From the IMG/VR virus record IMGVR_UViG_3300024243_000016, positions 1 through 64,000 of that record: a stretch of DNA of 64,000 nucleotides; one strand, written 5' to 3'. Below, piece after piece: positions 1-64,000 of this stretch (position 1 is the first letter of the stretch; the number at the start of each line of letters is the position of its first letter). Under the pieces are notes generated by a model. The model saw nothing but the letters and a program-made list of their open reading frames with translations. It was not told the origin of the DNA and ran no database searches. Both the position numbers and the translations under genes were made by a program. The DNA comes from a virus.

Positions 1-125
1 ATTATTTGACACATACATTGTATCTACATCTAGATCTTTTAACTCAGAAGTTCCAGAAAAATAAGCATTATTTGACACATACATTGTATCTACATCTAGA
101 TCTTTTAACTCAGAAGTTCCAGAAA
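1..125 (-). repeat. 66-bp tandem direct repeat inside the fibre gene
   Basis: Bases 1-59 and 67-125 are identical and repeat with a period of 66 bases, which equals 22 codons, so the repeat keeps the reading frame. The array may continue past the left edge. Near-perfect identity at DNA level implies recent duplication or ongoing homogenisation. Confidence 0.9.
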
Positions 126-258
126 CATACAGGTTGTTAGGAAAATATACTGAACTCGAAACAACTAGCTGTTCAAACTCAACACTATCTGTATATAATG
201 TTCCCGAAATATGGGCATTATTACTAACGTATATATCAGTTGTTTTAAATGTAGACAT
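1..258 (-). CDS. Repeat-containing tail fibre protein, N-terminal part (cut by left edge)
   Basis: The frame opens at an ATG at 258 and stays open to base 1, giving 86 codons with no stop, so the C-terminus lies outside the window. A GGAG ribosome site sits just upstream. The visible protein has a 22-residue unit built around SGTSELKDLDVDT and TMYVSNN that appears twice, almost perfectly, with a looser earlier match (VSNNAHISGT). Short beta-rich repeats of this kind are typical of trimeric phage fibre shafts. It is the last gene of a fibre run (265-2080), with only six bases between it and the gene before. A fibre role is inferred from repeat style and position; no enzymatic or adhesin domain is visible in this part. 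Confidence 0.65.
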   Translation of the reverse strand, partial: MSTFKTTDIYVSNNAHISGTLYTDSVEFEQLVVSSSVYFPNNLYVSGTSELKDLDVDTMYVSNNAYFSGTSELKDLDVDTMYVSNN

Positions 259-264
259 ACTTAA

Positions 265-579
265 TTAATCTCCAACAGCAATCCAATCAACGGTTCCAGT
301 AAATGGAGCACTAGCCTCAACAGTAAATCCCGATGTTGAAACACTAGTGATATACAAATTAACATTAACAGTGTCATCGGAACCAACGGGAACTGGTGTT
401 ACCTTTGGCACACTTGTAAAAGCTTCTGTGAATGTTTCAGATTCAGAGTCACTACTTGTAAAACTTATACTTCCTTTATCTATTGTCACATCAAGCTCCT
501 CACTTAAAATAGGTTTTTTGCTATATCCAACAAATGGATATATCATTTTTTGCCTTTGTTTATCATATTTATAAGCCAT
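265..579 (-). CDS. Small tail protein with an H-type-lectin-like domain
   Basis: A 104-residue protein. Residues about 45-104 show the pattern of the H-type lectin fold found in many phage fibre tips: an aromatic followed by a P-x-V segment (SVPKVTPVPVG), a central strand, a GF-hydrophobic strand (TSGFTVEAS) and a closing V-x-W-I-A-x-G motif (DWIAVG). That fold usually binds sugars or forms a trimeric fibre knob. It starts at an ATG and lies six bases before the partial fibre gene and eight bases after 588-1142, so it is probably co-transcribed with them. Host receptor binding is an inference; the family match is by eye. Confidence 0.6.
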   Translation of the reverse strand: MAYKYDKQRQKMIYPFVGYSKKPILSEELDVTIDKGSISFTSSDSESETFTEAFTSVPKVTPVPVGSDDTVNVNLYITSVSTSGFTVEASAPFTGTVDWIAVGD

Positions 580-587
580 AATTAAAA

Positions 588-1142
588 CTACTCGTCAATT
601 AAATAAAATGAAATTTGTATACTAGCCTTCGTATTATCATTAGTAGCGGCAACTTCGACCAAATATGCTGTATCTGGCTTTCCCACCCATTCTGCAAAAT
701 TATTCGATGAGCCTCCAACATTACTTTTTTTAGCAGACGAACCCACCAACTCTACAAACAAAATGTCCCCATTACTAGAAACTGTTGGGTTACTCATGAA
801 CAGCCCAGTAGAACCAGTGTTTGTAGATTCTCTATTATAATTCCTGACCAGTGCATTTGAACCACTACTAGACACTATAGGGTTTTCATAAAACTTAACA
901 ACTATTTCATCACTAGCACTAACTCCTATCCTAGCATGAACCTCGACTGCGGCAGGACATTGAAGCAACCACAACTTGGGAGAGCCAGAATCCACATCAC
1001 CATCAATATCAGTTGCTACATAAAAATCGCCACAATGAACCTTGCAATGAAGTGGACTATCCACACATAAAAACTTAACCTCACTATCAATATGTGCAAC
1101 AGTGGAACCACTTACTAAACTAACTGAATTAAAATACGACAT
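588..1142 (-). CDS. Phage virion or fibre-associated protein, function unknown
   Basis: A 184-residue protein beginning at an ATG behind a GGGG-containing ribosome site. It is rich in Ser, Val and Asn and predicted to be mostly beta strand, with no signal peptide or membrane segment. A central block (residues about 85-135: ENPIVSSSGS, NYNRES, NPTVSSNGD, ILFVELVGSS) resembles a pattern I associate with phage head- or tail-decoration proteins, where an N-R or R-N-Y-N-R motif precedes a P-T-V-S-S-x-G strand. I cannot name the family. Its place between two fibre genes supports a structural role. Confidence 0.5.
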   Translation of the reverse strand: MSYFNSVSLVSGSTVAHIDSEVKFLCVDSPLHCKVHCGDFYVATDIDGDVDSGSPKLWLLQCPAAVEVHARIGVSASDEIVVKFYENPIVSSSGSNALVRNYNRESTNTGSTGLFMSNPTVSSNGDILFVELVGSSAKKSNVGGSSNNFAEWVGKPDTAYLVEVAATNDNTKASIQISFYLIDE

Positions 1143-1156
1143 AATAAATTATCCCC

Positions 1157-2080
1157 TTACAATATCAGCCAATCTGACCCACTATGAGCCAACATTATAG
1201 AATTAAATTGTGTAACTATTGTTTGGCCAGCAGAACCATCAATATTCTCACCTATAGATGATTCAATTAATAGACTATTTGGACTACCATCTAACTTTTT
1301 AATATGATAAACCTTACCTTCACAATCACCAACATTTGGCAAACTCGCTGTTGCCGCACCTGACCCAACATCAAAAAACACCGCTTGATCATTAATTTGC
1401 AACGTATAATCAGAGGTTTTAGTCTTTACATCTAAAATTCCTGCTGTATATTGACTTCCATAAGCATTATATATTGTACCAGAAACAACAGTATCCCCGC
1501 CAAATAATGCCACACCCTCACCACTTGCCTTGCCTCCAACAGAACCAGAAACTGAAAGGTATGCATCAGAAGCCGGTGGTCCCATTGGATTCATATTACT
1601 ACCAACAATAACCCTGTGACCACTAACACCAGAGTCAATTTGTACCCCATTAGGCCCAACTACATTTGCAACCCACTCTGTACCATTTGCAACAGGATAT
1701 CTACCATATATTGTTCCAGAATGAACCGTATCACCACCAAATAAAGCAACACCTTCGCCCCTAGTTTTTCCACCAATTGCACCAGAAACAAACAACAACA
1801 GATCAGATCCGGCTGAATCTGCGTAATAACTATCTCCTTCGTTGCCTGCTATTGCAACCGAAGATGTCGTATTTATTTTATTTCCACCATTGTTCCAAAT
1901 AACAACAGGATCTCCACTATCATCTTCACCAACACTTAACGTATAAACACTTCCGCTTACTTTAGTTTTAAGCTGCTCTAAGTCTGATCTATACCATATA
2001 TCACCATCTTTAAATCCAGAGTTGCCAGTAGAAACGGGAACTTCTAATTGTCCTTCATGAAAGCTATCGCCAAATCCCAT
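1157..2080 (-). CDS. Tail fibre protein with internal duplication
   Basis: A 307-residue protein, ATG start with a GGAG ribosome site. It opens with a GDSFHEGQL segment, then carries two copies of a roughly 33-residue module (residues about 94-125 and 173-205) sharing GEGVALFGGDTV and SGTIY. The last 80 residues form a fibre C-terminal domain I recognise from many phages: a YTLQINDQAVFFD strand, ATASLPNVGD, GKVYHIKKLDGS, a GENIDGSAG turn and a closing SDWLIL. These features fit a trimeric fibre or spike. The gene follows a possible promoter near 2123-2152 and precedes the smaller fibre-associated genes, so it may be the first gene of that unit. Confidence 0.7.
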   Translation of the reverse strand: MGFGDSFHEGQLEVPVSTGNSGFKDGDIWYRSDLEQLKTKVSGSVYTLSVGEDDSGDPVVIWNNGGNKINTTSSVAIAGNEGDSYYADSAGSDLLLFVSGAIGGKTRGEGVALFGGDTVHSGTIYGRYPVANGTEWVANVVGPNGVQIDSGVSGHRVIVGSNMNPMGPPASDAYLSVSGSVGGKASGEGVALFGGDTVVSGTIYNAYGSQYTAGILDVKTKTSDYTLQINDQAVFFDVGSGAATASLPNVGDCEGKVYHIKKLDGSPNSLLIESSIGENIDGSAGQTIVTQFNSIMLAHSGSDWLIL

Positions 2081-2122
2081 GTGTATAATTCTCCTACAAC
2101 AAAATAATTTGCTTCTCTAATA

Positions 2123-2152
2123 TATATAGTTTTAAAGATTAATTAATGACAA
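2123..2152 (-). promoter_or_regulatory. Possible sigma70-like promoter upstream of the fibre operon
   Basis: On the minus strand the gap between 2180-2581 and 1157-2080 contains TTGTCA (2147-2152), an 18-base spacer and TATATA (2123-2128), about 43 bases before the ATG at 2080. The gap is very AT-rich, so a chance match is possible. I see no hairpin terminator in the same gap. Confidence 0.3.
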
Positions 2153-2179
2153 AAAAATATTTGAAATTGAAAAGAAATA

Positions 2180-2581
2180 TTAACCAACGCCACCCCAACC
2201 AGTTTCCTTTGTATTATTTGTTGAGCCAGTGATAGTCCAAAAATTTTGACTTTTTACCACTGTCAACCCTGCAAATAGCTGATATGGAGCACTGCCACCA
2301 AGAGCCTTAAGCCATAACTCTGAGATTCTAACATCTAACGTTAATGAATCATTCGGTCCTAACTCCACATAATTGTTACCATTTACGCCATTTTCTGTAA
2401 ACCCCATTCTGATTGTATCTGAGCTTCCTGTGTTGTGAAGCATAATTTGGCCAGTAACCTTGCTATCAAATGTAATCCTGTTGGCGTTTGCGGTCGCAAT
2501 TGAAGAAGTTACCCAAGGGTCTTTTGCCATTCTATATACATCAACATTATTCGGACCAAAGTAAGGTGTTCCAAGTCCCAT
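2180..2581 (-). CDS. Conserved phage structural protein, likely head or tail decoration
   Basis: A 133-residue protein, ATG start, ten-base gap or less to the neighbour upstream. It begins GLGTPYFGPNN and continues with a beta-rich body that includes DSKVTGQIMLHNTGSS, a GFTENGVNGNNYVEL stretch and RISELWLKALGG. I recall similar small proteins in marine phages that start with the same G-x-P-Y-F/S pattern and contain an N-G-N-N-Y strand; they are annotated as virion proteins of unknown role. The assignment is from memory of the pattern, not from a search. No catalytic motif is visible. Confidence 0.45.
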   Translation of the reverse strand: MGLGTPYFGPNNVDVYRMAKDPWVTSSIATANANRITFDSKVTGQIMLHNTGSSDTIRMGFTENGVNGNNYVELGPNDSLTLDVRISELWLKALGGSAPYQLFAGLTVVKSQNFWTITGSTNNTKETGWGGVG

Positions 2582-2583
2582 TT

Positions 2584-2907
2584 TTATTCTCTCCCTGACA
2601 ATTTATTTTCAATGTCATCTTTAATTATTGTTAACTCGTCAAAAAACCCATCTAATTCTTTCAAAAAAGAATCAACTTCTTGTGGATTAAAAATATGCAA
2701 CAAATCACTACCAATTGTAATGCCTATTTTTTCTAACTTTATAAACGCAGAACTAATATCTGACAATAAACTTCCCAATTCCTCTACCTCATTAACACTT
2801 AAATAAGGATGTTTTTCCTCATCTTCTGTTGGTGGTAAAAACCTATCTCTATCCAGCTTATCAAAAAACTCCTTTATCAATCGTCTTTCAAATTTAATGT
2901 CACCCAT
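2584..2907 (-). CDS. Small alpha-helical protein of unknown function
   Basis: A 107-residue, acidic, largely helical protein, ATG start with a GGAG-type ribosome site and only two bases before the next gene. Residues 1-20 hold a basic-hydrophobic helix (FERRLIKEFFDKL). The rest alternates hydrophobic and charged residues (LGSLLSDISSAFIKLEKIG; FLKELDGFFDELTIIKDDI), consistent with a helical bundle or short coiled coil. It lies between the protease region and the fibre region, so it could be a head, scaffold or accessory protein. I do not recognise the family. Confidence 0.55.
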   Translation of the reverse strand: MGDIKFERRLIKEFFDKLDRDRFLPPTEDEEKHPYLSVNEVEELGSLLSDISSAFIKLEKIGITIGSDLLHIFNPQEVDSFLKELDGFFDELTIIKDDIENKLSGRE

Positions 2908-2909
2908 AA

Positions 2910-3143
2910 TTATTCTCCTCCATCTCCTCCATCATCACCACCATCATCGTCACCACCACCATCATCTCCGTAATCACCCCCTGCATCGCCATATCCGCCT
3001 GCCAACATATCATCAATATCATCATACCAACCAATATCACCACTAGTTGACATGCCTGTTATCTGCATAGACTTAGGATCAAACCTGTAAAACTTAAATT
3101 CTTCTTTAATTATATTCTCTATATATTTTTCTAATAAGTTCAC
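2910..3143 (-). CDS. Small protein with candidate capsid-targeting peptide and Asp/Gly tail
   Basis: A 77-residue protein starting with GTG at 3143, eight bases after an AGGAG ribosome site. Its first 14 residues (MNLLEKYIENIIKE) form an amphipathic helix ending I-K-E, the (L/I)-x-E pattern cut by T4-type prohead proteases. Its first 23 bases are identical to those of the gene at 3848-4921. The last 30 residues are almost only Gly and Asp (GGDYGDDGGGDDDGGDDGG), giving a very acidic, disordered tail. It is the next gene after the prohead protease. It could be a small scaffold or core protein or an internal protein; capsid targeting is inferred from the peptide and the context. Confidence 0.55.
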   Translation of the reverse strand: MNLLEKYIENIIKEEFKFYRFDPKSMQITGMSTSGDIGWYDDIDDMLAGGYGDAGGDYGDDGGGDDDGGDDGGDGGE

Positions 3144-3155
3144 CTATTTAACTCC

Positions 3156-3794
3156 TTATAATTCACAACTATAAGTATCACATCTATTTAATATTCTATT
3201 ACAAATTCTATATACTCTATCTGACTTGTTTAAAGTTTTATTTAAGATATTTTCCACTTGTTCTCTTTTCAACTCAACAGCATTATTATGTTTCATTATT
3301 GCATTGTTTGTTGATGGCTCACATACAAGATCAAAAGCAACTAATGTATAACTAGTTACAACTTCATTATCATTCTGTCTTTTTGTCTCACCAACGCCCC
3401 TGGATGAAATCCCAATAACACCACTATCCTCAACAATAACCATAATATCTTTTCCAACTCTTGTTGGCAATATTTTTATTTTACCCCAAACTTCATTTCC
3501 ATCCCACCAAATATCTAACATCCTTAAAGCAGTTGACTTTAATGATACTGTCGAATCATCTGGGTGATCTGCCTCTCCCCAAGCTCTATTTTCTGCAATA
3601 ATCTTTTTGTAATTATCAACCTCAACCTCTAAAATATGTCTAGGATATATTCTACCGTTAGCGTTTACAGAATCTGCCCGCTGTATAACACCAGTCAATA
3701 TAAAGTCTCTCCCATTCTCTATAGACTCTTTTATAAGGCCAGTGTTGTTTTTAACATCAATAAAGAAATCATCTATTAATAGTTTTTTTGACAT
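3156..3794 (-). CDS. 21: Prohead core protease, T4 gp21-like
   Basis: A 212-residue protein matching the T4 gp21 family of prohead maturation proteases, which cut scaffold, capsid and internal proteins after (L/I)-x-E during head assembly. Visible family motifs: NANGRIYP (residues 44-51), the histidine motif GEADHPDD with His77, the serine motif GISSRGVG with Ser130/131, and FDLVCEPS with Asp155 as a possible third catalytic residue. It starts at an ATG with a GAGGAA ribosome site. Neighbours on both sides carry N-terminal peptides that look like its substrates. Length is the usual one for gp21. The major capsid gene that often follows it is not in the window. Confidence 0.9.
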   Translation of the reverse strand: MSKKLLIDDFFIDVKNNTGLIKESIENGRDFILTGVIQRADSVNANGRIYPRHILEVEVDNYKKIIAENRAWGEADHPDDSTVSLKSTALRMLDIWWDGNEVWGKIKILPTRVGKDIMVIVEDSGVIGISSRGVGETKRQNDNEVVTSYTLVAFDLVCEPSTNNAIMKHNNAVELKREQVENILNKTLNKSDRVYRICNRILNRCDTYSCEL

Positions 3795-3847
3795 ACTTAA
3801 ATTCCTCAGCTAATTATAATTATATTCAATTTTATTAAATTTACTTT

Positions 3848-4921
3848 TTATTTTTTTAATCCCTTATAATACTCTTCTTTCTTATCTAACCCCACTTCTT
3901 GCCAGTACCTACTTTCTGAATGTCTTTTATCCTTTAGATACCATTCTTTTATTCCACTAAACCACTCAATAGCAGGGCCATCAGTTCGATGAAGCTTTCC
4001 ATTTAAATACCATTTTTTTGATTCATCAGAGTCTTCAATAGCAGGACCATCTTTTCGATGAAGCTTTCCATTCAACCACCATTCTTTTGTTCCATCAGCC
4101 CACTCAATTGCAGGACCATCTTCTCGATGGCGCTCTCCGTTTAGATACCACGATCTCAATCCACCAGGAGTTTCAATTGCAGGACCATCAGTTCGATGAA
4201 GAAGTCCATTTAGATACCACAATATTGTCCCATCATCCTTTCTTATCATCCCCGTAAATGGAACATACTTAAATATCGAACTTGGAATGTTATATTGTTG
4301 CAACTTGCCTTTCAGCCAACTTAAATTCTTCTCATTATCCTTAGAATCAAACACCTCTTTGCTATCACCCTCACCAACCGCAACTGCAACCTTCTCCCCA
4401 CCATCTTTTGGCAATATGTAATATAATGTTACTTCTCCTAAATATTTTTCAAAATGACTTGAGTTGTTCTTCCATGCCGTACACCACTTCGTATTGCTTC
4501 CATAATAACAACTGGCTTTATGAGTCTTCGGAATTAATACCACAACTTCATCATTCTCAAATACAATGTCTGCACCCTGTTTCTTTACAGCTTTTTTTTG
4601 TTGACGCTTTGAAGAGTCTGAAACTTTGCTTAATTCACTTCCAAGATCGCTCAAACTATTATATTTATATAAGTCCTTCTTATCACCCTTCAGCCTTTGA
4701 GTGTTTTTATGAAATTTATTAACCAAGTCAATAACACTCGCCTCATTTTCCCCACCATAAACAACTTGTCGAGTCATCCATAAAAGATATTTATTGTTAC
4801 CTGACGGATCTTGACTAGATAAATTGTTAACAAGATCTTTGTTGTTAAAATATTTATTCCGAACATCCTCCAACCTTCCCTCAGCCAACAATAATCTAAT
4901 ATATTTTTCTAATAAGTTCAC
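3848..4921 (-). CDS. Candidate packaged protein: capsid-targeting peptide, YG..T.WC domain and WYLNG/DGPA repeats
   Basis: A 357-residue protein with a GTG start at 4921, nine bases after a GAGG ribosome site. Residues 1-14 are an amphipathic helix ending L-A-E before Gly, a good match for a T4-type internal-protein targeting and cleavage site. Residues about 15-110 are helical and include GNNKYLLWM. Residues about 115-210 form a globular domain with CYYGSNTKWC at 138-147. Both parts are paralogous to the protein at 6077-7915. Residues 231-334 hold five copies of a roughly 23-residue repeat (WYLNG, HR.DGPAIE), a MORN-like repeat also known from giant viruses and bacteria. I do not know the reaction, if any. 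Packaging is inferred. Confidence 0.6.
   Translation of the reverse strand: MNLLEKYIRLLLAEGRLEDVRNKYFNNKDLVNNLSSQDPSGNNKYLLWMTRQVVYGGENEASVIDLVNKFHKNTQRLKGDKKDLYKYNSLSDLGSELSKVSDSSKRQQKKAVKKQGADIVFENDEVVVLIPKTHKASCYYGSNTKWCTAWKNNSSHFEKYLGEVTLYYILPKDGGEKVAVAVGEGDSKEVFDSKDNEKNLSWLKGKLQQYNIPSSIFKYVPFTGMIRKDDGTILWYLNGLLHRTDGPAIETPGGLRSWYLNGERHREDGPAIEWADGTKEWWLNGKLHRKDGPAIEDSDESKKWYLNGKLHRTDGPAIEWFSGIKEWYLKDKRHSESRYWQEVGLDKKEEYYKGLKK
3920..4231 (-). repeat. Coding repeat array: WYLNG-x-HR-x-DGPAIE units
   Basis: Five consecutive units of about 23 codons at the C-terminal end of the 3848-4921 gene. Four are close copies with W-Y/W-L-N-G, L/R-H-R and D-G-P-A-I-E; the last is degenerate (EWYLKDKRH). 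The spacing and the aromatic-glycine pattern resemble MORN-type beta-hairpin repeats. Confidence 0.85.
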
Positions 4922-5007
4922 AAAGAAGCACCTCTTATCACAAGTTTAAAATTGACCTTTTTTTATTACACATATAAGCCTCCATATCAATACCAAAAAA
5001 ATCAAAT

Positions 5008-5376
5008 TTAGCTCACAATGTATTTTCTAAAAATTCTAATGTAGTACCTACTAAGAGCAGGAGAAAGCGCCTCAAACGATTCTGACTCACTTTCTTGCTT
5101 AATTTTTAAAGTTTCACCAACCGACTCTTTATATTTTTTCTTGAGAATTTTTTCAGTATCATCCAAAATCTCATAACCTTGTTCAAAACATTGTTTATAT
5201 TTTGGAGAACCCTTATAATCAATTACATCAGCAACAATATAATATAAAACAAACCCATCATTATCAAACTTTATTTGGATGCCTATGTTTGGGTTCATAC
5301 TTTCCAGACTGTCTATAATTGTTTTAATTGCTGATTGTTGATAATCAATCATACCAACATCTTTATTAAACATCAT
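5008..5376 (-). CDS. Small protein of unknown function, possibly related to its upstream neighbour
   Basis: I place the start at the ATG at 5376 (122 residues): GGAGG lies eight bases upstream of it, whereas an earlier in-frame ATG at 5382 is only two bases from that site. The start overlaps the last codons of 5366-5737. Residues about 30-55 (NIGIQIKFDNDGFVLYYIVADVID) resemble a block in the upstream protein (EIEIEFDNFPVSFYVVEKIG), so the two may be diverged copies. This copy lacks the N-terminal (L/I)-x-E peptide. It has a Glu/Ser-rich segment (QESESESFE) and a basic C-terminus. No known family is recognised. Confidence 0.5.
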   Translation of the reverse strand: MMFNKDVGMIDYQQSAIKTIIDSLESMNPNIGIQIKFDNDGFVLYYIVADVIDYKGSPKYKQCFEQGYEILDDTEKILKKKYKESVGETLKIKQESESESFEALSPALSRYYIRIFRKYIVS

Positions 5377-5737
5377 CTTCATTTCCTCCAGAAATTAATT
5401 GTTTAGCCCTCTTCAGGGCATCATCTTTGCTTAAATATATACCATGAATATGTTCTGGATCTAGTCCACCCTTTGCAGCCCTCATTAATTGCACAATGTT
5501 AGACTCATATACAATATCCCCCAAGCTAGGTGAATCAGTCCTTCCAATCTTCTCAACAACATAAAAAGAAACTGGAAAATTATCGAACTCAATTTCAATT
5601 TCAGGACCAAAGCCAGGATATAACTTTTCTTTAAACTCATTAACAACTTTCAATGCCTGATCAAGTTTGCCACTTTTTTTAGCTTTATTTAACTCTTCTT
5701 TTAAAAAATTTGCAAATTCACTTACATTAATTTTCAT
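5366..5737 (-). CDS. Small candidate packaged protein, function unknown
   Basis: A 123-residue protein, ATG start. Residues 1-14 (MKINVSEFANFLKE) end with L-K-E at residues 12-14, matching the candidate capsid-targeting pattern of its neighbours. The following segment is basic and helical, then comes a beta-type block with EIEIEFDNFPVSFYVVEKIG that resembles the next gene product. The C-terminus ends GGNEDDV and overlaps the next start by about 11 bases, a sign of coupled translation. Role unknown; packaging is an inference from the leader and the closeness of the gp21 protease gene. Confidence 0.55.
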   Translation of the reverse strand: MKINVSEFANFLKEELNKAKKSGKLDQALKVVNEFKEKLYPGFGPEIEIEFDNFPVSFYVVEKIGRTDSPSLGDIVYESNIVQLMRAAKGGLDPEHIHGIYLSKDDALKRAKQLISGGNEDDV

Positions 5738-5743
5738 TTTTAT

Positions 5744-6070
5744 TTATTCCCCTACCTTGTTATCTTCAATTGATTGTTTAATTTTTTCCCTTTTAAACAC
5801 ATCACCATAAAGATTATTATATGTATCTTTTAAATTATCATTAAATTCACTAAAAGTCTTATAAAGATCAATTTCATATCTTTGTTTAACCAACTCAAAG
5901 AACCCAACTGGGGTTGTGTTTGAAAAACCTTTCATCGCAATAATCACATCCTCAATAACACTCTTAAAATCAGGACTGTTTTTAAATGCATCCAAACCTA
6001 AATTTGCATTATACTTAACCTCTTCCTTTAAAATATCTTTAAGTTCACCTTTTGTTAGCTTTACTTTCAT
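5744..6070 (-). CDS. Small helical candidate packaged protein
   Basis: A 108-residue protein with an ATG start, six bases after the end of 6077-7915. The N-terminus (MKVKLTKGELKDILKE) is an amphipathic Lys/Leu helix with L-K-E at residues 14-16, of the same type as the leaders on the surrounding genes. The rest is predicted helical (FKSVIEDVIIAMKGF; FFELVKQRYEIDLYKTF; REKIKQSIEDN). There are no cysteines and no catalytic motif. I do not recognise the family. Confidence 0.55.
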   Translation of the reverse strand: MKVKLTKGELKDILKEEVKYNANLGLDAFKNSPDFKSVIEDVIIAMKGFSNTTPVGFFELVKQRYEIDLYKTFSEFNDNLKDTYNNLYGDVFKREKIKQSIEDNKVGE

Positions 6071-6076
6071 TTATTT

Positions 6077-7915
6077 TTATCTCCCAATAATTTTAGAGTT
6101 AATTAGATTTTTCTTATACTCTCTATTAAATTCATAATTCTCTTTTTTAACATAATTAGACATAGCCACATCAATAAAAGTTAATAACTTTTTATATAAA
6201 TCATCATACAATATATTTATATTTTGATCCAACCCAACAATACCATTTAAATACCCATAAACCTTATTTATGTCTCTTTGTGACTTTCTTTTTAATTCAA
6301 TAAAAACATTTTCATATATACCCTTATTTTTAATAATATATTCTGCATTCCAATTGGCGCTATACATAGTCTTCTTTACATTAGTAGTAATATCTAAATC
6401 GCTTTTATCTATTGAAGCAGGATCTAAATAAGAATTAATCTCTAACTCACCCATCTTATCCTTAAAAAGTTGTCTTTCTTTAGAAGATGTTTTTTTAGAA
6501 AAATTAATCAACATACCCATAACACTATCATGTAAAACGTTTTTAAATACACTACTTAAAAACACACCTAGCTGACTACTAACAAACTCATCTGCATTAA
6601 AATTACCTATACCCTTTTTTCTTGCCAACTCCTCTAAATCAAACTTAAATTCCAAACCCATAAAATATTTATATAAAGAATCTTCACCATTATATTCTAT
6701 ATTCTTTAACTTTTTAGACTTTCCAAATAAACCCCTAATCAACCTTTCTTGATTAACATCTTTGCTAATAATATATCCTTCATCAACCAATGCATCATAA
6801 ACTATCCCATTTTCAACAATATCTTTTATGCTATCATCAGTTTCTTTCATACGTTCAGCAAACTCCTCATAATCATCATCTTGTTCCATATTAAAATCGA
6901 ACCTAACACTTATAAAGTCTCCTTCCTCATCAACCTCAATATAATCACTTGTATAAATATAATTGTTATTTAAAATACCACTAATTGTACCATCAATTTC
7001 ACCAGCACCACTTTCATTAAATCTGTCTCCCTTTTGTAACTTAACCTGAAAGGAACCATACCCCCTGAAATCATACCTCCCAGCATCATATTCATCATAA
7101 TCCAGCATAACATAACCATTACTATCTTGTTCAAAGGCATTAACTAACTGCTGTAAATGTTCCTCTATAGCCTTACCAGGAGATTCCTTGTCAAAACTTT
7201 GATTGATGCCATCCTCAACTATATCAACAATTTCTTCATCTTCATCAAACAAATCAAACAATATGCCACCCAAACTATGACCTATTATCTCTCTATCTAA
7301 GACATCAAAAGCAGTTTCAAGATCGGCATTGGCATCAAACACTAAAGCTACCTTGCCACCATAACCTAAATCATCTTCCTCCTTATTACCCATAACTCTC
7401 TTCCTAAAAACAAAAATAAACGCCTTCCCTTTAGAAGTATATTGATTCCAATAATTTTCGCTTTTTGTATATGATATGCACCATTGCGTTCCCCTTCCAT
7501 AATAACAACTAGCATCTTCACTTAATGGTCGCACAACCATATAATTTTTATCGTTATAAATTATATGTGCATTTTCAGTCATCCTTATTTTTAACTCTTC
7601 TTTTTTTTCTTTACTAGTTTTATCTAGATTATTCAACATTGTTCTTAATTCGACCAAAGACTTATAAGAGTTAATATCTTTATTTGTTAACCTTTGAACA
7701 TTATCATTAAATCTTTTAATAGCATCAACAATATATAAACTTTGGCCTGGATCTTTAACCCACTCTCTCATTGCCCACATCAAATATTTATTATTTCCAG
7801 GTAAATATTCTGCAAAATAATCTACCTTCTCTTTATGTTCTGGGAACTTTTCTTTTGCATCACTAACCCTTGACTCAACAAGAAGCATATCAATATTTTC
7901 TAACAAAATACTCAT
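6077..7915 (-). CDS. Large candidate packaged protein, paralogue of 3848-4921
   Basis: A 612-residue protein; its ATG follows directly on the TAA stop of the upstream gene. Residues 1-14 (MSILLENIDMLLVE) end L-V-E before Ser, the proposed capsid-targeting and cleavage site. Residues 15-110 include GNNKYLMWAM, and residues 115-215 include CYYGRGTQWC at 137-146. Both blocks line up with the protein at 3848-4921, so the two are paralogues. The C-terminal 400 residues differ: an acidic middle part (DYDEYDAGRYDFRGYG; EDDDYEEFAERMKE) and a Lys/Ile-rich end, with no DGPA repeats. The domain's activity is unknown to me. An internal protein that acts early in the new host is a reasonable guess. Confidence 0.6.
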   Translation of the reverse strand: MSILLENIDMLLVESRVSDAKEKFPEHKEKVDYFAEYLPGNNKYLMWAMREWVKDPGQSLYIVDAIKRFNDNVQRLTNKDINSYKSLVELRTMLNNLDKTSKEKKEELKIRMTENAHIIYNDKNYMVVRPLSEDASCYYGRGTQWCISYTKSENYWNQYTSKGKAFIFVFRKRVMGNKEEDDLGYGGKVALVFDANADLETAFDVLDREIIGHSLGGILFDLFDEDEEIVDIVEDGINQSFDKESPGKAIEEHLQQLVNAFEQDSNGYVMLDYDEYDAGRYDFRGYGSFQVKLQKGDRFNESGAGEIDGTISGILNNNYIYTSDYIEVDEEGDFISVRFDFNMEQDDDYEEFAERMKETDDSIKDIVENGIVYDALVDEGYIISKDVNQERLIRGLFGKSKKLKNIEYNGEDSLYKYFMGLEFKFDLEELARKKGIGNFNADEFVSSQLGVFLSSVFKNVLHDSVMGMLINFSKKTSSKERQLFKDKMGELEINSYLDPASIDKSDLDITTNVKKTMYSANWNAEYIIKNKGIYENVFIELKRKSQRDINKVYGYLNGIVGLDQNINILYDDLYKKLLTFIDVAMSNYVKKENYEFNREYKKNLINSKIIGR

Positions 7916-8551
7916 TTATTTGATTCCTTTATATCCATTCTGCAATATATATTTAACCAAAGCAATTTCAAAATAACTCATATCTGACAACAATTTATCA
8001 ACTTTTTTATAATAAGAATTAATATAGTTGTCCCTCTTCTTGACCCTTTTAACAACTAAGTCTATCTCCAACAATTCATTACTTTCTAACGAGCCTAATT
8101 TATCAATAACATCCTTAGCATAGATTGATGATATATTCTTTAATCTATTTTTTTGTCCAGCTTTATCATAATTGACCTTCACCATATAATCATCATAATC
8201 AACATGTAAATTAAAGCCAGCAAAAACCTCTCCAGTGTCTATAAGCTCTACAGAAAAATAAACAACAGGATTGTTAACATCAGTTTCTTCATCTGTCTTT
8301 ATACCACAAACCTGAATTCGTCTATTGTCAACCTTCTCTTCTATAATCTCAATGGCCTTTGCCAAAGCCTCCCTTTTTGCAAACAAAACACCGTCCAACA
8401 AATCTCTCAACTGAGCGTTTGAGGCTAATGTTTGCTTTGACAACCTTGCTGTAATTTCTTCAAAGTTTGGTGTGCTATCAAAAACAACTTGTTCATTTAA
8501 GATATGTTCAAAATAACTCTTTATTGATAAATTCAGATCATTATTACTCAT
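7916..8551 (-). CDS. Candidate packaged protein of unknown function
   Basis: I choose the ATG at 8551 (211 residues) because a GGTGGG ribosome site precedes it; a longer in-frame version from 8587 would run deep into the upstream gene. The N-terminus is an amphipathic helix with I-L-N-E at residues 17-20, again (L/I)-x-E. After it come a helical part (LRDLLDGVLFAKREALAKAIEIIEE, shown here only as a Leu/Ala-rich stretch at about residues 43-67), a beta-rich middle with NPVVYFSVELIDTGEVFAGF, and a Lys-rich end. No family recognised. It ends directly at the next start codon, so the pair is translationally coupled. Confidence 0.55.
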   Translation of the reverse strand: MSNNDLNLSIKSYFEHILNEQVVFDSTPNFEEITARLSKQTLASNAQLRDLLDGVLFAKREALAKAIEIIEEKVDNRRIQVCGIKTDEETDVNNPVVYFSVELIDTGEVFAGFNLHVDYDDYMVKVNYDKAGQKNRLKNISSIYAKDVIDKLGSLESNELLEIDLVVKRVKKRDNYINSYYKKVDKLLSDMSYFEIALVKYILQNGYKGIK

Positions 8552-8555
8552 AATA

Positions 8556-8876
8556 TTAACCCACCTGTTCAATAGCAAGGATTTCACAACTAGAATTCTC
8601 TTGCATTATTTTACCCTCTACGTCGTCAACTGATTCAGCTAGCACTACTAAAATCTTTTCCTTGTTATCTTCAGTAATAAACATGACTTCATACAGGTTA
8701 AGCTCTTTATTTTCAATTAAAGCCCTTTCCTTTTTATTTATATCCCTCTTAATAATGCCAACAGAAGCCAACAATTTATTATTAATAACAACCTTCTCTT
8801 CATTTAGAATTTCATTTTTTTGTTCAATTGCACTTTCAAACAATTTTCTTAAAAATTTCTTTTCTTTCTTATTCAT
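8556..8876 (-). CDS. Small candidate packaged protein
   Basis: A 106-residue protein with an ATG start. The N-terminal helix is strongly basic (MNKKEKKFLRKLFES) with L-F-E at residues 12-14 and a second L-N-E at 24-26, both of the (L/I)-x-E type. The C-terminal half looks like a small alpha/beta domain (LYEVMFITEDNKEKILVVLAE; DDVEGKIMQENSSCEILAI). It ends a few bases before the start of 7916-8551. Function unknown; grouped with the neighbours by its leader and position. Confidence 0.5.
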   Translation of the reverse strand: MNKKEKKFLRKLFESAIEQKNEILNEEKVVINNKLLASVGIIKRDINKKERALIENKELNLYEVMFITEDNKEKILVVLAESVDDVEGKIMQENSSCEILAIEQVG

Positions 8877-8890
8877 CTTATATATTCCTC

Positions 8891-9739
8891 TTATTTATTT
8901 GCTTCGTTAATAAATTCTGCTGCATTAAGCCAGCATTTAACACATTGTTCACTGCCAATCTTCATGTCATTATTATCAAAATAACCCTCTACCTCGTTAA
9001 TAGCCTTCATTGTTATATCACTTTCAAGAATATCATTGCTTTCCTTCAAAACATTTAAAGCCTTCCTTATTTCTATTTTTGATTCAACAACAACATTCTC
9101 AATAGAATCATTTAATATACCAGTCTTTGCAGCCAACAATCTAATTTGAACATCATTTAACTTGTTATTATATTTTTCAAAAAACTTTTTCTTCATAACA
9201 GAAATAACAACATTATTATAGACATCTTTGTTGCTGACCTCAAACTTACTTGCAACCTTGTCTTCCTTTAAAAGATATTCAACAACATCTTCTTCAAACT
9301 TAACAATATGCGCTTTATTATTAATACTTCCATTTCCCCTATATTCATTTAATAAATTATGAATAGAGGCAAATTTATCATAATTGTCAACCCGCTCATT
9401 GTAAAAAGATGGACCAAAGCTATAATTAATCTCTTTAATTAACTTGCTCTTTTCTTTTTCTACCCTTTTAAAATTAACTTTAGATACTGCCCCTTTAATT
9501 TCTGAGAGGATTCTATATGCAGCTTCTTTTGTCTTTATGTTTGTGTCAGTTATAGCAGAAACAATTCTTAACTCTTGCTTGATTAATGAGTCATCATGAA
9601 AGTTTCTATCGAAAACTTCTACAGCCCTCTCAGCCTCATGGAAATCTTCGTCTATTAAGCATTTAGAAACATACCTAATAAAAAATTCACAAATAAGTGC
9701 AACGTTTCGTTTTTTATTATGAGAAATAGATTTTTCCAT
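8891..9739 (-). CDS. Helical protein of unknown function next to the portal gene
   Basis: A 282-residue protein, ATG start; GGAAGAATAG, which contains the portal stop codon, serves as its ribosome site. It is predicted almost entirely alpha-helical, charged, with two short cysteine motifs near the ends (ALICEFF; EQCVKCWL). It does not carry the (L/I)-x-E leader seen in the following genes. Position between portal and protease suggests a head-assembly, scaffold or core role, as gp22 or gp67/68 have in T4, but I see no sequence evidence for any of these. Confidence 0.55.
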   Translation of the reverse strand: MEKSISHNKKRNVALICEFFIRYVSKCLIDEDFHEAERAVEVFDRNFHDDSLIKQELRIVSAITDTNIKTKEAAYRILSEIKGAVSKVNFKRVEKEKSKLIKEINYSFGPSFYNERVDNYDKFASIHNLLNEYRGNGSINNKAHIVKFEEDVVEYLLKEDKVASKFEVSNKDVYNNVVISVMKKKFFEKYNNKLNDVQIRLLAAKTGILNDSIENVVVESKIEIRKALNVLKESNDILESDITMKAINEVEGYFDNNDMKIGSEQCVKCWLNAAEFINEANK

Positions 9740-9741
9740 TT

Positions 9742-11790
9742 CTATTCTTCCTCCAATTTATTGTTATTTTCATCTTCGTTCAATTGTTTTACTCTACTAT
9801 TAAAAGAAGTGTCATCTTTCAGAGAATTAATTAATCGCTTGACCTCAAAATCACTTCTTTTTACATATTCCTCATCAAAAACAGAACCAACTACTTCCTC
9901 TGATTCAACAGACATATCAGGTTCCAACAAGTTCTTTCTACTACGTTTTGAATATATGCTTGTGTTTAAATCAGCAATGTTATTAAGATCAGACGATGCT
10001 AAACTTTCTGGGCCGTGATGTTCACGACGATTACGGTTATGTTTCAACCTATACTCTTCACCACGATCAGCAGAAGTCCGTTCATCTTTTTCTGTTTCGT
10101 CACTCTCTTCATCATCTTCAATCTCAACCAACAAATCACCGCCTACAATATTCTTAGAGGCAAACAAGCCTCCCCCGCCGACCTCCGCAGGCTCCGTTCC
10201 GCCACCAACATCACCAGCACCAGCAGCAGCCATCCCACCTTCGTCAGCACCAAACAACTCTTCTACAGGCTCACCAACATCTTCATCACCGAAATCCTCT
10301 TCGTCAAAACCACCACCACCGCCGCCAAACCCACCGCCCATAAAGTCATCACCACCGCCGACATCCTCAACACCATTAGACAACTCATTTAACTCTGCAT
10401 TCAGTAAAATATCTTCCTTAAGACCTTCATTAATCTTTTCAATTTCCTTACTAGATAACTTATAAATTCTCTTTTGCAAGGATTTTCGATCTATGTGATG
10501 TTCAGGAACCATACCAGCAATCTCAAACCTTGTTCTCCAAAGTTCTAACTTTTGTTGTTCAGCAATATTTGATGGGTTTGTCAACTTTAATTCAAAATCA
10601 ATTAAATCTTCTCCCTCAAAACCATGAGCATATAAATGAATTATTGCTATTTTTGTTAATTCAGAAACTATTACCCTCTGAATTCTTTGAATAGACCTAC
10701 TGAACCTAACATCTTCAGCAGACAACGTTGACTTGCCCATTGTATCATCAAAGCCAAGATACGTTTTTGGCACTTGCAAAGCTGAAAATAGTTTCGCCCT
10801 AAAATATTCAATGTCTTCAACATCTCCAGTATAGCTTCCACCAGCCAATGTCTCAATCTCTGTAGATTTGTCACCACGAACAGGAACATAATAATCTTGT
10901 TCTGTACTTAAAGCAGAATACCTTAAATCAATTTGACCATTAGATGAATCAACAACATGATCTCGCTTTAATTGTGTTTTAATGTTTTCAATATACATTG
11001 GAACTTCATCAGGTGCAATATTTCCGACATCTATTTTGAATACACGTCGTTCAGGACTCCTAACGATTCTGTACACCATAACGCTATCTTCCAACAAGGT
11101 TAATTGTCTAAAAATCCTTCTAGCACCATCTAAAACGGACATTCCATATGGAGCAAACGTATCGTTACCATTCAACCTGAAGTGGCTAATTTGCCAATTT
11201 TGTAAAACTTTATTTTGTGTTGCCCATCGATATCTAACAGCCATTGGATTTTTAAGATCAAACCCCTCTTCTCTCTCGACATCTTGAACTGGAATTGGTA
11301 GAATCCCGACAATCCCATAATCAGGATCAACTTGGTTAAGCAAGAAACAATCTCCCCACTTACATAAGCTTCTTGTCCAACCCCACATATTAAATTCAAC
11401 ATTAAGAGTGTCAAAAAACAATGTTTCAAGAAGATCTTTAATTCGATCATTATCCGTCAAAATCTTCATAACACTGCCATTTTCGTCATAAGTAACACTT
11501 TCATCAGAATATAAATTTAATGCTGCTGAAATAATTGGATCTGAATCCATTTCTGCGAAATCCGAATACCTTGCCATTCTATCATAAGCCGTATTAAACA
11601 TTGTAGAACTATTATAAATAGAACTGTTCATCATATGAGCCATTGACGCTTTTGAGAAGCCAGTATCTATTTCACCTGATAAGGCTGTTTTAATAATTGG
11701 GCCATCCCTAAACATCTTATTAAGCCTTGTAAAAAGATTAACCGCTCTCTTGACTCTAGAATCTTTTTTATTTTTTTCGTTATCTGCCAT
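9742..11790 (-). CDS. 20: Portal vertex protein, T4 gp20-like
   Basis: A 682-residue protein clearly related to T4 gp20, the dodecameric ring through which DNA enters and leaves the head. Family motifs are visible: MDSDPIISAALNLYSDE near the N-terminus, SPERRVFKIDVGN, the EQDYYVPV segment, then LAGG..TGDVEDIEYFRAKLF and LQVPKTYLGFDD. T4 gp20 is about 520 residues; here the family part ends near residue 490 and is followed by about 190 extra residues. That tail begins with a Gly/Asp/Glu-rich stretch (about residues 475-560, bases about 10110-10365), then a charged segment and a helical end. It follows the terminase gene as in other T4-like phages. Confidence 0.93.
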   Translation of the reverse strand: MADNEKNKKDSRVKRAVNLFTRLNKMFRDGPIIKTALSGEIDTGFSKASMAHMMNSSIYNSSTMFNTAYDRMARYSDFAEMDSDPIISAALNLYSDESVTYDENGSVMKILTDNDRIKDLLETLFFDTLNVEFNMWGWTRSLCKWGDCFLLNQVDPDYGIVGILPIPVQDVEREEGFDLKNPMAVRYRWATQNKVLQNWQISHFRLNGNDTFAPYGMSVLDGARRIFRQLTLLEDSVMVYRIVRSPERRVFKIDVGNIAPDEVPMYIENIKTQLKRDHVVDSSNGQIDLRYSALSTEQDYYVPVRGDKSTEIETLAGGSYTGDVEDIEYFRAKLFSALQVPKTYLGFDDTMGKSTLSAEDVRFSRSIQRIQRVIVSELTKIAIIHLYAHGFEGEDLIDFELKLTNPSNIAEQQKLELWRTRFEIAGMVPEHHIDRKSLQKRIYKLSSKEIEKINEGLKEDILLNAELNELSNGVEDVGGGDDFMGGGFGGGGGGFDEEDFGDEDVGEPVEELFGADEGGMAAAGAGDVGGGTEPAEVGGGGLFASKNIVGGDLLVEIEDDEESDETEKDERTSADRGEEYRLKHNRNRREHHGPESLASSDLNNIADLNTSIYSKRSRKNLLEPDMSVESEEVVGSVFDEEYVKRSDFEVKRLINSLKDDTSFNSRVKQLNEDENNNKLEEE

Positions 11791-11855
11791 ATTTAACCTC
11801 TAAAACATTATTATATTATTTATTATTTTATCATAACTTAACTATCTTTTAAAAC

Positions 11856-13475
11856 TTAATAAAGCCAATTTAAATTACCTAGTTCTTTTTTTATCAACCT
11901 TTTCTTACTATTACTAATGTCTACATTCCCAAAAAACAATGCACTTTCTGCCATATTTAACGAATTTGATATCCCTGAAAGCTCTTTAATTGACTCAAAG
12001 TCAGAACTAGTCATTGAAATACAACTAACAAAAACTTTATCTAGTTCTTCTTGATTTAACATTCCAGCAAAAATAACATCTAACAACCAAGCTGCTATAG
12101 ACATTGCAAGAATAGTATCATCATTACAACCTTTTTGTGCTTCAGGCCTTCCATTATTCCACACAAACGACTTCATTTCGTCTAACGTTCTTTCACTATA
12201 TATTCTAATTTGCTTATTTCTTACCATTTCTTCTAACTTAGAAACATATAATGGCCTAGATCCTGCTGATGTTGGTATGCCCATTACATAATCTTTTCTA
12301 CCCTCATAGGCAAACATTCCAACACCACCCTTTGTTTTCGACTTATGAGAATAATAAATATTTTTATATTCTAAATCTTTTAGCTTACTAAGAACAGCCC
12401 AACCATAACTATTGTTCTCAATTGCAACTATCGCATTATTATATATTTTTGCTGTCCTATTAATTAATTCAGCATATCTGTCCGTAGGTATTCTACCAAC
12501 ATATTCCGCAACTTGTTCCCTACTAGCCATATCAATAACATGAAATGCAGAATTATCATTTCCATCACCCCTAGCAACATCAGCAGACAACAAATACTGA
12601 ATGTCTTGTTTTGGCTCTATAAAATACCATAAATTATCTTCAAATGATGCTGAGGTGAACTTGTTAAAAATGTTATCTCCAACAAATTTTATATCTGATC
12701 CCCCAAAATATGTATCTCCAGATTGCTCAAATGAACATAGGTACTCTCTAGCTCTTTTTTGATCTATCATGTTTTTAGTTTCTTCATCAAACCAAGCTTG
12801 ATCTCTTTCTGGGTGTACGTCCCACATTAATTTTGTCGGGAAAAACCTATTTTTACCAACCTCGGCCTCTTTCCACAATCTATGGTAAGTTGAACCAACA
12901 CCCCTCGGAGTACTAACAATAACACACCTACCACCAGTTGAAATAGTGGGTTCAATTGATGCCCACAATTCACCAAAATCTTGAATCACTGCTGCTTCAT
13001 CAATTACTAACAATGATAATGATTCAGACACACCACTATTCCCAGTTGTTGCCTCCACCTTAATTGCAGACCGATTTGAAAACTCTATCTGATTTTTATT
13101 ATCTGTTACCATCTCTGACATTTTTAGCCAATTTGGTAACAAATTATACATGATGCGAACCTTTTTAAGCATGTTCCTGGCTGATCCCTGTTTGTTTGCA
13201 ACAATAAGCACGTTTTTATCTTTGTGAAAAAGAGTAAACCACAGAATAAAGCCAGCCACGTCAGTAGAGATACCAAGTTGCCTAGCCTTAAGCACAATGT
13301 TATGCCTATGCTTTATTAAGTCTTTATTTAATTGTTCCTGATAGTCGAATAGGGCAAAAGGAATTATACCCCTTGTAATATGTTGAATTTTACCATATTT
13401 TCTTAAGAAATAATTAACATCCTTTCCAGATCTTATTATTTCCTGAGTTATTTGTAATTTACTTTTTTTAGCCAT
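11856..13475 (-). CDS. 17: Large terminase subunit, T4 gp17-like
   Basis: A 539-residue DNA-packaging motor protein. The ATPase domain shows a Walker A-type loop KARQLGIST (residues 63-71), Walker B LLVIDEAA (155-162) and the coupling motif STPRG (188-192). The nuclease domain shows an RNase H-like acidic set: SADVARGDG with Asp299, AIENNSYG with Glu353, and GCNDDTILA near residue 460. It pumps DNA through the portal encoded next to it and cuts concatemers. ATG start. The upstream gap (13476-13589) is AT-rich with a poly-purine run but no clear hairpin terminator. I see no small terminase subunit in the window. Confidence 0.93.
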   Translation of the reverse strand: MAKKSKLQITQEIIRSGKDVNYFLRKYGKIQHITRGIIPFALFDYQEQLNKDLIKHRHNIVLKARQLGISTDVAGFILWFTLFHKDKNVLIVANKQGSARNMLKKVRIMYNLLPNWLKMSEMVTDNKNQIEFSNRSAIKVEATTGNSGVSESLSLLVIDEAAVIQDFGELWASIEPTISTGGRCVIVSTPRGVGSTYHRLWKEAEVGKNRFFPTKLMWDVHPERDQAWFDEETKNMIDQKRAREYLCSFEQSGDTYFGGSDIKFVGDNIFNKFTSASFEDNLWYFIEPKQDIQYLLSADVARGDGNDNSAFHVIDMASREQVAEYVGRIPTDRYAELINRTAKIYNNAIVAIENNSYGWAVLSKLKDLEYKNIYYSHKSKTKGGVGMFAYEGRKDYVMGIPTSAGSRPLYVSKLEEMVRNKQIRIYSERTLDEMKSFVWNNGRPEAQKGCNDDTILAMSIAAWLLDVIFAGMLNQEELDKVFVSCISMTSSDFESIKELSGISNSLNMAESALFFGNVDISNSKKRLIKKELGNLNWLY

Positions 13476-13589
13476 AAAGAGTTCCCAAACAAATTATATT
13501 GCTGAGTTTTAACAACTATTAAATATAATTAGTAATTAGAAACTTTTATTTACTAGTTTTTTTTATTTTTTTTGTTTTTAGGCGAAGGA

Positions 13590-14078
13590 TTATTTGATTG
13601 TAATTTCTTTTGGCTCCATAGCAGCAACCAGCTTTTTATCTTTTGGGATGAAAACCTTAAGAACACCATTGACAACTTCAGCAGAAACCTTTGAACAATC
13701 ATACATGTTGTCAATAATCCAAACTTTATTAACCTTAAGATCTGGAGCAAAACCCTTAAACTCTTCTGGATTCTTATCGCCAATGTCAACTTTAAAGATC
13801 AAAACATTATCCCCATTACAATCAGCCTCTGTACTTAACTTAACCCACTCCTTTTCAACACCTGGAATTGGGACATCGACATTAAGTCCATGATCATCCA
13901 CATAATACTTATAACTTTGACACTGATCATTAAGACTAACATTACCATCATCATCAAAAAATTTAAATAGGCTTGATTGCATTTCAGGCCAAGTTACACC
14001 AAAGGCATCACCAAACTTACGGCCACGACCACACATATTAGGGCCAGTTCCATCCATTTTTCTCATTCTGTTTCTCAT
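13590..14078 (-). CDS. Hsp20-like small heat-shock protein
   Basis: I choose the ATG at 14078 (162 residues), which has AGGAGG eight bases upstream; a longer frame to 14129 overlaps the promoter and lacks such a site. The C-terminal half has the alpha-crystallin pattern: a DVPIPGVEKE strand near the middle, an EEFKG segment, and YDCSKVSAEVVNGVLKVFIP followed by a short tail, matching the A-x-x-x-NGVL-x-h-x-x-P signature. Small heat-shock proteins hold unfolded proteins; T4-like cyanophages also carry them. Here it may help fold or assemble virion proteins. It has its own promoter-like site, so it can be expressed separately from the genes upstream. Confidence 0.75.
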   Translation of the reverse strand: MRNRMRKMDGTGPNMCGRGRKFGDAFGVTWPEMQSSLFKFFDDDGNVSLNDQCQSYKYYVDDHGLNVDVPIPGVEKEWVKLSTEADCNGDNVLIFKVDIGDKNPEEFKGFAPDLKVNKVWIIDNMYDCSKVSAEVVNGVLKVFIPKDKKLVAAMEPKEITIK

Positions 14079-14086
14079 TTCAAAAC

Positions 14087-14092
14087 CTCCTA
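14087..14092 (-). promoter_or_regulatory. Strong ribosome binding site that sets the Hsp20 start
   Basis: The minus strand reads AGGAGG here, eight bases before the ATG at 14078. It is one of the few full-length Shine-Dalgarno sequences in the window and decides between two in-frame starts. Confidence 0.8.
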
Positions 14093-14129
14093 CTAAATTT
14101 AAATTATTTGCTTCAAAAATTATAATCAT

Positions 14130-14157
14130 AATATAATAGATAGCTATGTTTTGTCAA
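14130..14157 (-). promoter_or_regulatory. Sigma70-type promoter for the Hsp20 gene
   Basis: On the minus strand TTGACA (14152-14157) is a perfect -35 box. A 16-base spacer leads to TATATT (14130-14135); an 18-base spacer would give TATTAT (14128-14133). The -35 box contains the TGA stop (14154-14156) of the preceding gene. The ATG at 14078 lies about 50 bases downstream, leaving room for a short leader. Confidence 0.55.
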
Positions 14158-15104
14158 GAGCACTTTTGAATATTTTCCAAAAAACAACTAACACTATCTT
14201 TTGAGTCTAGGCTATAAGCAGATTTTTCTATACTTAACTTGTTGTCTACCCTTGCTGATACCCTAAGCGCAGCGGATCTAAAGTATTTAGGATCTTCTTC
14301 CAACTTATTTAACAACCACGCCCTTTCCTTGTCACTCAAAAAGTTATTATTTTTAATGCTACTATTCACCATTTTTTTTGACATCCCGCTTTTTCTACCA
14401 TAAGCTCCCATCCTAACCTCAATATTAACCTTCGGAACATCAAAACTATTCACACCTACCTCATTAAGACTTGCTGGATCTTTACCCAAATAATATAATC
14501 CATGACCACCTATCTGAATATAAAAAACATTTTTATTATTATACAAGTCAACAACAAACCTACTATCAAGTACTATAGAATTATTTTTACCATACATATC
14601 AGCTTGTCTTCTAGAGTTTGTACCTTTGTTGCCACAATAATTCCAAGCATTACTTGTTGTAACAACAGGAAACTTATTATAACCAAACCTTACAAACTTG
14701 TCTACAGCACTCTTGCCAATAAAGTCACCGTCATCCACCCCAATATCATACTTCATAGAGACAATATCATCAAAAACTTTAACAAACAACCCTCTTTTCT
14801 CATTAATTTTACCAACAATATATTTAGAAATATTACCATCCATCTTTCTTAATGATTCAGATAATTGTAAGTCATATAAATTACCACTCAAAATACCAGA
14901 ACCCATATAATCGCTAATAGAGTTTTTAACTTCCAGATTGTAACAAACATCATTTATCTTAAAATCAAGATCCGCACCTGTAGAACTTTTTGCATTATTA
15001 GATATTACACCACCAATACCACAAGAAGCAATACTTTCAAAAACTTTACTTTCATATATATACCCAATATTTTCTTTCATAACATTATTATCATTATTTG
15101 TCAA
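14154..15104 (-). CDS. Candidate PD-(D/E)XK nuclease
   Basis: The frame is open from 15119. I favour the TTG at 15104 (316 residues) because GAGAGG lies seven bases before it; the first ATG is at 15080. Residues about 40-61 (counting from the TTG) read as a restriction-nuclease core: GADLDF with Asp45 and Asp47, then YNLEVKNS with Glu58 and Lys60, a D-x(n)-E-x-K arrangement with a conserved Gly before the first acid. Such enzymes cut DNA or repair structures. The rest has no motif I recognise, though GGHGLYYLGKDP near residue 200 may be structural. It precedes the Hsp20 gene and follows the recombination genes. Nuclease activity is an inference from the motif. Confidence 0.5.
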   Translation of the reverse strand: MTNNDNNVMKENIGYIYESKVFESIASCGIGGVISNNAKSSTGADLDFKINDVCYNLEVKNSISDYMGSGILSGNLYDLQLSESLRKMDGNISKYIVGKINEKRGLFVKVFDDIVSMKYDIGVDDGDFIGKSAVDKFVRFGYNKFPVVTTSNAWNYCGNKGTNSRRQADMYGKNNSIVLDSRFVVDLYNNKNVFYIQIGGHGLYYLGKDPASLNEVGVNSFDVPKVNIEVRMGAYGRKSGMSKKMVNSSIKNNNFLSDKERAWLLNKLEEDPKYFRSAALRVSARVDNKLSIEKSAYSLDSKDSVSCFLENIQKCS

Positions 15105-15158
15105 AACAAAACCTCTCAATAACTAAAATTAAAAAACGTAAACCACTAAAATTATTAA

Positions 15159-15497
15159 TTATTTTTTATCACGCCACTTGTCATAAACAATCACTTCTTC
15201 ATCAGTCATTTGTTTTAAATTATCTTTATCCCAATCATCTTCTCTGCCTTCTACAAAATAAATATAACAACTAAAACAACACTTGTGCCTAAAATAATAA
15301 CCTTTATCTACATCAATAATCATTGGCCTGTGACAAACTGGGCAACGTGACGGAACCTTGTTTTCTACAAAATCTTTATCTAACCTCATCTTTGACATAG
15401 TTGACCAAAAACCGCCCCCATTACCATTGTCTTTCCAAACACGAACCTTACCGTTACCCAAGTCTTCAATAAACCCATCATGTAAACAATCAGACAT
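15159..15497 (-). CDS. Small zinc-ribbon-like protein
   Basis: A 112-residue protein with an ATG start behind a GGGGG ribosome site. It has four cysteines placed for zinc binding: CPVC at 52-55 and CFSC at 74-77, with an extra Cys73 and a nearby His. The N-terminal 45 residues contain KVRVWKDNGNGGGFW, and the C-terminal part is acidic. Zinc ribbons of this size often bind nucleic acid or a protein partner. It sits 15 bases after the Mre11-Rad50 fusion gene, so it may act with the DNA-repair set, but no specific function can be assigned. Confidence 0.6.
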   Translation of the reverse strand: MSDCLHDGFIEDLGNGKVRVWKDNGNGGGFWSTMSKMRLDKDFVENKVPSRCPVCHRPMIIDVDKGYYFRHKCCFSCYIYFVEGREDDWDKDNLKQMTDEEVIVYDKWRDKK

Positions 15498-15512
15498 ATA
15501 AACCCCCAGTTT

Positions 15513-18500
15513 TCAAATCACAATTTTTGCATTATGATTTTGATCTAAATCAATATCTATAATATTGTCAGCAACGTCTTTCAAAGAATCAATATGCGTA
15601 ACAATAATAATGTTCTTGAAATATTGTTTAAGCTTTACTAACATATCAGACATACTTTCAACCTTATTGCCATCAAGAGCACTAAACCCCTCATCAATTA
15701 TAAATGAAGATGATCTTGGAATACTTGAAACCAAACATAACCCTGCTCTAATTGCAATTGATGAAATAGTTTTTTCCATTCCAGAGGCAATTTGAACAGG
15801 ACGGGGATCAGTATCTGGATATACAAGATTAATAAATATATTACTGTTACTGTCATAATCTAATAATATTTTAAAAGAAACTACATCTGACAACAACAAG
15901 TTAATTGTGTTGTTAATAATTGGCAAGTTTTTTGAAATTATTTGTTTTGGAATACCATTCTTACCTAAACAATCTGATAACAAGCTATATACATTATACT
16001 TTTTTAAGCAATTATCATAATCAAGTCTTTTTATTTTCCACTCATTTAATGTCGTAACAACAGATCCAACGCTTTTGTTAAGATCTGCAATGTTTTCATT
16101 AGCTTTTTTAATCACCTTTGCTTTATTTGGCCTTTCTGCCATCAAAACTCTTATTTGTTCATTTAATTCCTTATTTAACTCTATTTGATTCTTATCATTA
16201 TTATAAACTTCAACCTTTTTTAACAACTCCAACCTAGACTCTTTTAACTTGGAAACAATAGATTTTTTATTACTTAAGTCATTTAATATTTCTGACTTAC
16301 TCTTATTCAACTTGTGTTCATTTGAAATTATTTTTTCTATTTTATTATAATTACCAACAAAACCACTCTCTTCTATTTCAAAAATCTCGACACTACATTC
16401 ATTAATATTTTCACCAAGCTCCTCTAACTCTAACCTCACACCCTCAAGCTTATCCCTAGAAGCAACAGCATCTAAAATTAAAGGACACTTGGAGAACACA
16501 TCCTTAAAATCACTTAAATCACCACAAGGAATTTTACTAAGAATCTTTACCCTGTTTTCAATATCACATAGAAAATCTTTTTTATACCCCTTTTCACCTT
16601 CAAAATTATCAACATCATTAAGTAACGAATCATAATTTGACTTCTTTGTTTTCATTTCCTCAAAATTATATTCACTCAAAATTTTAGCACTAATGTCTAA
16701 TTTTTCATTAACACTAAGAAGGCTATTTTCAACATTAAAAATCTCATCAACCATGCCATTAATCTTATCATCAGCCTTCCCCAGCTTTATATTAACATCT
16801 TTAATATCAATCAAATCTACGTCAACTACCTTTGAATGAAGAGCACTAACCTTTTTATCTATATCATTAAGACATTTTAACTCTTTAACATATATGTTAT
16901 TATTCTTTTTTAACTCTTTTTCAAACTCACCCAACCTAGATTTACAACCTTCTATCTCTTCATCAAAGTCAATGTCATCATATTGTTTCAACTTAGATTT
17001 AACACTTCTAAAATTGTCATTAACTAAATCATATCTTTCTTCAAAAAAATATAGATCCAAAAACTTCATAATAATCTCTTTTCTTAAAGTAGCGCCCTTG
17101 TTAATAAACGACATGATATCACCCTGAGATGCCACTGATGAAAGAAAAAGATCATCTACAGAACCAAACATAGATCTAATATTCTTCTCAGTATCAAACC
17201 TTTGCTCACCATTTAAACATATATCATTACCCTCACTATCAATTCTAAAAAAATCTAAATCAGTTTTAGACTGTATAACACCACTACTATTTTTGATTTT
17301 TTGAACAGTCCTAACAATTTTATACTTATTTCCACCAACCTTCAATATCAACTCACCAAAACACTTTTTAGCCCTAGAGTTAATATATTCAATATTTTTT
17401 GTAACCAGCCTATTAGTTGTATTATGCATGATATGACAAATGGTATCAATTGCTGCTGACTTACCAATTGCATTTTGGCCAGAGATTAAATTTATTTTAT
17501 TGTCTAGTTTTGAAAAATTTATTATATTTCTTCTACCATAATTAAAATAATTTCCAAACCTTAAACGATCAAAATCCCAAACAACATTTCTGACCAAACC
17601 ATCACTAGACAAGTTATCATCTAAATCTAAGTTTAACTTAACAACACTATCTATAACACTCTTTTTAATATCCTTGTTCTTAAAATAATTCCTTATTAAC
17701 GATGACTGGACATCTCTATTTCTAATATTGTCTGATATTACCTTTAGGCTTTCAAAATCATCACTATTAAAGCTCATAGATGAGCTATGAATCTCTCTAA
17801 TATCTTTTGGCTTAAATTTACTAATAATCTTAGACTTGAACTTGGCTAATTTAGCAAAATTTACATTATCATCAATAGCTATTCTAATCCTAGAGTTTGG
17901 TTTAGGGTTAAACCACGATGGAATCTTACACTCTTTATCAACATTGATAGTGTAAAACTTTAATGGTGAATCAACAACAACAAACTCCGTATCAAAACTA
18001 TCCCTATCGTCAATTTTCCACAATAAAAACCCGCTATCTAAACTCTCACCAAAGTTATTCTGCAACAAACTGCCAGCATATGCACATCGCTTATCTTCAT
18101 CTAAAAACTGATGTTTATGAATGTCGCCCAACATAACAAAGTCAAGCCCATTAAACATAGAAAGATCATGCTCACTAGTAAACAAAAAACCAGTCTCATT
18201 ATCAGAACCACGAACACATATATGTGCAAGGCCAATAGAAATATCAGACTTTTTTATTTGTTTGTTATTTTTTATATTTTTTATGCCAACATCATTATTA
18301 TCAACAATGGAATAAACGGCAAAACATACATTTTTCCCAGCAACCTCACAATTATATAATCCAGAACCATAATACAACTCTAAATTTTCCATCACATTAC
18401 AAACTGGTATAACTGGAGATATTCTATTGGAATTATTAACATTAATATCATGATTGCCTAATATCACTTTGACGGGCGCTATTTTAGTTAAACCAGAAAA

Positions 18501-18692
18501 AAACTTTTGCGCTAATAAAATTGCCTCACCAGATATTTGTATTTTTGTGTGAAAACAATCGCCAGTAAAAACAATTAAATCAGGTTTAACTTTTTCTAAT
18601 TCGACAATTAAATTATTTATTGTTTTATCAAACTCATTATAAAACTTATAATTTCTAACATGTAAGTCAGATATATGTGCTATCTTAATCAT
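15513..18692 (-). CDS. Mre11-Rad50 (SbcD-SbcC, gp47-gp46) single-chain fusion
   Basis: A 1059-residue protein that joins two normally separate recombination subunits. Residues 1-300 are an Mre11/SbcD nuclease with the metal-binding motifs DLHV (9-12), GDCFH (44-48), GNHD (79-82), AHI (156-158) and GDIHKH (189-194). From about residue 380 it is a Rad50/SbcC ATPase: Walker A SGQNAIGKSA (about 404-413), a long helical coiled-coil middle, signature ASGMEK near 966, Walker B FIIDEGFSALD (about 997-1007) and the H-loop VTHID near 1031. I see no CxxC zinc hook at the coil tip. In T4 these are gp47 and gp46, which resect DNA ends for recombination-dependent replication. No stop or frameshift separates the parts. 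Confidence 0.88.
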   Translation of the reverse strand: MIKIAHISDLHVRNYKFYNEFDKTINNLIVELEKVKPDLIVFTGDCFHTKIQISGEAILLAQKFFSGLTKIAPVKVILGNHDINVNNSNRISPVIPVCNVMENLELYYGSGLYNCEVAGKNVCFAVYSIVDNNDVGIKNIKNNKQIKKSDISIGLAHICVRGSDNETGFLFTSEHDLSMFNGLDFVMLGDIHKHQFLDEDKRCAYAGSLLQNNFGESLDSGFLLWKIDDRDSFDTEFVVVDSPLKFYTINVDKECKIPSWFNPKPNSRIRIAIDDNVNFAKLAKFKSKIISKFKPKDIREIHSSSMSFNSDDFESLKVISDNIRNRDVQSSLIRNYFKNKDIKKSVIDSVVKLNLDLDDNLSSDGLVRNVVWDFDRLRFGNYFNYGRRNIINFSKLDNKINLISGQNAIGKSAAIDTICHIMHNTTNRLVTKNIEYINSRAKKCFGELILKVGGNKYKIVRTVQKIKNSSGVIQSKTDLDFFRIDSEGNDICLNGEQRFDTEKNIRSMFGSVDDLFLSSVASQGDIMSFINKGATLRKEIIMKFLDLYFFEERYDLVNDNFRSVKSKLKQYDDIDFDEEIEGCKSRLGEFEKELKKNNNIYVKELKCLNDIDKKVSALHSKVVDVDLIDIKDVNIKLGKADDKINGMVDEIFNVENSLLSVNEKLDISAKILSEYNFEEMKTKKSNYDSLLNDVDNFEGEKGYKKDFLCDIENRVKILSKIPCGDLSDFKDVFSKCPLILDAVASRDKLEGVRLELEELGENINECSVEIFEIEESGFVGNYNKIEKIISNEHKLNKSKSEILNDLSNKKSIVSKLKESRLELLKKVEVYNNDKNQIELNKELNEQIRVLMAERPNKAKVIKKANENIADLNKSVGSVVTTLNEWKIKRLDYDNCLKKYNVYSLLSDCLGKNGIPKQIISKNLPIINNTINLLLSDVVSFKILLDYDSNSNIFINLVYPDTDPRPVQIASGMEKTISSIAIRAGLCLVSSIPRSSSFIIDEGFSALDGNKVESMSDMLVKLKQYFKNIIIVTHIDSLKDVADNIIDIDLDQNHNAKIVI

Positions 18693-18704
18693 TTAACCTC
18701 ATTT

Positions 18705-19748
18705 TTATCTGAATAGAATTTTCATCATTGAATTATACTTTTTATTATTACTTTTAAGATAATATAATGCTTCTTCTTTGGACATTTCGCCAAAATCATT
18801 ATATTTTGTCCCACTAAAAAATACAACCCTAACATCAACATCATGACTAATTAAATTATCTGCTATATCAAAACTTTTCTTCAAAGCGTCCCTATCTAAA
18901 GCTAACAATACCATTGGCTTACTTTTAACTATCTTCTCAAAGAGAACACTGTTTTTAGATATTGAAGACCCAAGAATAGGAATAGAGTTTTTGCCACACT
19001 TTATTGAATCAATTATACCTTCAGTAATAACTATTGGCTTATTATAATCAACATAAAGCTCATTATAAACAATATTCTTACTTGCCTTACTGTTTAAGTA
19101 TTTATTTCCAGGTAATTCATCCCATATTTTCCTCCCAACAAAATAATTTATATCACCATCTACATTAAATGATGGAAATACCACCCTATTTTTATATCTA
19201 CCTGAAACACAGAAACCAATCTTATAAAAGATAATATCATCTCTAGTAATACCACGTTTATATAAATATTTTTTTGCACTATTTACATTTGGATCAGAAC
19301 TTTTATACATCAACAACTTAAATCCATCCGGGGGTCTTAATTTTTCACCAATATCATTGTTTTTACACGACCCCTTACAATAAAGAAAACTAACCCTATC
19401 ATATAAAGCCTTCTTGTAATCTATATTGCTATCCCTATCTGACGTGCCATCACCACTTATAACAAAACTATTCTTCTCAGACTTAAATTCTAATGTTTGT
19501 CTATCACTAGCAAACCTTTTTAATATATAATTAACATTTTTACCCCTTTTGCCACAATGCCAGCAATGCCAAACACCACTTATATGTATCGCCAACTTCT
19601 TCTGATTGGGGTTTGATTGCTCATTCTTGTTGTGAAAAGGACAATAAAACATTAGTTCTAGTTCATTACGCTCTTTTTCGCAATTACCTAAAAACTCTTC
19701 TAATATTTTTACTTGTTTTAAAGTAAGGAAATCATCATTATTTACCAT
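18705..19748 (-). CDS. DNA primase, DnaG/T4 gp61-like (CHC2 zinc finger plus TOPRIM)
   Basis: A 347-residue protein, ATG start. The N-terminus has a CHC2-type zinc finger: FYCPFHN with Cys36 and His39, then HCWHCGKRG with Cys62 and Cys65. The C-terminal half has a TOPRIM fold: PIVITEGIIDSIKCG with the catalytic Glu, and LLALDRDALKK with the D-x-D motif. A NKYLNSKASKNIVYNE segment and an RVVFPSF strand between them fit the primase core. It would make RNA primers on phage DNA. It lies between the RuvC-like and Mre11-Rad50 genes in a replication and recombination unit. The replicative helicase (gp41 type) is not in the window. Confidence 0.82.
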   Translation of the reverse strand: MVNNDDFLTLKQVKILEEFLGNCEKERNELELMFYCPFHNKNEQSNPNQKKLAIHISGVWHCWHCGKRGKNVNYILKRFASDRQTLEFKSEKNSFVISGDGTSDRDSNIDYKKALYDRVSFLYCKGSCKNNDIGEKLRPPDGFKLLMYKSSDPNVNSAKKYLYKRGITRDDIIFYKIGFCVSGRYKNRVVFPSFNVDGDINYFVGRKIWDELPGNKYLNSKASKNIVYNELYVDYNKPIVITEGIIDSIKCGKNSIPILGSSISKNSVLFEKIVKSKPMVLLALDRDALKKSFDIADNLISHDVDVRVVFFSGTKYNDFGEMSKEEALYYLKSNNKKYNSMMKILFR

Positions 19749-19753
19749 GTATT

Positions 19754-20296
19754 TTAACCGCTTCTTTTTAAATAACCATAAACAATTACAAATGCATCAG
19801 CCATATCATAATTTTCATCTTTTAGATTGTTAAATTTGCTATATGTCCAATCATCATAGTTAATTATATCATTAACCTTTTCAAAAATAAAGTGCTTCCG
19901 CTCCTTATACTTCAAACCTTTGGGTACGATAATACTACAACCCTTTCTAGCACTCATTACATTATAAACAATTTGCTCAATATCTAAAAACTCCTTTTTG
20001 CAAACATATTGCAATAACATATTAAAAGAATATAAATTGAACAAAGTATTAGCATTGCTTTTGCCAGGAGCAAACCTTTTTAATGGGGCCTCAATAACAA
20101 TAATGTCTGTATTATTAATATATTTGTACCCAAGCAACCAACTCTTAAAGAAGTCAACTTTTTCAAATATATCATTAATTTTCTTAAGGTTTAAAACACC
20201 TATATCAACCAGATCCAAATTAGACTTATTAATAAGGCAAAATCCAATATTAGAAGTTGATATATCTAACCCTAAAGCATATTTTTTATTGTTCAA
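19754..20296 (-). CDS. RuvC-like Holliday junction resolvase
   Basis: A 180-residue protein with an RNase H fold. Acidic catalytic positions are visible: GLDISTSNIGF with Asp11 at the N-terminus, IIVIEAPL with Glu69, and DMADAFVIVYG with Asp164 and Asp167 near the C-terminus. This is the RuvC-type set and a usual length. T4 uses endonuclease VII (gp49) instead, so a RuvC-like enzyme here would be the junction-cutting partner of the Mre11-Rad50 fusion and of packaging. The frame has no ATG before the fold begins, so it probably starts with TTG at 20296, six bases after the stop of 20302-23220, with a weak ribosome site. Confidence 0.75.
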   Translation of the reverse strand: MNNKKYALGLDISTSNIGFCLINKSNLDLVDIGVLNLKKINDIFEKVDFFKSWLLGYKYINNTDIIVIEAPLKRFAPGKSNANTLFNLYSFNMLLQYVCKKEFLDIEQIVYNVMSARKGCSIIVPKGLKYKERKHFIFEKVNDIINYDDWTYSKFNNLKDENYDMADAFVIVYGYLKRSG

Positions 20297-20301
20297 AACT
20301 T

Positions 20302-23220
20302 TTAATAATCTATCTTGAATCTAAAGAAGAATCGATCCTTATCCCGCTCCTTCGCAATAGGTTGCGCTAAGTTACACCTACCTACTATATTATAATACTT
20401 ATCATAAAAGTTAAAGTTAGAAATTATAGTATTATACTCACTTTTCTCAGGAGAATCAGAGACAAACTCAACAAACCTTTTGTTTGATGATGAGTTCGCA
20501 AACTCTGCTGGCACTTCAAACTCAACAGTTCTTGTGTTAATGTCAACTGTACCACTAAATTGTATGTCAAACTTGTCTTTACCAAAGTTATACAACAATG
20601 GAGATTTAACCAACATAACACCTTCATTATAAAAAACATTACCAACATTGTTAAATGTTGCATGTTCAGTCTTAGCATCAGCACGATATAAGGAACCATA
20701 CCCATCATCTTTCAATGTAATATTAAAAACAGACTCCGATCCCGTAATGTTAGAGTCAATTAATAACATAGAACCCCTCTTTGTTTGATTCCCATAAAAA
20801 ATATTAGACATATCAAACAAACAACAGTTTTGTGACCTAGAACTGCTAAGTACCTCTCCAATATAATACAGTGGTCTAGAACCAAGGCCATCATTAACAA
20901 TATATAATGACGTATTGTTAGGATATTTTGGAGAAGCAAATGAATCCAACTCATCGATGAAGTTAAAATATTTATTGTCATAAACTAGCTTATTAGATCT
21001 GGCAATGTAAAACTTATCCAAATTAATAGATGAATAATCAACATCTGGAGAGTTGGGTTTAGGGTTGGCAAATGTTGGGATAGGATAATTCTTAATATAC
21101 ATATCGTTATAATTGGTAGAAAACGGATATGTTATATTGCTATCATCACTCTGACTAGCTGTTAACAAAGAACACAAGTTCCAGTTAGGAACAAACTTTC
21201 CATTATCACAAGGTAAAACAGTTAAATTTCTTTTTAACATTTTTGGAGACTCTAATAAGTCATTAGCAGGCTGTACCAACTCCTGATCACTTAACTCAGT
21301 AGCAGAGGCAGTTAAATTATACAATCTAGGCATACCTGACTTATTAGAGTTTTTTTGTATTCTTGCAAAGTCCCTAGCAAAGTTTTGAACATTAACCTCA
21401 AAAGCATTTACACCCATAGCCAAAGGAACATTAATTGGATACGGATGAATTTCAGTATCCACATTATCAAACGTTACGTCCCCCGTAATATCCTCTTGAT
21501 ATAAATTAGTTGTGTATTTATATTTATCTTGCTGTGAGACTTGCTCAACAAACAATAATGGCAAATAAAACTTAAGGCCACTAGCTGACGCATTTGACAC
21601 TATATCATTGCTCAGCCCACAACTAGACATGTTCCTTATATTTTCAATAGAACGCCAGTCTTTCCACACCCTGACCTCATGCAACTCAGCATTAAGCGGA
21701 TAATTAAATATAATGTTTTGTGGATCTTTAGACAACACATCTGTCATACCAGACAAGCCTTCGTCATTAGAAGCATATGTGTTAAAAAACGCATTATTAA
21801 ACCCACCAAAACTACCAATTATGTTACCTTCGAAATAATTGCCTAACACCAACTGCAACGGATCGTTTAACTCAACATTACTACTATCATACCTACTAAA
21901 CAACCAAGACCTAAGACCACAAAATTCATCATTGTTAGCTTCGTCAGACAAGACATCTTTAGAAATATAAAAATTAGTATCAATGTTACCATCTATAATA
22001 AAATCACCCCTAGCCAATGATCCAACATTATTTTTATTTTTATCCCACCTAACCGCAACATGATGCCAATGCTTCTCTTTTAAATAATTAGATGAAGTAA
22101 AAACTAAGTTTTCCGATTGATCAAAATCAACAACAGCTAAAGATGGAGCAGTGTTAGTAGATGAGCTTAACTGTAACATTAGTTTATATCTATTATCACC
22201 ATCATATTGATATGAGTCGCTAGAGGCTGTTATTAACGATAAGGCATAATTACCGCTATAATGCAATATTGTCCCAGCATCTGTCTGAGGGCCTGTAGGC
22301 TTAAGCCAGAATTCAATACAAAATGAACTAGAAACACCAAAGTCAAGCTCTTTACTCTCAACAGAACCATTGTTAGCTATTGATTGTGGAGACTTATACA
22401 CAAATGCTGTATCACTTTGGACTGCGCTAGAAGTGAAGAAGTTAAAACAGCTATAATTTGTAAAACTATTTTCAGCAGTAGGCATTTCAACAATATAATA
22501 TGGCATTAAACTATTATACACCATATCAAACTTCTGGTTGTTAGAATTACACAACTTATGTAACAATTTATTGCTATAAATTGATTTTTCTTCACCCACA
22601 ACAAAACTAGAGTTATTTGAAACATAACCATCGTCAAAAGGATAGCTACCAACCGCATTATAAAAATCAGTAACGTCGGTATCAAGACCAAAAGAAAGAT
22701 TTTCGTACCATTTATCACTAGAATATAAAGCTATGTTACTATCAATTTCCCAAACTCTATAACCATTATTGCTATCATTTTTCCAAGTATATACATCGCC
22801 ATCATTTAAAACATTTTCATTTTCACAACTCAAAACTGGTGTCTCTCTAGTTATATTAAAGCTTTTATTTGGCTTAGCAATAAAATACTTTTCATCAGAG
22901 TCCATTAAGTCAATATTATGTATAGAATTACCCTGAAGGGCTTCTGCTTGACCTATTTTTGAAGGATTAATATCAGTAGAGCCACTAAACCAAGTAGACA
23001 ACTTGCCAGCAGAATCTGAATCTTTGCCCCACCAGTTACCACTAGGATATTTAGAAACTTCATTATCAACAACCTGAACATATTCAGCACTAGATGTATA
23101 CGGATATAAATACTTAGTTCCCGTAATTCCTAACGTTGATGACACAAATGAAATTTCTGGATATGTTCTAATTGATAGATTTCTAAAATTACTTTTGTCT
23201 AACTTTAAAAATTGAGTCAT
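20302..23220 (-). CDS. Large virion protein with a LamG/concanavalin-like domain
   Basis: A 972-residue protein, ATG start. Residues about 280-540 form a LamG-type jelly roll: FCIEFWLKPTG, GNYALSLITASS, then KHWHHVAVRWDKN, a DGN turn, and NAELHEVRVWKDWRSIENIRN, which is the usual closing of this fold in phage and bacterial proteins. The C-terminal third is beta-rich, with FDIQFSGTVDINTRTVEFEVP. LamG domains bind carbohydrate or form part of tail fibres. It is the last of the large tail genes before the replication set. The N-terminal 250 residues are unrecognised. Fibre or baseplate periphery is an inference. Confidence 0.7.
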   Translation of the reverse strand: MTQFLKLDKSNFRNLSIRTYPEISFVSSTLGITGTKYLYPYTSSAEYVQVVDNEVSKYPSGNWWGKDSDSAGKLSTWFSGSTDINPSKIGQAEALQGNSIHNIDLMDSDEKYFIAKPNKSFNITRETPVLSCENENVLNDGDVYTWKNDSNNGYRVWEIDSNIALYSSDKWYENLSFGLDTDVTDFYNAVGSYPFDDGYVSNNSSFVVGEEKSIYSNKLLHKLCNSNNQKFDMVYNSLMPYYIVEMPTAENSFTNYSCFNFFTSSAVQSDTAFVYKSPQSIANNGSVESKELDFGVSSSFCIEFWLKPTGPQTDAGTILHYSGNYALSLITASSDSYQYDGDNRYKLMLQLSSSTNTAPSLAVVDFDQSENLVFTSSNYLKEKHWHHVAVRWDKNKNNVGSLARGDFIIDGNIDTNFYISKDVLSDEANNDEFCGLRSWLFSRYDSSNVELNDPLQLVLGNYFEGNIIGSFGGFNNAFFNTYASNDEGLSGMTDVLSKDPQNIIFNYPLNAELHEVRVWKDWRSIENIRNMSSCGLSNDIVSNASASGLKFYLPLLFVEQVSQQDKYKYTTNLYQEDITGDVTFDNVDTEIHPYPINVPLAMGVNAFEVNVQNFARDFARIQKNSNKSGMPRLYNLTASATELSDQELVQPANDLLESPKMLKRNLTVLPCDNGKFVPNWNLCSLLTASQSDDSNITYPFSTNYNDMYIKNYPIPTFANPKPNSPDVDYSSINLDKFYIARSNKLVYDNKYFNFIDELDSFASPKYPNNTSLYIVNDGLGSRPLYYIGEVLSSSRSQNCCLFDMSNIFYGNQTKRGSMLLIDSNITGSESVFNITLKDDGYGSLYRADAKTEHATFNNVGNVFYNEGVMLVKSPLLYNFGKDKFDIQFSGTVDINTRTVEFEVPAEFANSSSNKRFVEFVSDSPEKSEYNTIISNFNFYDKYYNIVGRCNLAQPIAKERDKDRFFFRFKIDY

Positions 23221-23249
23221 ATTTTCTCATCATAAAAATTAAATATTAA

Positions 23250-24494
23250 TTACCAATCTGTTCTAACTCTAATAGTTAACGCTCTCTCATCATTAAGCAA
23301 CACAGGACGACTCAATTTAGCTACAGCCATAAGTTCATTATTGGCATTATAAAGACCAATACCAGTAGTATACACAAAACTTTTATCATTATCATCATCT
23401 TCAATAACGACAATGTTTTGTTCACTATCAATAAAAGTTGGGTTTGAGGAATAGTTAAACTCTGATGCGTCAATCTTACAGAAAAACAACGTACTGTTTA
23501 AGTTAGTTTTATTCTGAAAGCTTAGCTGTGCATCAGTAGAGTTAGCAACCCTTGACGATAAAACATGATCCAATATATTGTCAATCGTACCAGATGCTAG
23601 GAAATAATTCTGACCAATCAAAGTCTCTTCAGACATCGTACCGTTAACGAACGAACCAGTAAATTCTGACGTATTGCTGGATGCATTCTGCATAGCTAAC
23701 GTCCCAGTAATCGGCTGATCAGCTTGGAACGTCTTTTTAAGATCAAACATTAATATGCCCTGATCAATAAATACAAGACCAACTGAATTATCAGTATCAT
23801 TTGACTGATAAATGTTTGCAACATTTCCGCCATATGTAACCAACTTATTGTCATTAGAATCCACGTCTGAGTATGTTCTAAACAAAGAACCCGTTCTAAA
23901 CATATTATTATACTCTGGTGTATCTACTGAATCATGAGATGCACTATACGCTGTTCTAAAATAAACTGTTTCCCTCTTCATGCCATCACGGGAAAACAAC
24001 CTTTTAACATTAATAAATAAAGCCTCATTGATAATATCAGTTTCCGTGTCTGAATTTAATGGTGACACAAATTGTGCATCTTTATCCCCTAAAAGAACTT
24101 GTGCATATTGCTGATACATATACAGTTTTTCTCTCATTTGTGCTGTAGTAGATTTAAATATATAAAGCCCATCATCATCTAAAGTTGGGTTAAGATCTGT
24201 TACAATTGTTGAATCAACATGTAACCCAACAGAAACATCAAGAATCGGGTTTGATGTAGCTAATGTATAATCATTGTCATAACATGTTTGCCACAATGAA
24301 CTAGTGACTGAATATAAGTTATTCCATGAATCAGCAGATTTAGCATCATAACTAGATGATGCCCAATGTACATATTTCCTTCTGGTATTTACCGCAGAGC
24401 CAGAAACATCCTCACCAGCGATATCGATCAACTGATTTAATGAAGACCTGCTAGTCTTAATATCTTCAGGGTTAAAAGTTTTAAACGTTGCCAT
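23250..24494 (-). CDS. Virion structural protein of unknown role
   Basis: A 414-residue protein with an ATG behind GGAGG. It starts ATFKTFNPEDIKTSRS and is rich in Ser, Asn, Thr and Asp, with a predicted mixed beta fold and a conserved-looking end (LSRPVLLNDERALTIRVRTDW). No signal peptide, membrane segment or catalytic motif is seen. The N-terminal F-K-x-F-x-P-E-D-I pattern and the closing R-x-R-T/V-D-W strand recall proteins annotated as structural in distant T4-like phages; this is from memory. It stands in an unbroken run of tail genes (20302-48813). Confidence 0.55.
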   Translation of the reverse strand: MATFKTFNPEDIKTSRSSLNQLIDIAGEDVSGSAVNTRRKYVHWASSSYDAKSADSWNNLYSVTSSLWQTCYDNDYTLATSNPILDVSVGLHVDSTIVTDLNPTLDDDGLYIFKSTTAQMREKLYMYQQYAQVLLGDKDAQFVSPLNSDTETDIINEALFINVKRLFSRDGMKRETVYFRTAYSASHDSVDTPEYNNMFRTGSLFRTYSDVDSNDNKLVTYGGNVANIYQSNDTDNSVGLVFIDQGILMFDLKKTFQADQPITGTLAMQNASSNTSEFTGSFVNGTMSEETLIGQNYFLASGTIDNILDHVLSSRVANSTDAQLSFQNKTNLNSTLFFCKIDASEFNYSSNPTFIDSEQNIVVIEDDDNDKSFVYTTGIGLYNANNELMAVAKLSRPVLLNDERALTIRVRTDW

Positions 24495-24530
24495 ATTATA
24501 TACACCTCCAGAAAAAAATAAACAATATTA

Positions 24531-25253
24531 TTAAGTTTTACTTATCTCTACTCTAATACTCTTTTCAGCGCCAGTATTAACCCCACGAACCTTAACATAT
24601 GTAACAATAACATTCTTATTCTGTGTCGTGCCCCTCTTTTGAAAGGTTAAATTGCTAATAGACTTAGCTTTAACATCTAGCCTTATAGATGAGCCATTCG
24701 CTGAATCTCCAGAAGTTCTAGGTAAGAAATATTTAGCCTTTTTATTTACAGCATTAATAGTAACTGGCGTGTCATTCATAACCTCGATAAGCTCATTATC
24801 TGCCTCTACCTCAAAACTATAATCCTGCATTTCAGAATCGAAGGCTAGGTTAGTTAACTGTTGCTGTAAAGTCAACGAAGCCCTTTCTTGCCCTGAAGTT
24901 CCAAGGCTCAAATTAACTTGATCTGATGTGTGTGACCCAGCACCATCAATAGTAGATGCCAATGTTAAATTGGGAACTTTTGTTAATCTAGCATTAGTCA
25001 GTGAAACCAATTTATATTTTTGTGCTACAGTTTCATTAGTGATTGCCTCTAAAATTGGTGTATTATTTTCAATCTTAGCTTTCCCGGCAATAAGACCATG
25101 CTTTTTTATTAAAGTATAATCAATCTCATCATCAGACAATGCAAATTTAGTTATCTCAAACGAACCATCGTTCCTAGCTAAGTATTTTCTACCCAAATCC
25201 GTTAAAACTGCATCAACATAAATATTAACCGTTGTTGAATCTAAATGACCCAT
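24531..25253 (-). CDS. Virion structural protein of unknown role
   Basis: A 240-residue protein with an ATG behind GGAGG. The N-terminal part contains VDAVLTDLGRKYLARNDGSF followed by ITKFALSDDEIDY. An L-T-x-x-G-R-x-x-L segment before an F-x-L/F-S-D-x-x-I-x-Y strand recurs at the N-terminus of virion proteins in distant T4-like phages, as I recall. The C-terminal 100 residues are beta-rich and end TYVKVRGVNTGAEKSIRVEI. The exact place in the particle is unknown. Confidence 0.6.
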   Translation of the reverse strand: MGHLDSTTVNIYVDAVLTDLGRKYLARNDGSFEITKFALSDDEIDYTLIKKHGLIAGKAKIENNTPILEAITNETVAQKYKLVSLTNARLTKVPNLTLASTIDGAGSHTSDQVNLSLGTSGQERASLTLQQQLTNLAFDSEMQDYSFEVEADNELIEVMNDTPVTINAVNKKAKYFLPRTSGDSANGSSIRLDVKAKSISNLTFQKRGTTQNKNVIVTYVKVRGVNTGAEKSIRVEISKT

Positions 25254-25306
25254 ATCTTAATCCTCCAAGCAAACAAAGTGTTCCATTATTATAATTATTA
25301 TAAATC

Positions 25307-27187
25307 TTAGTTATTTTCCGTTTTTTTTACCCTTATCTTCAAATTTTTCTCTTCCATTATATCTGTATTAACAATATTTAATATATATTCATTATTATCA
25401 AAGTTATGTACCCTAAGTCCCTCATTAGTACCATCTACATTTTTGACATCTGGAGTTAAATAAATGTTTGCCCCCTTAACACCAGAAACATCAATAAAAT
25501 TATTAACCTTGTCAAATATTGGCATAAACCAGTTAGGATATGCCAATGGAGCACCAGCCTTGCAAACTTGTTTAATGTTATTCTTAATTCCATAAATATT
25601 TGTGTCAGAAATAACTTGTAATTGTTCTGAATAATTTGACTCTATCTCATGAGCATCTACACAAGTAATTGCATATATATCCCCAATGCCATACTGAACA
25701 CTAAAGTCAAATTTAGCATCTTTCATTTGCTCAAAATTATTTGGTACTCTAACCCCATCTTTAGTGCCATACTTTTCAAAACCTTCATCAACAACCCCAT
25801 AAACACCCTTCCAATCCCTAAAATCATATTGCCTCAACAATGAAAATGGTTCATTAACGTTAGACCTTTTATATATATTAAACTTCTTAATATCCTTTTG
25901 TGGATTATAAGGCAAGGACCAAAGTAAGGTCAAATCATTTTCATTTTTAAAAATAACACTAACATCTTTTGGAGACATAGGGGCTTGTTTCTCTTCTGTA
26001 ACAATATTAATTCTATTGCTAATTGGGCCTTCTATGTAATTTTTAATAATTTTTAACGTACCATCATTATCTGATATTGTTTCTTGATGCATCTCTAATA
26101 ACGGACTTACAGAATATTCATAATTAAAACCATATTTTATATAAATGTCATCATAAGTTTGCTTATGACTAATAACATTATTATCAACATCACCAAAAAT
26201 AACATCTATTAACTCACCCTTGTTATTATCATTAACATCTTGATCTTTAAACTTACGCCTAATCATATTTCCAACATAATAAACTATAACCTCACCATAA
26301 CTATCAACAGACACATTAGAGTTTACAAAATCAACATTACCGACAGTTTCTATTGAGGCTGGTAAAGATGACATATCAAATCGATACTTATCATATTTTA
26401 CCTTGTCGGCCAGTTCACCTGAAAGTCCTGATGTGTTTATATTTTTAGACGCAATTGCATATGTAACATCATTAAACTTCTTTAAAAATGTAGTAAAAAA
26501 CTCATAAAATCTTGCATTATTACCACTATCACACAATAATTCATTTTTAAAACATATATATCTAATAAAATCACTTATAACAATATTACCACCATACCCA
26601 GAAAAGAATAAATTGTTTATATCGCTATTAAAATCATACTTAAAAGAAATGTCGAGATTTAAATCACTTAAACCAACCATATCATCCAGATAAGAAAATA
26701 TATCACCTGATTTAACATTATCATCATATTCATAAACAAATTTAAAGTCAGTATTATTTTGAAACCTAGACTTAATATAATAATCACCAACAGATATATT
26801 ATTAATATCACCTATTGGTGTAGAACTAATGTCAAAATTATTCTTTTCTAATACTGTAGTGACATTCTTAAATTTGTCAAAATAAACACTAGGCTTAGAA
26901 ACAAACTTTATATTGTTGTATCTAGAAATTTCAAATTGATCCTCGCTCAAAACAAACTTCTTTAATTCATCATTCCAAACTTTCTTAAAAACTCTAGAAT
27001 CATCATTGTCACGCTCAAATTTATCATAAAAATTATATATAAAATTATACTCATTAACAAAAACAGGAACAACACCTATCGAAGTAATTGGATTACTAAC
27101 TAATGATACTGACACATCAGAATATTCTTCTTCCTGATTTAATAAATCATTCACCAAATCATCAACAACTTTCTTTATATCACTCAT
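25307..27187 (-). CDS. Large virion protein with a fibronectin type III-like domain
   Basis: A 626-residue protein, ATG start. Residues about 405-500 look like a fibronectin type III domain: APMSPKDVSVIFKNENDLTLLWSLP, then KKFNIYKRSNVNEPFSLL and a late YAITCVDAHEIESNYSE strand. The N-terminal 380 residues are rich in Asn, Asp, Tyr and Phe and are unrecognised. FN3-like modules are common in phage tail and baseplate proteins, where they bind host surfaces or act as spacers. It lies 20 bases after 27208-30555 and belongs to the same tail operon. Confidence 0.6.
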   Translation of the reverse strand: MSDIKKVVDDLVNDLLNQEEEYSDVSVSLVSNPITSIGVVPVFVNEYNFIYNFYDKFERDNDDSRVFKKVWNDELKKFVLSEDQFEISRYNNIKFVSKPSVYFDKFKNVTTVLEKNNFDISSTPIGDINNISVGDYYIKSRFQNNTDFKFVYEYDDNVKSGDIFSYLDDMVGLSDLNLDISFKYDFNSDINNLFFSGYGGNIVISDFIRYICFKNELLCDSGNNARFYEFFTTFLKKFNDVTYAIASKNINTSGLSGELADKVKYDKYRFDMSSLPASIETVGNVDFVNSNVSVDSYGEVIVYYVGNMIRRKFKDQDVNDNNKGELIDVIFGDVDNNVISHKQTYDDIYIKYGFNYEYSVSPLLEMHQETISDNDGTLKIIKNYIEGPISNRINIVTEEKQAPMSPKDVSVIFKNENDLTLLWSLPYNPQKDIKKFNIYKRSNVNEPFSLLRQYDFRDWKGVYGVVDEGFEKYGTKDGVRVPNNFEQMKDAKFDFSVQYGIGDIYAITCVDAHEIESNYSEQLQVISDTNIYGIKNNIKQVCKAGAPLAYPNWFMPIFDKVNNFIDVSGVKGANIYLTPDVKNVDGTNEGLRVHNFDNNEYILNIVNTDIMEEKNLKIRVKKTENN

Positions 27188-27207
27188 TTAAAAATCCCAT
27201 ATCATAA

Positions 27208-30200
27208 TTACAAATCAATATCAACAAACTTTGTCTTAAGATCGATCCCACTCTTTATATCTTTAAACTTGCCAACATCCTTACCATGCTTTTCTTTTTC
27301 AATTTCAACAAAAAACTGGTCTAAATTAACAGACTCTTGCAAGTTAACATTATCAGGCACATGAATGAAATATACCTTCCTAAAATATTTTTCAGACAAC
27401 AGCTTGCTAAAAACATTCTTAGGCATACCTGATATACAATAAAGAACCTTCTTAAGCATATTCCTATTTATATTATCAATGTCATTCTTACCTATATAAT
27501 TTTGGTTTTCGTCTAATTCAAAATCTAAACTATCAAATATTTCATCAACAACCTCATTATTAAAAAACCTATTTAAATCACTAATATTATCTATCTTAGC
27601 AATATTATCAGTCTTAGAAAATATATCCTCGTCAAAATTAGCCGAATACATAACTTCTACATATTTTTTAAGCGCACAGGATAGTTGCTCGTTAACCTCC
27701 TCTAAATTATCATCAAGCTCACTAACACTATGACTACCACCATCATCAAAGCCAACCACATCCTCATATTCATTAATATACCTATATTTCAAATCAAACA
27801 AATATGATCCAACATTATCAACACTTTCATCACCACTTTTATTAAAGTTCTTTTTAAACACATTAATCTTTATCTTAGAAGACAAGTTATTATTTAATGA
27901 TTCAACAAGGCCATTTGGTATACCAACTGCCAATATTTTACCATTATTAAAATCCCCTACCTTACTCTTAATTAACTTATATTCTTTTTTGTCAGTAACT
28001 GCAACATTGTTAAGCCTAAAAAATTGTGTACTATCATATTGGATAGGAGCACTACTATATGGAAACACAAGCTCATTATATAAATTTTTATCTATGTTTA
28101 TCTCGCTCTTATCTAAATAATTAGAAGCTAACTCAAAATTTTCATTAATACCTTCAACCAACTCCAAAATTTTAGTATCAAGCCCTAACAAACTATCAAG
28201 ATATATAATAAACTCATTTTTTACAACAGACAAATATTTAGCCAAATTATCAACAATAAAATAATGATCATCAGCAAACTTATTGCCAATAAAATCTGCT
28301 GGAAAAAACTTCATTAAATTGTTATCATACAAACCATAATTATTGTTATTAATGCTACCTTTAATTTTGTTAATCATAACATCATCATAAGGGCTATTAT
28401 TAATATAAGAAATGAATGGCTCTTGAGGCTCTAAAATATATTCACCGTCCGGGTCATCTGGAAGTACTTTGGTGATATTATCAACATTAGGAAGTTGTGA
28501 TGGCTTATTATAATCCATGGCGGAATCTCTTATCTCATATAAAAGCCTATTTCCAGAAGCTTGTCTGACATAATATGGCCAATATAATTTATATATATTT
28601 GAAAACAAATCATAGCACATAAAAGCTAAATTAAAGAAACTAATATTTCTATATTTAGTAGAGTAAGAACTAGAGGATTTTATGTCATTAAACATGTTAT
28701 AACAATAATTTAATATGTTCTCAAAAACACCACAGTCAGAAATTTCGTTACAAAAACTTAAGCCATCTTTTACCCAATGCACCCTGTTAAGTTGATGTGT
28801 ATAGTCTGGTTTAGACACATGATGTAAATAATAACCAAAAAACTTTGTATGTGCATATGAACCTTCACCATAATTAGTATATTCAAACTTTCCATCATTT
28901 GTATTAAACTTCATATCAACATCAAACAAACTTACAAAACTTTTTTCACTTTCAACATATTCACCTAAATCACTAAAGCCTGATATTTTTTCAAAATCGT
29001 CCTTGTTTTTCAAATATTTATAAGTTGAATATAAAAACATTTTTTTCAAAAAAACATTATTATTATAATATGACATCATAGACATAACAGAAAAGTTTAA
29101 ATCTTTATCAGCAAACTTCTCTAAAAGCATAGGGCCATTATCGTTCCATTGAGCCGGAGGAGTGTTGTTTTGTAATGTTGAATATATGTAGTTTGATGTT
29201 TGCTCAGTGTTATCCCCAAACTTAATAAAGCCATCTAATGTCTTAGCGTCAATAAGATCATTAACATCAAAAAGATCCTTAAGCGCAAAATTATTGCTAC
29301 TTGAAGTCTCGTCAGAATAAAAACCACTCTTTGCTGTCAAAAATTTATTAACTAACTTAACAACATATGATTGCAATTTATTAAACTCACCAACAAACTT
29401 TTTATTTCCTAAATAAGATGTAATTTTATTAGAAAAATTAAGTAAATCACTTTTTGTTTTCGAATCTTTAAACCCCATAAGTAATAATACGAATTCTCGC
29501 ACATCATTTCCAGCAACATTAACAAAACTACCAAGCAATTTTTGCAAAGAATTTTCAACAGAATCAACATCAGAACCCAAAGACTCTTCATTATCTGAAA
29601 AGAAAACTTCAGTTACCAATAAAAATACAATTTGATTAAGATATTCTCTCATTTTTAAATCATTATTATCAAACCTCACCCCCTCATCAAAAATAACATT
29701 TCTATTAGTTAGAAACCTAGATATATCAATAACATCATCATCTAATTTATATAACCTATCTTCATAATCAAATATATCTAACTCACTAGTATGTTTAATA
29801 GGCTTATTATACAATCTCTTGCCATATAAAATATCAATAGATTTCTCGAACGCACGCTCAAAGTTATTTTTTATAGGATCTCCAGCCAAACTACCAAAAA
29901 TACTTAAATCAAACTTTCCAGTATCATTATATAAATCATATATCTCCTGATACTGCTTTAACTCATTAGTGTCAACAGATGTTAAGATATTAAATAAGTT
30001 TTTATCCAAAAGAAACAAATCTTTTAAATTGTAATTTTTATTAACTACATTAGTTATACTTACTAAATCTTCATAATATATTCTTTTTAGTAGCTGAAAC
30101 AACGCTCCCCAACTTTCATCACTACTAAACAACTCATGTGTTGCATTATTATTATAAATTGATTGTCTCAAATTGTTTAAGTAACTATCATTAATATAGT

Positions 30201-30555
30201 TAGATATATCAAAATTAGAGGCTTGCAAATTCAACTTATCTAAAATCTTAACCATTTTATCACTTTCAAAAAACCTATATAACCACATTAAATCAAATGT
30301 TTTTTTATAAAACGGATTGTTTACTGACAAATAATTAAATGCCCCCAACATAACTGGCTGAAGAGTTTTGTCTTGGTATACCTTTCCATCCACGAAAGTA
30401 TCATTAAATATATTAATCTCACTATCAAGCACATCTTTATCAGAAGATAAATCCACCTCTACATATCCACCATCTTTACCCTTTAGTTTTGATAGCGGAT
30501 CAAAATGGCTAGCATAGTACTTGTCAATTAAATATTCAACATCTTTTTTACCCAT
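27208..30555 (-). CDS. Very large virion protein, unrecognised
   Basis: A 1115-residue protein, ATG start behind GGAAT. Composition is dominated by Asn, Asp, Lys, Leu and Phe, with many predicted helices and no recognisable enzymatic motif, signal peptide or membrane segment. The early part reads KYYASHFDPLSKLKGKDGG and the C-terminus ends DLKTKFVDIDL. Position in the unbroken tail operon is the only evidence for a structural role. It may be a baseplate wedge or fibre-connecting protein, like the large gp7 or gp10 in T4, but I see no sequence match to these. Confidence 0.5.
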   Translation of the reverse strand: MGKKDVEYLIDKYYASHFDPLSKLKGKDGGYVEVDLSSDKDVLDSEINIFNDTFVDGKVYQDKTLQPVMLGAFNYLSVNNPFYKKTFDLMWLYRFFESDKMVKILDKLNLQASNFDISNYINDSYLNNLRQSIYNNNATHELFSSDESWGALFQLLKRIYYEDLVSITNVVNKNYNLKDLFLLDKNLFNILTSVDTNELKQYQEIYDLYNDTGKFDLSIFGSLAGDPIKNNFERAFEKSIDILYGKRLYNKPIKHTSELDIFDYEDRLYKLDDDVIDISRFLTNRNVIFDEGVRFDNNDLKMREYLNQIVFLLVTEVFFSDNEESLGSDVDSVENSLQKLLGSFVNVAGNDVREFVLLLMGFKDSKTKSDLLNFSNKITSYLGNKKFVGEFNKLQSYVVKLVNKFLTAKSGFYSDETSSSNNFALKDLFDVNDLIDAKTLDGFIKFGDNTEQTSNYIYSTLQNNTPPAQWNDNGPMLLEKFADKDLNFSVMSMMSYYNNNVFLKKMFLYSTYKYLKNKDDFEKISGFSDLGEYVESEKSFVSLFDVDMKFNTNDGKFEYTNYGEGSYAHTKFFGYYLHHVSKPDYTHQLNRVHWVKDGLSFCNEISDCGVFENILNYCYNMFNDIKSSSSYSTKYRNISFFNLAFMCYDLFSNIYKLYWPYYVRQASGNRLLYEIRDSAMDYNKPSQLPNVDNITKVLPDDPDGEYILEPQEPFISYINNSPYDDVMINKIKGSINNNNYGLYDNNLMKFFPADFIGNKFADDHYFIVDNLAKYLSVVKNEFIIYLDSLLGLDTKILELVEGINENFELASNYLDKSEINIDKNLYNELVFPYSSAPIQYDSTQFFRLNNVAVTDKKEYKLIKSKVGDFNNGKILAVGIPNGLVESLNNNLSSKIKINVFKKNFNKSGDESVDNVGSYLFDLKYRYINEYEDVVGFDDGGSHSVSELDDNLEEVNEQLSCALKKYVEVMYSANFDEDIFSKTDNIAKIDNISDLNRFFNNEVVDEIFDSLDFELDENQNYIGKNDIDNINRNMLKKVLYCISGMPKNVFSKLLSEKYFRKVYFIHVPDNVNLQESVNLDQFFVEIEKEKHGKDVGKFKDIKSGIDLKTKFVDIDL

Positions 30556-30564
30556 AACAATTCC

Positions 30565-33267
30565 TTATTTAATAATTGAACCAAAGTTATTATCAAGCAT
30601 AAATGGCCTCATTCTATATTCAAATTTCCTATTTATGTTATTAATGCCAACATCTATAACAAACTTTTCATCTATACTTTTTCCAACGTACTGCCATGGC
30701 ATACTAGTTCCAGACTCTCTTTGCTCTAAAACATAAAAATCAACATTATCATCATCAATAACGCTTTCTAATGAAATTTCATATAGATAGGCAATCTTTC
30801 TTATCAACAATGAGCCATATTTAAGCTTTATAATCCTTTTTGCAGGCAACTCTATGTCTAACTCATTAACAACATTTTCATCTAAAACATTCAATGCAAT
30901 ATTATCAATATTCGGTATCTCACTTCTATCTATCATATATTTTTTCTTTCTCTCATCAGTATCAATAAATTCATTTAAATTGACAACAGATGTACTCACC
31001 CTTACCTTATAATTAGTATTGTCAACATTGATATTCCCTAATTTCTTAATCCTGGAAAAATCAATTTTATTTCCCATAACAAAATTAGAGTTAAAAACTT
31101 CACCATTATCCTTATTAACCAACTCTACTTTATATGCTGGTAATTTTTTAGATAATGACTCCTTTATATCTGCACGCTCCAACTCTTCTGCGAACGATTT
31201 AACAACAACTTCGTCTGACTTTTGTTTATTCTTTAAGGAGTCAATTAATATAGCAGCCACGCCCTCGTCATCAAATGCTGAGTCATCAATCTTTGTGTCA
31301 ACATTAATTTTAATATCATTTTTATTGCCCACTTTAACATCAGCCCTTACATCATATATTTTACCATCTTGATCAGTCCTAACATTTCTTCTATATTGTA
31401 TAGTTGAAAAATTACCACTATCCTCAAAGGCATTATGGAACCTATCAAAAACCTTAACCGAATATTCATATATATTATATTCAGTTAAATTGTTGTCAAC
31501 AAAACTTACCTTCCCACTCTTTGATATGTTTTTCGCACTACCGCATTCATTAAATTTATTTTCGAACCTAGATACGTTACGTCTTAATAGATTTGCAAAC
31601 TCAAATTCACCAGCTATGCCTTCAATATCAACATTTATTTTATTACCGTTCTCCTTGACAAATATATTTGGCTTACTCTGCACCAACCCCCTCTTATATT
31701 TAGAACCAAAGTCACCATTAGATGTTTTTGCAACCATATCATAAAAATCATATGACTCAACGCCATTTAAAACAGTAATAAACCTATATTCAAATATATC
31801 ACCGCTATAATTGTATTTCTTATCAACAAAATTAACAAACTTAGATTTGCTCAAATCCTTTTCAACACTAACATTACTAACAAAATCCATTTTTGTTTTC
31901 ATCTTTTTATTATTAAAGCCTAATCTTCTTTTATAGATCTTAATAAAGTCACACTTTACACCATCTATTGAAATATTTATACTTAAATTACCAAAGCTAG
32001 TAACAACACTACTAGCATGACTTACTGGCTTAGGTGGAACACCTAAATCTGATAGGTTCACTACATTATTAGGCACGCTCGATCTATCATCTTTATTATC
32101 ACCAAAAACTTTTATATTGTTGCCAATGTTACTAATACTTATGTCTTTAGGCACAACAAATTTAATACTATTATTTTTACCAGCAACATACCTATTTTTA
32201 CCAAACGTGTTCGATGATGCAACCCTATATTCACCAAAATCAATACCGTATTTATTAGAATCATAATCATTAAAAACATAATTGCCGTTTTTGTTAACAT
32301 TGCTAACCGATCTTAAGGCTTTTTTATCTAAATTACCAACAAGAAGATCATAAACATCACAAACAACATCATTACTAAAAATATTAGATATAGACTTGCC
32401 ATTAAGTAACATGTGAAAATATGCCTCATTAAAACTCTTAAAGAATCTATCGCCAAGATAAACAGAATTACTTCTAAGCTTTAAGTCATCGGCATAACTA
32501 TCTACACGCAAATAATTATCATTAATTGAAACGTTTTCATTTGATGTGTTAGATCTGTTTTTATCTAACAAAACATTATTATAATCAGAATAATTTAAAA
32601 TTGGCAAAAACTTTTTATTAGAAGCAGCAATGTTAACATCACTTTTAATTACCCTCAACTTATCAACATTGTTCTTAATATATCTATTAGACAAATCAAC
32701 ATTAGTAATATTGTTAGCTACCCTATCCTTTGGCGATTGCGCTTTATTACTAAGTCTGCCAGCTTCATGCTCGTAAACATTAATATTGTTAGACAAAAAC
32801 TCATTATTAACTAAGCCATATAAACCAATAGAGCCAAAGTTAGAAGAAATATTATTGTTATATTTTAAAACATTTAACAAGTTATTAACAACAGTAAAGT
32901 TTTTAGAAATTGTGTTAACATGTGCTCTATAAGAATCTAAGTCTTTGAAACCAAACTTATCCTTATAAACAAACTTATATAATTTATCATAAAGAGAATC
33001 ATTATTATCATCAAACAACCCAAAGAATAGCTCTGAGATGCCATTTATATAATCCATAACATAGCTCTCAGGCAAAGAAACAAAGACATTGAATACATTT
33101 TGCTCACCATTGCTTTCTTGCTCATTCAACTCTATTGCTAAATCAATAGGCTCAACCTTACTTTTAACATCTATATAATTAAAAATATTTTTATTATCAA
33201 TACCTTTATTTTTATAAAGTCCAGAATTATTACTATTTAAAAATTTTCTATTTTTATTTTTAGCCAT
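30565..33267 (-). CDS. Very large virion protein with fibronectin-like segments
   Basis: A 900-residue protein, ATG start; its TAA is ten bases before the next gene. The N-terminal 400 residues are Asn-rich and low in complexity. Residues about 410-540 contain GVPPKPVSHASSVVTSFG and CDFIKIYKRRLGFNN, the I-Y-K-R/K strand seen in fibronectin-like domains of neighbouring genes, and later there are further strand repeats (YEISLESVID; YRMRPFMLD). This suggests a chain of beta-sandwich modules. The match is weak and by eye. It sits between two other unrecognised tail genes. Confidence 0.5.
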   Translation of the reverse strand: MAKNKNRKFLNSNNSGLYKNKGIDNKNIFNYIDVKSKVEPIDLAIELNEQESNGEQNVFNVFVSLPESYVMDYINGISELFFGLFDDNNDSLYDKLYKFVYKDKFGFKDLDSYRAHVNTISKNFTVVNNLLNVLKYNNNISSNFGSIGLYGLVNNEFLSNNINVYEHEAGRLSNKAQSPKDRVANNITNVDLSNRYIKNNVDKLRVIKSDVNIAASNKKFLPILNYSDYNNVLLDKNRSNTSNENVSINDNYLRVDSYADDLKLRSNSVYLGDRFFKSFNEAYFHMLLNGKSISNIFSNDVVCDVYDLLVGNLDKKALRSVSNVNKNGNYVFNDYDSNKYGIDFGEYRVASSNTFGKNRYVAGKNNSIKFVVPKDISISNIGNNIKVFGDNKDDRSSVPNNVVNLSDLGVPPKPVSHASSVVTSFGNLSINISIDGVKCDFIKIYKRRLGFNNKKMKTKMDFVSNVSVEKDLSKSKFVNFVDKKYNYSGDIFEYRFITVLNGVESYDFYDMVAKTSNGDFGSKYKRGLVQSKPNIFVKENGNKINVDIEGIAGEFEFANLLRRNVSRFENKFNECGSAKNISKSGKVSFVDNNLTEYNIYEYSVKVFDRFHNAFEDSGNFSTIQYRRNVRTDQDGKIYDVRADVKVGNKNDIKINVDTKIDDSAFDDEGVAAILIDSLKNKQKSDEVVVKSFAEELERADIKESLSKKLPAYKVELVNKDNGEVFNSNFVMGNKIDFSRIKKLGNINVDNTNYKVRVSTSVVNLNEFIDTDERKKKYMIDRSEIPNIDNIALNVLDENVVNELDIELPAKRIIKLKYGSLLIRKIAYLYEISLESVIDDDNVDFYVLEQRESGTSMPWQYVGKSIDEKFVIDVGINNINRKFEYRMRPFMLDNNFGSIIK

Positions 33268-34299
33268 TTAAAAAAATTCCACAATAAAATACTTAATAAA
33301 CTTAATCAATGCGCCTGGGGCATCAAAGCCTGGAGAGTCAATGTAAACATCATTACCATTATAATAATAGTCTAAAAGCCCAACATAATCATTATAATTA
33401 CTTTCTTTAGAAACACTATCTATGTCTGCATCTACAATAAATTTACCAACAACATAAACACCATTACCAACATTAACAAAATCCAGTTTATCAATATTAG
33501 AAACTGTAGAGATATCAGAATCAGAAGCTTGTTTATTCCTAAAGAAACTTATAATACAATTATTGTTCTCACTGGTGTTCTCAAAATTAACAACCTTTGG
33601 TGTATTATTGTCAAAAATATTATAAAAACTTTGCTCACTCTTTTTGTCTTCAAAACTACTATAACCAGAATCAGAATAATCAATGCCCAAGGGAGGTAAA
33701 AAAGCATAGTTGTTAAACACGCCATTAAAAGAATATAAGTCTGACGCCATAATATAGTTAATAGAAGCTTTATCGCTCAAAGAATCATAATCAACATTCT
33801 TACCAATGTCAAAAACAGCATCATCAAAATTAAACTCTAATAAATCTGATGACAAAACTAAGCTTTTATTTCTATCCTTTAACTGTTCAGTCAGTAAATT
33901 AAAATGACCCTTTAGTTTGTTATACACACTAGAAACAACAAAGCTATCATCAATACAACTTGATAAACTAGATGAATTAACATTGTAAAAATCAAAACCC
34001 TTCTTAATAGCATTGTCAACAGAGGAACTGTTTAACATTACAAAGCCGAAATCACCATCCCAATCAACAAATTTACCACCTCCATCAATAATCTCTGAAG
34101 CCATTCCTAATGATTCAAAAACAGGAACATTATCAAACAACTCTTTATAATAAAATGCAAACTTATCTGAAACCCCAACGCAAACTTCATTGTTATCCAC
34201 GCCGAAAGCAATCTTCAGTGCCTCGCTTTTGTTCTTAGAATCATTACAAGTAGTATTGTAATCTAAAACTCTCTCTTTTTTATTTAAAATTCCAGTCAT
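33268..34299 (-). CDS. Virion-associated protein of unknown function
   Basis: A 343-residue protein, ATG start; its stop codon directly abuts the ATG of 30565-33267, so translation is coupled. The N-terminus reads TGILNKKERVLDYN, and the body is rich in Asp, Ser, Asn and Phe with no motif I recognise. It may be an adaptor between the large proteins around it. The role is inferred only from position. Confidence 0.45.
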   Translation of the reverse strand: MTGILNKKERVLDYNTTCNDSKNKSEALKIAFGVDNNEVCVGVSDKFAFYYKELFDNVPVFESLGMASEIIDGGGKFVDWDGDFGFVMLNSSSVDNAIKKGFDFYNVNSSSLSSCIDDSFVVSSVYNKLKGHFNLLTEQLKDRNKSLVLSSDLLEFNFDDAVFDIGKNVDYDSLSDKASINYIMASDLYSFNGVFNNYAFLPPLGIDYSDSGYSSFEDKKSEQSFYNIFDNNTPKVVNFENTSENNNCIISFFRNKQASDSDISTVSNIDKLDFVNVGNGVYVVGKFIVDADIDSVSKESNYNDYVGLLDYYYNGNDVYIDSPGFDAPGALIKFIKYFIVEFF

Positions 34300-34333
34300 G
34301 TTAATAAATATTAAAAGCCCTTACTTTTTTTTC

Positions 34334-37300
34334 TTATTTGTCGATTATGTCAAAATAAGGAGAACTTGCTGTCTGCTCAAAACTAATATTGCCTGTTTGT
34401 ACATACACAATGTACTCTTTGTCATTTTGCCAAGTTTTAGTAGTAATCCTTGGCTCTAAAATATGTCTAAATTGACCATAGCTAAATGGATAAAATACAA
34501 TCCTCTCCCTATTTTGATAATAAAGACTAGACGAAATATTATGAACATCATTAGCCAATTCAAAAACATTGTTGCCAGCACGTTTGCTATCAATAAGTAC
34601 ATTACTATAATCATACAAAACATAATTAAAATCACCACTAGCACTATTTAACATGTATGGTGCATCAATAGATGACGGATAATCAGGACAACTATAATCA
34701 TCACTTAAATATGTATTACCCAAATCATGATAAAACTTTTGATTTACCTTTCTAATATAATCCTCGTCACCATAACCATTAGAAGTTTTCTCATATTGTT
34801 TTAACTTAAACTTTCTTAAGAAAACATTGCCGAACAATTGATCAGAATTTTTATAACCAACAACAAAGCTGCCCGTTTTATCGTAAAGTAAGCTTGCACT
34901 TAAATGCTGTCCTTTTGTAGAACTAACATCACCATTAAGCCCTGGCGTATAAGCACCATTGTCAATAATTGCTTTTGCAAACGAAGCATTAATCACAGGA
35001 ATGTTAACAAAGGCATCAGTTTTTACAAAAACATCGCCTGCGCCTCTAGATGGATATACATGCCCATTAGAGCTAGTAACATAATTTAAATTACTAGAAG
35101 CAGTAGCTATAATTCTTGCTGATCCAGCCCATGTATTAATTTGACTAGCAACCATTGGGCTTTCTGCCACCCAATCAAACTGCTTAGCTAACGACAAATC
35201 AGCAAAAGAGTTTTCAATAACTCGCCTAGTTATGCTGCCAGTAACACCGCTAGAAATATTATCATGATATTTAGTTTTAAAATACCCTTTAGTGCCTATA
35301 GCTGCATCATAATTAGGCTCACCAGATTCCACTATTTTATTCTCAACGCCATATTCGGACACAACACTAGAAGTTAACTGATATCCTATTTGAGCTTTAT
35401 TAATAAGCCACGGTGCTCTATTATTAATATTCCAATCCCTACCAACGCCAGTTCCTATTGGATCACTATCTAAAGGTGTCATAGACATAGTGTTAGCATT
35501 ATACAATCTTTTGTCAGTCAAGCTAGATCTAACAGATATATCACCAAACGAATTGGTCAACAAGTTTGCATAAGTTGACTGAGGCATAACGCATGACGCA
35601 TTATCTTCTAAGGCTGACGATACTGAGCCGCTATCTTGTACAAAAACAAAGTTAGACTTCTCATTTCTAAAATAAATACAATTTTTGTCATCAGTCAACA
35701 ATTCGCTAGCAGCATCCCTACTTTCACTCATCAACAACAAATTAACTGGCTTACTATTAAAATCATTAATACCATCTAGAGAAAACCTGTTAAACAAACT
35801 AGAGTCTTCAGGGCCACTTCTATCAAACGAATAAGTTACTGCATTTATGACAGATGACGCAGTAACATAAGATTTTGGATATTGTAAATATACACTATAA
35901 AACATATTAGAATATTCATCTGGCGGTATTCTTTTATAAAAAGTTAAGTTATAATAATCGCTAATATCATGAGTAATAACACTAAAGAAATCCTCATTAT
36001 TAGCATTTGCGACATCAACCAATTGATCTATTTCCGCATCTGTAAGCCCATAAAATTTAGTATATTGATATATTGTAAACTCATCATCATTCCATGTAGG
36101 ATAATCATTTGAAGATAAATCCAGTATAGTATCGTAAAAATTACTATTATGCAACACGCCTTCGTTAACTATATAATTCTTAAACCCATAAAAACCCTCT
36201 AAACCAACACCAAAGAAATTTCTATTATTAGTATTATCATCACTAATTTCACACAAAGCATCATTAGCCGGATCATACTCATATTTAGTCTTAGCATACG
36301 ACTCAATATCATCACCAGGATCAAACTCCCATGTTGACCCTCCCATAAAATGTCTCATACTAGAGTTCTGCCACCGAACCGATCCCATGGTCAACAAATC
36401 GTCTTTAGAATCAAATAAATTCTTGTCTTCCCTGTATGGCCTGATGCCAGGAACAATAGCCGCATTTGGAAAATTATCTGTATTTCCAAAATTATCAGAA
36501 AGCCCACTAGTCCTACCCCTAACTGTATCATACACAAAAGCATTGTTAATAGCAGGACCATCAACGCTAGCCGTAATCCCAAGCACAAATATTTCAATTG
36601 TCCCTCTAGTAGCTACAGAATAATTAAGCAACGATGTTCTAAATGGTGAAGGGCTATTATCAAAATTTGACTTATCGACCAAGTTATTATATAAGTTTTT
36701 ATAACCTATATTGTTTGTTCGCCTATCTAGGCTATTCTTTAAGAAATTATTATCAGAAAACACATCATCAAAATCAAACCTTACTGATGATGTGTTATAA
36801 TCCAATAAACTAACATCTCTAACTATATCGCTACTAGATGTTAATAAGATAGCTTCTACTTTAATTGAAGCTGTTGATAAATTAAATTCAGAAAAATTGT
36901 CATACACAACTGAAGAAATTCGCCTATAGTAACCATAAGAATCTACATCATAACTAGATGAATGTCCAAAAGACCAAATATAATTACTGTTTTGATCTAA
37001 GCCCGTAGGAACCTGACCAAAATAACCATCGGGCAAATCTACATTGGCTAACCTACCAGCCGCATTGTATATAAATTCTGGCTGACTATAATATGGACCA
37101 AAAGACTTAGATGCAGCTACAACACCACTGCTACAGCTATAAAAGTCTATAGACATAGTAAATGTATATGCAGATAACGCACCAACATTGATCTTACCAG
37201 CATCACTTGGAGTTTTATGTCCCACATAAACATTGTCCAACGAAGATGTTAATGCAAGCCCAGAACCACTAATTGGGTTATAAGTCTGTTTATGTACAAC

Positions 37301-39124
37301 AGAATATTTTTGATTATTTCTAAACCAATAATCATTTATCTCACTCATGCTCTTAATAGATGGAAAAAGAGCATCACCACTAATAAGGTTATCATTATAT
37401 GCACCTGGAGCATTGAGAAATGATGATGTTGCTCTGATATTGCTAGAACCAGCAGTAAATGAAACGTTATGTGGTTGCCAATGAGATATTACCTTCCCGC
37501 CTTCCGGGGCAGCAGCCCAGGCACTATTATATGTCGTATTATCGTTGTCCTTAGTAGCACCACCTAATGTGCCAGTTATATAATGTTCTGGAACAAACAT
37601 CCTTGGCAATTGTGTCCTATTAGGCTCAAATATTTCATTACCAACATTAGGCTCAATATTATGCATATCATATGGGCCAATAGGTACTCTACTATAATCA
37701 CCAAAAGCAAATGAACATGATGGAAACTTTACCATTTCATATGGTCTAACTGGCTGAAGTGGTGAACAACCAACCCTAACCTCATTAACAATGGATGGTG
37801 TCAATGAAGAAGACACCAAAAACTTAATTGTCTTCAACGACTCAAAGAACTTATATATATTCCTCTCACACAACTCATCACCGACCACTTCATTTATAGC
37901 TGTAGATATTAATTGCTGATTATCTGTAGTAGTTAAGGAGTCAACACCAACATCCCAAACAACACGATCAGCAGCAGACTTTTTATACCCACAATGCTTA
38001 GTCTTATATCCAGTAGACCCATAAACACTAGTGTCAATATAGTTATTAACATTATCATAGTCTCTTATATCGTAAGAATACTTTCTCCTTATTGGTGGTA
38101 ATAAATTATAATCAGACTCAATTCTTTGCATAGAATCAAATGGGGAATTTCTATATGTCCATTCTTGTTTTCCGGCATCATTAGAAATAATATTACAATC
38201 TCCACGATCCCTACTTTTAGATGAAACAAAGTGCCAATTATACTTCTGATGCAATATTTCTAACTCATCTAAACCAATTAAATTATAGTCATTCCCCACA
38301 GTATACATTTTCACACTATTAAATGGAGATGACGAAGTTTTTGATAATAATATTTTTTGTGCCCTAGTTTTATTGAAAGTTCTAGTACCCAAAGAAGAAC
38401 TTTCTTGCATCATGGCATTACCTATAATTGGGTATATTGTTGATGATGTATATATATAATTTTTATATCCATCGTTAAAAAACCCAACTAGCTCAGCCTC
38501 ACCACCAGGAACATATTCCTCAAAAATATGTCCATATTTATTAATAGACGCTGTACCATAATAATATGCATCCTTATAAAAACCACGTTCCTTGGCCTCC
38601 ATAGTTCTATTAGAGTCTACATGTGTATATACAATATCGTCACCATCAGACAAACCTAACATGCCTTCGCCCTTGGTGCCTCTAGCAAAAAATGGGAAAC
38701 CTATATAATCATCGTATCTTATAGGGTATGTCTCTATAATTGAATTATTTTCAAGACTAAACCTATTATAAAAATACTTATTAGAGCTAGTTATTACACC
38801 ATATTGATCATCATCTCTAAAAACGTTGAAAGTATCTGCATCATAACTAATTGAATCTACAATATCATCTTGACCAAGAAAAACACAACCATCATATAAA
38901 TCATCATCATAAATCTTATTATATAGTTTACCTGAGAACTCTTCATTGAAAAACCCATACGAACCAGAATAGTTTTTTGAGGAATGGTAAAATTTTTGTG
39001 TTGGCGCATTTATTGCTGGTCCTGAGAACCCGCTATTTCCCACCATTCTTTTATCTGAATATATACCATCTTGAGCCTTTTGAGACTTTATAATAATTGT
39101 ACCACTTGCAACATTTATAGCCAT
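34334..39124 (-). CDS. Giant virion protein (1596 residues), unrecognised
   Basis: The longest gene in the window. ATG start, 25 bases after 39150-42671. Composition is Ser, Asn, Asp and Tyr rich and mostly beta by appearance, typical of extended fibre or baseplate proteins. The start (AINVASGTIIIKSQKAQDGIYSDKRM, of which the central strand is visible at residues 9-22) and the end (KEYIVYVQTGNISFEQT) look like ordered domains, but I recognise none. There are no transmembrane segments and no peptidase or lysozyme motif. Close packing with LamG genes suggests a host-recognition or long-fibre part. Confidence 0.55.
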   Translation of the reverse strand: MAINVASGTIIIKSQKAQDGIYSDKRMVGNSGFSGPAINAPTQKFYHSSKNYSGSYGFFNEEFSGKLYNKIYDDDLYDGCVFLGQDDIVDSISYDADTFNVFRDDDQYGVITSSNKYFYNRFSLENNSIIETYPIRYDDYIGFPFFARGTKGEGMLGLSDGDDIVYTHVDSNRTMEAKERGFYKDAYYYGTASINKYGHIFEEYVPGGEAELVGFFNDGYKNYIYTSSTIYPIIGNAMMQESSSLGTRTFNKTRAQKILLSKTSSSPFNSVKMYTVGNDYNLIGLDELEILHQKYNWHFVSSKSRDRGDCNIISNDAGKQEWTYRNSPFDSMQRIESDYNLLPPIRRKYSYDIRDYDNVNNYIDTSVYGSTGYKTKHCGYKKSAADRVVWDVGVDSLTTTDNQQLISTAINEVVGDELCERNIYKFFESLKTIKFLVSSSLTPSIVNEVRVGCSPLQPVRPYEMVKFPSCSFAFGDYSRVPIGPYDMHNIEPNVGNEIFEPNRTQLPRMFVPEHYITGTLGGATKDNDNTTYNSAWAAAPEGGKVISHWQPHNVSFTAGSSNIRATSSFLNAPGAYNDNLISGDALFPSIKSMSEINDYWFRNNQKYSVVHKQTYNPISGSGLALTSSLDNVYVGHKTPSDAGKINVGALSAYTFTMSIDFYSCSSGVVAASKSFGPYYSQPEFIYNAAGRLANVDLPDGYFGQVPTGLDQNSNYIWSFGHSSSYDVDSYGYYRRISSVVYDNFSEFNLSTASIKVEAILLTSSSDIVRDVSLLDYNTSSVRFDFDDVFSDNNFLKNSLDRRTNNIGYKNLYNNLVDKSNFDNSPSPFRTSLLNYSVATRGTIEIFVLGITASVDGPAINNAFVYDTVRGRTSGLSDNFGNTDNFPNAAIVPGIRPYREDKNLFDSKDDLLTMGSVRWQNSSMRHFMGGSTWEFDPGDDIESYAKTKYEYDPANDALCEISDDNTNNRNFFGVGLEGFYGFKNYIVNEGVLHNSNFYDTILDLSSNDYPTWNDDEFTIYQYTKFYGLTDAEIDQLVDVANANNEDFFSVITHDISDYYNLTFYKRIPPDEYSNMFYSVYLQYPKSYVTASSVINAVTYSFDRSGPEDSSLFNRFSLDGINDFNSKPVNLLLMSESRDAASELLTDDKNCIYFRNEKSNFVFVQDSGSVSSALEDNASCVMPQSTYANLLTNSFGDISVRSSLTDKRLYNANTMSMTPLDSDPIGTGVGRDWNINNRAPWLINKAQIGYQLTSSVVSEYGVENKIVESGEPNYDAAIGTKGYFKTKYHDNISSGVTGSITRRVIENSFADLSLAKQFDWVAESPMVASQINTWAGSARIIATASSNLNYVTSSNGHVYPSRGAGDVFVKTDAFVNIPVINASFAKAIIDNGAYTPGLNGDVSSTKGQHLSASLLYDKTGSFVVGYKNSDQLFGNVFLRKFKLKQYEKTSNGYGDEDYIRKVNQKFYHDLGNTYLSDDYSCPDYPSSIDAPYMLNSASGDFNYVLYDYSNVLIDSKRAGNNVFELANDVHNISSSLYYQNRERIVFYPFSYGQFRHILEPRITTKTWQNDKEYIVYVQTGNISFEQTASSPYFDIIDK

Positions 39125-39149
39125 ATTATTACCTATCTAATTTAATTTG

Positions 39150-42100
39150 TTAATCAACAACATCAACATCAATATTACACTGAACAATATTATTATCAAT
39201 AATGTTTTTTTCTCCAACAGATAAACTGTCCTTGCCAACATATTGATAAAAATTCTTATAAAAATATTTATTTCTCTCCAGCATATGACTCTCTATAACA
39301 AAATTATTGCCAAGAAAGTTAGTCTTTGCTGGAATTAATTGCTTTGCAAATTTAAATATGTTTTGATCAAACCAAACAAAGAAGTCAAAAAACCCTTTTA
39401 TATTTATTTTACCTCTAAGTCTATTAAAGTAAGTCATTCTTAATGATTCTAAATTACAATAAGTGCTAGAAAACATATCATTATAACTACCAACATAATT
39501 AGTCATGTCTTTTATTGTCGAAAAAATATTAACAATGTCATCATTTAACGCCCTTACTACAGAAAACTCAACAGAAAATCTATCATCAACAATTCTCTCT
39601 GACATTAAATCAACTTCGTATACACTAGACTCATTAATGCTTACCTTATCGCCATTGGCTGGCTCATCCCAATAAGGTGAAATACTAGAATAAAAATAAT
39701 CCTCATTCTTTATCACAGGTGTAGCCAACTCAAAACCCTGGCCATACATATAAGATTTATCCCACACAACTTCACTTTTAGAGCCAGTCCATATTACTTC
39801 ATTATTAATACCAACAGGAAACTTATCTTGAGAATAATCTACTAAATTAATAATACCTCCAGCACTCGAACTAACAACATCCTGATCACAAGAAACATCT
39901 AACCTTAATCTAGCCCAGTCATCTGTGTAAGGATTGCTACTTAAAACATCTTTGTAAAAAGATGCACTAAAATTAAACTTATCAGGATTTTGCATACCTA
40001 CTGACTTATAATTCTTTGTATGTTCTGAAAATTCCTCTTGTGATAAAGCTTTAGACCAAAACCTAATCTGCGAAACTTGCCCAGAAAACTCAGTAACCCT
40101 TGAAACTGCTAATGGAACATCAGTTGTGTTATTTAAGAACCCATAGTCAGATGACGATCCAGCATCCAAGCTTTGACTACCAATTACTATAAACGAACCA
40201 CTGTTGTTATATTCATCAACAATGTTTTCCAACACATTATATGTCTCAGAAGCCCCGACAACCTCCTTAAAAAATGATGATGTGAACTTACTACTTAGTA
40301 AAGACCCAAAGTTGTTTTTATTTGCCATCAAAAAATAACTTGATTTTGTAACATGATTATCTGATTTGTTTCTCCCCCAACAAATATTCCATTTTTCACC
40401 ATCAAAAACATTAACACCAGTCAACTTCAGTTCTAATGTTGGTGATATTACAGAGTCATTATAACTTGAAGGTCTACCATATAAAGCTATAGATGAAGAT
40501 ATGTTTTGCTTATATGAAGACGATAACGCCAACAAGTTAAATATAACCCCAGAATTAGATTTAGCAGATGATCCGGTAACATGCAATCTACACATACTCT
40601 GTGTACTAGCATATTCAATATTAGCTGGAAACTTAACTATTTGTTCAACAGAAAACGATTGGCTAGTTAACAACGCATTGTTTTCGGAATTATAAAACGA
40701 ACTTGATAATGGAGAACTATATATTAAAGAATTACTAGCACTCATATCTAAAATGCCAGCAATCTCATATCTATCCTGCCTCTTATCTTCAAGATCAACA
40801 ACGTAGTTAGTTCCACCATACTCAACAAACCTAAAGTTTGAATCTGGATTTATTCCAAACGCTCTTATGTAAGATTTAAGTGAATCAACTGTACCTTTAG
40901 TTTTATATATATGTGGCAGCAAGTGAAACACCCTTTCCCACAACTTGTCTCTAACTGAGGTCATTGTTTCAAAAACCCATTGATCATCAATAGTCACACC
41001 GCTACCATCAAAAAACTGTGAGAAAGATGCATTATCAAAAAATCCTTGCAAATTAAACCCATAAAAATTAGCAACCTCTTTGGCGAAAATATCTGGAGCT
41101 TGATCATAATCATCAAAGCCAAAATATAACATATTTACGAACTGATCAATATATATTTTTATCTCATCAAAATGTTTTGCCCATGTATATAACAATCCAG
41201 CCAAAATATGAGAGCCAACAGTGCTATTCCTATTAAACCTTGAAGTTTCATATATGTCAGTTCCAAATGGAGCAGTTGATTCATCACCAAACTCAAAATA
41301 ACTAGCCTCCTCAAAATAATGTTCTGGCACCATCCTAGTTATAAGAGAAGGGTTAACGTTATCATAAACAGAAGCACTACTAAGTAACAATGTATTTAAG
41401 TCAACCAAACTGTCATAACTTGGAAACAATATAGGTGAATAATAATCATTTTCATAAGTCATATGAGAAAGCGTATTATCGCCACTAGCAGTATTTTGCA
41501 GCCTTATGTTTTCATATGAAGATATAACACCATCATCAGAAGTTATTGCGCCGTGTAAAGAGTTTCCAGAATAATCTAAAACCAAGCTTTCTTTGGCAGT
41601 GCCATTTGGCTCATTAAATTTATAATACAACAACAACCCATCTTGAGCAAAAACATTTCTATCTTTATACTTTAATAACTCAGATATACTTTTGTCCCTG
41701 TTCCAAACCCTGACCTCATCAAGAGCACCATTATAATAACCAGACACGTCATCACCATCTACCCAAGACGAACCAGAACCAACATAAATATAATCCATAT
41801 CAAAATTAGAGCTTTCAATTGATGATATATAAAAGCTATCACTTACCACCTTAACATTTCCATCTACATATAATCTTAACTTATGCTCATCAGAACTTCT
41901 ATCCCACTCAGCAAAAACATGATGCCAAGAGCCTGTTGGAAATTCACAAGAGGCTGACATTGTAACATTATCATAAGACTCATCCGTATTTTTTACTCTA
42001 CTAGCAACCTTAAAGTATAAACTAGAAGAGTAATTGTTCTCAGTTGCCTCCGTACCACTTACTGCTAAAACTATACCATTGTTATAAGAATCATTCTTTT

Positions 42101-42671
42101 TCTGAAAGATCGTTTGATGATCTACTCCACCAGAAACATATGCAAACAACTCAACTGAAAACTTATCTCCAGATGGTATTACCTTAGATCTACCAGTTTG
42201 CTTTTTAGAAATTAAATTATAATTTGAACCAGCATAATCTGCTGTTTTTACATAGTTTTTTGACGAACTGTTTAACAAAACATATCCATTATATTTTGGC
42301 CACAAATCATCAAAAATATATTTTTCATAACCAGACAATTTCTCAAAAAAAACAACCAACTCATCTCTTGTACCATCGAATGGATAATAATTAATAACCT
42401 TATCAAAAGCAACGTTAACATTAACTTCAGCACTATTGAAAAATGTATGATTTTGAAACTCAGAAAAATCAACCTTTAATTGTTGTGTACTTAGTAAACC
42501 GTTAGTACTTTGACCAAAATATATACTAGACGTTAATATACTTTTACTATTTTCCTTATACTCTGCCAAACTATCTAAAGACTTAAATCTATTTGTTGCC
42601 CAATTTTTAATCAACAGTTTTGGGTCAAAAGTTATTTGTGGTGGCTTTAAAGATCTTTCTGATTTTGCCAA
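39150..42671 (-). CDS. Large tail protein with LamG domains and a gpI-like segment
   Basis: A 1173-residue protein, ATG start. Residues about 165-380 form a LamG domain: KFSVELFAYVSGG, PTGSWHHVFAEWDRSS, KLRLYVDGN, a Y-N-G-A-L-D-E-V-R-V-W strand, and GLLLYYKFNEPNG. A second LamG-like block lies at about 665-910 and closes with GQVSQIRFWSKALSQEEF. Between them, residues about 555-640 (LWERVFHLLPHIYKTKGT and LKSYIRAFGINP) resemble the P2 gpI-like baseplate tail protein pattern L-P-x-x-Y-x-T-K-G-T. This combination suggests a protein attached to the baseplate wedge that carries sugar-binding modules. It follows 42697-44193 by 25 bases. Confidence 0.68.
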   Translation of the reverse strand: MAKSERSLKPPQITFDPKLLIKNWATNRFKSLDSLAEYKENSKSILTSSIYFGQSTNGLLSTQQLKVDFSEFQNHTFFNSAEVNVNVAFDKVINYYPFDGTRDELVVFFEKLSGYEKYIFDDLWPKYNGYVLLNSSSKNYVKTADYAGSNYNLISKKQTGRSKVIPSGDKFSVELFAYVSGGVDHQTIFQKKNDSYNNGIVLAVSGTEATENNYSSSLYFKVASRVKNTDESYDNVTMSASCEFPTGSWHHVFAEWDRSSDEHKLRLYVDGNVKVVSDSFYISSIESSNFDMDYIYVGSGSSWVDGDDVSGYYNGALDEVRVWNRDKSISELLKYKDRNVFAQDGLLLYYKFNEPNGTAKESLVLDYSGNSLHGAITSDDGVISSYENIRLQNTASGDNTLSHMTYENDYYSPILFPSYDSLVDLNTLLLSSASVYDNVNPSLITRMVPEHYFEEASYFEFGDESTAPFGTDIYETSRFNRNSTVGSHILAGLLYTWAKHFDEIKIYIDQFVNMLYFGFDDYDQAPDIFAKEVANFYGFNLQGFFDNASFSQFFDGSGVTIDDQWVFETMTSVRDKLWERVFHLLPHIYKTKGTVDSLKSYIRAFGINPDSNFRFVEYGGTNYVVDLEDKRQDRYEIAGILDMSASNSLIYSSPLSSSFYNSENNALLTSQSFSVEQIVKFPANIEYASTQSMCRLHVTGSSAKSNSGVIFNLLALSSSYKQNISSSIALYGRPSSYNDSVISPTLELKLTGVNVFDGEKWNICWGRNKSDNHVTKSSYFLMANKNNFGSLLSSKFTSSFFKEVVGASETYNVLENIVDEYNNSGSFIVIGSQSLDAGSSSDYGFLNNTTDVPLAVSRVTEFSGQVSQIRFWSKALSQEEFSEHTKNYKSVGMQNPDKFNFSASFYKDVLSSNPYTDDWARLRLDVSCDQDVVSSSAGGIINLVDYSQDKFPVGINNEVIWTGSKSEVVWDKSYMYGQGFELATPVIKNEDYFYSSISPYWDEPANGDKVSINESSVYEVDLMSERIVDDRFSVEFSVVRALNDDIVNIFSTIKDMTNYVGSYNDMFSSTYCNLESLRMTYFNRLRGKINIKGFFDFFVWFDQNIFKFAKQLIPAKTNFLGNNFVIESHMLERNKYFYKNFYQYVGKDSLSVGEKNIIDNNIVQCNIDVDVVD

Positions 42672-42696
42672 ATTATTTTAATACTCCAGCTTATAT

Positions 42697-44193
42697 TTAA
42701 CTTATTACCTTAACAACAAAATAATCATCAGTATAATGCTCTATACCGTTATCATTTACCATAAACTCTATTTTAAACAACTCCCCCACAGGCTTACAAA
42801 CACTCATATCTAAATCAAAATACATACCATTAGAATCATACGATAGCCTAGTAGAATCATCGGTTGTTTCATATGCAACTAATATATCATTAGAATTAAG
42901 ATGTCTTATTTGATAATAGGCCTTATCTAACAATAACGACTGAGAGTCTGATGGCAATTTGCTACTATCAGTTGAGAAAGAAACTTCATTGGCAAAAACT
43001 CTAAACCTAGCCCTGTCTTCGTCACTATAATAAACACTTTTAAGGTTCGATATATTAAATACATATCTTTTTTGTTTAACATATGTAGATCGATCTGGCT
43101 CTGCAATATCAAAAGTTCCAGTCATATAAGCCTTATTTCCACTTAAGTCTTTCCAATAATCATAAAAAGAAGCTGACGAATTTAAATCAATTTGTCCTGT
43201 TATTTCAGTTTGAAAACTATCTATAGCAAAAGAACAAGAGTATATTCCAGTATATACCTCTTTAGCAAAAACAGTGCTCTCATAAATGCTAGTAGAGCCA
43301 ACAGAAGATGTTTTAGCCTTAATTTCTACCGACAAAGTATCTTGATTCTGTGAAGCTGATGAAATGCTAGTTAACTGACCTCTAACGATATTATAGAAAA
43401 ACAAAGAGCCAGTATTGTCAAAATAAAAATTACTTCTATTGTTCCTAAGTGAATCATCCCAATATGCTTCAATTCTAGGGCAATACTGTTTGTATCTAGA
43501 ATGCCTAGAATAAAACTTTTTAATCCATCTAGAATAATTATCAGTTTCCTCAGAGCCAGAAAATGCGATCACAAAGCCATGATCCGGTATTTGACCAGCA
43601 ACCGTCGCACTACATATTGTTGTTATATTCATCGACAAGTCTTCAGTACCATCATCAAAATTATGCACAACAAACAAATCACCTAAGACACTGCTGGCAG
43701 TTAAGAAATCAATGCTCTCTTGTCCCAAATACCCGCCAGATGAAGCACCCTCCCCATTCCAACCATCACTAAACCCACTAGCAGTAACCCAATTTGTAAC
43801 CCCCAAATCCCTATACTCCTCACTATCGATACCAGGGCCTTCCGACCAAGACTTGCTAAGTGGATACAAAACAACATTAAAGCTAGATGGAACAATATCG
43901 TTGTGATATAAATTAAACATTTTAAGGTAAAAATTAACATCAGACAGTTTTGTCCCAGACAACAAACCACCAGAACCTGTCAACTCCCTAATAGGATCAA
44001 AGTCAAACTTTAATAAAACTCTAGACCTCTCATGTATACCACTGCTAGTACTTGCCATCACTGACTCATCATACAACTTGAACAAGCTAATTTCGCCAGC
44101 ACGACCCACGTTTGCATCTGTCACTCTAAATGAATTATTAACAACTTTGTTTGTTATAAATGTATCTTTATCGCAATCTAAAAATTTATACAT
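42697..44193 (-). CDS. Virion protein with a DNRLRE-like adhesin domain
   Basis: A 498-residue protein whose ATG overlaps the TAA of the gp6-like gene (TAATG). The first 180 residues resemble a DNRLRE-type beta domain: a DTFI-x-N start, HERSRVLLKFDF, a LYPLSKSWSEG segment and VTNWVTASGF. This fold occurs in surface and adhesin proteins. The rest is beta-rich and ends TDDYFVVKVIS. Coupling to the baseplate gene suggests that the protein joins the baseplate, possibly as a short-fibre or adaptor part. Function is inferred. Confidence 0.55.
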   Translation of the reverse strand: MYKFLDCDKDTFITNKVVNNSFRVTDANVGRAGEISLFKLYDESVMASTSSGIHERSRVLLKFDFDPIRELTGSGGLLSGTKLSDVNFYLKMFNLYHNDIVPSSFNVVLYPLSKSWSEGPGIDSEEYRDLGVTNWVTASGFSDGWNGEGASSGGYLGQESIDFLTASSVLGDLFVVHNFDDGTEDLSMNITTICSATVAGQIPDHGFVIAFSGSEETDNYSRWIKKFYSRHSRYKQYCPRIEAYWDDSLRNNRSNFYFDNTGSLFFYNIVRGQLTSISSASQNQDTLSVEIKAKTSSVGSTSIYESTVFAKEVYTGIYSCSFAIDSFQTEITGQIDLNSSASFYDYWKDLSGNKAYMTGTFDIAEPDRSTYVKQKRYVFNISNLKSVYYSDEDRARFRVFANEVSFSTDSSKLPSDSQSLLLDKAYYQIRHLNSNDILVAYETTDDSTRLSYDSNGMYFDLDMSVCKPVGELFKIEFMVNDNGIEHYTDDYFVVKVIS

Positions 44194-45989
44194 TAACTAA
44201 CCTTCCCTTTAATGTCATATTCTAAATATTTAAACTCAAACATAGAATCACTTGGACACAACAACACATTCTTATTAACATTAATATTATATTGATCATC
44301 TGAATATTTTCTACCATCAAAATTATCAGACAAATTAATAAACTCTAAATCAAAAACAGATATAACACCATCTAAATTATATATAACATCAACTACATCT
44401 GACAATAATATCGGCTGACCAATCTGAAAATTCATGACATTAAAATAGTCATATAAGTCTGACAATGCGTTAGATAAAATTTCATCTTTATTGAAGCCTG
44501 ACTTTACCAATATGTTAAAATTTAACCCTAAGTTAATTATTTTAGTATCAAAAATTTCAACATGTTCATTAATTGATATATACCTACTTAAATAAGTTTT
44601 TAAATTATTTTTCAAAAACGTAGGACTTTGTATTAAGTTTCCTTCAGAATCTCTACTTAAAACTCTCAACTCAGTGACAAATGGTATCGTTGATGGGCTA
44701 ACCATGGCCCTATAAACTCTCCCAAACTTAGATGGCATAGAATATACTCTCGCTAAATAATCCTCACTAGTAACAATCCTCTTCTGTGAAGCATAATGAC
44801 CGCCCATTGTTCTTCTTATGTCATCTAGTGACTGTCTTGCTTCCCCGCCAGAGGCACCAATGTCATTCCTAACATTCAAAGTCGAAAAAACCATATTTTT
44901 AACAGAATTACTAACATCAGAAACTGATGGAAATTCTACCAATGCACTGTCAATAGTGTTTACAGAGCCTTCGGCAACATTATGAGACAACCCCCCACCA
45001 ACACGACACCTTGCCGTAAGTGTTGTACTATACGGTGAAATGCCATAAGTCTTAGTCTTTAAAAACTGGTTTGGATTTATAGAGAAGCTTGATATAGTAG
45101 ATTTTCCATACATAGGAACTGCATACTGTGATGGATCTGGAACAATATCATCATCTACTATACTCTGCTTACCTGAACCAAATTGTAATGTTGTTTTCCT
45201 ATTCTCAATGTCATATACAGAAACAAACCTGAATGGTACATATTTAAGCTTTAAAACATATGGAACCAACCCAGAGGCATCGTCCAAGCTTTCAACGGCC
45301 TCAAAAACAGTATCTTCAGACAAGTTGTCAACCTGATAATATTCATTTCCATTTGAATCAGTGACGGATATTACAGATGTTATATCCTCATCATCAAGCT
45401 CCACTTTCCTAAAGTCTTCATAATCACCCAACTCATAATTATAAGTAGTAATCTGGCCAGAAATACAATGTCCACCCTTCTCTATAATATAACTAGTAGG
45501 CGTACCAGTTGAATTAACTTCTGATATTGTTAATGCATCCATACTATAATCAGAAAAATCAACATCATCCTGTAATTCAAAAACCACACCAGAGTCAGAA
45601 GATAAAAGTGTTCCACGTTTAAGTGTTAACAAATACTTAGTGTCCGGCTTATTATTAACATTATTAACTGGAACCTCTATGGAAAACATACAATTAACAA
45701 CACTTGGGGTAGGAGGGGTAGCATTATACTGGAACTGCTTAATTATTCTCTTAACGCTCTTAAGCTCTCTTGCAGATTCTAAAAACATTTCACCAAACTG
45801 ATGATCCAAATAAAAGGATAAAACATCACCAACATATGCGCCCAGATCAATAAACATTCCAGGAATACCAGATTCACTAAAGTCCTGGTTGGCATCAGGA
45901 AAGTGTGTTTTTGCATACTCAATTAAATCATTCCTAAAAGAATTAAAATCTTTGTTTAAATACTTTAACGTTTTTTTCTTAGAAGACAT
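44193..45989 (-). CDS. 6: Baseplate wedge protein, T4 gp6 / P2 gpJ-like
   Basis: A 598-residue protein, ATG start. Family signs: N-terminal FNSFRNDLIEYAKTHFPDANQDFSESG..GMFIDLGAYVGDVLSFYLDHQ, seen as separate conserved blocks at about residues 11-63; the central GASGGEARQSLDDIRR segment; and SEDYLARVYSMPSKFGRVYRA, a hallmark of the gpJ/gp6 baseplate domain. In T4 gp6 joins wedges into the inner baseplate ring. It lies between the gp25-like gene and the DNRLRE-like gene, as expected for a wedge module. Length is close to that of T4 gp6. Confidence 0.85.
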   Translation of the reverse strand: MSSKKKTLKYLNKDFNSFRNDLIEYAKTHFPDANQDFSESGIPGMFIDLGAYVGDVLSFYLDHQFGEMFLESARELKSVKRIIKQFQYNATPPTPSVVNCMFSIEVPVNNVNNKPDTKYLLTLKRGTLLSSDSGVVFELQDDVDFSDYSMDALTISEVNSTGTPTSYIIEKGGHCISGQITTYNYELGDYEDFRKVELDDEDITSVISVTDSNGNEYYQVDNLSEDTVFEAVESLDDASGLVPYVLKLKYVPFRFVSVYDIENRKTTLQFGSGKQSIVDDDIVPDPSQYAVPMYGKSTISSFSINPNQFLKTKTYGISPYSTTLTARCRVGGGLSHNVAEGSVNTIDSALVEFPSVSDVSNSVKNMVFSTLNVRNDIGASGGEARQSLDDIRRTMGGHYASQKRIVTSEDYLARVYSMPSKFGRVYRAMVSPSTIPFVTELRVLSRDSEGNLIQSPTFLKNNLKTYLSRYISINEHVEIFDTKIINLGLNFNILVKSGFNKDEILSNALSDLYDYFNVMNFQIGQPILLSDVVDVIYNLDGVISVFDLEFINLSDNFDGRKYSDDQYNINVNKNVLLCPSDSMFEFKYLEYDIKGKVS

Positions 45990-46006
45990 TAAAAAAATTC
46001 CTTATT

Positions 46007-46456
46007 TTATTGAGCAACTCCCAACTCAAGACTAAAAATTTTATCATTAATGCTTGGCACATTATATGTAATCTTAACAATTGCATAACTAACTTCATTT
46101 ATATCATTGTTTGAAAATTGAACATCTAGCTCATCCAACTTAACAAACGGCATATACTTAGAAACAGCCTCATTAATATGAACAGCTATTCTCTCTTCCA
46201 ACTCATCACTTTCTTGTTCAAACAACAACTTCTTTAAATTAGCCCCAAAATCAAAAAGAACTAACCTTTCCCCATTATTAGTCAATATCAAATTTTTTAA
46301 ATTATCATTTATTTGATCTAACAATCTAGTGTGCATATCAATTGTGCCAAACCTAGCACTATTACGCAAAGGCGTAACAACACCTACAGCACCCTCATCA
46401 CGCTCAACAAGGCGCTCTGATTTTCGCTTACCAACACTATTAAATGATATAGCCAT
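46007..46456 (-). CDS. 25: Baseplate wedge protein, T4 gp25-like
   Basis: A 149-residue protein. The ATG at 46456 is the best start; the frame opens one codon earlier with TTG. The gp25 family pattern is clear: SFNSVGKRKSE at the N-terminus, a LRNSARFGTIDMHTR segment, DNLKNLILTNNGERLVLFDFGANLKKLLFE with the L-T-x-x-G-E/R-R-x-x-x-P/F-x-x-G-x-x-L core, and a final strand-rich part. In T4 and in contractile systems gp25 binds gp6 at the inner ring. It precedes the gp6-like gene by 17 bases, the standard order. Confidence 0.88.
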   Translation of the reverse strand: MAISFNSVGKRKSERLVERDEGAVGVVTPLRNSARFGTIDMHTRLLDQINDNLKNLILTNNGERLVLFDFGANLKKLLFEQESDELEERIAVHINEAVSKYMPFVKLDELDVQFSNNDINEVSYAIVKITYNVPSINDKIFSLELGVAQ

Positions 46457-46499
46457 CAAACTTAATTATCTAACAACAACAGAAAAACCATTAAAAAAA

Positions 46500-48176
46500 T
46501 TAAGAATATTTTATATTATTAGACAAAATATCAAATACTAGGCTTTCAAGCATGGCTTTTTCTATTGGGATCTGAGTGGTGCCCTTTGCAATACTATCTG
46601 GTGTGACAGTATGAGTATGATTCAAAAACTTTTGCAAAAAATCAACTAACTTTTCACCTAAAGCTGCCTTTTCTAATTCACCGTTACCTAAGCTAATATT
46701 ATCACTATTCACAATAACTGACCCATCATTTTTAACAACAATAGAGCCAACAACCTTAGACTCAGATATATGTTGTGGCTTATCTCTAACATCAATTGTA
46801 ATGGCATTGTCATTATTGTAAGTAGGATCTATTTTTATTTGAGATAACTTATTTTGAGTCTCAATCAAAATAATACCATCTGGCAATAATGATACGCTAC
46901 TACCTATATTTTCAACACCATTACTGTTTTTTGTTGGAGAGAAGAACTTCAAGTTTTCATTACTAATGTCAGTATTAACACCCTGATTCATACTCTGTAG
47001 GACAACAGAATGCCTCGCTATAGATCTAACACAATCAGCCTTATTAACAAAATAAGACAACTTGTCAGTCAACAAATTTATATTACCATCAGTTTTTATC
47101 TGCCAGTCAACATCATAATCAACAGTCCCATTAAAAATAGCTTGCTCTGGACCTGATAGTCCTTCGTTTAGATTTTCAACACTATCAATCTGCTTCTTGA
47201 GATGATTTAAAACAAAAAACGTATTATCACCATCAAAATTCATAAAAGAATAACAACAAGCACGATCATTGAAGAAGTCTAAAGCACCCTCAGACAAATT
47301 AAACCTTTCGTCATTACTAACATCAAAACTGCCATTACCAACATCAGTAATTTGTTTTCCATCAACAGTTTGTCTAGCACCATACCTACCAACCACCATA
47401 CCAACAGAACCAGCACCAGGGCCAACACTATTGTTAATGTCCTCTTTTCGCCCAGATGAAAAAATAACCATATTATTATTAGACCCCATAAGAACTAGTT
47501 CATCGCCCCGCTTAATAAACCTTGGAACAACCTCGTAGATGCTTCTAGACCTTCTTGACAAGTCAACATCATTACCTAAAAAAGCATCACCATATGCAGA
47601 TTCAATAAAGTTAAATGGCTTACTGTGATCATATGTTGCAACCAATGAGTTACCAACAGAGCCATCATCTATAAGCTCCACCTCTTTCATAATTTTTTCA
47701 AGCTTTTCGTCAGAAGATAACTCTACAGAAAACTTATCAGTACTATTAATGAAGTTAACAAACTGATTATTTAATGGCTCTGAAACTCTACACAACCAAA
47801 GCCCACAATATAACTCAGGCGACTTGTCAGTTTCATACATAACCCAAACAGTCTCACCCTTCTTAATAGGAACCATGAAGAAAGGATCAAAAGCAGAATA
47901 AAAAACTGCCCCCAATGGACTCTTTATGTCTACCAGTGAATTTTCTGGAACGTATACTTGTGCTCGAATGGAGTTTCTTGGACTATTTTTATAAAACTTA
48001 TTCCCATCAAAATCTATATCTAAAACTTTAGCCCTGTATATTTGTGGAGAAAAGCTTACAGCCTTAATTAAGTCAGGCAATGAATTATATAATGCTTGTA
48101 TAAAATTATTTCTAGCCTCTTTGTCTAGAAGACCATCAACGTTTCTTACAAAGTCTTTGAGAGTTGGATGTGACAA
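46500..48176 (-). CDS. Baseplate hub/spike protein, gp5 or VgrG-like without a lysozyme domain
   Basis: A 558-residue protein beginning with TTG at 48176, immediately after the TAA of the preceding gene. Residues about 35-130 form an OB-fold-like domain: YRAKVLDIDFDGN, RAQVYVPEN, an LGAVFYSAFDPFFMVPIKKGETVWVMYE segment seen as strands, and LYCGLWLCR. The C-terminus has NHTHTVTPDS, the H-x-H motif at spike tips, preceded by short beta repeats (SVIVNSDNISLGNGELEKAALGE region). T4 gp5 has a lysozyme domain between these parts; here I see no lysozyme motif. It probably forms the central puncturing spike. Confidence 0.7.
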   Translation of the reverse strand: MSHPTLKDFVRNVDGLLDKEARNNFIQALYNSLPDLIKAVSFSPQIYRAKVLDIDFDGNKFYKNSPRNSIRAQVYVPENSLVDIKSPLGAVFYSAFDPFFMVPIKKGETVWVMYETDKSPELYCGLWLCRVSEPLNNQFVNFINSTDKFSVELSSDEKLEKIMKEVELIDDGSVGNSLVATYDHSKPFNFIESAYGDAFLGNDVDLSRRSRSIYEVVPRFIKRGDELVLMGSNNNMVIFSSGRKEDINNSVGPGAGSVGMVVGRYGARQTVDGKQITDVGNGSFDVSNDERFNLSEGALDFFNDRACCYSFMNFDGDNTFFVLNHLKKQIDSVENLNEGLSGPEQAIFNGTVDYDVDWQIKTDGNINLLTDKLSYFVNKADCVRSIARHSVVLQSMNQGVNTDISNENLKFFSPTKNSNGVENIGSSVSLLPDGIILIETQNKLSQIKIDPTYNNDNAITIDVRDKPQHISESKVVGSIVVKNDGSVIVNSDNISLGNGELEKAALGEKLVDFLQKFLNHTHTVTPDSIAKGTTQIPIEKAMLESLVFDILSNNIKYS

Positions 48177-48536
48177 TTATTCAACATTTCCTATGTGCTT
48201 TTTCTCTTTAAAAAATACAGTTTTTTGATCATTGTTATTGCTGTTGTCGTTAGCGGTAGAGGTCAAAGAATCATTAACCTTATCTAACTTACTAGCTAAC
48301 TCCTCGACACTCTCACCCCTCTCAATCATTTCCAGCAAAAATAATTCTAAAATATTCCTGGTACTAACCAACTCCACCAAAACCTTTTCAGCCACGGATG
48401 CTTGTACAACATATGAGTCTAAAAGTGTTTTTATATTTAACTGTAAGTCTGCACTAGTTAACTCCTTTAAATCACTAACACCAATATTGTTATCATCATT
48501 ATTCAATTCCTTCCCCCGCTTCTCTTTTAATTTCAT
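48177..48536 (-). CDS. Small tail-associated protein with helical middle, unknown function
   Basis: The frame is open from 48593, but that would overlap most of the upstream gene's 3' end. The ATG at 48536 gives 119 residues. A TTG at 48506 has a GGGGGAAGGA ribosome site six bases upstream and may be the real start (109 residues). The protein is helical (LTSADLQLNIKTLLDSYVVQ; VLVELVSTRNILELFLLEMI) with a Ser/Asn/Asp-rich tail. It lies just before the spike gene, whose start touches its stop, so it may be a tail-assembly chaperone or a small hub protein. I do not recognise it. Confidence 0.5.
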   Translation of the reverse strand: MKLKEKRGKELNNDDNNIGVSDLKELTSADLQLNIKTLLDSYVVQASVAEKVLVELVSTRNILELFLLEMIERGESVEELASKLDKVNDSLTSTANDNSNNNDQKTVFFKEKKHIGNVE

Positions 48537-48813
48537 TAATTTCATCCAACAACTTTTCTTTCTCTTCATCAGAAAAAGAATCATCCATTTCATGATCCTG
48601 GATTAAATTTGCCAACTTAAGTAGTTGGTCTGTAGTTTTATTAGATCTCTCAAGGTACTTTACAATAACTGGGCCAAGTAATGAATGATGATCCTTATCC
48701 TTGTCTATCTTTTGTAAAATACTCTTATATAATATAAGGGCCTTATCTCTATCTTCACTAGCGTTATTAAAAATTATATTATATAACTCTTTTAATGTAA
48801 TTTTATCTACCAT
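48499..48813 (-). CDS. Small helical protein, possible tail assembly factor
   Basis: A 104-residue protein, ATG start behind GGAG. It is entirely helical by appearance (LKELYNIIFNN; KALILYKSILQKIDKDKD; LLKLANLIQDHE) with a charged C-terminus. Its 3' end overlaps the next gene in another frame. Such overlapping small genes before a tail hub gene are often assembly chaperones, but I have no sequence match to support that here. Confidence 0.5.
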   Translation of the reverse strand: MVDKITLKELYNIIFNNASEDRDKALILYKSILQKIDKDKDHHSLLGPVIVKYLERSNKTTDQLLKLANLIQDHEMDDSFSDEEKEKLLDEINEIKREAGEGIE

Positions 48814-48858
48814 TTATTTAAAATCTCCAAAAAAATAATACATTGTTTTATTTAAATA

Positions 48859-49554
48859 TCAACAATCTTTAAAATACTTCTTTCTTTTTTTATAAAACCC
48901 ATAAGATCTTCTAAACTTATTTAACTGTGCTACTATTTGTTTTGTTGACATCCCAGTTATTTCCCTTAAATATAAATATATTGATTTTTTATTTATTATA
49001 TCTATTTCATTAGAATGCTCTAACAAATATATAATACCATCTAAAACATTAACCTCACTATCTTTTTTATACCTTACCTTCCAATTCCTAATCTCTTCCA
49101 TTGTCTCATTTATCTCTTCTCTTTGTATTAATGTTTCCTCATAAGGACTTTCAACCCTCTGCAATAAGTTATATCTGTTGTCTGTTTCTGAGGAGCTATT
49201 TCTTTCGGAATAAGAAATTTCTCTTCTCCTTTTCTTACTTTCCTTATATTGTTTAGCCAACAAATAATTCTTAGCCACAACATTAAAATAGGAAAAAGCT
49301 TTGCTACCACGATCAGGATCAAATTTATACAACTTTTCATATAAATATGACACACAATCATCAACTAACGTATCATATGAAACTTCATTATTACAACTAA
49401 ACTTGTACACCATCAATAAATTTTTAACAAGATTTTCAAAACTCTCCCTTATACGCTCATCATAAATTTTATGCTTTTTAGCAAAATCACACTCATCATT
49501 AAAGTCTACTATAGCTTTATGAGTCTTGCCATCGAAATAATCATTCTTAGACAT
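48859..49554 (-). CDS. 55: Late-transcription sigma factor, T4 gp55-like
   Basis: A 231-residue protein, ATG start. Residues about 58-115 read as sigma region 2 of the gp55 type: DTLVDDCVSYLYEKLYKFDP, GSKAFSYFNVVAKNYLLAK and QYKESKKRRREISYSE, very similar in layout to the T4 gp55 core (an NFDE/KFDP segment, a helix with A-x-x-Y-F/I, then a basic K-x-R-K stretch). In T4 gp55 directs RNA polymerase to TATAAATA late promoters. Residues about 190-231 (ITGMSTKQIVAQLNKFRRSYG) look like a helix-turn-helix that T4 gp55 lacks. It heads the tail gene run and could switch it on. Confidence 0.72.
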   Translation of the reverse strand: MSKNDYFDGKTHKAIVDFNDECDFAKKHKIYDERIRESFENLVKNLLMVYKFSCNNEVSYDTLVDDCVSYLYEKLYKFDPDRGSKAFSYFNVVAKNYLLAKQYKESKKRRREISYSERNSSSETDNRYNLLQRVESPYEETLIQREEINETMEEIRNWKVRYKKDSEVNVLDGIIYLLEHSNEIDIINKKSIYLYLREITGMSTKQIVAQLNKFRRSYGFYKKRKKYFKDC

Positions 49555-49585
49555 ATTTAATATTACACTCCATTCAATTCAACTT

Positions 49586-49873
49586 TTAACTTAAATTATT
49601 AGAATCACCTGAGCTTTTAACTGAAATAGAGGTTAAAAAATTAATAGCTCTATTTACTTCATTGACAACAGCCTTTATCTCTGGAGTATCGGAATACACT
49701 GGCCTATTTAATATATTTTCTAAGTTCTTTTTAGATCGATCAAGATTAGAAACCATCCTCTTCATTGCATCCTCAAAATTAAACAACATTACCGCAGACT
49801 TTCTTAGATATAAAAATAAAACAATATTAAATATAGAAGAAATTAAAAATAAAACTAAAAATAATACAAACAT
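49586..49873 (-). CDS. Small membrane protein with one N-terminal transmembrane helix
   Basis: I choose the ATG at 49873 (95 residues), ten bases after a GGAG site; the frame opens earlier at a TTG at 49894. Residues 1-23 are very hydrophobic (MFVLFLVLFLISSIFNIVLFL), a single membrane span with little room outside it. The remaining 70 residues form a charged helix (AMKRMVSNLDRSKKNLENIL) and a C-terminal helix. It lies between the sigma factor and the glycan cluster. It could be a spanin, holin-like or membrane anchor protein; the sequence does not decide. Confidence 0.55.
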   Translation of the reverse strand: MFVLFLVLFLISSIFNIVLFLYLRKSAVMLFNFEDAMKRMVSNLDRSKKNLENILNRPVYSDTPEIKAVVNEVNRAINFLTSISVKSSGDSNNLS

Positions 49874-49905
49874 TATTAAATCACTCCATTGCAAAAAACT
49901 TATAA

Positions 49906-51114
49906 TTATTTATACTTAGAGGTTAATATTTTCTCAAAATTATTAAATATATTATCAAGGGCATATCTTCCTCTAGCCTTCTTGGACAAAACTTTAGCCG
50001 ATTCCAAATAAGACTCATGGTTCTCAAAAAGCTCATATAAGCTAGACTTGAAAGAGTTTATATCAACCTCTGCCCACTTAGCCCCATTAACAAAAATATT
50101 GTTATCAATCCTCTCTTTAGGCACATTAACCAAACTATATGGCAATCTACTAGAGGACTTTTTATATAAATCAATTATATCTTTATGCCCAGACCAATCA
50201 GTAACCATAACTGGCAATCCAGAAACAGCCGCCTCTAAAACTGGTATACAAAAACCTTCTCCCCTAGTAGGCATAACAAAGGCTTTAATCTTCGGATGAT
50301 TATATAAAGCAGCCATCTCAACATCTGACATATAACCATGAACTAAATGAACTTTTGGAAACTTTCCCCAAGGTCGAACGCTGTTGATCATAGATTTAAC
50401 TGTGCTAGTAGTAACAACCTTATCAACAATAGAGTTGCCAGCAGAATTTGTTTTCAAAACTAAGCCAACATCTTTTCTACCTGAAAACGCTTCACAAAAA
50501 GTCTTAATTAATAAAAATATATTTTTTCTATCAATTCTAGGATCTCCAGTTAATTGACCAACAGATAAGAAATTAAAATCAGTTTCAAATTCTAAGTTGT
50601 TATAATTATATTCAAAATTCTCCTTAAAAACTAACTCATCATACGAGTGACCAATAGCATAAATTGGCACACCAACAGGGCCAGAATTCTTAAAGGTATT
50701 TTTGGTATGATTAGAAGGAACAAAAATAATATCCATATTGTTACATGCATTAACCCATTCAGGATTACAAATGTCTGTCTCGACACCAGCAGTAATGCCT
50801 ACATTATATTTAGCCAATTTTGGATCAAACTCATTTGGTAAAATATGCTGGAATGAGATATCAAACTGATTAATATTATGTGGTTTATTATGTTTCTCAA
50901 CAATACTCTTCTCTTTAAAGTCATTAATCAAAAATGGAGTTTTACCCCAAGGAGTTATCTCAAAATATAAATCCCAATTATACTTTTCGGATAACCTATG
51001 TAACATAACAGCAACCTGCCTAGATGCAACACCATAACCAGAAACACTTAAGACTGGTGCTCTAAAAACTACCGTCTTATTATTTAATTTATCATTTTTA
51101 TCGTTATTAGACAT
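49906..51114 (-). CDS. Glycosyltransferase, GT-B family 4-like
   Basis: The frame opens at 51141, but the ATG at 51114 has GGAGG ten bases upstream and is preferred (402 residues). The N-terminal domain contains VVFRAPVLSVSGYGVASRQV, a GT4-type loop with G-x-G/S. The C-terminal domain shows FNFLSVGQLTGDPRIDRKN, VHLVHGYMSDVEMAALYN, and TRGEGFCIPVLEAAVSG, the EX7E motif that binds the nucleotide sugar in retaining GT4 enzymes. It would transfer a sugar from a nucleotide donor; donor and acceptor are unknown. It is the last gene of the glycan cluster in the direction of transcription. Confidence 0.82.
   Translation of the reverse strand: MSNNDKNDKLNNKTVVFRAPVLSVSGYGVASRQVAVMLHRLSEKYNWDLYFEITPWGKTPFLINDFKEKSIVEKHNKPHNINQFDISFQHILPNEFDPKLAKYNVGITAGVETDICNPEWVNACNNMDIIFVPSNHTKNTFKNSGPVGVPIYAIGHSYDELVFKENFEYNYNNLEFETDFNFLSVGQLTGDPRIDRKNIFLLIKTFCEAFSGRKDVGLVLKTNSAGNSIVDKVVTTSTVKSMINSVRPWGKFPKVHLVHGYMSDVEMAALYNHPKIKAFVMPTRGEGFCIPVLEAAVSGLPVMVTDWSGHKDIIDLYKKSSSRLPYSLVNVPKERIDNNIFVNGAKWAEVDINSFKSSLYELFENHESYLESAKVLSKKARGRYALDNIFNNFEKILTSKYK
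49907..49914 (-). promoter_or_regulatory. Possible late promoter box (TATAAATA)
   Basis: The minus strand reads TATAAATA here, 33 bases before the ATG at 49873 and overlapping the last codons of the upstream glycosyltransferase gene. It is an exact match to the T4 late -10 box, and a gp55-like gene lies just downstream. In DNA this AT-rich the octamer also appears inside genes by chance (for example near 6666 and 61132), so support is weak. Confidence 0.25.
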
Positions 51115-51131
51115 AGTACACAAACCTCCAT

Positions 51132-52436
51132 TTAAATACATTCAATTGTATATTTTGGCGCACCCTTATTAAAAATAAACTTATCAATACAATCATTAAT
51201 AGACTTGTCCCAATCAGAAATCATACTATCAAAACCAAACCTATTTTTTGCATCTTCAAAACAAAGTTCACAAAGCTTATCATAATCTTCATCAGACATG
51301 CTGTGTGCTTCGAAAATCATATCAGAAATACTATCCCAACTCAAAAAATTATCCTCGATATATGGAACCTGATGTGTTCCCGTCAATGTTTTAACATCTG
51401 GCTCTCTAAAGATACCATAAGAATTACCATCATCATCAACAATTTGATCTGCCATACCACCAGTTTTTTGTATAATTGATGGCACACCACAAAGTTTTGA
51501 AACTAAGATATTTAAACCAAAACCCTCTGCACTAGATATACAAATGTTCCAATCAAAACAATTATACAAAACATTAATTTGTTCATGTGGTAACTTGTCC
51601 TTTGAAATATAAACATTATCCTTTACCCCTAACTTTTCTATAACTGAGAGAAGTAGTGGGCCTTCTGAATCAAAGGGATCACAATGCATAACCAACAATG
51701 CGTTTTTATGACCTTCCTTTTCATATAACTTATCCAAAAACATTTTCCAGCCCTTCAGTAGATCGCTAGGCTGTTTCCTCCTTGCATTTCTATTAACCCA
51801 GCCAACAATAAACCAATCTTTTTTATCACTACCAAAAATCTGTTCCTTATATTTAGCCACCTTATCCTTATCAATTCTTTTATACATATCATCAGGAAAT
51901 GCATGTGGAATATAGTTTGTTCTATCAGACAACCCCATGCTATTAATAGAGTTAAAAGAAACTTTATTAATACAATTCAACAAATCACAACTCATATATA
52001 ATGGCTTATTAAAATCTGGCTCTGGATAATTGTCCCAAATGTTCCAATAAGCAATAGGACAAACACTTCTTATTTCATCTTCCATTTCAAAAATATGAAT
52101 AAAAAATCTTGGATCAGTAAATAAAACTACCATATCAGGCTTTTCTGATGCTAATATCGATCTAATCTGCATTTTTGTGCCAAAATTATTTACAGGTAAA
52201 ATAATAAAATCATCATTATATGGTGGAACTTTAACGGGAGTATAATCAGCATGTTTAATTGCACCACCCAGACAAATAGCTTTATACCTCTTAGTATTAA
52301 GCAACCCCCTAATAAGCAAATTTGCTTGAATACCTACACCAGATAAGCCCCTTGGATCATCAGTAATAAATAACAACTTCTTTTTACCTACGCCATCATA
52401 AACATTGTTAAAATTAAATGCAGCATTACTATCCAT
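51132..52436 (-). CDS. Glycosyltransferase, GT-B family 4-like
   Basis: A 434-residue protein, ATG start with GGAGGG upstream. GT4 features: KKLLFITDDPRGLSGVGIQA at the N-terminus with the G-x-G loop, FIVGWVNRNARRKQPSDLL in the linker, KDNVYISKDKLPHEQINVLYN, and SSAEGFGLNILVSKLCGVPSI. In the last motif the second Glu of EX7E is replaced by Val (E-x7-V), so donor binding or activity may differ. It ends 17 bases before the next glycosyltransferase start. Probably cytoplasmic; substrate unknown. Confidence 0.8.
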   Translation of the reverse strand: MDSNAAFNFNNVYDGVGKKKLLFITDDPRGLSGVGIQANLLIRGLLNTKRYKAICLGGAIKHADYTPVKVPPYNDDFIILPVNNFGTKMQIRSILASEKPDMVVLFTDPRFFIHIFEMEDEIRSVCPIAYWNIWDNYPEPDFNKPLYMSCDLLNCINKVSFNSINSMGLSDRTNYIPHAFPDDMYKRIDKDKVAKYKEQIFGSDKKDWFIVGWVNRNARRKQPSDLLKGWKMFLDKLYEKEGHKNALLVMHCDPFDSEGPLLLSVIEKLGVKDNVYISKDKLPHEQINVLYNCFDWNICISSAEGFGLNILVSKLCGVPSIIQKTGGMADQIVDDDGNSYGIFREPDVKTLTGTHQVPYIEDNFLSWDSISDMIFEAHSMSDEDYDKLCELCFEDAKNRFGFDSMISDWDKSINDCIDKFIFNKGAPKYTIECI

Positions 52437-52471
52437 TTAAAAAACCCTCCAAAAAATTTAAAATAAATTAA

Positions 52472-53347
52472 TTAAACATTATTACCCTTTTCTCTCCTTA
52501 CCTTACCAATTCTCTCATTGGAGTTCCAGACTTCCATTAATAATTCTGGATTATACCCAACAGCCACAGCACTTTTTATAAATGCGCTCAAGTCCTTTGG
52601 TAAACATTTGCCATGCCAAGGTCTTTCATTACCTTTAAAGACAGCCGTATGCATTTTATTAATTCTTGGATCTAACAACCAAAGTTCCCTAGCCTCATTA
52701 TAATCCACATCAAAATGTTCACACATCTCATTTACTTCATAACAAAAAGCTATCTTAGTGGCATAAAAAGTGTTCTCCATATACTTAGCCACCTCAGCAG
52801 ATTTTGCATCTGTCTGTTTATAAATTTTAGTGGGGCCAGTTATGGGCAAAAAATAATCAACCATCTCACTAGTAGAATCACTATCTCCACCAAAAATAAA
52901 AAATGGTGTCTCTTTTATATCTGTATGAAACTTATATTCTGACCAATAAGAAGATTCCCCACAATATTCTGGAGAAAAAACAATATTTTTATTATATTTT
53001 TCAACCAAGTAATTAGTTGTACCAACAGAAACTGTACTTTTCAACAAAACCAATGGAGTATTAACCCAACTAACAACATCTTCGACAATAGAAATATCAC
53101 ATGTACCATCTTCATTCATAGGAGTAGGAACACAAATTACAGCCAAATCACACTCATTAATCTTATCTTTACTTGCTATAACATCAATAGTTAACCCATC
53201 AGATTTATTCTGTAAAAGATAATCATATCCCTTATCCTTCCTAGAAAATTCCACATCATAAACAAAAGTTTCATAATTATCTTTAAAAAAATTATACATC
53301 GCTTTACCAACATAACCATAGCCAACAATTCCAACTTTTTTAGACAT
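52472..53347 (-). CDS. Short UDP-glucose/GDP-mannose dehydrogenase-like protein
   Basis: A 291-residue NAD-dependent sugar dehydrogenase-like protein. Motifs: GYGYVGKAM (9-17) for NAD binding, VICVPTPMNEDG (70-81), the S-T-V-x-x-G-T segment (104-110), SPEY (125-128), KYMENTFYATKIAF with Lys188 and Asn192, and GKCLPKD (246-252) with the catalytic Cys248. These are the catalytic residues that oxidise the sugar C6 to an acid. Full-length family members are about 390-440 residues; the C-terminal UDP-binding domain is missing here. The short form may use another substrate or partner, or be a natural deletion. ATG start, in the glycan cluster. Confidence 0.78.
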   Translation of the reverse strand: MSKKVGIVGYGYVGKAMYNFFKDNYETFVYDVEFSRKDKGYDYLLQNKSDGLTIDVIASKDKINECDLAVICVPTPMNEDGTCDISIVEDVVSWVNTPLVLLKSTVSVGTTNYLVEKYNKNIVFSPEYCGESSYWSEYKFHTDIKETPFFIFGGDSDSTSEMVDYFLPITGPTKIYKQTDAKSAEVAKYMENTFYATKIAFCYEVNEMCEHFDVDYNEARELWLLDPRINKMHTAVFKGNERPWHGKCLPKDLSAFIKSAVAVGYNPELLMEVWNSNERIGKVRREKGNNV

Positions 53348-53356
53348 TATTTATTA

Positions 53357-54061
53357 TTACCCCCCAACTAAATCATTAATAAACACAAACTCAACATCAT
53401 CAGACTTATTAATGAAATTAATTAAATTATCAACAAAAACATCAGAAAAATAATTCTTATCCCACTCACAAGCATGATACATTATTTCAAGACTGTCCTT
53501 TTTAAACAAACCAACAAATGGTGGAAAACAATCAACATAATTAATCATGTGTTTATATTTATCCATCTCATCAAAACCACAATAAACTTTTTTATACATA
53601 TCTCCACTATTTAAAGAAACTAAATCAATACCAAAGTCATAACACGCTTTAAACGATTCTGGAGAGAGTCTAAATGCTGGTGGCCTAAATATGTTTCTTA
53701 CATCTATATTACACGACTTAAAATCTTTTTTACACATAGTTAATTTACTTAAAGCTTGTTCATAATTTAAACTTTCAAACTCATCATTATTACTTTCTCC
53801 AAAAATACCATGATTCAAACCATGATAACCTACTTCAAAATTATTCTTTGGCAAACTGTTAATTTTATCAATAAAATATTGATGATCAAATATATTATAT
53901 TCTTCATTATTATGATCCATACTTCTACAATACCTTGTAGGAATAAATAAAGTAAACTTAATATCTGGAAACGCCTCTATCAACTTAAAGCACTTATCTA
54001 AACACTTTATAGAGGAACTTGGGTGTGGGCTTATATCATCTATACTTACATTAATCTTCAT
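53357..54061 (-). CDS. NodB-type polysaccharide deacetylase
   Basis: A 234-residue protein, ATG start. It shows the carbohydrate esterase 4 set: VSIDD with Asp8 and Asp9 (N-terminal metal and base residues), VGYHGLNHG with His80 and His84 (the H-x3-H metal site), and FRPPAFRLSPESF near residue 125 (the R-P-P motif). A final HACEWDKN block may supply the last histidine. Such enzymes remove acetyl groups from sugars such as GlcNAc. No signal peptide is seen, so it probably acts in the cytoplasm on a sugar intermediate. Its start overlaps the previous gene's stop by 11 bases. Confidence 0.78.
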   Translation of the reverse strand: MKINVSIDDISPHPSSSIKCLDKCFKLIEAFPDIKFTLFIPTRYCRSMDHNNEEYNIFDHQYFIDKINSLPKNNFEVGYHGLNHGIFGESNNDEFESLNYEQALSKLTMCKKDFKSCNIDVRNIFRPPAFRLSPESFKACYDFGIDLVSLNSGDMYKKVYCGFDEMDKYKHMINYVDCFPPFVGLFKKDSLEIMYHACEWDKNYFSDVFVDNLINFINKSDDVEFVFINDLVGG

Positions 54062-55013
54062 TGAAACTAGAAATTACCTCTAAATAATTATCAACTACAT
54101 TATCAACATTATTATTATATAACAAAACTTTATTTTTATAAAACAAAAAATTATTAATAACATCTTTTAATTTATTTAAAAAATCATAAAAATTATCATA
54201 CTCTATTCCACCATAATTACTACAATAATCTTTTATACTTCCGCCGCCTGTCTTATACATAACTGGAAGTCCGCAAGCTTGCGCTTCTAAAACATGATTA
54301 GCCCCTGCTTCTTCTTCAGATGCCGTTACATACAAATCATATTTAGGTAAGCATATAGATAATTGACCACTATCTAATGGGCTAATATAATTATTAAAAA
54401 TAATATTTTCTGGCTTCCTGCCAATATATGTGAAGTCAACATTTATACCGAAAAAATCATGACACTCATTACTATTAAAGAAATTATTAATTTGCTTATA
54501 AAAAGAAAACCCCTTCCTAACATTATCAGACCAATGATGTGTAACCAATTTTATAATATCATCAGAGGCAAAACAATCCTTAACATTTCTATTATCAAAA
54601 TATAAATTATCAGCACCATTATCAATAACAATTGAATTTTTAGAATCAACGCTAAACACATTGTAATTAAAATAATTTTTTGCCCAATTGCTAGGAAAAA
54701 TAAAACAATCAGTGTCAACACACCCCTTCAACATATTAATAATCTCAGGCTTACCATGTGTACCAAGATCACCAACTCGTTGAAATATTTTTACACTTTT
54801 TTTTGTGCGCTTATAAGATGCTAAATGGCCATAGTGAATTCCAAATTCGCTCTGTCTAGGGTCCAAACAAAATATGGTAGTACATGTATCAGTCATACTA
54901 AAAATCGGTTGTAAGCCAAATTTATAGCATTTTTTTACAAATGCATTTAAAAATATATTACCACCACCCCATGGACCATTTTTTGGCACCCTATTGATGT
55001 AAATCTCTCTCAA
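54051..55013 (-). CDS. Glycosyltransferase, GT-B family 4-like
   Basis: A 320-residue frame that starts with TTG at 55013; no convincing ribosome site precedes it. A much better site serves an ATG at 55052 in the same frame, but a TAA at 55017-55019 lies between (see the separate entry). The GT4 C-terminal motif is clear: LYVTASEEEAGANHVLEAQACG, with EX7E, followed by the G-G-G-S loop. The N-terminal part has RVPKNGPWGGGNIF, a typical G-rich loop, and a hallmark RVGDLGTHGKPEI segment. The 3' end overlaps the deacetylase start by 11 bases. Confidence 0.75.
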   Translation of the reverse strand: MREIYINRVPKNGPWGGGNIFLNAFVKKCYKFGLQPIFSMTDTCTTIFCLDPRQSEFGIHYGHLASYKRTKKSVKIFQRVGDLGTHGKPEIINMLKGCVDTDCFIFPSNWAKNYFNYNVFSVDSKNSIVIDNGADNLYFDNRNVKDCFASDDIIKLVTHHWSDNVRKGFSFYKQINNFFNSNECHDFFGINVDFTYIGRKPENIIFNNYISPLDSGQLSICLPKYDLYVTASEEEAGANHVLEAQACGLPVMYKTGGGSIKDYCSNYGGIEYDNFYDFLNKLKDVINNFLFYKNKVLLYNNNVDNVVDNYLEVISSFNED

Positions 55014-55016
55014 AAC

Positions 55017-55052
55017 TTAAAAACCATTTTCAACAAAATTAAAATTAGACAT
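55017..55052 (-). other. Eleven-codon upstream frame with a good ribosome site
   Basis: ATG at 55052 with GGGAG seven bases upstream reads MSNFNFVENGF and stops at TAA (55017-55019). One codon later, in the same frame, comes the TTG (55011-55013) of the glycosyltransferase. This may be a leader peptide that feeds ribosomes to the TTG, or the original start now split off by a nonsense mutation. Confidence 0.45.
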
Positions 55053-55070
55053 TAACCCACTCCCTATAAC

Positions 55071-55778
55071 TTAAGGCTTATTATGAACAAGAACTTGCCC
55101 ATAATTTATTTCATCATCAGATAATTTTCTATCATCAATAAAAATTCTTCTATCACCTATAATATAATCCATTTTATATTCATCACAATTATCAATATTG
55201 TCTACGACATCCCTAACACCAAAGCCATCTTTATGCCCTTCAATATAGTCATCAAACAAAACAAATTTATTAAAATGACTTTTAGACCACTCCCAATCCT
55301 TATTTACAGATAAATAATCATGTGCTGCATCTATATAAACCAAATCAAAACTTTCCTCTATGTTACTTAAAACATTGTTAGTCAACCCCCTAATAAACTC
55401 AGTATTCTTATACCATTCAGCCGAAAAATTCTTAAGCAATGCATTTAAATAATCTTCTGAAATATCTGCATCAATAGTTACAATCTTGCCATCGATACCT
55501 TCATCACAAAAAGCCTTCCCAGCACATAAAGTAGTATATCCTCTACCTGTACCTAACTCTATAAAACTCTTTAACTTAAACTTTCTTATTAAATAATAAA
55601 CTAAAATACCTCTTTCATAATTTGGCCTAAAAAACTTTCCAAGTTTATAATGCTCTGAGTTTGGCCCCCTTGGTTTTCTAGCAGCTAGCTCACCAATTGC
55701 ATCGAAGTCACCCAAAACAATACTATCTACACTTACCCCAAGCTCACCTAACAACTCTCTTATATTAATCTTTCTCAT
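55071..55778 (-). CDS. Class I SAM-dependent methyltransferase
   Basis: A 235-residue protein, ATG behind GGAGTAG. Motif I FIELGTGRGYTTL (72-84) binds S-adenosylmethionine; VTIDAD (100-105) holds the acidic residue after strand 2; DLVYIDAAHDY (about 146-156) is the post-strand 4 motif used by catechol- and sugar-O-methyltransferase-like enzymes of the Methyltransf_24 type; and KFVLFDDYIEGHKDGFG follows. It probably methylates a hydroxyl group on a sugar or small acceptor made by the cluster. No DNA- or protein-methyltransferase motif such as DPPY is seen. Confidence 0.75.
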   Translation of the reverse strand: MRKINIRELLGELGVSVDSIVLGDFDAIGELAARKPRGPNSEHYKLGKFFRPNYERGILVYYLIRKFKLKSFIELGTGRGYTTLCAGKAFCDEGIDGKIVTIDADISEDYLNALLKNFSAEWYKNTEFIRGLTNNVLSNIEESFDLVYIDAAHDYLSVNKDWEWSKSHFNKFVLFDDYIEGHKDGFGVRDVVDNIDNCDEYKMDYIIGDRRIFIDDRKLSDDEINYGQVLVHNKP

Positions 55779-55795
55779 ATCTACTCCTTAATACA

Positions 55796-56764
55796 TTAAA
55801 AGTTAAACAAAAAATCAAACTTACTCAAATATTTTCCAACAAAATACTCTTTTGATTTAAAAAAATTATCAACTTTATCATAAGAGTTGATATTATTTAA
55901 AAACATATTACAAAAACTATCAACAACATTATTGTCAATACTACATATATACTTTTTAGGTAAAAAACTGTTCGTAACACCAACATCTGTTGATAACACA
56001 TTAGTCTTTGTAGCCACACATTCTGGAATAGCTTGTGGGCCACCTTCATACCTGCTAGTAACAAAGTACCAATCTAAACAATTATAAAGCTCATTAATAA
56101 CATTAATGCTAGGTCTTTCTATATATGTATAATTAATATTATATAGCTTTAGCTTATCAATAACATAATTCCTTCTCCAGCCAGATAACAACACATGTAT
56201 ATTGCTAATCTCATATTCATACTTAATTTTATTCAACACGTCAACAAAAATATCTGGCCCTTTCTCCATTTTAGGGCTTCTTAAATCAATACCCTCAGTG
56301 TCTCTCTGGAAACTACCTATAACAATATCACCACCATTAACATCAATACCATGCTTGTTTAATAAACTATTTTTACATTTCATTGGGAAGAATATATTGT
56401 TATTTATCCACCATGGTAAGCTTATTACTTTTTTATTTGTTAGCCCCTGTATTTGTTGGGCAGTTCTATCTGATGGAACATGATATACATCTGTAATAAA
56501 ATCCCTAGACACAAAATCACTTTTTTTACTATAACCAAACTTTTCTGGAACAATATGATGCACCGTTGTAATTACTTTCTTACCTTTCAATATATTAAAT
56601 GGTATTTGATTCCAACACCAGCTAGCTAATAACCAAATAACGTCTGCTTCTACAGGATTGCTAACAATATTATAAACACCTTTGTCACAAAACCTTTTAA
56701 ATTCATCACAAAGCCGATCACAAACCCAATCTTCTCTAGCTGGCAATATAAAGACTTTAATCAT
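55796..56764 (-). CDS. Glycosyltransferase, GT-B family 4-like
   Basis: A 322-residue protein, ATG start, six bases before a TAA-separated neighbour. GT4 features: KKVITTVHHIVPEKFG with the early His-rich strand, YHVPSDRTAQQI, VISLPWWINNNIF, IVIGSFQRDTEG, and WYFVTSRYEGGPQAIPECVATKT with the EX7E motif. It has no membrane segments and should be soluble. The acceptor is unknown. It and 56771-57736 are similar in size and layout and may add successive sugars. Confidence 0.8.
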   Translation of the reverse strand: MIKVFILPAREDWVCDRLCDEFKRFCDKGVYNIVSNPVEADVIWLLASWCWNQIPFNILKGKKVITTVHHIVPEKFGYSKKSDFVSRDFITDVYHVPSDRTAQQIQGLTNKKVISLPWWINNNIFFPMKCKNSLLNKHGIDVNGGDIVIGSFQRDTEGIDLRSPKMEKGPDIFVDVLNKIKYEYEISNIHVLLSGWRRNYVIDKLKLYNINYTYIERPSINVINELYNCLDWYFVTSRYEGGPQAIPECVATKTNVLSTDVGVTNSFLPKKYICSIDNNVVDSFCNMFLNNINSYDKVDNFFKSKEYFVGKYLSKFDFLFNF

Positions 56765-56770
56765 TGTTCA

Positions 56771-57736
56771 CTATTCTCCATCATCAATTGTTTTTTTAAA
56801 AAAATTAACATACTTGTTTGCAACACTACTTATATTAAGCTTATTGTAAGCCATATTATTATCAAACCTACTCTTACAATCAACATTCAAAAATTTTTCA
56901 ACCATACTATCAATATTTAAAGTTGGTGGATTATACAAATTATGTGGTTTAAAGTCCCAAACAAAATCATTATAAACAACACCAAAATCATTAACTAATT
57001 CTTTTGTGCCGCCAGAATTCGTACAAATAACTGGGCAACAATTTGCTATGGCCTCGACAACAACATTTGGACAATGATCTAACCACGCTAAGTGAACCAT
57101 AAAATCAGAACCTCTATAGACATTAGTAATAAAGTCTTTATTTTGCTTGCCACACATTACAATGTCATCACGACCACTATATTGATTAATATCAAAACCA
57201 CAGTTGCTAACATCACCAATAACAATTAATTTTGAGCAACCATCTGAAGCTTTTATGTAAAACTCAATAATATCACCCAACCTCTTATGAGGCCTCCAAT
57301 CTGAACAACAACAAAATGTTTTACCACTACTCCTTATGTTCTTCTCACCAACAACATCAAAAACATCACCGTTATTAATAACACAACAATTGTTTTTTAC
57401 ACCAAAATATTCAAATGTTAATTTTTTATTAAACTCAGATTGAAAAATAACCCCATCAGACCTGCCATATGTATCAACGATTGGCTTGTTCATATTTTTC
57501 CAATCTTGAATAGAGTTAAACCAAATGCCATCAAGCCTCAATACTAATTTAGCTTCACTACAAATATTATTTTTAGCATACCCATAATCACTTATAAAAG
57601 ACAATAAAATATCATACTTATCTCTAACACCAACAACTTTAACACCTAATTTATTAAATTCGCTTGCCAACTTATTAGCAAATGAATTAGGGCCAGAACT
57701 ACTATTAAAATCTACATTAAAAAAACAAACTTTCAA
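56771..57736 (-). CDS. Glycosyltransferase, GT-B family 4-like
   Basis: A 321-residue protein. It starts with TTG at 57736, six bases after a GAGG site; no ATG lies before the fold. The N-terminus VCFFNVDFNSSSGPNSFANKLA is a GT4 opening with the S-G-P-N-S-F loop. The C-terminal half has FCCCSDWRPHKRLGDIIEFY, KLIVIGDVSNCGFD and AWLDHCPNVVVEAIANCCPVI, where the first Glu of EX7E is replaced by Asp (D-x7-E), followed by the TNSGGTKELV loop. Retaining transfer from a nucleotide sugar is expected from the family. Confidence 0.8.
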   Translation of the reverse strand: MKVCFFNVDFNSSSGPNSFANKLASEFNKLGVKVVGVRDKYDILLSFISDYGYAKNNICSEAKLVLRLDGIWFNSIQDWKNMNKPIVDTYGRSDGVIFQSEFNKKLTFEYFGVKNNCCVINNGDVFDVVGEKNIRSSGKTFCCCSDWRPHKRLGDIIEFYIKASDGCSKLIVIGDVSNCGFDINQYSGRDDIVMCGKQNKDFITNVYRGSDFMVHLAWLDHCPNVVVEAIANCCPVICTNSGGTKELVNDFGVVYNDFVWDFKPHNLYNPPTLNIDSMVEKFLNVDCKSRFDNNMAYNKLNISSVANKYVNFFKKTIDDGE

Positions 57737-57745
57737 TTTAGGCCT

Positions 57746-58465
57746 CTACTTTACCAAAAATAAAAATATATACAATTGTGGGCTTTCTGGCCAAAGCATT
57801 AAAAAATCCAAAAAACAAAAAGCAAACTTATTTTTTATATAACTATAATCTAAACAATTTGTCTCATTTAAGACAACATCATTAATACTCTTGTTAAAAT
57901 AATAATCATTTACATCTTTAACACATTCAAAAAAATCATTAACAACTCTATTTTCACAAAAATGATTATTCCAAACAACTGACCACAAATGTTGTTTTTT
58001 ATTATTATAAACAGAGTGTTCATGAGCGTGTGTATATAAATCACGATCCCTGTTTAAAAACCAACCAACCTTATAATTATCAAATCTCCAATGATCGCCA
58101 AGCCCAAAATCAACAATAAAAACACCACCATTATTTAGCCTATCATAACAGGAATCAACAAAGTATTTTAAATCATTACTAAAGTATGCCACCCTAGAGC
58201 AAACAATTAAATCATATTTTTTTTCACCAAAATAAAATAAATTTTTACTAGACTTATCATTTATATCAAAATTATATAACTGTATATCAAAATAGTCAAA
58301 CTTACAATTACTATTACATATTTTTTTTATAACATTAAATAAATAATTGTTGTCATTAACAAAACCAACAAAAGCAACATTTTTAAAATCTTTTATATTT
58401 TTTATGCCTAACTCAAAAATTTTACTTTCATAATATTTTCTTAAAACAGTATCACTTTTTCCCAT
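57746..58465 (-). CDS. Methyltransferase-like protein (class I fold, degenerate motif I)
   Basis: I choose the ATG at 58465 (239 residues); the frame opens at a GTG at 58477. NVAFVGFVNDNNYLFNVIKK replaces the usual G-x-G-x-G loop, FDYFDIQLYNFD supplies the strand 2 acidic residue, and KYDLIVCSRVAYFSNDLKYF, DRLNNGGVFIVDFGLGDHW match the post-motif region of small-molecule methyltransferases. Because motif I is poor, cofactor binding is uncertain. A role in modifying a cluster product is inferred. It is not similar to 55071-55778 at the motif level. Confidence 0.55.
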   Translation of the reverse strand: MGKSDTVLRKYYESKIFELGIKNIKDFKNVAFVGFVNDNNYLFNVIKKICNSNCKFDYFDIQLYNFDINDKSSKNLFYFGEKKYDLIVCSRVAYFSNDLKYFVDSCYDRLNNGGVFIVDFGLGDHWRFDNYKVGWFLNRDRDLYTHAHEHSVYNNKKQHLWSVVWNNHFCENRVVNDFFECVKDVNDYYFNKSINDVVLNETNCLDYSYIKNKFAFCFLDFLMLWPESPQLYIFLFLVK

Positions 58466-58482
58466 ATTAAACACCAAAAAAA

Positions 58483-59295
58483 TTAATTATAGTCTTTTAA
58501 ATCAGCACCATTAAAACCACTTTGCGCCCTGATATCATCATAACAAAAATGATTGCTTAAAGGCAATATCCAACTAGAGTCACAATTAAAAACAATTTCA
58601 TTGCCATCGTTATAAAATAAAGTAAATACATCTAACTTTTTATAATCAGAACATTGACAAACTAAATCTTCAATCATATTCTTTTTAATATTTTTTGAAA
58701 CATAATCATAAATTAAAGCCGCCTGATTTTTTAAAAAAAACGTTCCAGGCAACGTATAAAAATTTCTTTTATTTTTAAAAGCAATAACATTGTTAGTCTT
58801 ATAAAAAATGTCATTTAATAAAAATGGATTCTCATAACTAAACTCCTCCTTCTTTTCTTTTTTTGCACAAGCTAAATGTAATACTGACATATCATTATAT
58901 AAATGATAAAAATCATTAAAAACAATTTTATTTATTATCCTATGATCATCATCAAAAAATACACAATATTTTGACTTACTATTTAAAAACCTTTTAAGCA
59001 ATAACAAACAAGATTTATTAACACCCAGCCTTTCATTACAACAAAACATATCAACATTAGAGTTTTCTGAGCTTAGCTCCTTCTTATAAATATTGACAAT
59101 ATCAAAAACATTGCCAGTCCCATTACTTCTTTTATAATTATCTACATTAATAAACACATCAAAAATAAAATCTTTATTACAATTAATAATATTTTTAAAA
59201 ATTGTTTTTGCTGTTATTGAAATTAAATCTGCATCAATTATAGCTGGTATGCACAGACAAACCCTCTTGCTATTTTTATCACCAACACTGATCAC
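58483..59295 (-). CDS. Glycosyltransferase, GT-A family 2-like
   Basis: A 270-residue protein starting with GTG at 59295, six bases after GGAGG. The N-terminal part has RVCLCIPAIIDADLI and FIFDVFINVDNYKRSNGTG, a GT-A nucleotide-binding region. CNERLGVNKSCLLLLKRF matches the N-x-G-x-x-x-A segment of family 2, and KYCVFFDDDHRI (Asp115-Asp117) is the D-x-D metal site. The second half has the FYTLPGTFFLKNQAALIY segment of the acceptor side. It is the only GT-A-like enzyme in the cluster; the others are GT-B. Confidence 0.68.
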   Translation of the reverse strand: MISVGDKNSKRVCLCIPAIIDADLISITAKTIFKNIINCNKDFIFDVFINVDNYKRSNGTGNVFDIVNIYKKELSSENSNVDMFCCNERLGVNKSCLLLLKRFLNSKSKYCVFFDDDHRIINKIVFNDFYHLYNDMSVLHLACAKKEKKEEFSYENPFLLNDIFYKTNNVIAFKNKRNFYTLPGTFFLKNQAALIYDYVSKNIKKNMIEDLVCQCSDYKKLDVFTLFYNDGNEIVFNCDSSWILPLSNHFCYDDIRAQSGFNGADLKDYN

Positions 59296-59398
59296 TTAAC
59301 ACCTCCATGTTAATATTAGAACAATTTGTTTTTTCATATAAAAATCGCATTATCACTTTTTATTTCTAAAACTAAACAACAATAACAATTAAACTTTA

Positions 59399-60532
59399 TT
59401 AGTTTAAAAGCTTCTTTATTATATCACAAAGTAAATCAACTGACTTTAACTTAGGATCATATAAAAACTTAGATTTATGTTCCATATATTCCATATCCTT
59501 ACCATAATCAAAAGATATATTATTAATAAAATCTTCTAATTCAGATAATTTACAACTATCACCAACCCAAGAAAAATTATTACCCCAAAAACTATTTCCA
59601 AGCCCACCAAACAACAAATTATTTTCTAAGTCATCAACATCTATATATATAAATGGCTTATTAAATAAACCAAACTCAATGCCAGAACTAGTTTGATACC
59701 CAATACCACTTGAACAATACTTATAACACCAGTATGTATCAAAAGGCTCTAACACTGCCACATCATCTCTATCACAAAAAACCTCATAAGACCATTTACC
59801 ACCAAGGCGATCTGCCTTATGCCGTTTATATTCCATAGGATGTAATTTAACAATAATATTATCTAAATTACAAACTTTATTATAAGCTTCTTGAGCCTTA
59901 CTATGTTGACACTGTACTCCATCAGGCATCCATATAAAAAAAGGCTTGTTTTTATTTAAATTATATTTACAACAAAATTCGTCATAACTTAAATTATATG
60001 GTAAACAATCTGACACATGATCCCATACTAAACAATTAGAATGTATAACATTTTTAACATTAATGTCCTTATCTTTAAACACTTCATTTTGTAACTCACA
60101 TATTAACAAACATATGTCAGCCCCATGATAATAAAAATCAACAAATTGTTCACTTATTTGTATGGTTTTTGCCCCCTTAGCTTTAGCAATTTTAAGATCA
60201 ACATTACCCTGAGACTTATCGGAACCAAATATACAAACTTTATAATCAATATATTTAAAAACATTTAAAGTTAAATTATAATCGCTAAAAATAACATTAC
60301 ATAAATCACAACTGTCAAACTCTTTAAGTAGAGATGAGTTAATACCAAAATTAGTAGAAGTATTTAAAATCAACAATGAATTACAAAATTTATTAAACAT
60401 TTTATTTAAATTTAAATATTTATTAACATGATAAACATTTGGATTATAAATATGAATTAAAACATCAAAATTAACATTATTATCTTTAAGGTACTGCAAA
60501 TTATCATAATCCATAACAATGCCATTTAACAT
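59399..60532 (-). CDS. CDP-glycerol glycerophosphotransferase-like protein (GT-B fold)
   Basis: A 377-residue protein, ATG at 60532 behind GGAG. Key segments: KPFFIWMPDGVQCQHS, VKLHPMEYKRHK (the K-x-H-P strand), and a SSGIGYQTSSGIEFGLFNKPFIYID block, the usual phosphate and nucleotide site of CDP-glycerol transferases and related capsule enzymes. Such enzymes add glycerol-phosphate or sugars to teichoic-acid or capsule chains. No membrane segment is visible. It may add a phospho-polyol or a sugar to the cluster product. About 100 bases of AT-rich, non-coding DNA follow (59296-59398). Confidence 0.65.
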   Translation of the reverse strand: MLNGIVMDYDNLQYLKDNNVNFDVLIHIYNPNVYHVNKYLNLNKMFNKFCNSLLILNTSTNFGINSSLLKEFDSCDLCNVIFSDYNLTLNVFKYIDYKVCIFGSDKSQGNVDLKIAKAKGAKTIQISEQFVDFYYHGADICLLICELQNEVFKDKDINVKNVIHSNCLVWDHVSDCLPYNLSYDEFCCKYNLNKNKPFFIWMPDGVQCQHSKAQEAYNKVCNLDNIIVKLHPMEYKRHKADRLGGKWSYEVFCDRDDVAVLEPFDTYWCYKYCSSGIGYQTSSGIEFGLFNKPFIYIDVDDLENNLLFGGLGNSFWGNNFSWVGDSCKLSELEDFINNISFDYGKDMEYMEHKSKFLYDPKLKSVDLLCDIIKKLLN

Positions 60533-60552
60533 AATTAAAAACTCCTTAACTA

Positions 60553-60918
60553 TTAATTAATTGGAACTCCACACACAGTTGCTCCATCGGGAACATTTTT
60601 ATTTACAAAAGAATGAGCACCAATAATACAATTTTCACCAATTTTTATTCCTGGCATAATTGTTGAATGTGCCCCTATTTTACTATTTTTTCCAATAAAA
60701 ACCAGACCAACCTTGTTATCAATAGTTGAAATACTATATATAGAACAATGAGAACCAATCTTAACATTATCACATATTTTGACACCATTTTTACAATTAA
60801 TATATGTAAATGCACCTATATCTACATTGTTGCCTAAAATAAAACTTTCTGGATATTGAACCACCCAGTTCCATTCAGTTAACTTATTATGTTCAATCTT
60901 TGGTTTTTCCCAATCCAT
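60553..60918 (-). CDS. Left-handed beta-helix acyltransferase (hexapeptide repeat)
   Basis: A 121-residue protein, ATG with AGGG upstream. Hexapeptide repeats of the [LIV]-G-x4 type run through it: NNVDIGAFTYI, NVKIGSHCSIY, KNSKIGAHSTIMPGIKIGENCIIGAHSFV, closing PDGATVCGVP, a common end in sugar O- and N-acetyltransferases. His in IGAHST or IGAHSF is the likely catalytic base. It would acetylate a sugar in the product, and the SGNH and NodB enzymes nearby could remove acyl groups. Its first codons overlap the 3' end of the SGNH gene remnant. Confidence 0.8.
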   Translation of the reverse strand: MDWEKPKIEHNKLTEWNWVVQYPESFILGNNVDIGAFTYINCKNGVKICDNVKIGSHCSIYSISTIDNKVGLVFIGKNSKIGAHSTIMPGIKIGENCIIGAHSFVNKNVPDGATVCGVPIN

Positions 60919-61264
60919 TTTTCCCTATAAAACAATCAAAAACTTTTGCAAACTGTTCAAACATTTCAAATTTAACATGATAACCATCATCACTTTTATC
61001 ATCACACATAAAATCATTGTAACACATAATATCATGATTAATAAAATTATAATTTATTAATTCCTTTTCAAAGTCAAAAAAATAAATATTACTATTATCA
61101 TTACAAAAGATCTCCAAAGCATCATTATATTTATTTATACAATCACTAGCTAAAAAATGCCTATTTTGTTCATGCCAACTATGAGGTTTTAATATTGACA
61201 TAATAATAAAATTATTAACAAAACAATTGTTGTTAGATATGAAATTTTTCAAATTATTAATATA
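60893..61264 (-). pseudogene. Truncated duplicate of the SGNH hydrolase gene (C-terminal part)
   Basis: This open stretch encodes about 120 residues that line up with the last half of the protein at 61326-62075. It keeps SILKPHSWHEQNRHFLASD and the DDGYHVKFEMFEQFAKVFD block, but the N-terminal half with the catalytic Ser is absent. Homology reaches back to the in-frame TAA at 61265-61267. There is no ATG before residue 18 of the homologous part; a TTG at 61252 is possible but has no ribosome site. I read it as the remnant of a tandem duplication, not a working hydrolase. Its 3' end overlaps the acyltransferase start. Confidence 0.65.
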
Positions 61265-61616
61265 TTATTACATAAAATAAAACCCCAATAGTAAATAGTT
61301 TAAAAAACACCTTTATCATACTTTATCATATAACATTATTTTTTACAAAAAAATCAAAAATTCTAGCAAACGTTTCAAACATTTCATACTTAATGTGATA
61401 CCCATCATCATCTATATCATCACACATAAAATCATCACAAGAAAAATTAACACCATATTCAAGATTATACTTCCCTAGTTGCTCTTCAAAGTTAAAAAAA
61501 TAAACATTTTTATTATTATCACAAAAACTTTCTAAAGTATCATTATACTTGTTTATACAATCACTAGCTAAAAAATGCCTATTTTGTTCATGCCAACTAT
61601 GAGGTTTTAATATTGA
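61134..61616 (-). repeat. 65-bp perfect direct repeat pair (61134-61198 and 61552-61616)
   Basis: The two 65-base blocks are identical and lie 418 bases apart, one in the SGNH gene and one in its truncated copy. They encode the KPHSWHEQNRHFLASDCINKY region. Perfect DNA identity over 65 bases, with the flanks already diverged, points to recent conversion or strong constraint. Confidence 0.9.
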
Positions 61617-62075
61617 TATAAATACAAACTTATTAACAAAACATTTGTTATTATCAACAAAAGAACTAATATTTTTAATATAATCATAAACAGTAACATA
61701 ACAATTATGAGAACCACCGTTTTTATTATAAATGTAATATAACAAATCATATCTATTGTCTCTCAAAAACTTCCTTATGTCATTACCGACAATATCAATA
61801 GAACAACTATAATTAATTAAATCATCATATGAAACATTCTTATCATAAATTCTTGGCGCAGCGTCAACAATACCAAGGTTAGACACACATAATTCAATTT
61901 TATCATATATAGACAAATCAACATCTAATAAATATTTTGATGTCCTAGCGTCATTAGCATCAACAATTAAATCACAGTCGCCGCCCCAAAAATCACAAAA
62001 AGAAATCCAAGGAACTTCAACACCACGCTTCAACAAAGAGTCCGAAATTATGGCTACATTACCACTTTCAATCAT
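61326..62075 (-). CDS. SGNH/GDSL-like hydrolase, probable carbohydrate acyl esterase
   Basis: A 249-residue protein, ATG with GGAGG eleven bases upstream. SGNH blocks are visible: NVAIISDSLLKRG with Ser13 near the N-terminus (block I, Asp-Ser rather than Gly-Asp-Ser), CVSNLGIVD with the Asn-type third block (about 63-71), FVFISILKPHSWHEQNRH, and DDDGYHIKYE with Asp224 and His227 (block V, D-x-x-H). These residues fit ester hydrolysis of acetyl groups on sugars, the counter-activity to the acyltransferase nearby. Block I is unusual, so substrate and activity are not certain. A truncated copy lies 60 bases downstream. Confidence 0.62.
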   Translation of the reverse strand: MIESGNVAIISDSLLKRGVEVPWISFCDFWGGDCDLIVDANDARTSKYLLDVDLSIYDKIELCVSNLGIVDAAPRIYDKNVSYDDLINYSCSIDIVGNDIRKFLRDNRYDLLYYIYNKNGGSHNCYVTVYDYIKNISSFVDNNKCFVNKFVFISILKPHSWHEQNRHFLASDCINKYNDTLESFCDNNKNVYFFNFEEQLGKYNLEYGVNFSCDDFMCDDIDDDGYHIKYEMFETFARIFDFFVKNNVI

Positions 62076-62092
62076 AAATCACAAAGCCTCCA

Positions 62093-63454
62093 TTAAATTA
62101 AATAATCTGAAATACTAACTGAGTTATTTCTATTGCCAATATAATAATTCATATTTTCAACAAATTTATTTCTTTTATGTACAGCCACACCTAACTCACT
62201 ATCACTCCATTCTGTAAGATTAACCCGTAGCTTATTAAATCCACCTTGAAGTGAAATTAAATATTTTTCTATATCATCAATATTATTATTTATTATACCA
62301 TTGTTAACACAATAATCAAACAACCACGATCCAGGAAGAGGTGTTATGTTTGCAAATCCCATAGAAACACCATGCCTCCTAAAAATATCCTTCAAATCAA
62401 ATAAAAAACTCAAAGTATCATTAAAAGATTTATTATTCTCACCCAAAAAACCAAATATCAATTGTATGTTAGGTCTTATTCCAAATTTATCACACTTAAC
62501 AATTGCATTATATATATTTTCTACATTAGCCCCTTTATTCATCTTTATTAAAATATCATCACTACAGCTTTCAACACCAAAAGTTATAGTAAAACAATTG
62601 TTACTTGAAGCAACAGCTAATATATCATCATTAACTAAATTGACCCTACCATTAGCATACCATTTACCATATTTGCCAACAGTCTCAGAAATATTAGTAG
62701 CACGATCAACACTAGACAATGCCAACTCATCACAAATAGCCACATAATCAAAACCAAAAGAAGCATTTTTATTATAAAAATCTAATTCATCTTTAATAGA
62801 ATCAATACTCCTCATTGTATACTTGTCAAACATTCTAGAACAAAAATGACAATTATATGGACATCCACGACTAGTCATAATTGTATATATTCTATTTGAT
62901 CTCATAATATTATTAATAAAAAAACCTTCATAATCTGGAACCACATCGCAACTCTCTGGTTCCCAACAAGTAAGATCATTAACAACAATATTATCATCAT
63001 CATCCAAATAAGCAACCCCATTTATATATTTTAAATCAAAAGAATCAACAAAATCAATTAAAAACCTTTCAGCATCTCTTAAAAAACAAATATCAATATT
63101 TGTCTTTAATAAAACAATATCATAATTAAACCTAGCTAAACATCCACCCAGAACTATTGAAACATTATCCAAACTTTCCTTTATTATAGACGACAACCAC
63201 TTAACATATGCATATTGTGTTGACATAGCAGTGATACCAACAAAGTCGATACTTTTACCCTTAAAAAACTTAAGTCTATTAACAACATCATTATTACTCA
63301 AATTCTCTGAGTTTATATCTAAAACATAAACACTATGACCATCATTCCTTAAAATTCTTTTCACAATAGCTAGCCCAACTGGAAATTGCGTAGAATGCCG
63401 ATAATCAGCCGAATCAGATAAACATGTTTTAGGGTTAATTAATAAAATGTTCAT
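62093..63454 (-). CDS. Radical SAM enzyme with an N-terminal B12-binding-type domain
   Basis: A 453-residue protein, ATG start; it overlaps the next upstream gene by 20 bases. Residues 1-140 look like the cobalamin-binding fold of class B radical SAM enzymes: NILLINPK, FPVGLAIVKRILRNDGHSVYVLDIN, FVGITAMSTQYAYVKWLSSII and VLGGCLAR. The D-x-H-x-x-G histidine motif is not visible, so base-off His ligation may be absent. The iron-sulphur site is RGCPYNCHFC (196-205) with Cys198, Cys202 and Cys205 (C-x3-C-x2-C). FGVESCSDDILIKMNKG is the usual radical SAM strand. It may methylate or rearrange a sugar or carbon centre. Unusual in a phage. Confidence 0.78.
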   Translation of the reverse strand: MNILLINPKTCLSDSADYRHSTQFPVGLAIVKRILRNDGHSVYVLDINSENLSNNDVVNRLKFFKGKSIDFVGITAMSTQYAYVKWLSSIIKESLDNVSIVLGGCLARFNYDIVLLKTNIDICFLRDAERFLIDFVDSFDLKYINGVAYLDDDDNIVVNDLTCWEPESCDVVPDYEGFFINNIMRSNRIYTIMTSRGCPYNCHFCSRMFDKYTMRSIDSIKDELDFYNKNASFGFDYVAICDELALSSVDRATNISETVGKYGKWYANGRVNLVNDDILAVASSNNCFTITFGVESCSDDILIKMNKGANVENIYNAIVKCDKFGIRPNIQLIFGFLGENNKSFNDTLSFLFDLKDIFRRHGVSMGFANITPLPGSWLFDYCVNNGIINNNIDDIEKYLISLQGGFNKLRVNLTEWSDSELGVAVHKRNKFVENMNYYIGNRNNSVSISDYLI

Positions 63455-64000
63455 ATATTACACCAAAAATCCTTTGTGGGCAGTCGCCACACATTAAATC
63501 AAAATTAAGAAAATTATCTTTACAAAAGCTCACAATATCGCTATTGTTATTTTTATAATGTTCTAAAAAGCTACAAATCTTTTTACCAAAACCAACACAG
63601 TCAATATTATCAGAAAAATTTATACACATATCATCATTAATATAATTAGCCATATTACTACTATCATCAAAAAAAGGTAAAACAACATTGCCCATAAAAA
63701 ATGACTCAAAAAAAGATGCTGACCTTGAATTACACACAATACAATCAAACTTGTTAAAAACATCATATATATTATCAAAAACAACATGTGATTTAACAAA
63801 AAGAGACTTGCTACTAAAAATAGCACCAGAATGATCATAAGGGTGAAAATTTAAAAATAAATTATATTTACTAGTAAAACTATCATCTTTAACAAAGCTA
63901 TCAAACAAGTCAATAATATAATTATTCCAACTTAAAATACTATCAAATAAAATACAAATATTAATTTTTTTATTACTATCAATCTTCTCACTTAATAAGC
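63435..64000 (-). CDS. Glycosyltransferase-like protein, C-terminal part (cut by right edge)
   Basis: The frame is open from the right edge to the stop at 63435, about 188 codons, so the N-terminal part is outside the window. Visible segments: KINICILFDSILSWNNY near the edge, NLFLNFHPYDHSG with the H-P strand, and FDCIVCNSRSASFFESFFMGNVVLPFF, the loop common to CDP-glycerol or capsule-type GT-B enzymes such as the 59399-60532 protein. Its 3' end overlaps the radical SAM start by 20 bases. A TTG at 63908 is too far inside to be the start. Confidence 0.5.
   Translation of the reverse strand, partial: LLSEKIDSNKKINICILFDSILSWNNYIIDLFDSFVKDDSFTSKYNLFLNFHPYDHSGAIFSSKSLFVKSHVVFDNIYDVFNKFDCIVCNSRSASFFESFFMGNVVLPFFDDSSNMANYINDDMCINFSDNIDCVGFGKKICSFLEHYKNNNSDIVSFCKDNFLNFDLMCGDCPQRIFGVIYEHFIN

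Follow-up and report, generated by a model that had tools for sequence, protein, structure and literature searches.

A conserved tandem glycosyltransferase pair beside variable sugar genes in a group of T4-like phages

Large glycan clusters are already known in T4-like phages, and the available parts of the published accounts describe them in P-SSM2-type cyanophages, pelagimyophages and moraphages (PMC7824862, PMC7029224, PMC12619734). The window analysed here, a stretch of 64,000 nucleotides, belongs to a viral record of 64,692 bp (IMG/VR record IMGVR_UViG_3300024243_000016) that ends 692 bp to the right of it, and it carries a further cluster of this kind, bordered by a tandem pair of GT4-type glycosyltransferase genes, GT-A and GT-B. 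As in the host recognition cluster of pelagimyophages and cyanomyophages (PMC7029224), hypervariable content is found here between conserved modules among the structural genes of a T4-like phage. Both regions hold glycosyltransferases, sugar enzymes and radical SAM genes; the tail fibres of the pelagimyophage cluster have possible counterparts here in large ORFs of relatives. The pelagimyophage cluster is bounded by VrlC and gp14, however, whereas the bounds here are PhoH (in relatives) and the GT pair with the sigma factor, gp25 and gp6, and the leading glycosyltransferase family is GT8 in the former and GT4 together with GT2 in the latter. The P-SSM2-type LPS/capsule clusters of jumbo cyanophages (PMC7824862) are similar in having about 15 genes, glycosyltransferases along with nucleotide-sugar enzymes, and no demonstrated export, but the available part of that account describes no conserved tandem pair and reads the clusters as host-surface modification.

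Moraphages (PMC12619734) are likewise large aquatic T4-like phages, and their core includes a sigma factor, gp6, gp25, PhoH and four glycosyltransferase orthogroups. In the part of that source available to us, the core transferases are reported with no account of gene order, of an exchangeable cassette or of how they act; some of them may correspond to GT-A and GT-B. The closest solved relative of the pair is the chlorovirus protein B736L (PDB 3OY2/3OY7; PMC9614988, PMC7826918), for GT-A by sequence and for GT-B by both sequence and fold. Chlorovirus glycosylation is also virus-encoded, and yields virion glycans in which the core is conserved and the decoration varies (PMC9614988, PMC7826918), a division that has a parallel here in the genes; B736L differs in that it comes from a eukaryotic virus, is only about 15% identical to the pair, and has an acceptor that is itself uncertain. 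To these systems the present comparison adds a tandem pair that appears specific to phages, syntenic with nuclease, sigma factor and baseplate genes and probably inherited vertically, and it sets this pair against what appears to be a rapidly exchanged cassette. This combination of synteny and vertical inheritance against an exchanged cassette was not found described in the literature covered, most subscription papers lying outside the search.

Phage context and gene content of the cluster

Elsewhere in the window there are a T4-like terminase, an SbcC-like protein, baseplate wedge proteins, LamG-domain proteins and a late-sigma-like gene. The terminase, baseplate wedge and late-sigma matches identify a contractile-tailed phage and thereby confirm the phage context of the 14-kb glycan cluster that the original prediction had placed at 49906–64000. 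It consists of 16 consecutive genes, all on the minus strand, from 49,906 to the end of the record, and is evidently truncated, since the record stops shortly after the last gene's end at 64,571. When the entire cluster was compared at the DNA level with 50,697 phage genomes, no match resulted. Within the window the GC content falls from 32% in the GT pair and the virion genes to about 25–27% at the far end of the cluster. The genes of the cluster and its conserved neighbours are as follows.

44193–46459, minus strand: baseplate wedge gp6-like and gp25-like genes, conserved neighbours (phrog_6, phrog_261; synteny)
48859–49554, minus strand: late sigma-factor-like gene adjoining the GT pair, conserved neighbour (phrog_234; synteny)
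49906–51141, minus strand: GT-B, second gene of the conserved tandem GT4 pair, phage core gene (Pfam Glycos_transf_1, 38 bits; phrog_2170, E 4e-37)
51132–52436, minus strand: GT-A, first gene of the conserved tandem GT4 pair (Pfam, 32.4 bits, above cut-off)
52472–53347, minus strand: UDP-glucose/GDP-mannose dehydrogenase-like (PF00984 and PF03721; TIGR03026 partial)
53357–54061, minus strand: DUF2334 protein (PF10096, E 1e-12)
54051–55013, minus strand: GT4-like transferase, under the Pfam cut-off (PF00534, 23.3 bits; phrog_2170, E 8e-10)
55071–55778, minus strand: O-methyltransferase-like, Methyltransf_24 (PF13578, E 2e-12)
55796–56764, minus strand: GT4-like transferase, slightly under the Pfam cut-off (PF00534, 25.2 bits)
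56771–57736, minus strand: GT4 transferase, above the Pfam cut-off (PF00534, 45.1 bits)
57746–58477, minus strand: possible methyltransferase, weak (PF08242, E 9e-4, under cut-off)
58483–59295, minus strand: gene without family support, earlier labelled GT2-type (no relevant match)
59399–60532, minus strand: gene without family support, earlier labelled CDP-glycerol-type (no match)
60553–60918, minus strand: hexapeptide-repeat acyltransferase (PF00132, 61.9 bits; partial NeuD-family match)
60893–61252, minus strand: truncated tandem duplicate of the 3' part of gene 61326–62075 (81% DNA identity over 319 bp)
61326–62075, minus strand: gene without family support, earlier labelled SGNH esterase (SDS/DGYH-like motifs by eye only)
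62093–63454, minus strand: B12-binding radical SAM protein (PF04055 and PF02310; several B12-rSAM models under cut-off)
63435–64571, window part to 64000, minus strand: 378-aa gene without family support, earlier labelled CDP-glycerol-type (no relevant match)

Eight glycosyltransferases had been proposed from the sequence; the five of GT4 type were recovered by profile, two of them under the cut-off, while one GT2-type and two CDP-glycerol-type assignments found no support. Even at E 10 there was no relevant Pfam match for the genes at 58483–59295, 59399–60532, 60893–61252, 61326–62075 and 63435–64571, and a PDB sequence search with all of these except the truncated duplicate gave no relevant match. 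NCBIfam, where it was searched, likewise backed none of the GT2-type, CDP-glycerol-type and SGNH assignments. Searches of phages or viral contigs returned no homologue of 58483–59295 and no relatives of 59399–60532, and a search of viral contigs returned none for 63435–64571. A single-sequence structure model of 59399–60532 had a pLDDT of 35 and was discarded. The esterase call for 61326–62075 was not borne out either, as this gene has no profile match in Pfam or NCBIfam, no phage homologue and no PDB match.

The acyltransferase and radical SAM calls agree with the family matches, and the sole phage-collection match of the radical SAM protein is a distant one. The gene called a deacetylase matches DUF2334, a family that we take to be deacetylase-like. 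One of the two methyltransferases (55071–55778) is clear and the other weak. The sugar dehydrogenase is recognizable in its N-terminal and central domains, but the C-terminal UDP-binding domain is absent, and for this reason an acidic sugar is possible rather than demonstrated. With several assignments unsupported and the cluster cut at the contig end, the enzyme set cannot be called full, as it had been, nor the number of transferases put at eight. The T4-type late promoter TATAAATA occurs 11 times in the sense and 9 times in the antisense direction and is not enriched at gene starts, so that late expression of the cluster is unsupported. Regions rich in S/T that might serve as acceptors were sought in the virion proteins of the window, and nothing distinctive was seen. 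We favour the interpretation of the cluster as the glycan-biosynthesis part of a T4-like phage hypervariable region.

The conserved pair and the turnover of neighbouring genes

About 85 related loci, mostly on fragmentary viral contigs, were compared; a GT-A profile scan of viral contigs produced at least 593 relatives, and 80 loci were kept. The terminase and the GT pair lead to the same phages, namely Flavobacterium phage immuto, Microcystis phage Mel-JY01 and the uncultured LR756508, and the pair additionally matches Rhodothermus phage RM378. Among phage records the GT-A family was found in eight only, with no pelagiphage among them. GT-B lies immediately downstream of GT-A in 74 of the 75 testable loci, and a gene for a PD-(D/E)XK nuclease is found no more than 1.5 kb upstream of the pair in 68 of 77 loci, with none in the cluster of the window. 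The sigma factor accompanies the pair in 39 loci including the window, mostly followed by gp25 and gp6. In immuto, Mel-JY01 and RM378 the pair is located near replication genes rather than virion genes. A set of 84,980 bacterial genomes contained 18 matches to the pair, all in metagenome bins; 17 of these show the GT-A/GT-B arrangement, some with sigma factor, gp25 or gp6, and the remaining one looks chimeric. A recent bacterial origin of the pair was rejected on these counts. From the relatives found, the pair looks phage-specific.

Pairwise identities of GT-A and GT-B follow that of gp6 (rho 0.67 and 0.70, respectively, permutation p 0.001), a correlation no weaker than that of the sigma factor with gp6 (rho 0.57), and mean identity between phages is higher for GT-A (55%) than for gp6 (43%). 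Within the sigma-linked group, with up to 10 kb upstream compared for most loci, the mean proportion of ORFs having a homologue in another locus is 17% upstream of the pair versus 75% downstream of it. This is well illustrated by loci L016 and L019, in which gp6 is 87% identical and all of the downstream ORFs (100%) are shared, compared with 25% of those upstream. Given this co-divergence with gp6, the difference in ORF sharing, the L016/L019 comparison and the fall in GC content, we infer that the pair has probably been inherited with the phage core and that the sugar genes have been exchanged between relatives. A sugar chain that can change and that the phage adds to its particle (or to the host) would be expected to leave such a pattern.

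The full extent of the region can be seen in eight records of complete relatives, in which the interval from PhoH to GT-A spans 12–29 kb with genes nearly all on one strand. In most of these the order is large tail-fibre-like ORFs near PhoH, a double transferase of about 640 residues, sugar genes and usually the nuclease; in compact relatives PhoH is only about 1–5 kb from GT-A. The double transferase is 48–63% identical in seven records, with further members found by profile. Pfam matches in the 138 ORFs of the eight complete intervals, a set used for family scanning with no homology alignment, are led by GT2 (26), epimerase (21) and GDP-mannose-dehydratase-type (20) families, and aminotransferases are also part of the mix. 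The large ORFs are called fibre-like from their length, repeats and mutual similarity, and PHROG support for the call is weak. The record of the window ends before the region in which relatives have large repeat-rich ORFs beside PhoH.

The EX7E motif is intact in the GT-B of the window, and in its GT-A the second Glu is replaced by Val, the residue being Glu in 75 of 86 relatives. The AlphaFold2 model of GT-B (pLDDT 93) adopts a GT-B fold, and its best PDB match is chlorovirus NY2A B736L with a Z score of 31.6, followed by the next structure at 29.8; the model superimposes on 3OY2 with an rmsd of 2.9 over 348 residues. By sequence, too, the profiles of both GT-A and GT-B find their best PDB match in B736L (E 3e-16 for GT-A). 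Among predicted viral structures, the top matches of GT-B are giant-virus transferases. Gram-positive bacteria have GT4-type protein O-glycosyltransferases that act in the cytoplasm, namely the pair GtfA/GtfB, and SdgB. The fold search with GT-B placed 5E9T at rank 31 and SdgB at rank 42, and listed GtfA/GtfB at TM 0.51, under many other GT4 enzymes. The likeness to GtfA/GtfB as a tandem GT4-type pair is one of arrangement only, and no acceptor with serine-rich repeats was recognised.

Candidate acceptors of the glycan

The families for flippase, initiating transferase, Wzy and WecA-type proteins (PF01943, PF02397, PF04932, PF00953) were absent from all 54 related records, whereas positive controls matched. 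No polytopic membrane protein is encoded in the cluster of the window, and among 170 interval ORFs of the eight complete relatives there was no convincing one, a single aminotransferase having two weak segments. The original prediction had noted this lack of export genes, correctly as it turns out, and had suggested a search to the right of the window; the record ends too soon for this, and the survey of related records takes its place. Its preference for a cytoplasmic acceptor, either virion protein or DNA, is retained for the former and weakened for the latter.

In the mechanism that we prefer, a virion protein of the phage, most likely a tail fibre or another protein of the particle surface, would receive a short glycan in the host cytoplasm, built by soluble phage-encoded enzymes. 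The conserved inner part of this glycan would be the work of GT-A and GT-B, which are apparently inherited together with the genes for virion and transcription proteins and would act on an acceptor that is likewise conserved in the phages. The other transferases and sugar-modifying enzymes would presumably follow with a strain-specific outer part, and replacement of the outer genes may then alter the surface chemistry of the particle. We give a virion-protein glycan with a conserved inner and a variable outer part somewhat short of an even chance, and favour it because export machinery is lacking, the hydroxymethylase needed for T4-type DNA glycosylation is mostly missing, and the best structural match is B736L. 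The large tail-fibre-like ORFs that border the same interval in most complete relatives argue for it too, weakly supported as they are by family. GT4 enzymes as a class use many acceptors, which counts against it. The chloroviruses, to which B736L belongs, glycosylate their virions themselves, but the acceptor of B736L is uncertain and the NY-2A capsid glycan contains no mannose (PMC9614988). The location of the pair near replication genes in three isolates also sits uneasily with a virion glycan, and the frequent PD-(D/E)XK neighbour is not explained by it.

The main rival is that the enzymes remodel the surface polysaccharide of the host during infection, blocking rival phages or the re-adsorption of progeny, by acting in the cytoplasm on lipid-linked or nucleotide-sugar intermediates of the host that are then exported by the host. 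Since transferases of a phage can feed into the export pathway of the host, the lack of a flippase does not count decisively here, and the epimerases, GDP-mannose dehydratases, GT2 enzymes and aminotransferases of the relatives resemble O-antigen gene sets; similar clusters of jumbo cyanophages and pelagimyophages are read in this way in the published accounts, as far as these were available (PMC7824862, PMC7029224). We nevertheless consider host-surface modification rather unlikely, as a shared surface-glycan acceptor is not expected among hosts of Flavobacterium, Microcystis and Rhodothermus phages, the GT pair diverges like a virion gene, and no membrane-bound or initiating transferase is encoded. 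A glycan on phage DNA, as a hypermodified and nuclease-resistant base, would account for the upstream nuclease gene and for the nearby replication genes, and has a precedent in phage YerA41, the thymidine of which carries an oligosaccharide-like modification of roughly 1 kDa (PMC9023294). YerA41 DNA is not copied by ordinary polymerases, however, whereas the relatives here were assembled from ordinary metagenome data, and no thymidylate-synthase/hydroxymethylase homologue is encoded by 17 of the 20 larger pair-carrying relatives (the complete genomes of RM378 and Mel-JY01 are two of these), which makes DNA a quite unlikely acceptor. A search for TET/JBP oxygenases gave no match, and no control genome matched either. 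It is also conceivable that independent transferases, some of which act on a host protein or produce a small glycoside, have gathered in a tolerant site. The rapid gene turnover, the several genes without any relatives, the truncated duplicate and a B12 radical SAM enzyme with so distant a phage-collection match would suit such a mixture, but glycan genes dominate the eight complete intervals and lie nearly all on one strand beside the pair, and we regard mixed or other acceptors as likewise quite unlikely.

If a virion protein is the acceptor, a broader picture can be drawn of a widespread T4-like phage group in which a core, phage-specific two-enzyme system would start a virion-protein glycan and an exchangeable cassette would supply its outer part, as a prokaryotic counterpart of chlorovirus virion glycosylation; we offer this as a speculative extension that is more doubtful than not. 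In large marine phages, clusters of glycosyltransferase genes are usually assigned to auxiliary metabolism or to modification of the host surface. The pair, however, has been kept in phages whose hosts differ widely and has diverged in the manner of a baseplate gene, whereas the genes beside it appear to be exchanged between close relatives. This suggests that the acceptor is encoded by the phage, which can be tested in existing isolates. Should the acceptor be a virion protein, swappable glycans would represent a little-recognised route to changed phage surface properties, by which phages would switch surface type while their structural proteins stay unchanged.

GT-A and its relatives

The second glutamate of the EX7E motif, which characterizes GT4 enzymes, is replaced by valine in the GT-A of the window (51132-52436). 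Glutamate is kept at this position in 75 of 86 relatives, so the activity of the window copy may be altered. In the Microcystis phage Mel-JY01, GT-A is split, with two adjacent ORFs making up the gene (L007:18019-19510).

A viral contig from a separate IMG data set, IMGVR_UViG_3300024258_000307 (locus L003), is 100% identical to the window over the GT-B stretch, and the two apparently represent one phage population. The Burkholderiaceae bin contig JADZBO010000263 (locus L105) has a phage GT-A at its start followed by unrelated bacterial sequence without GT-B, and is probably a chimeric assembly.

Genes flanking the pair and the sugar interval

A PD-(D/E)XK nuclease gene almost always lies ahead of the GT pair (L004:7910-8761 and 67 further loci); none was seen in the cluster of the window. 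Glycosylation of a phage virion protein by soluble enzymes, the favoured reading, gives this position no obvious reason. Within the window, a 119-aa ORF is a truncated tandem copy of the 3' part of the adjoining 249-aa gene, with 81% DNA identity (60893-62075).

A possible third core transferase

At the opposite end of the variable interval from the GT pair lies a protein of ~640 aa that carries a GT2 domain and whose N-terminal half is transferase-like, found at the following loci and in further relatives:

L010:6737-8665, ~640-aa GT2-domain protein
L094:8151-10073, ~640-aa GT2-domain protein
L098:12068-14017, ~640-aa GT2-domain protein

In one relative, locus L094, a fibre-like protein (4190-7927) adjoins the sugar interval, and it is similar to the product of a gene at the window's left end (1157-2080, 307 aa). 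The ~640-aa protein shows 48-63% identity across seven phages and is a possible third core transferase.
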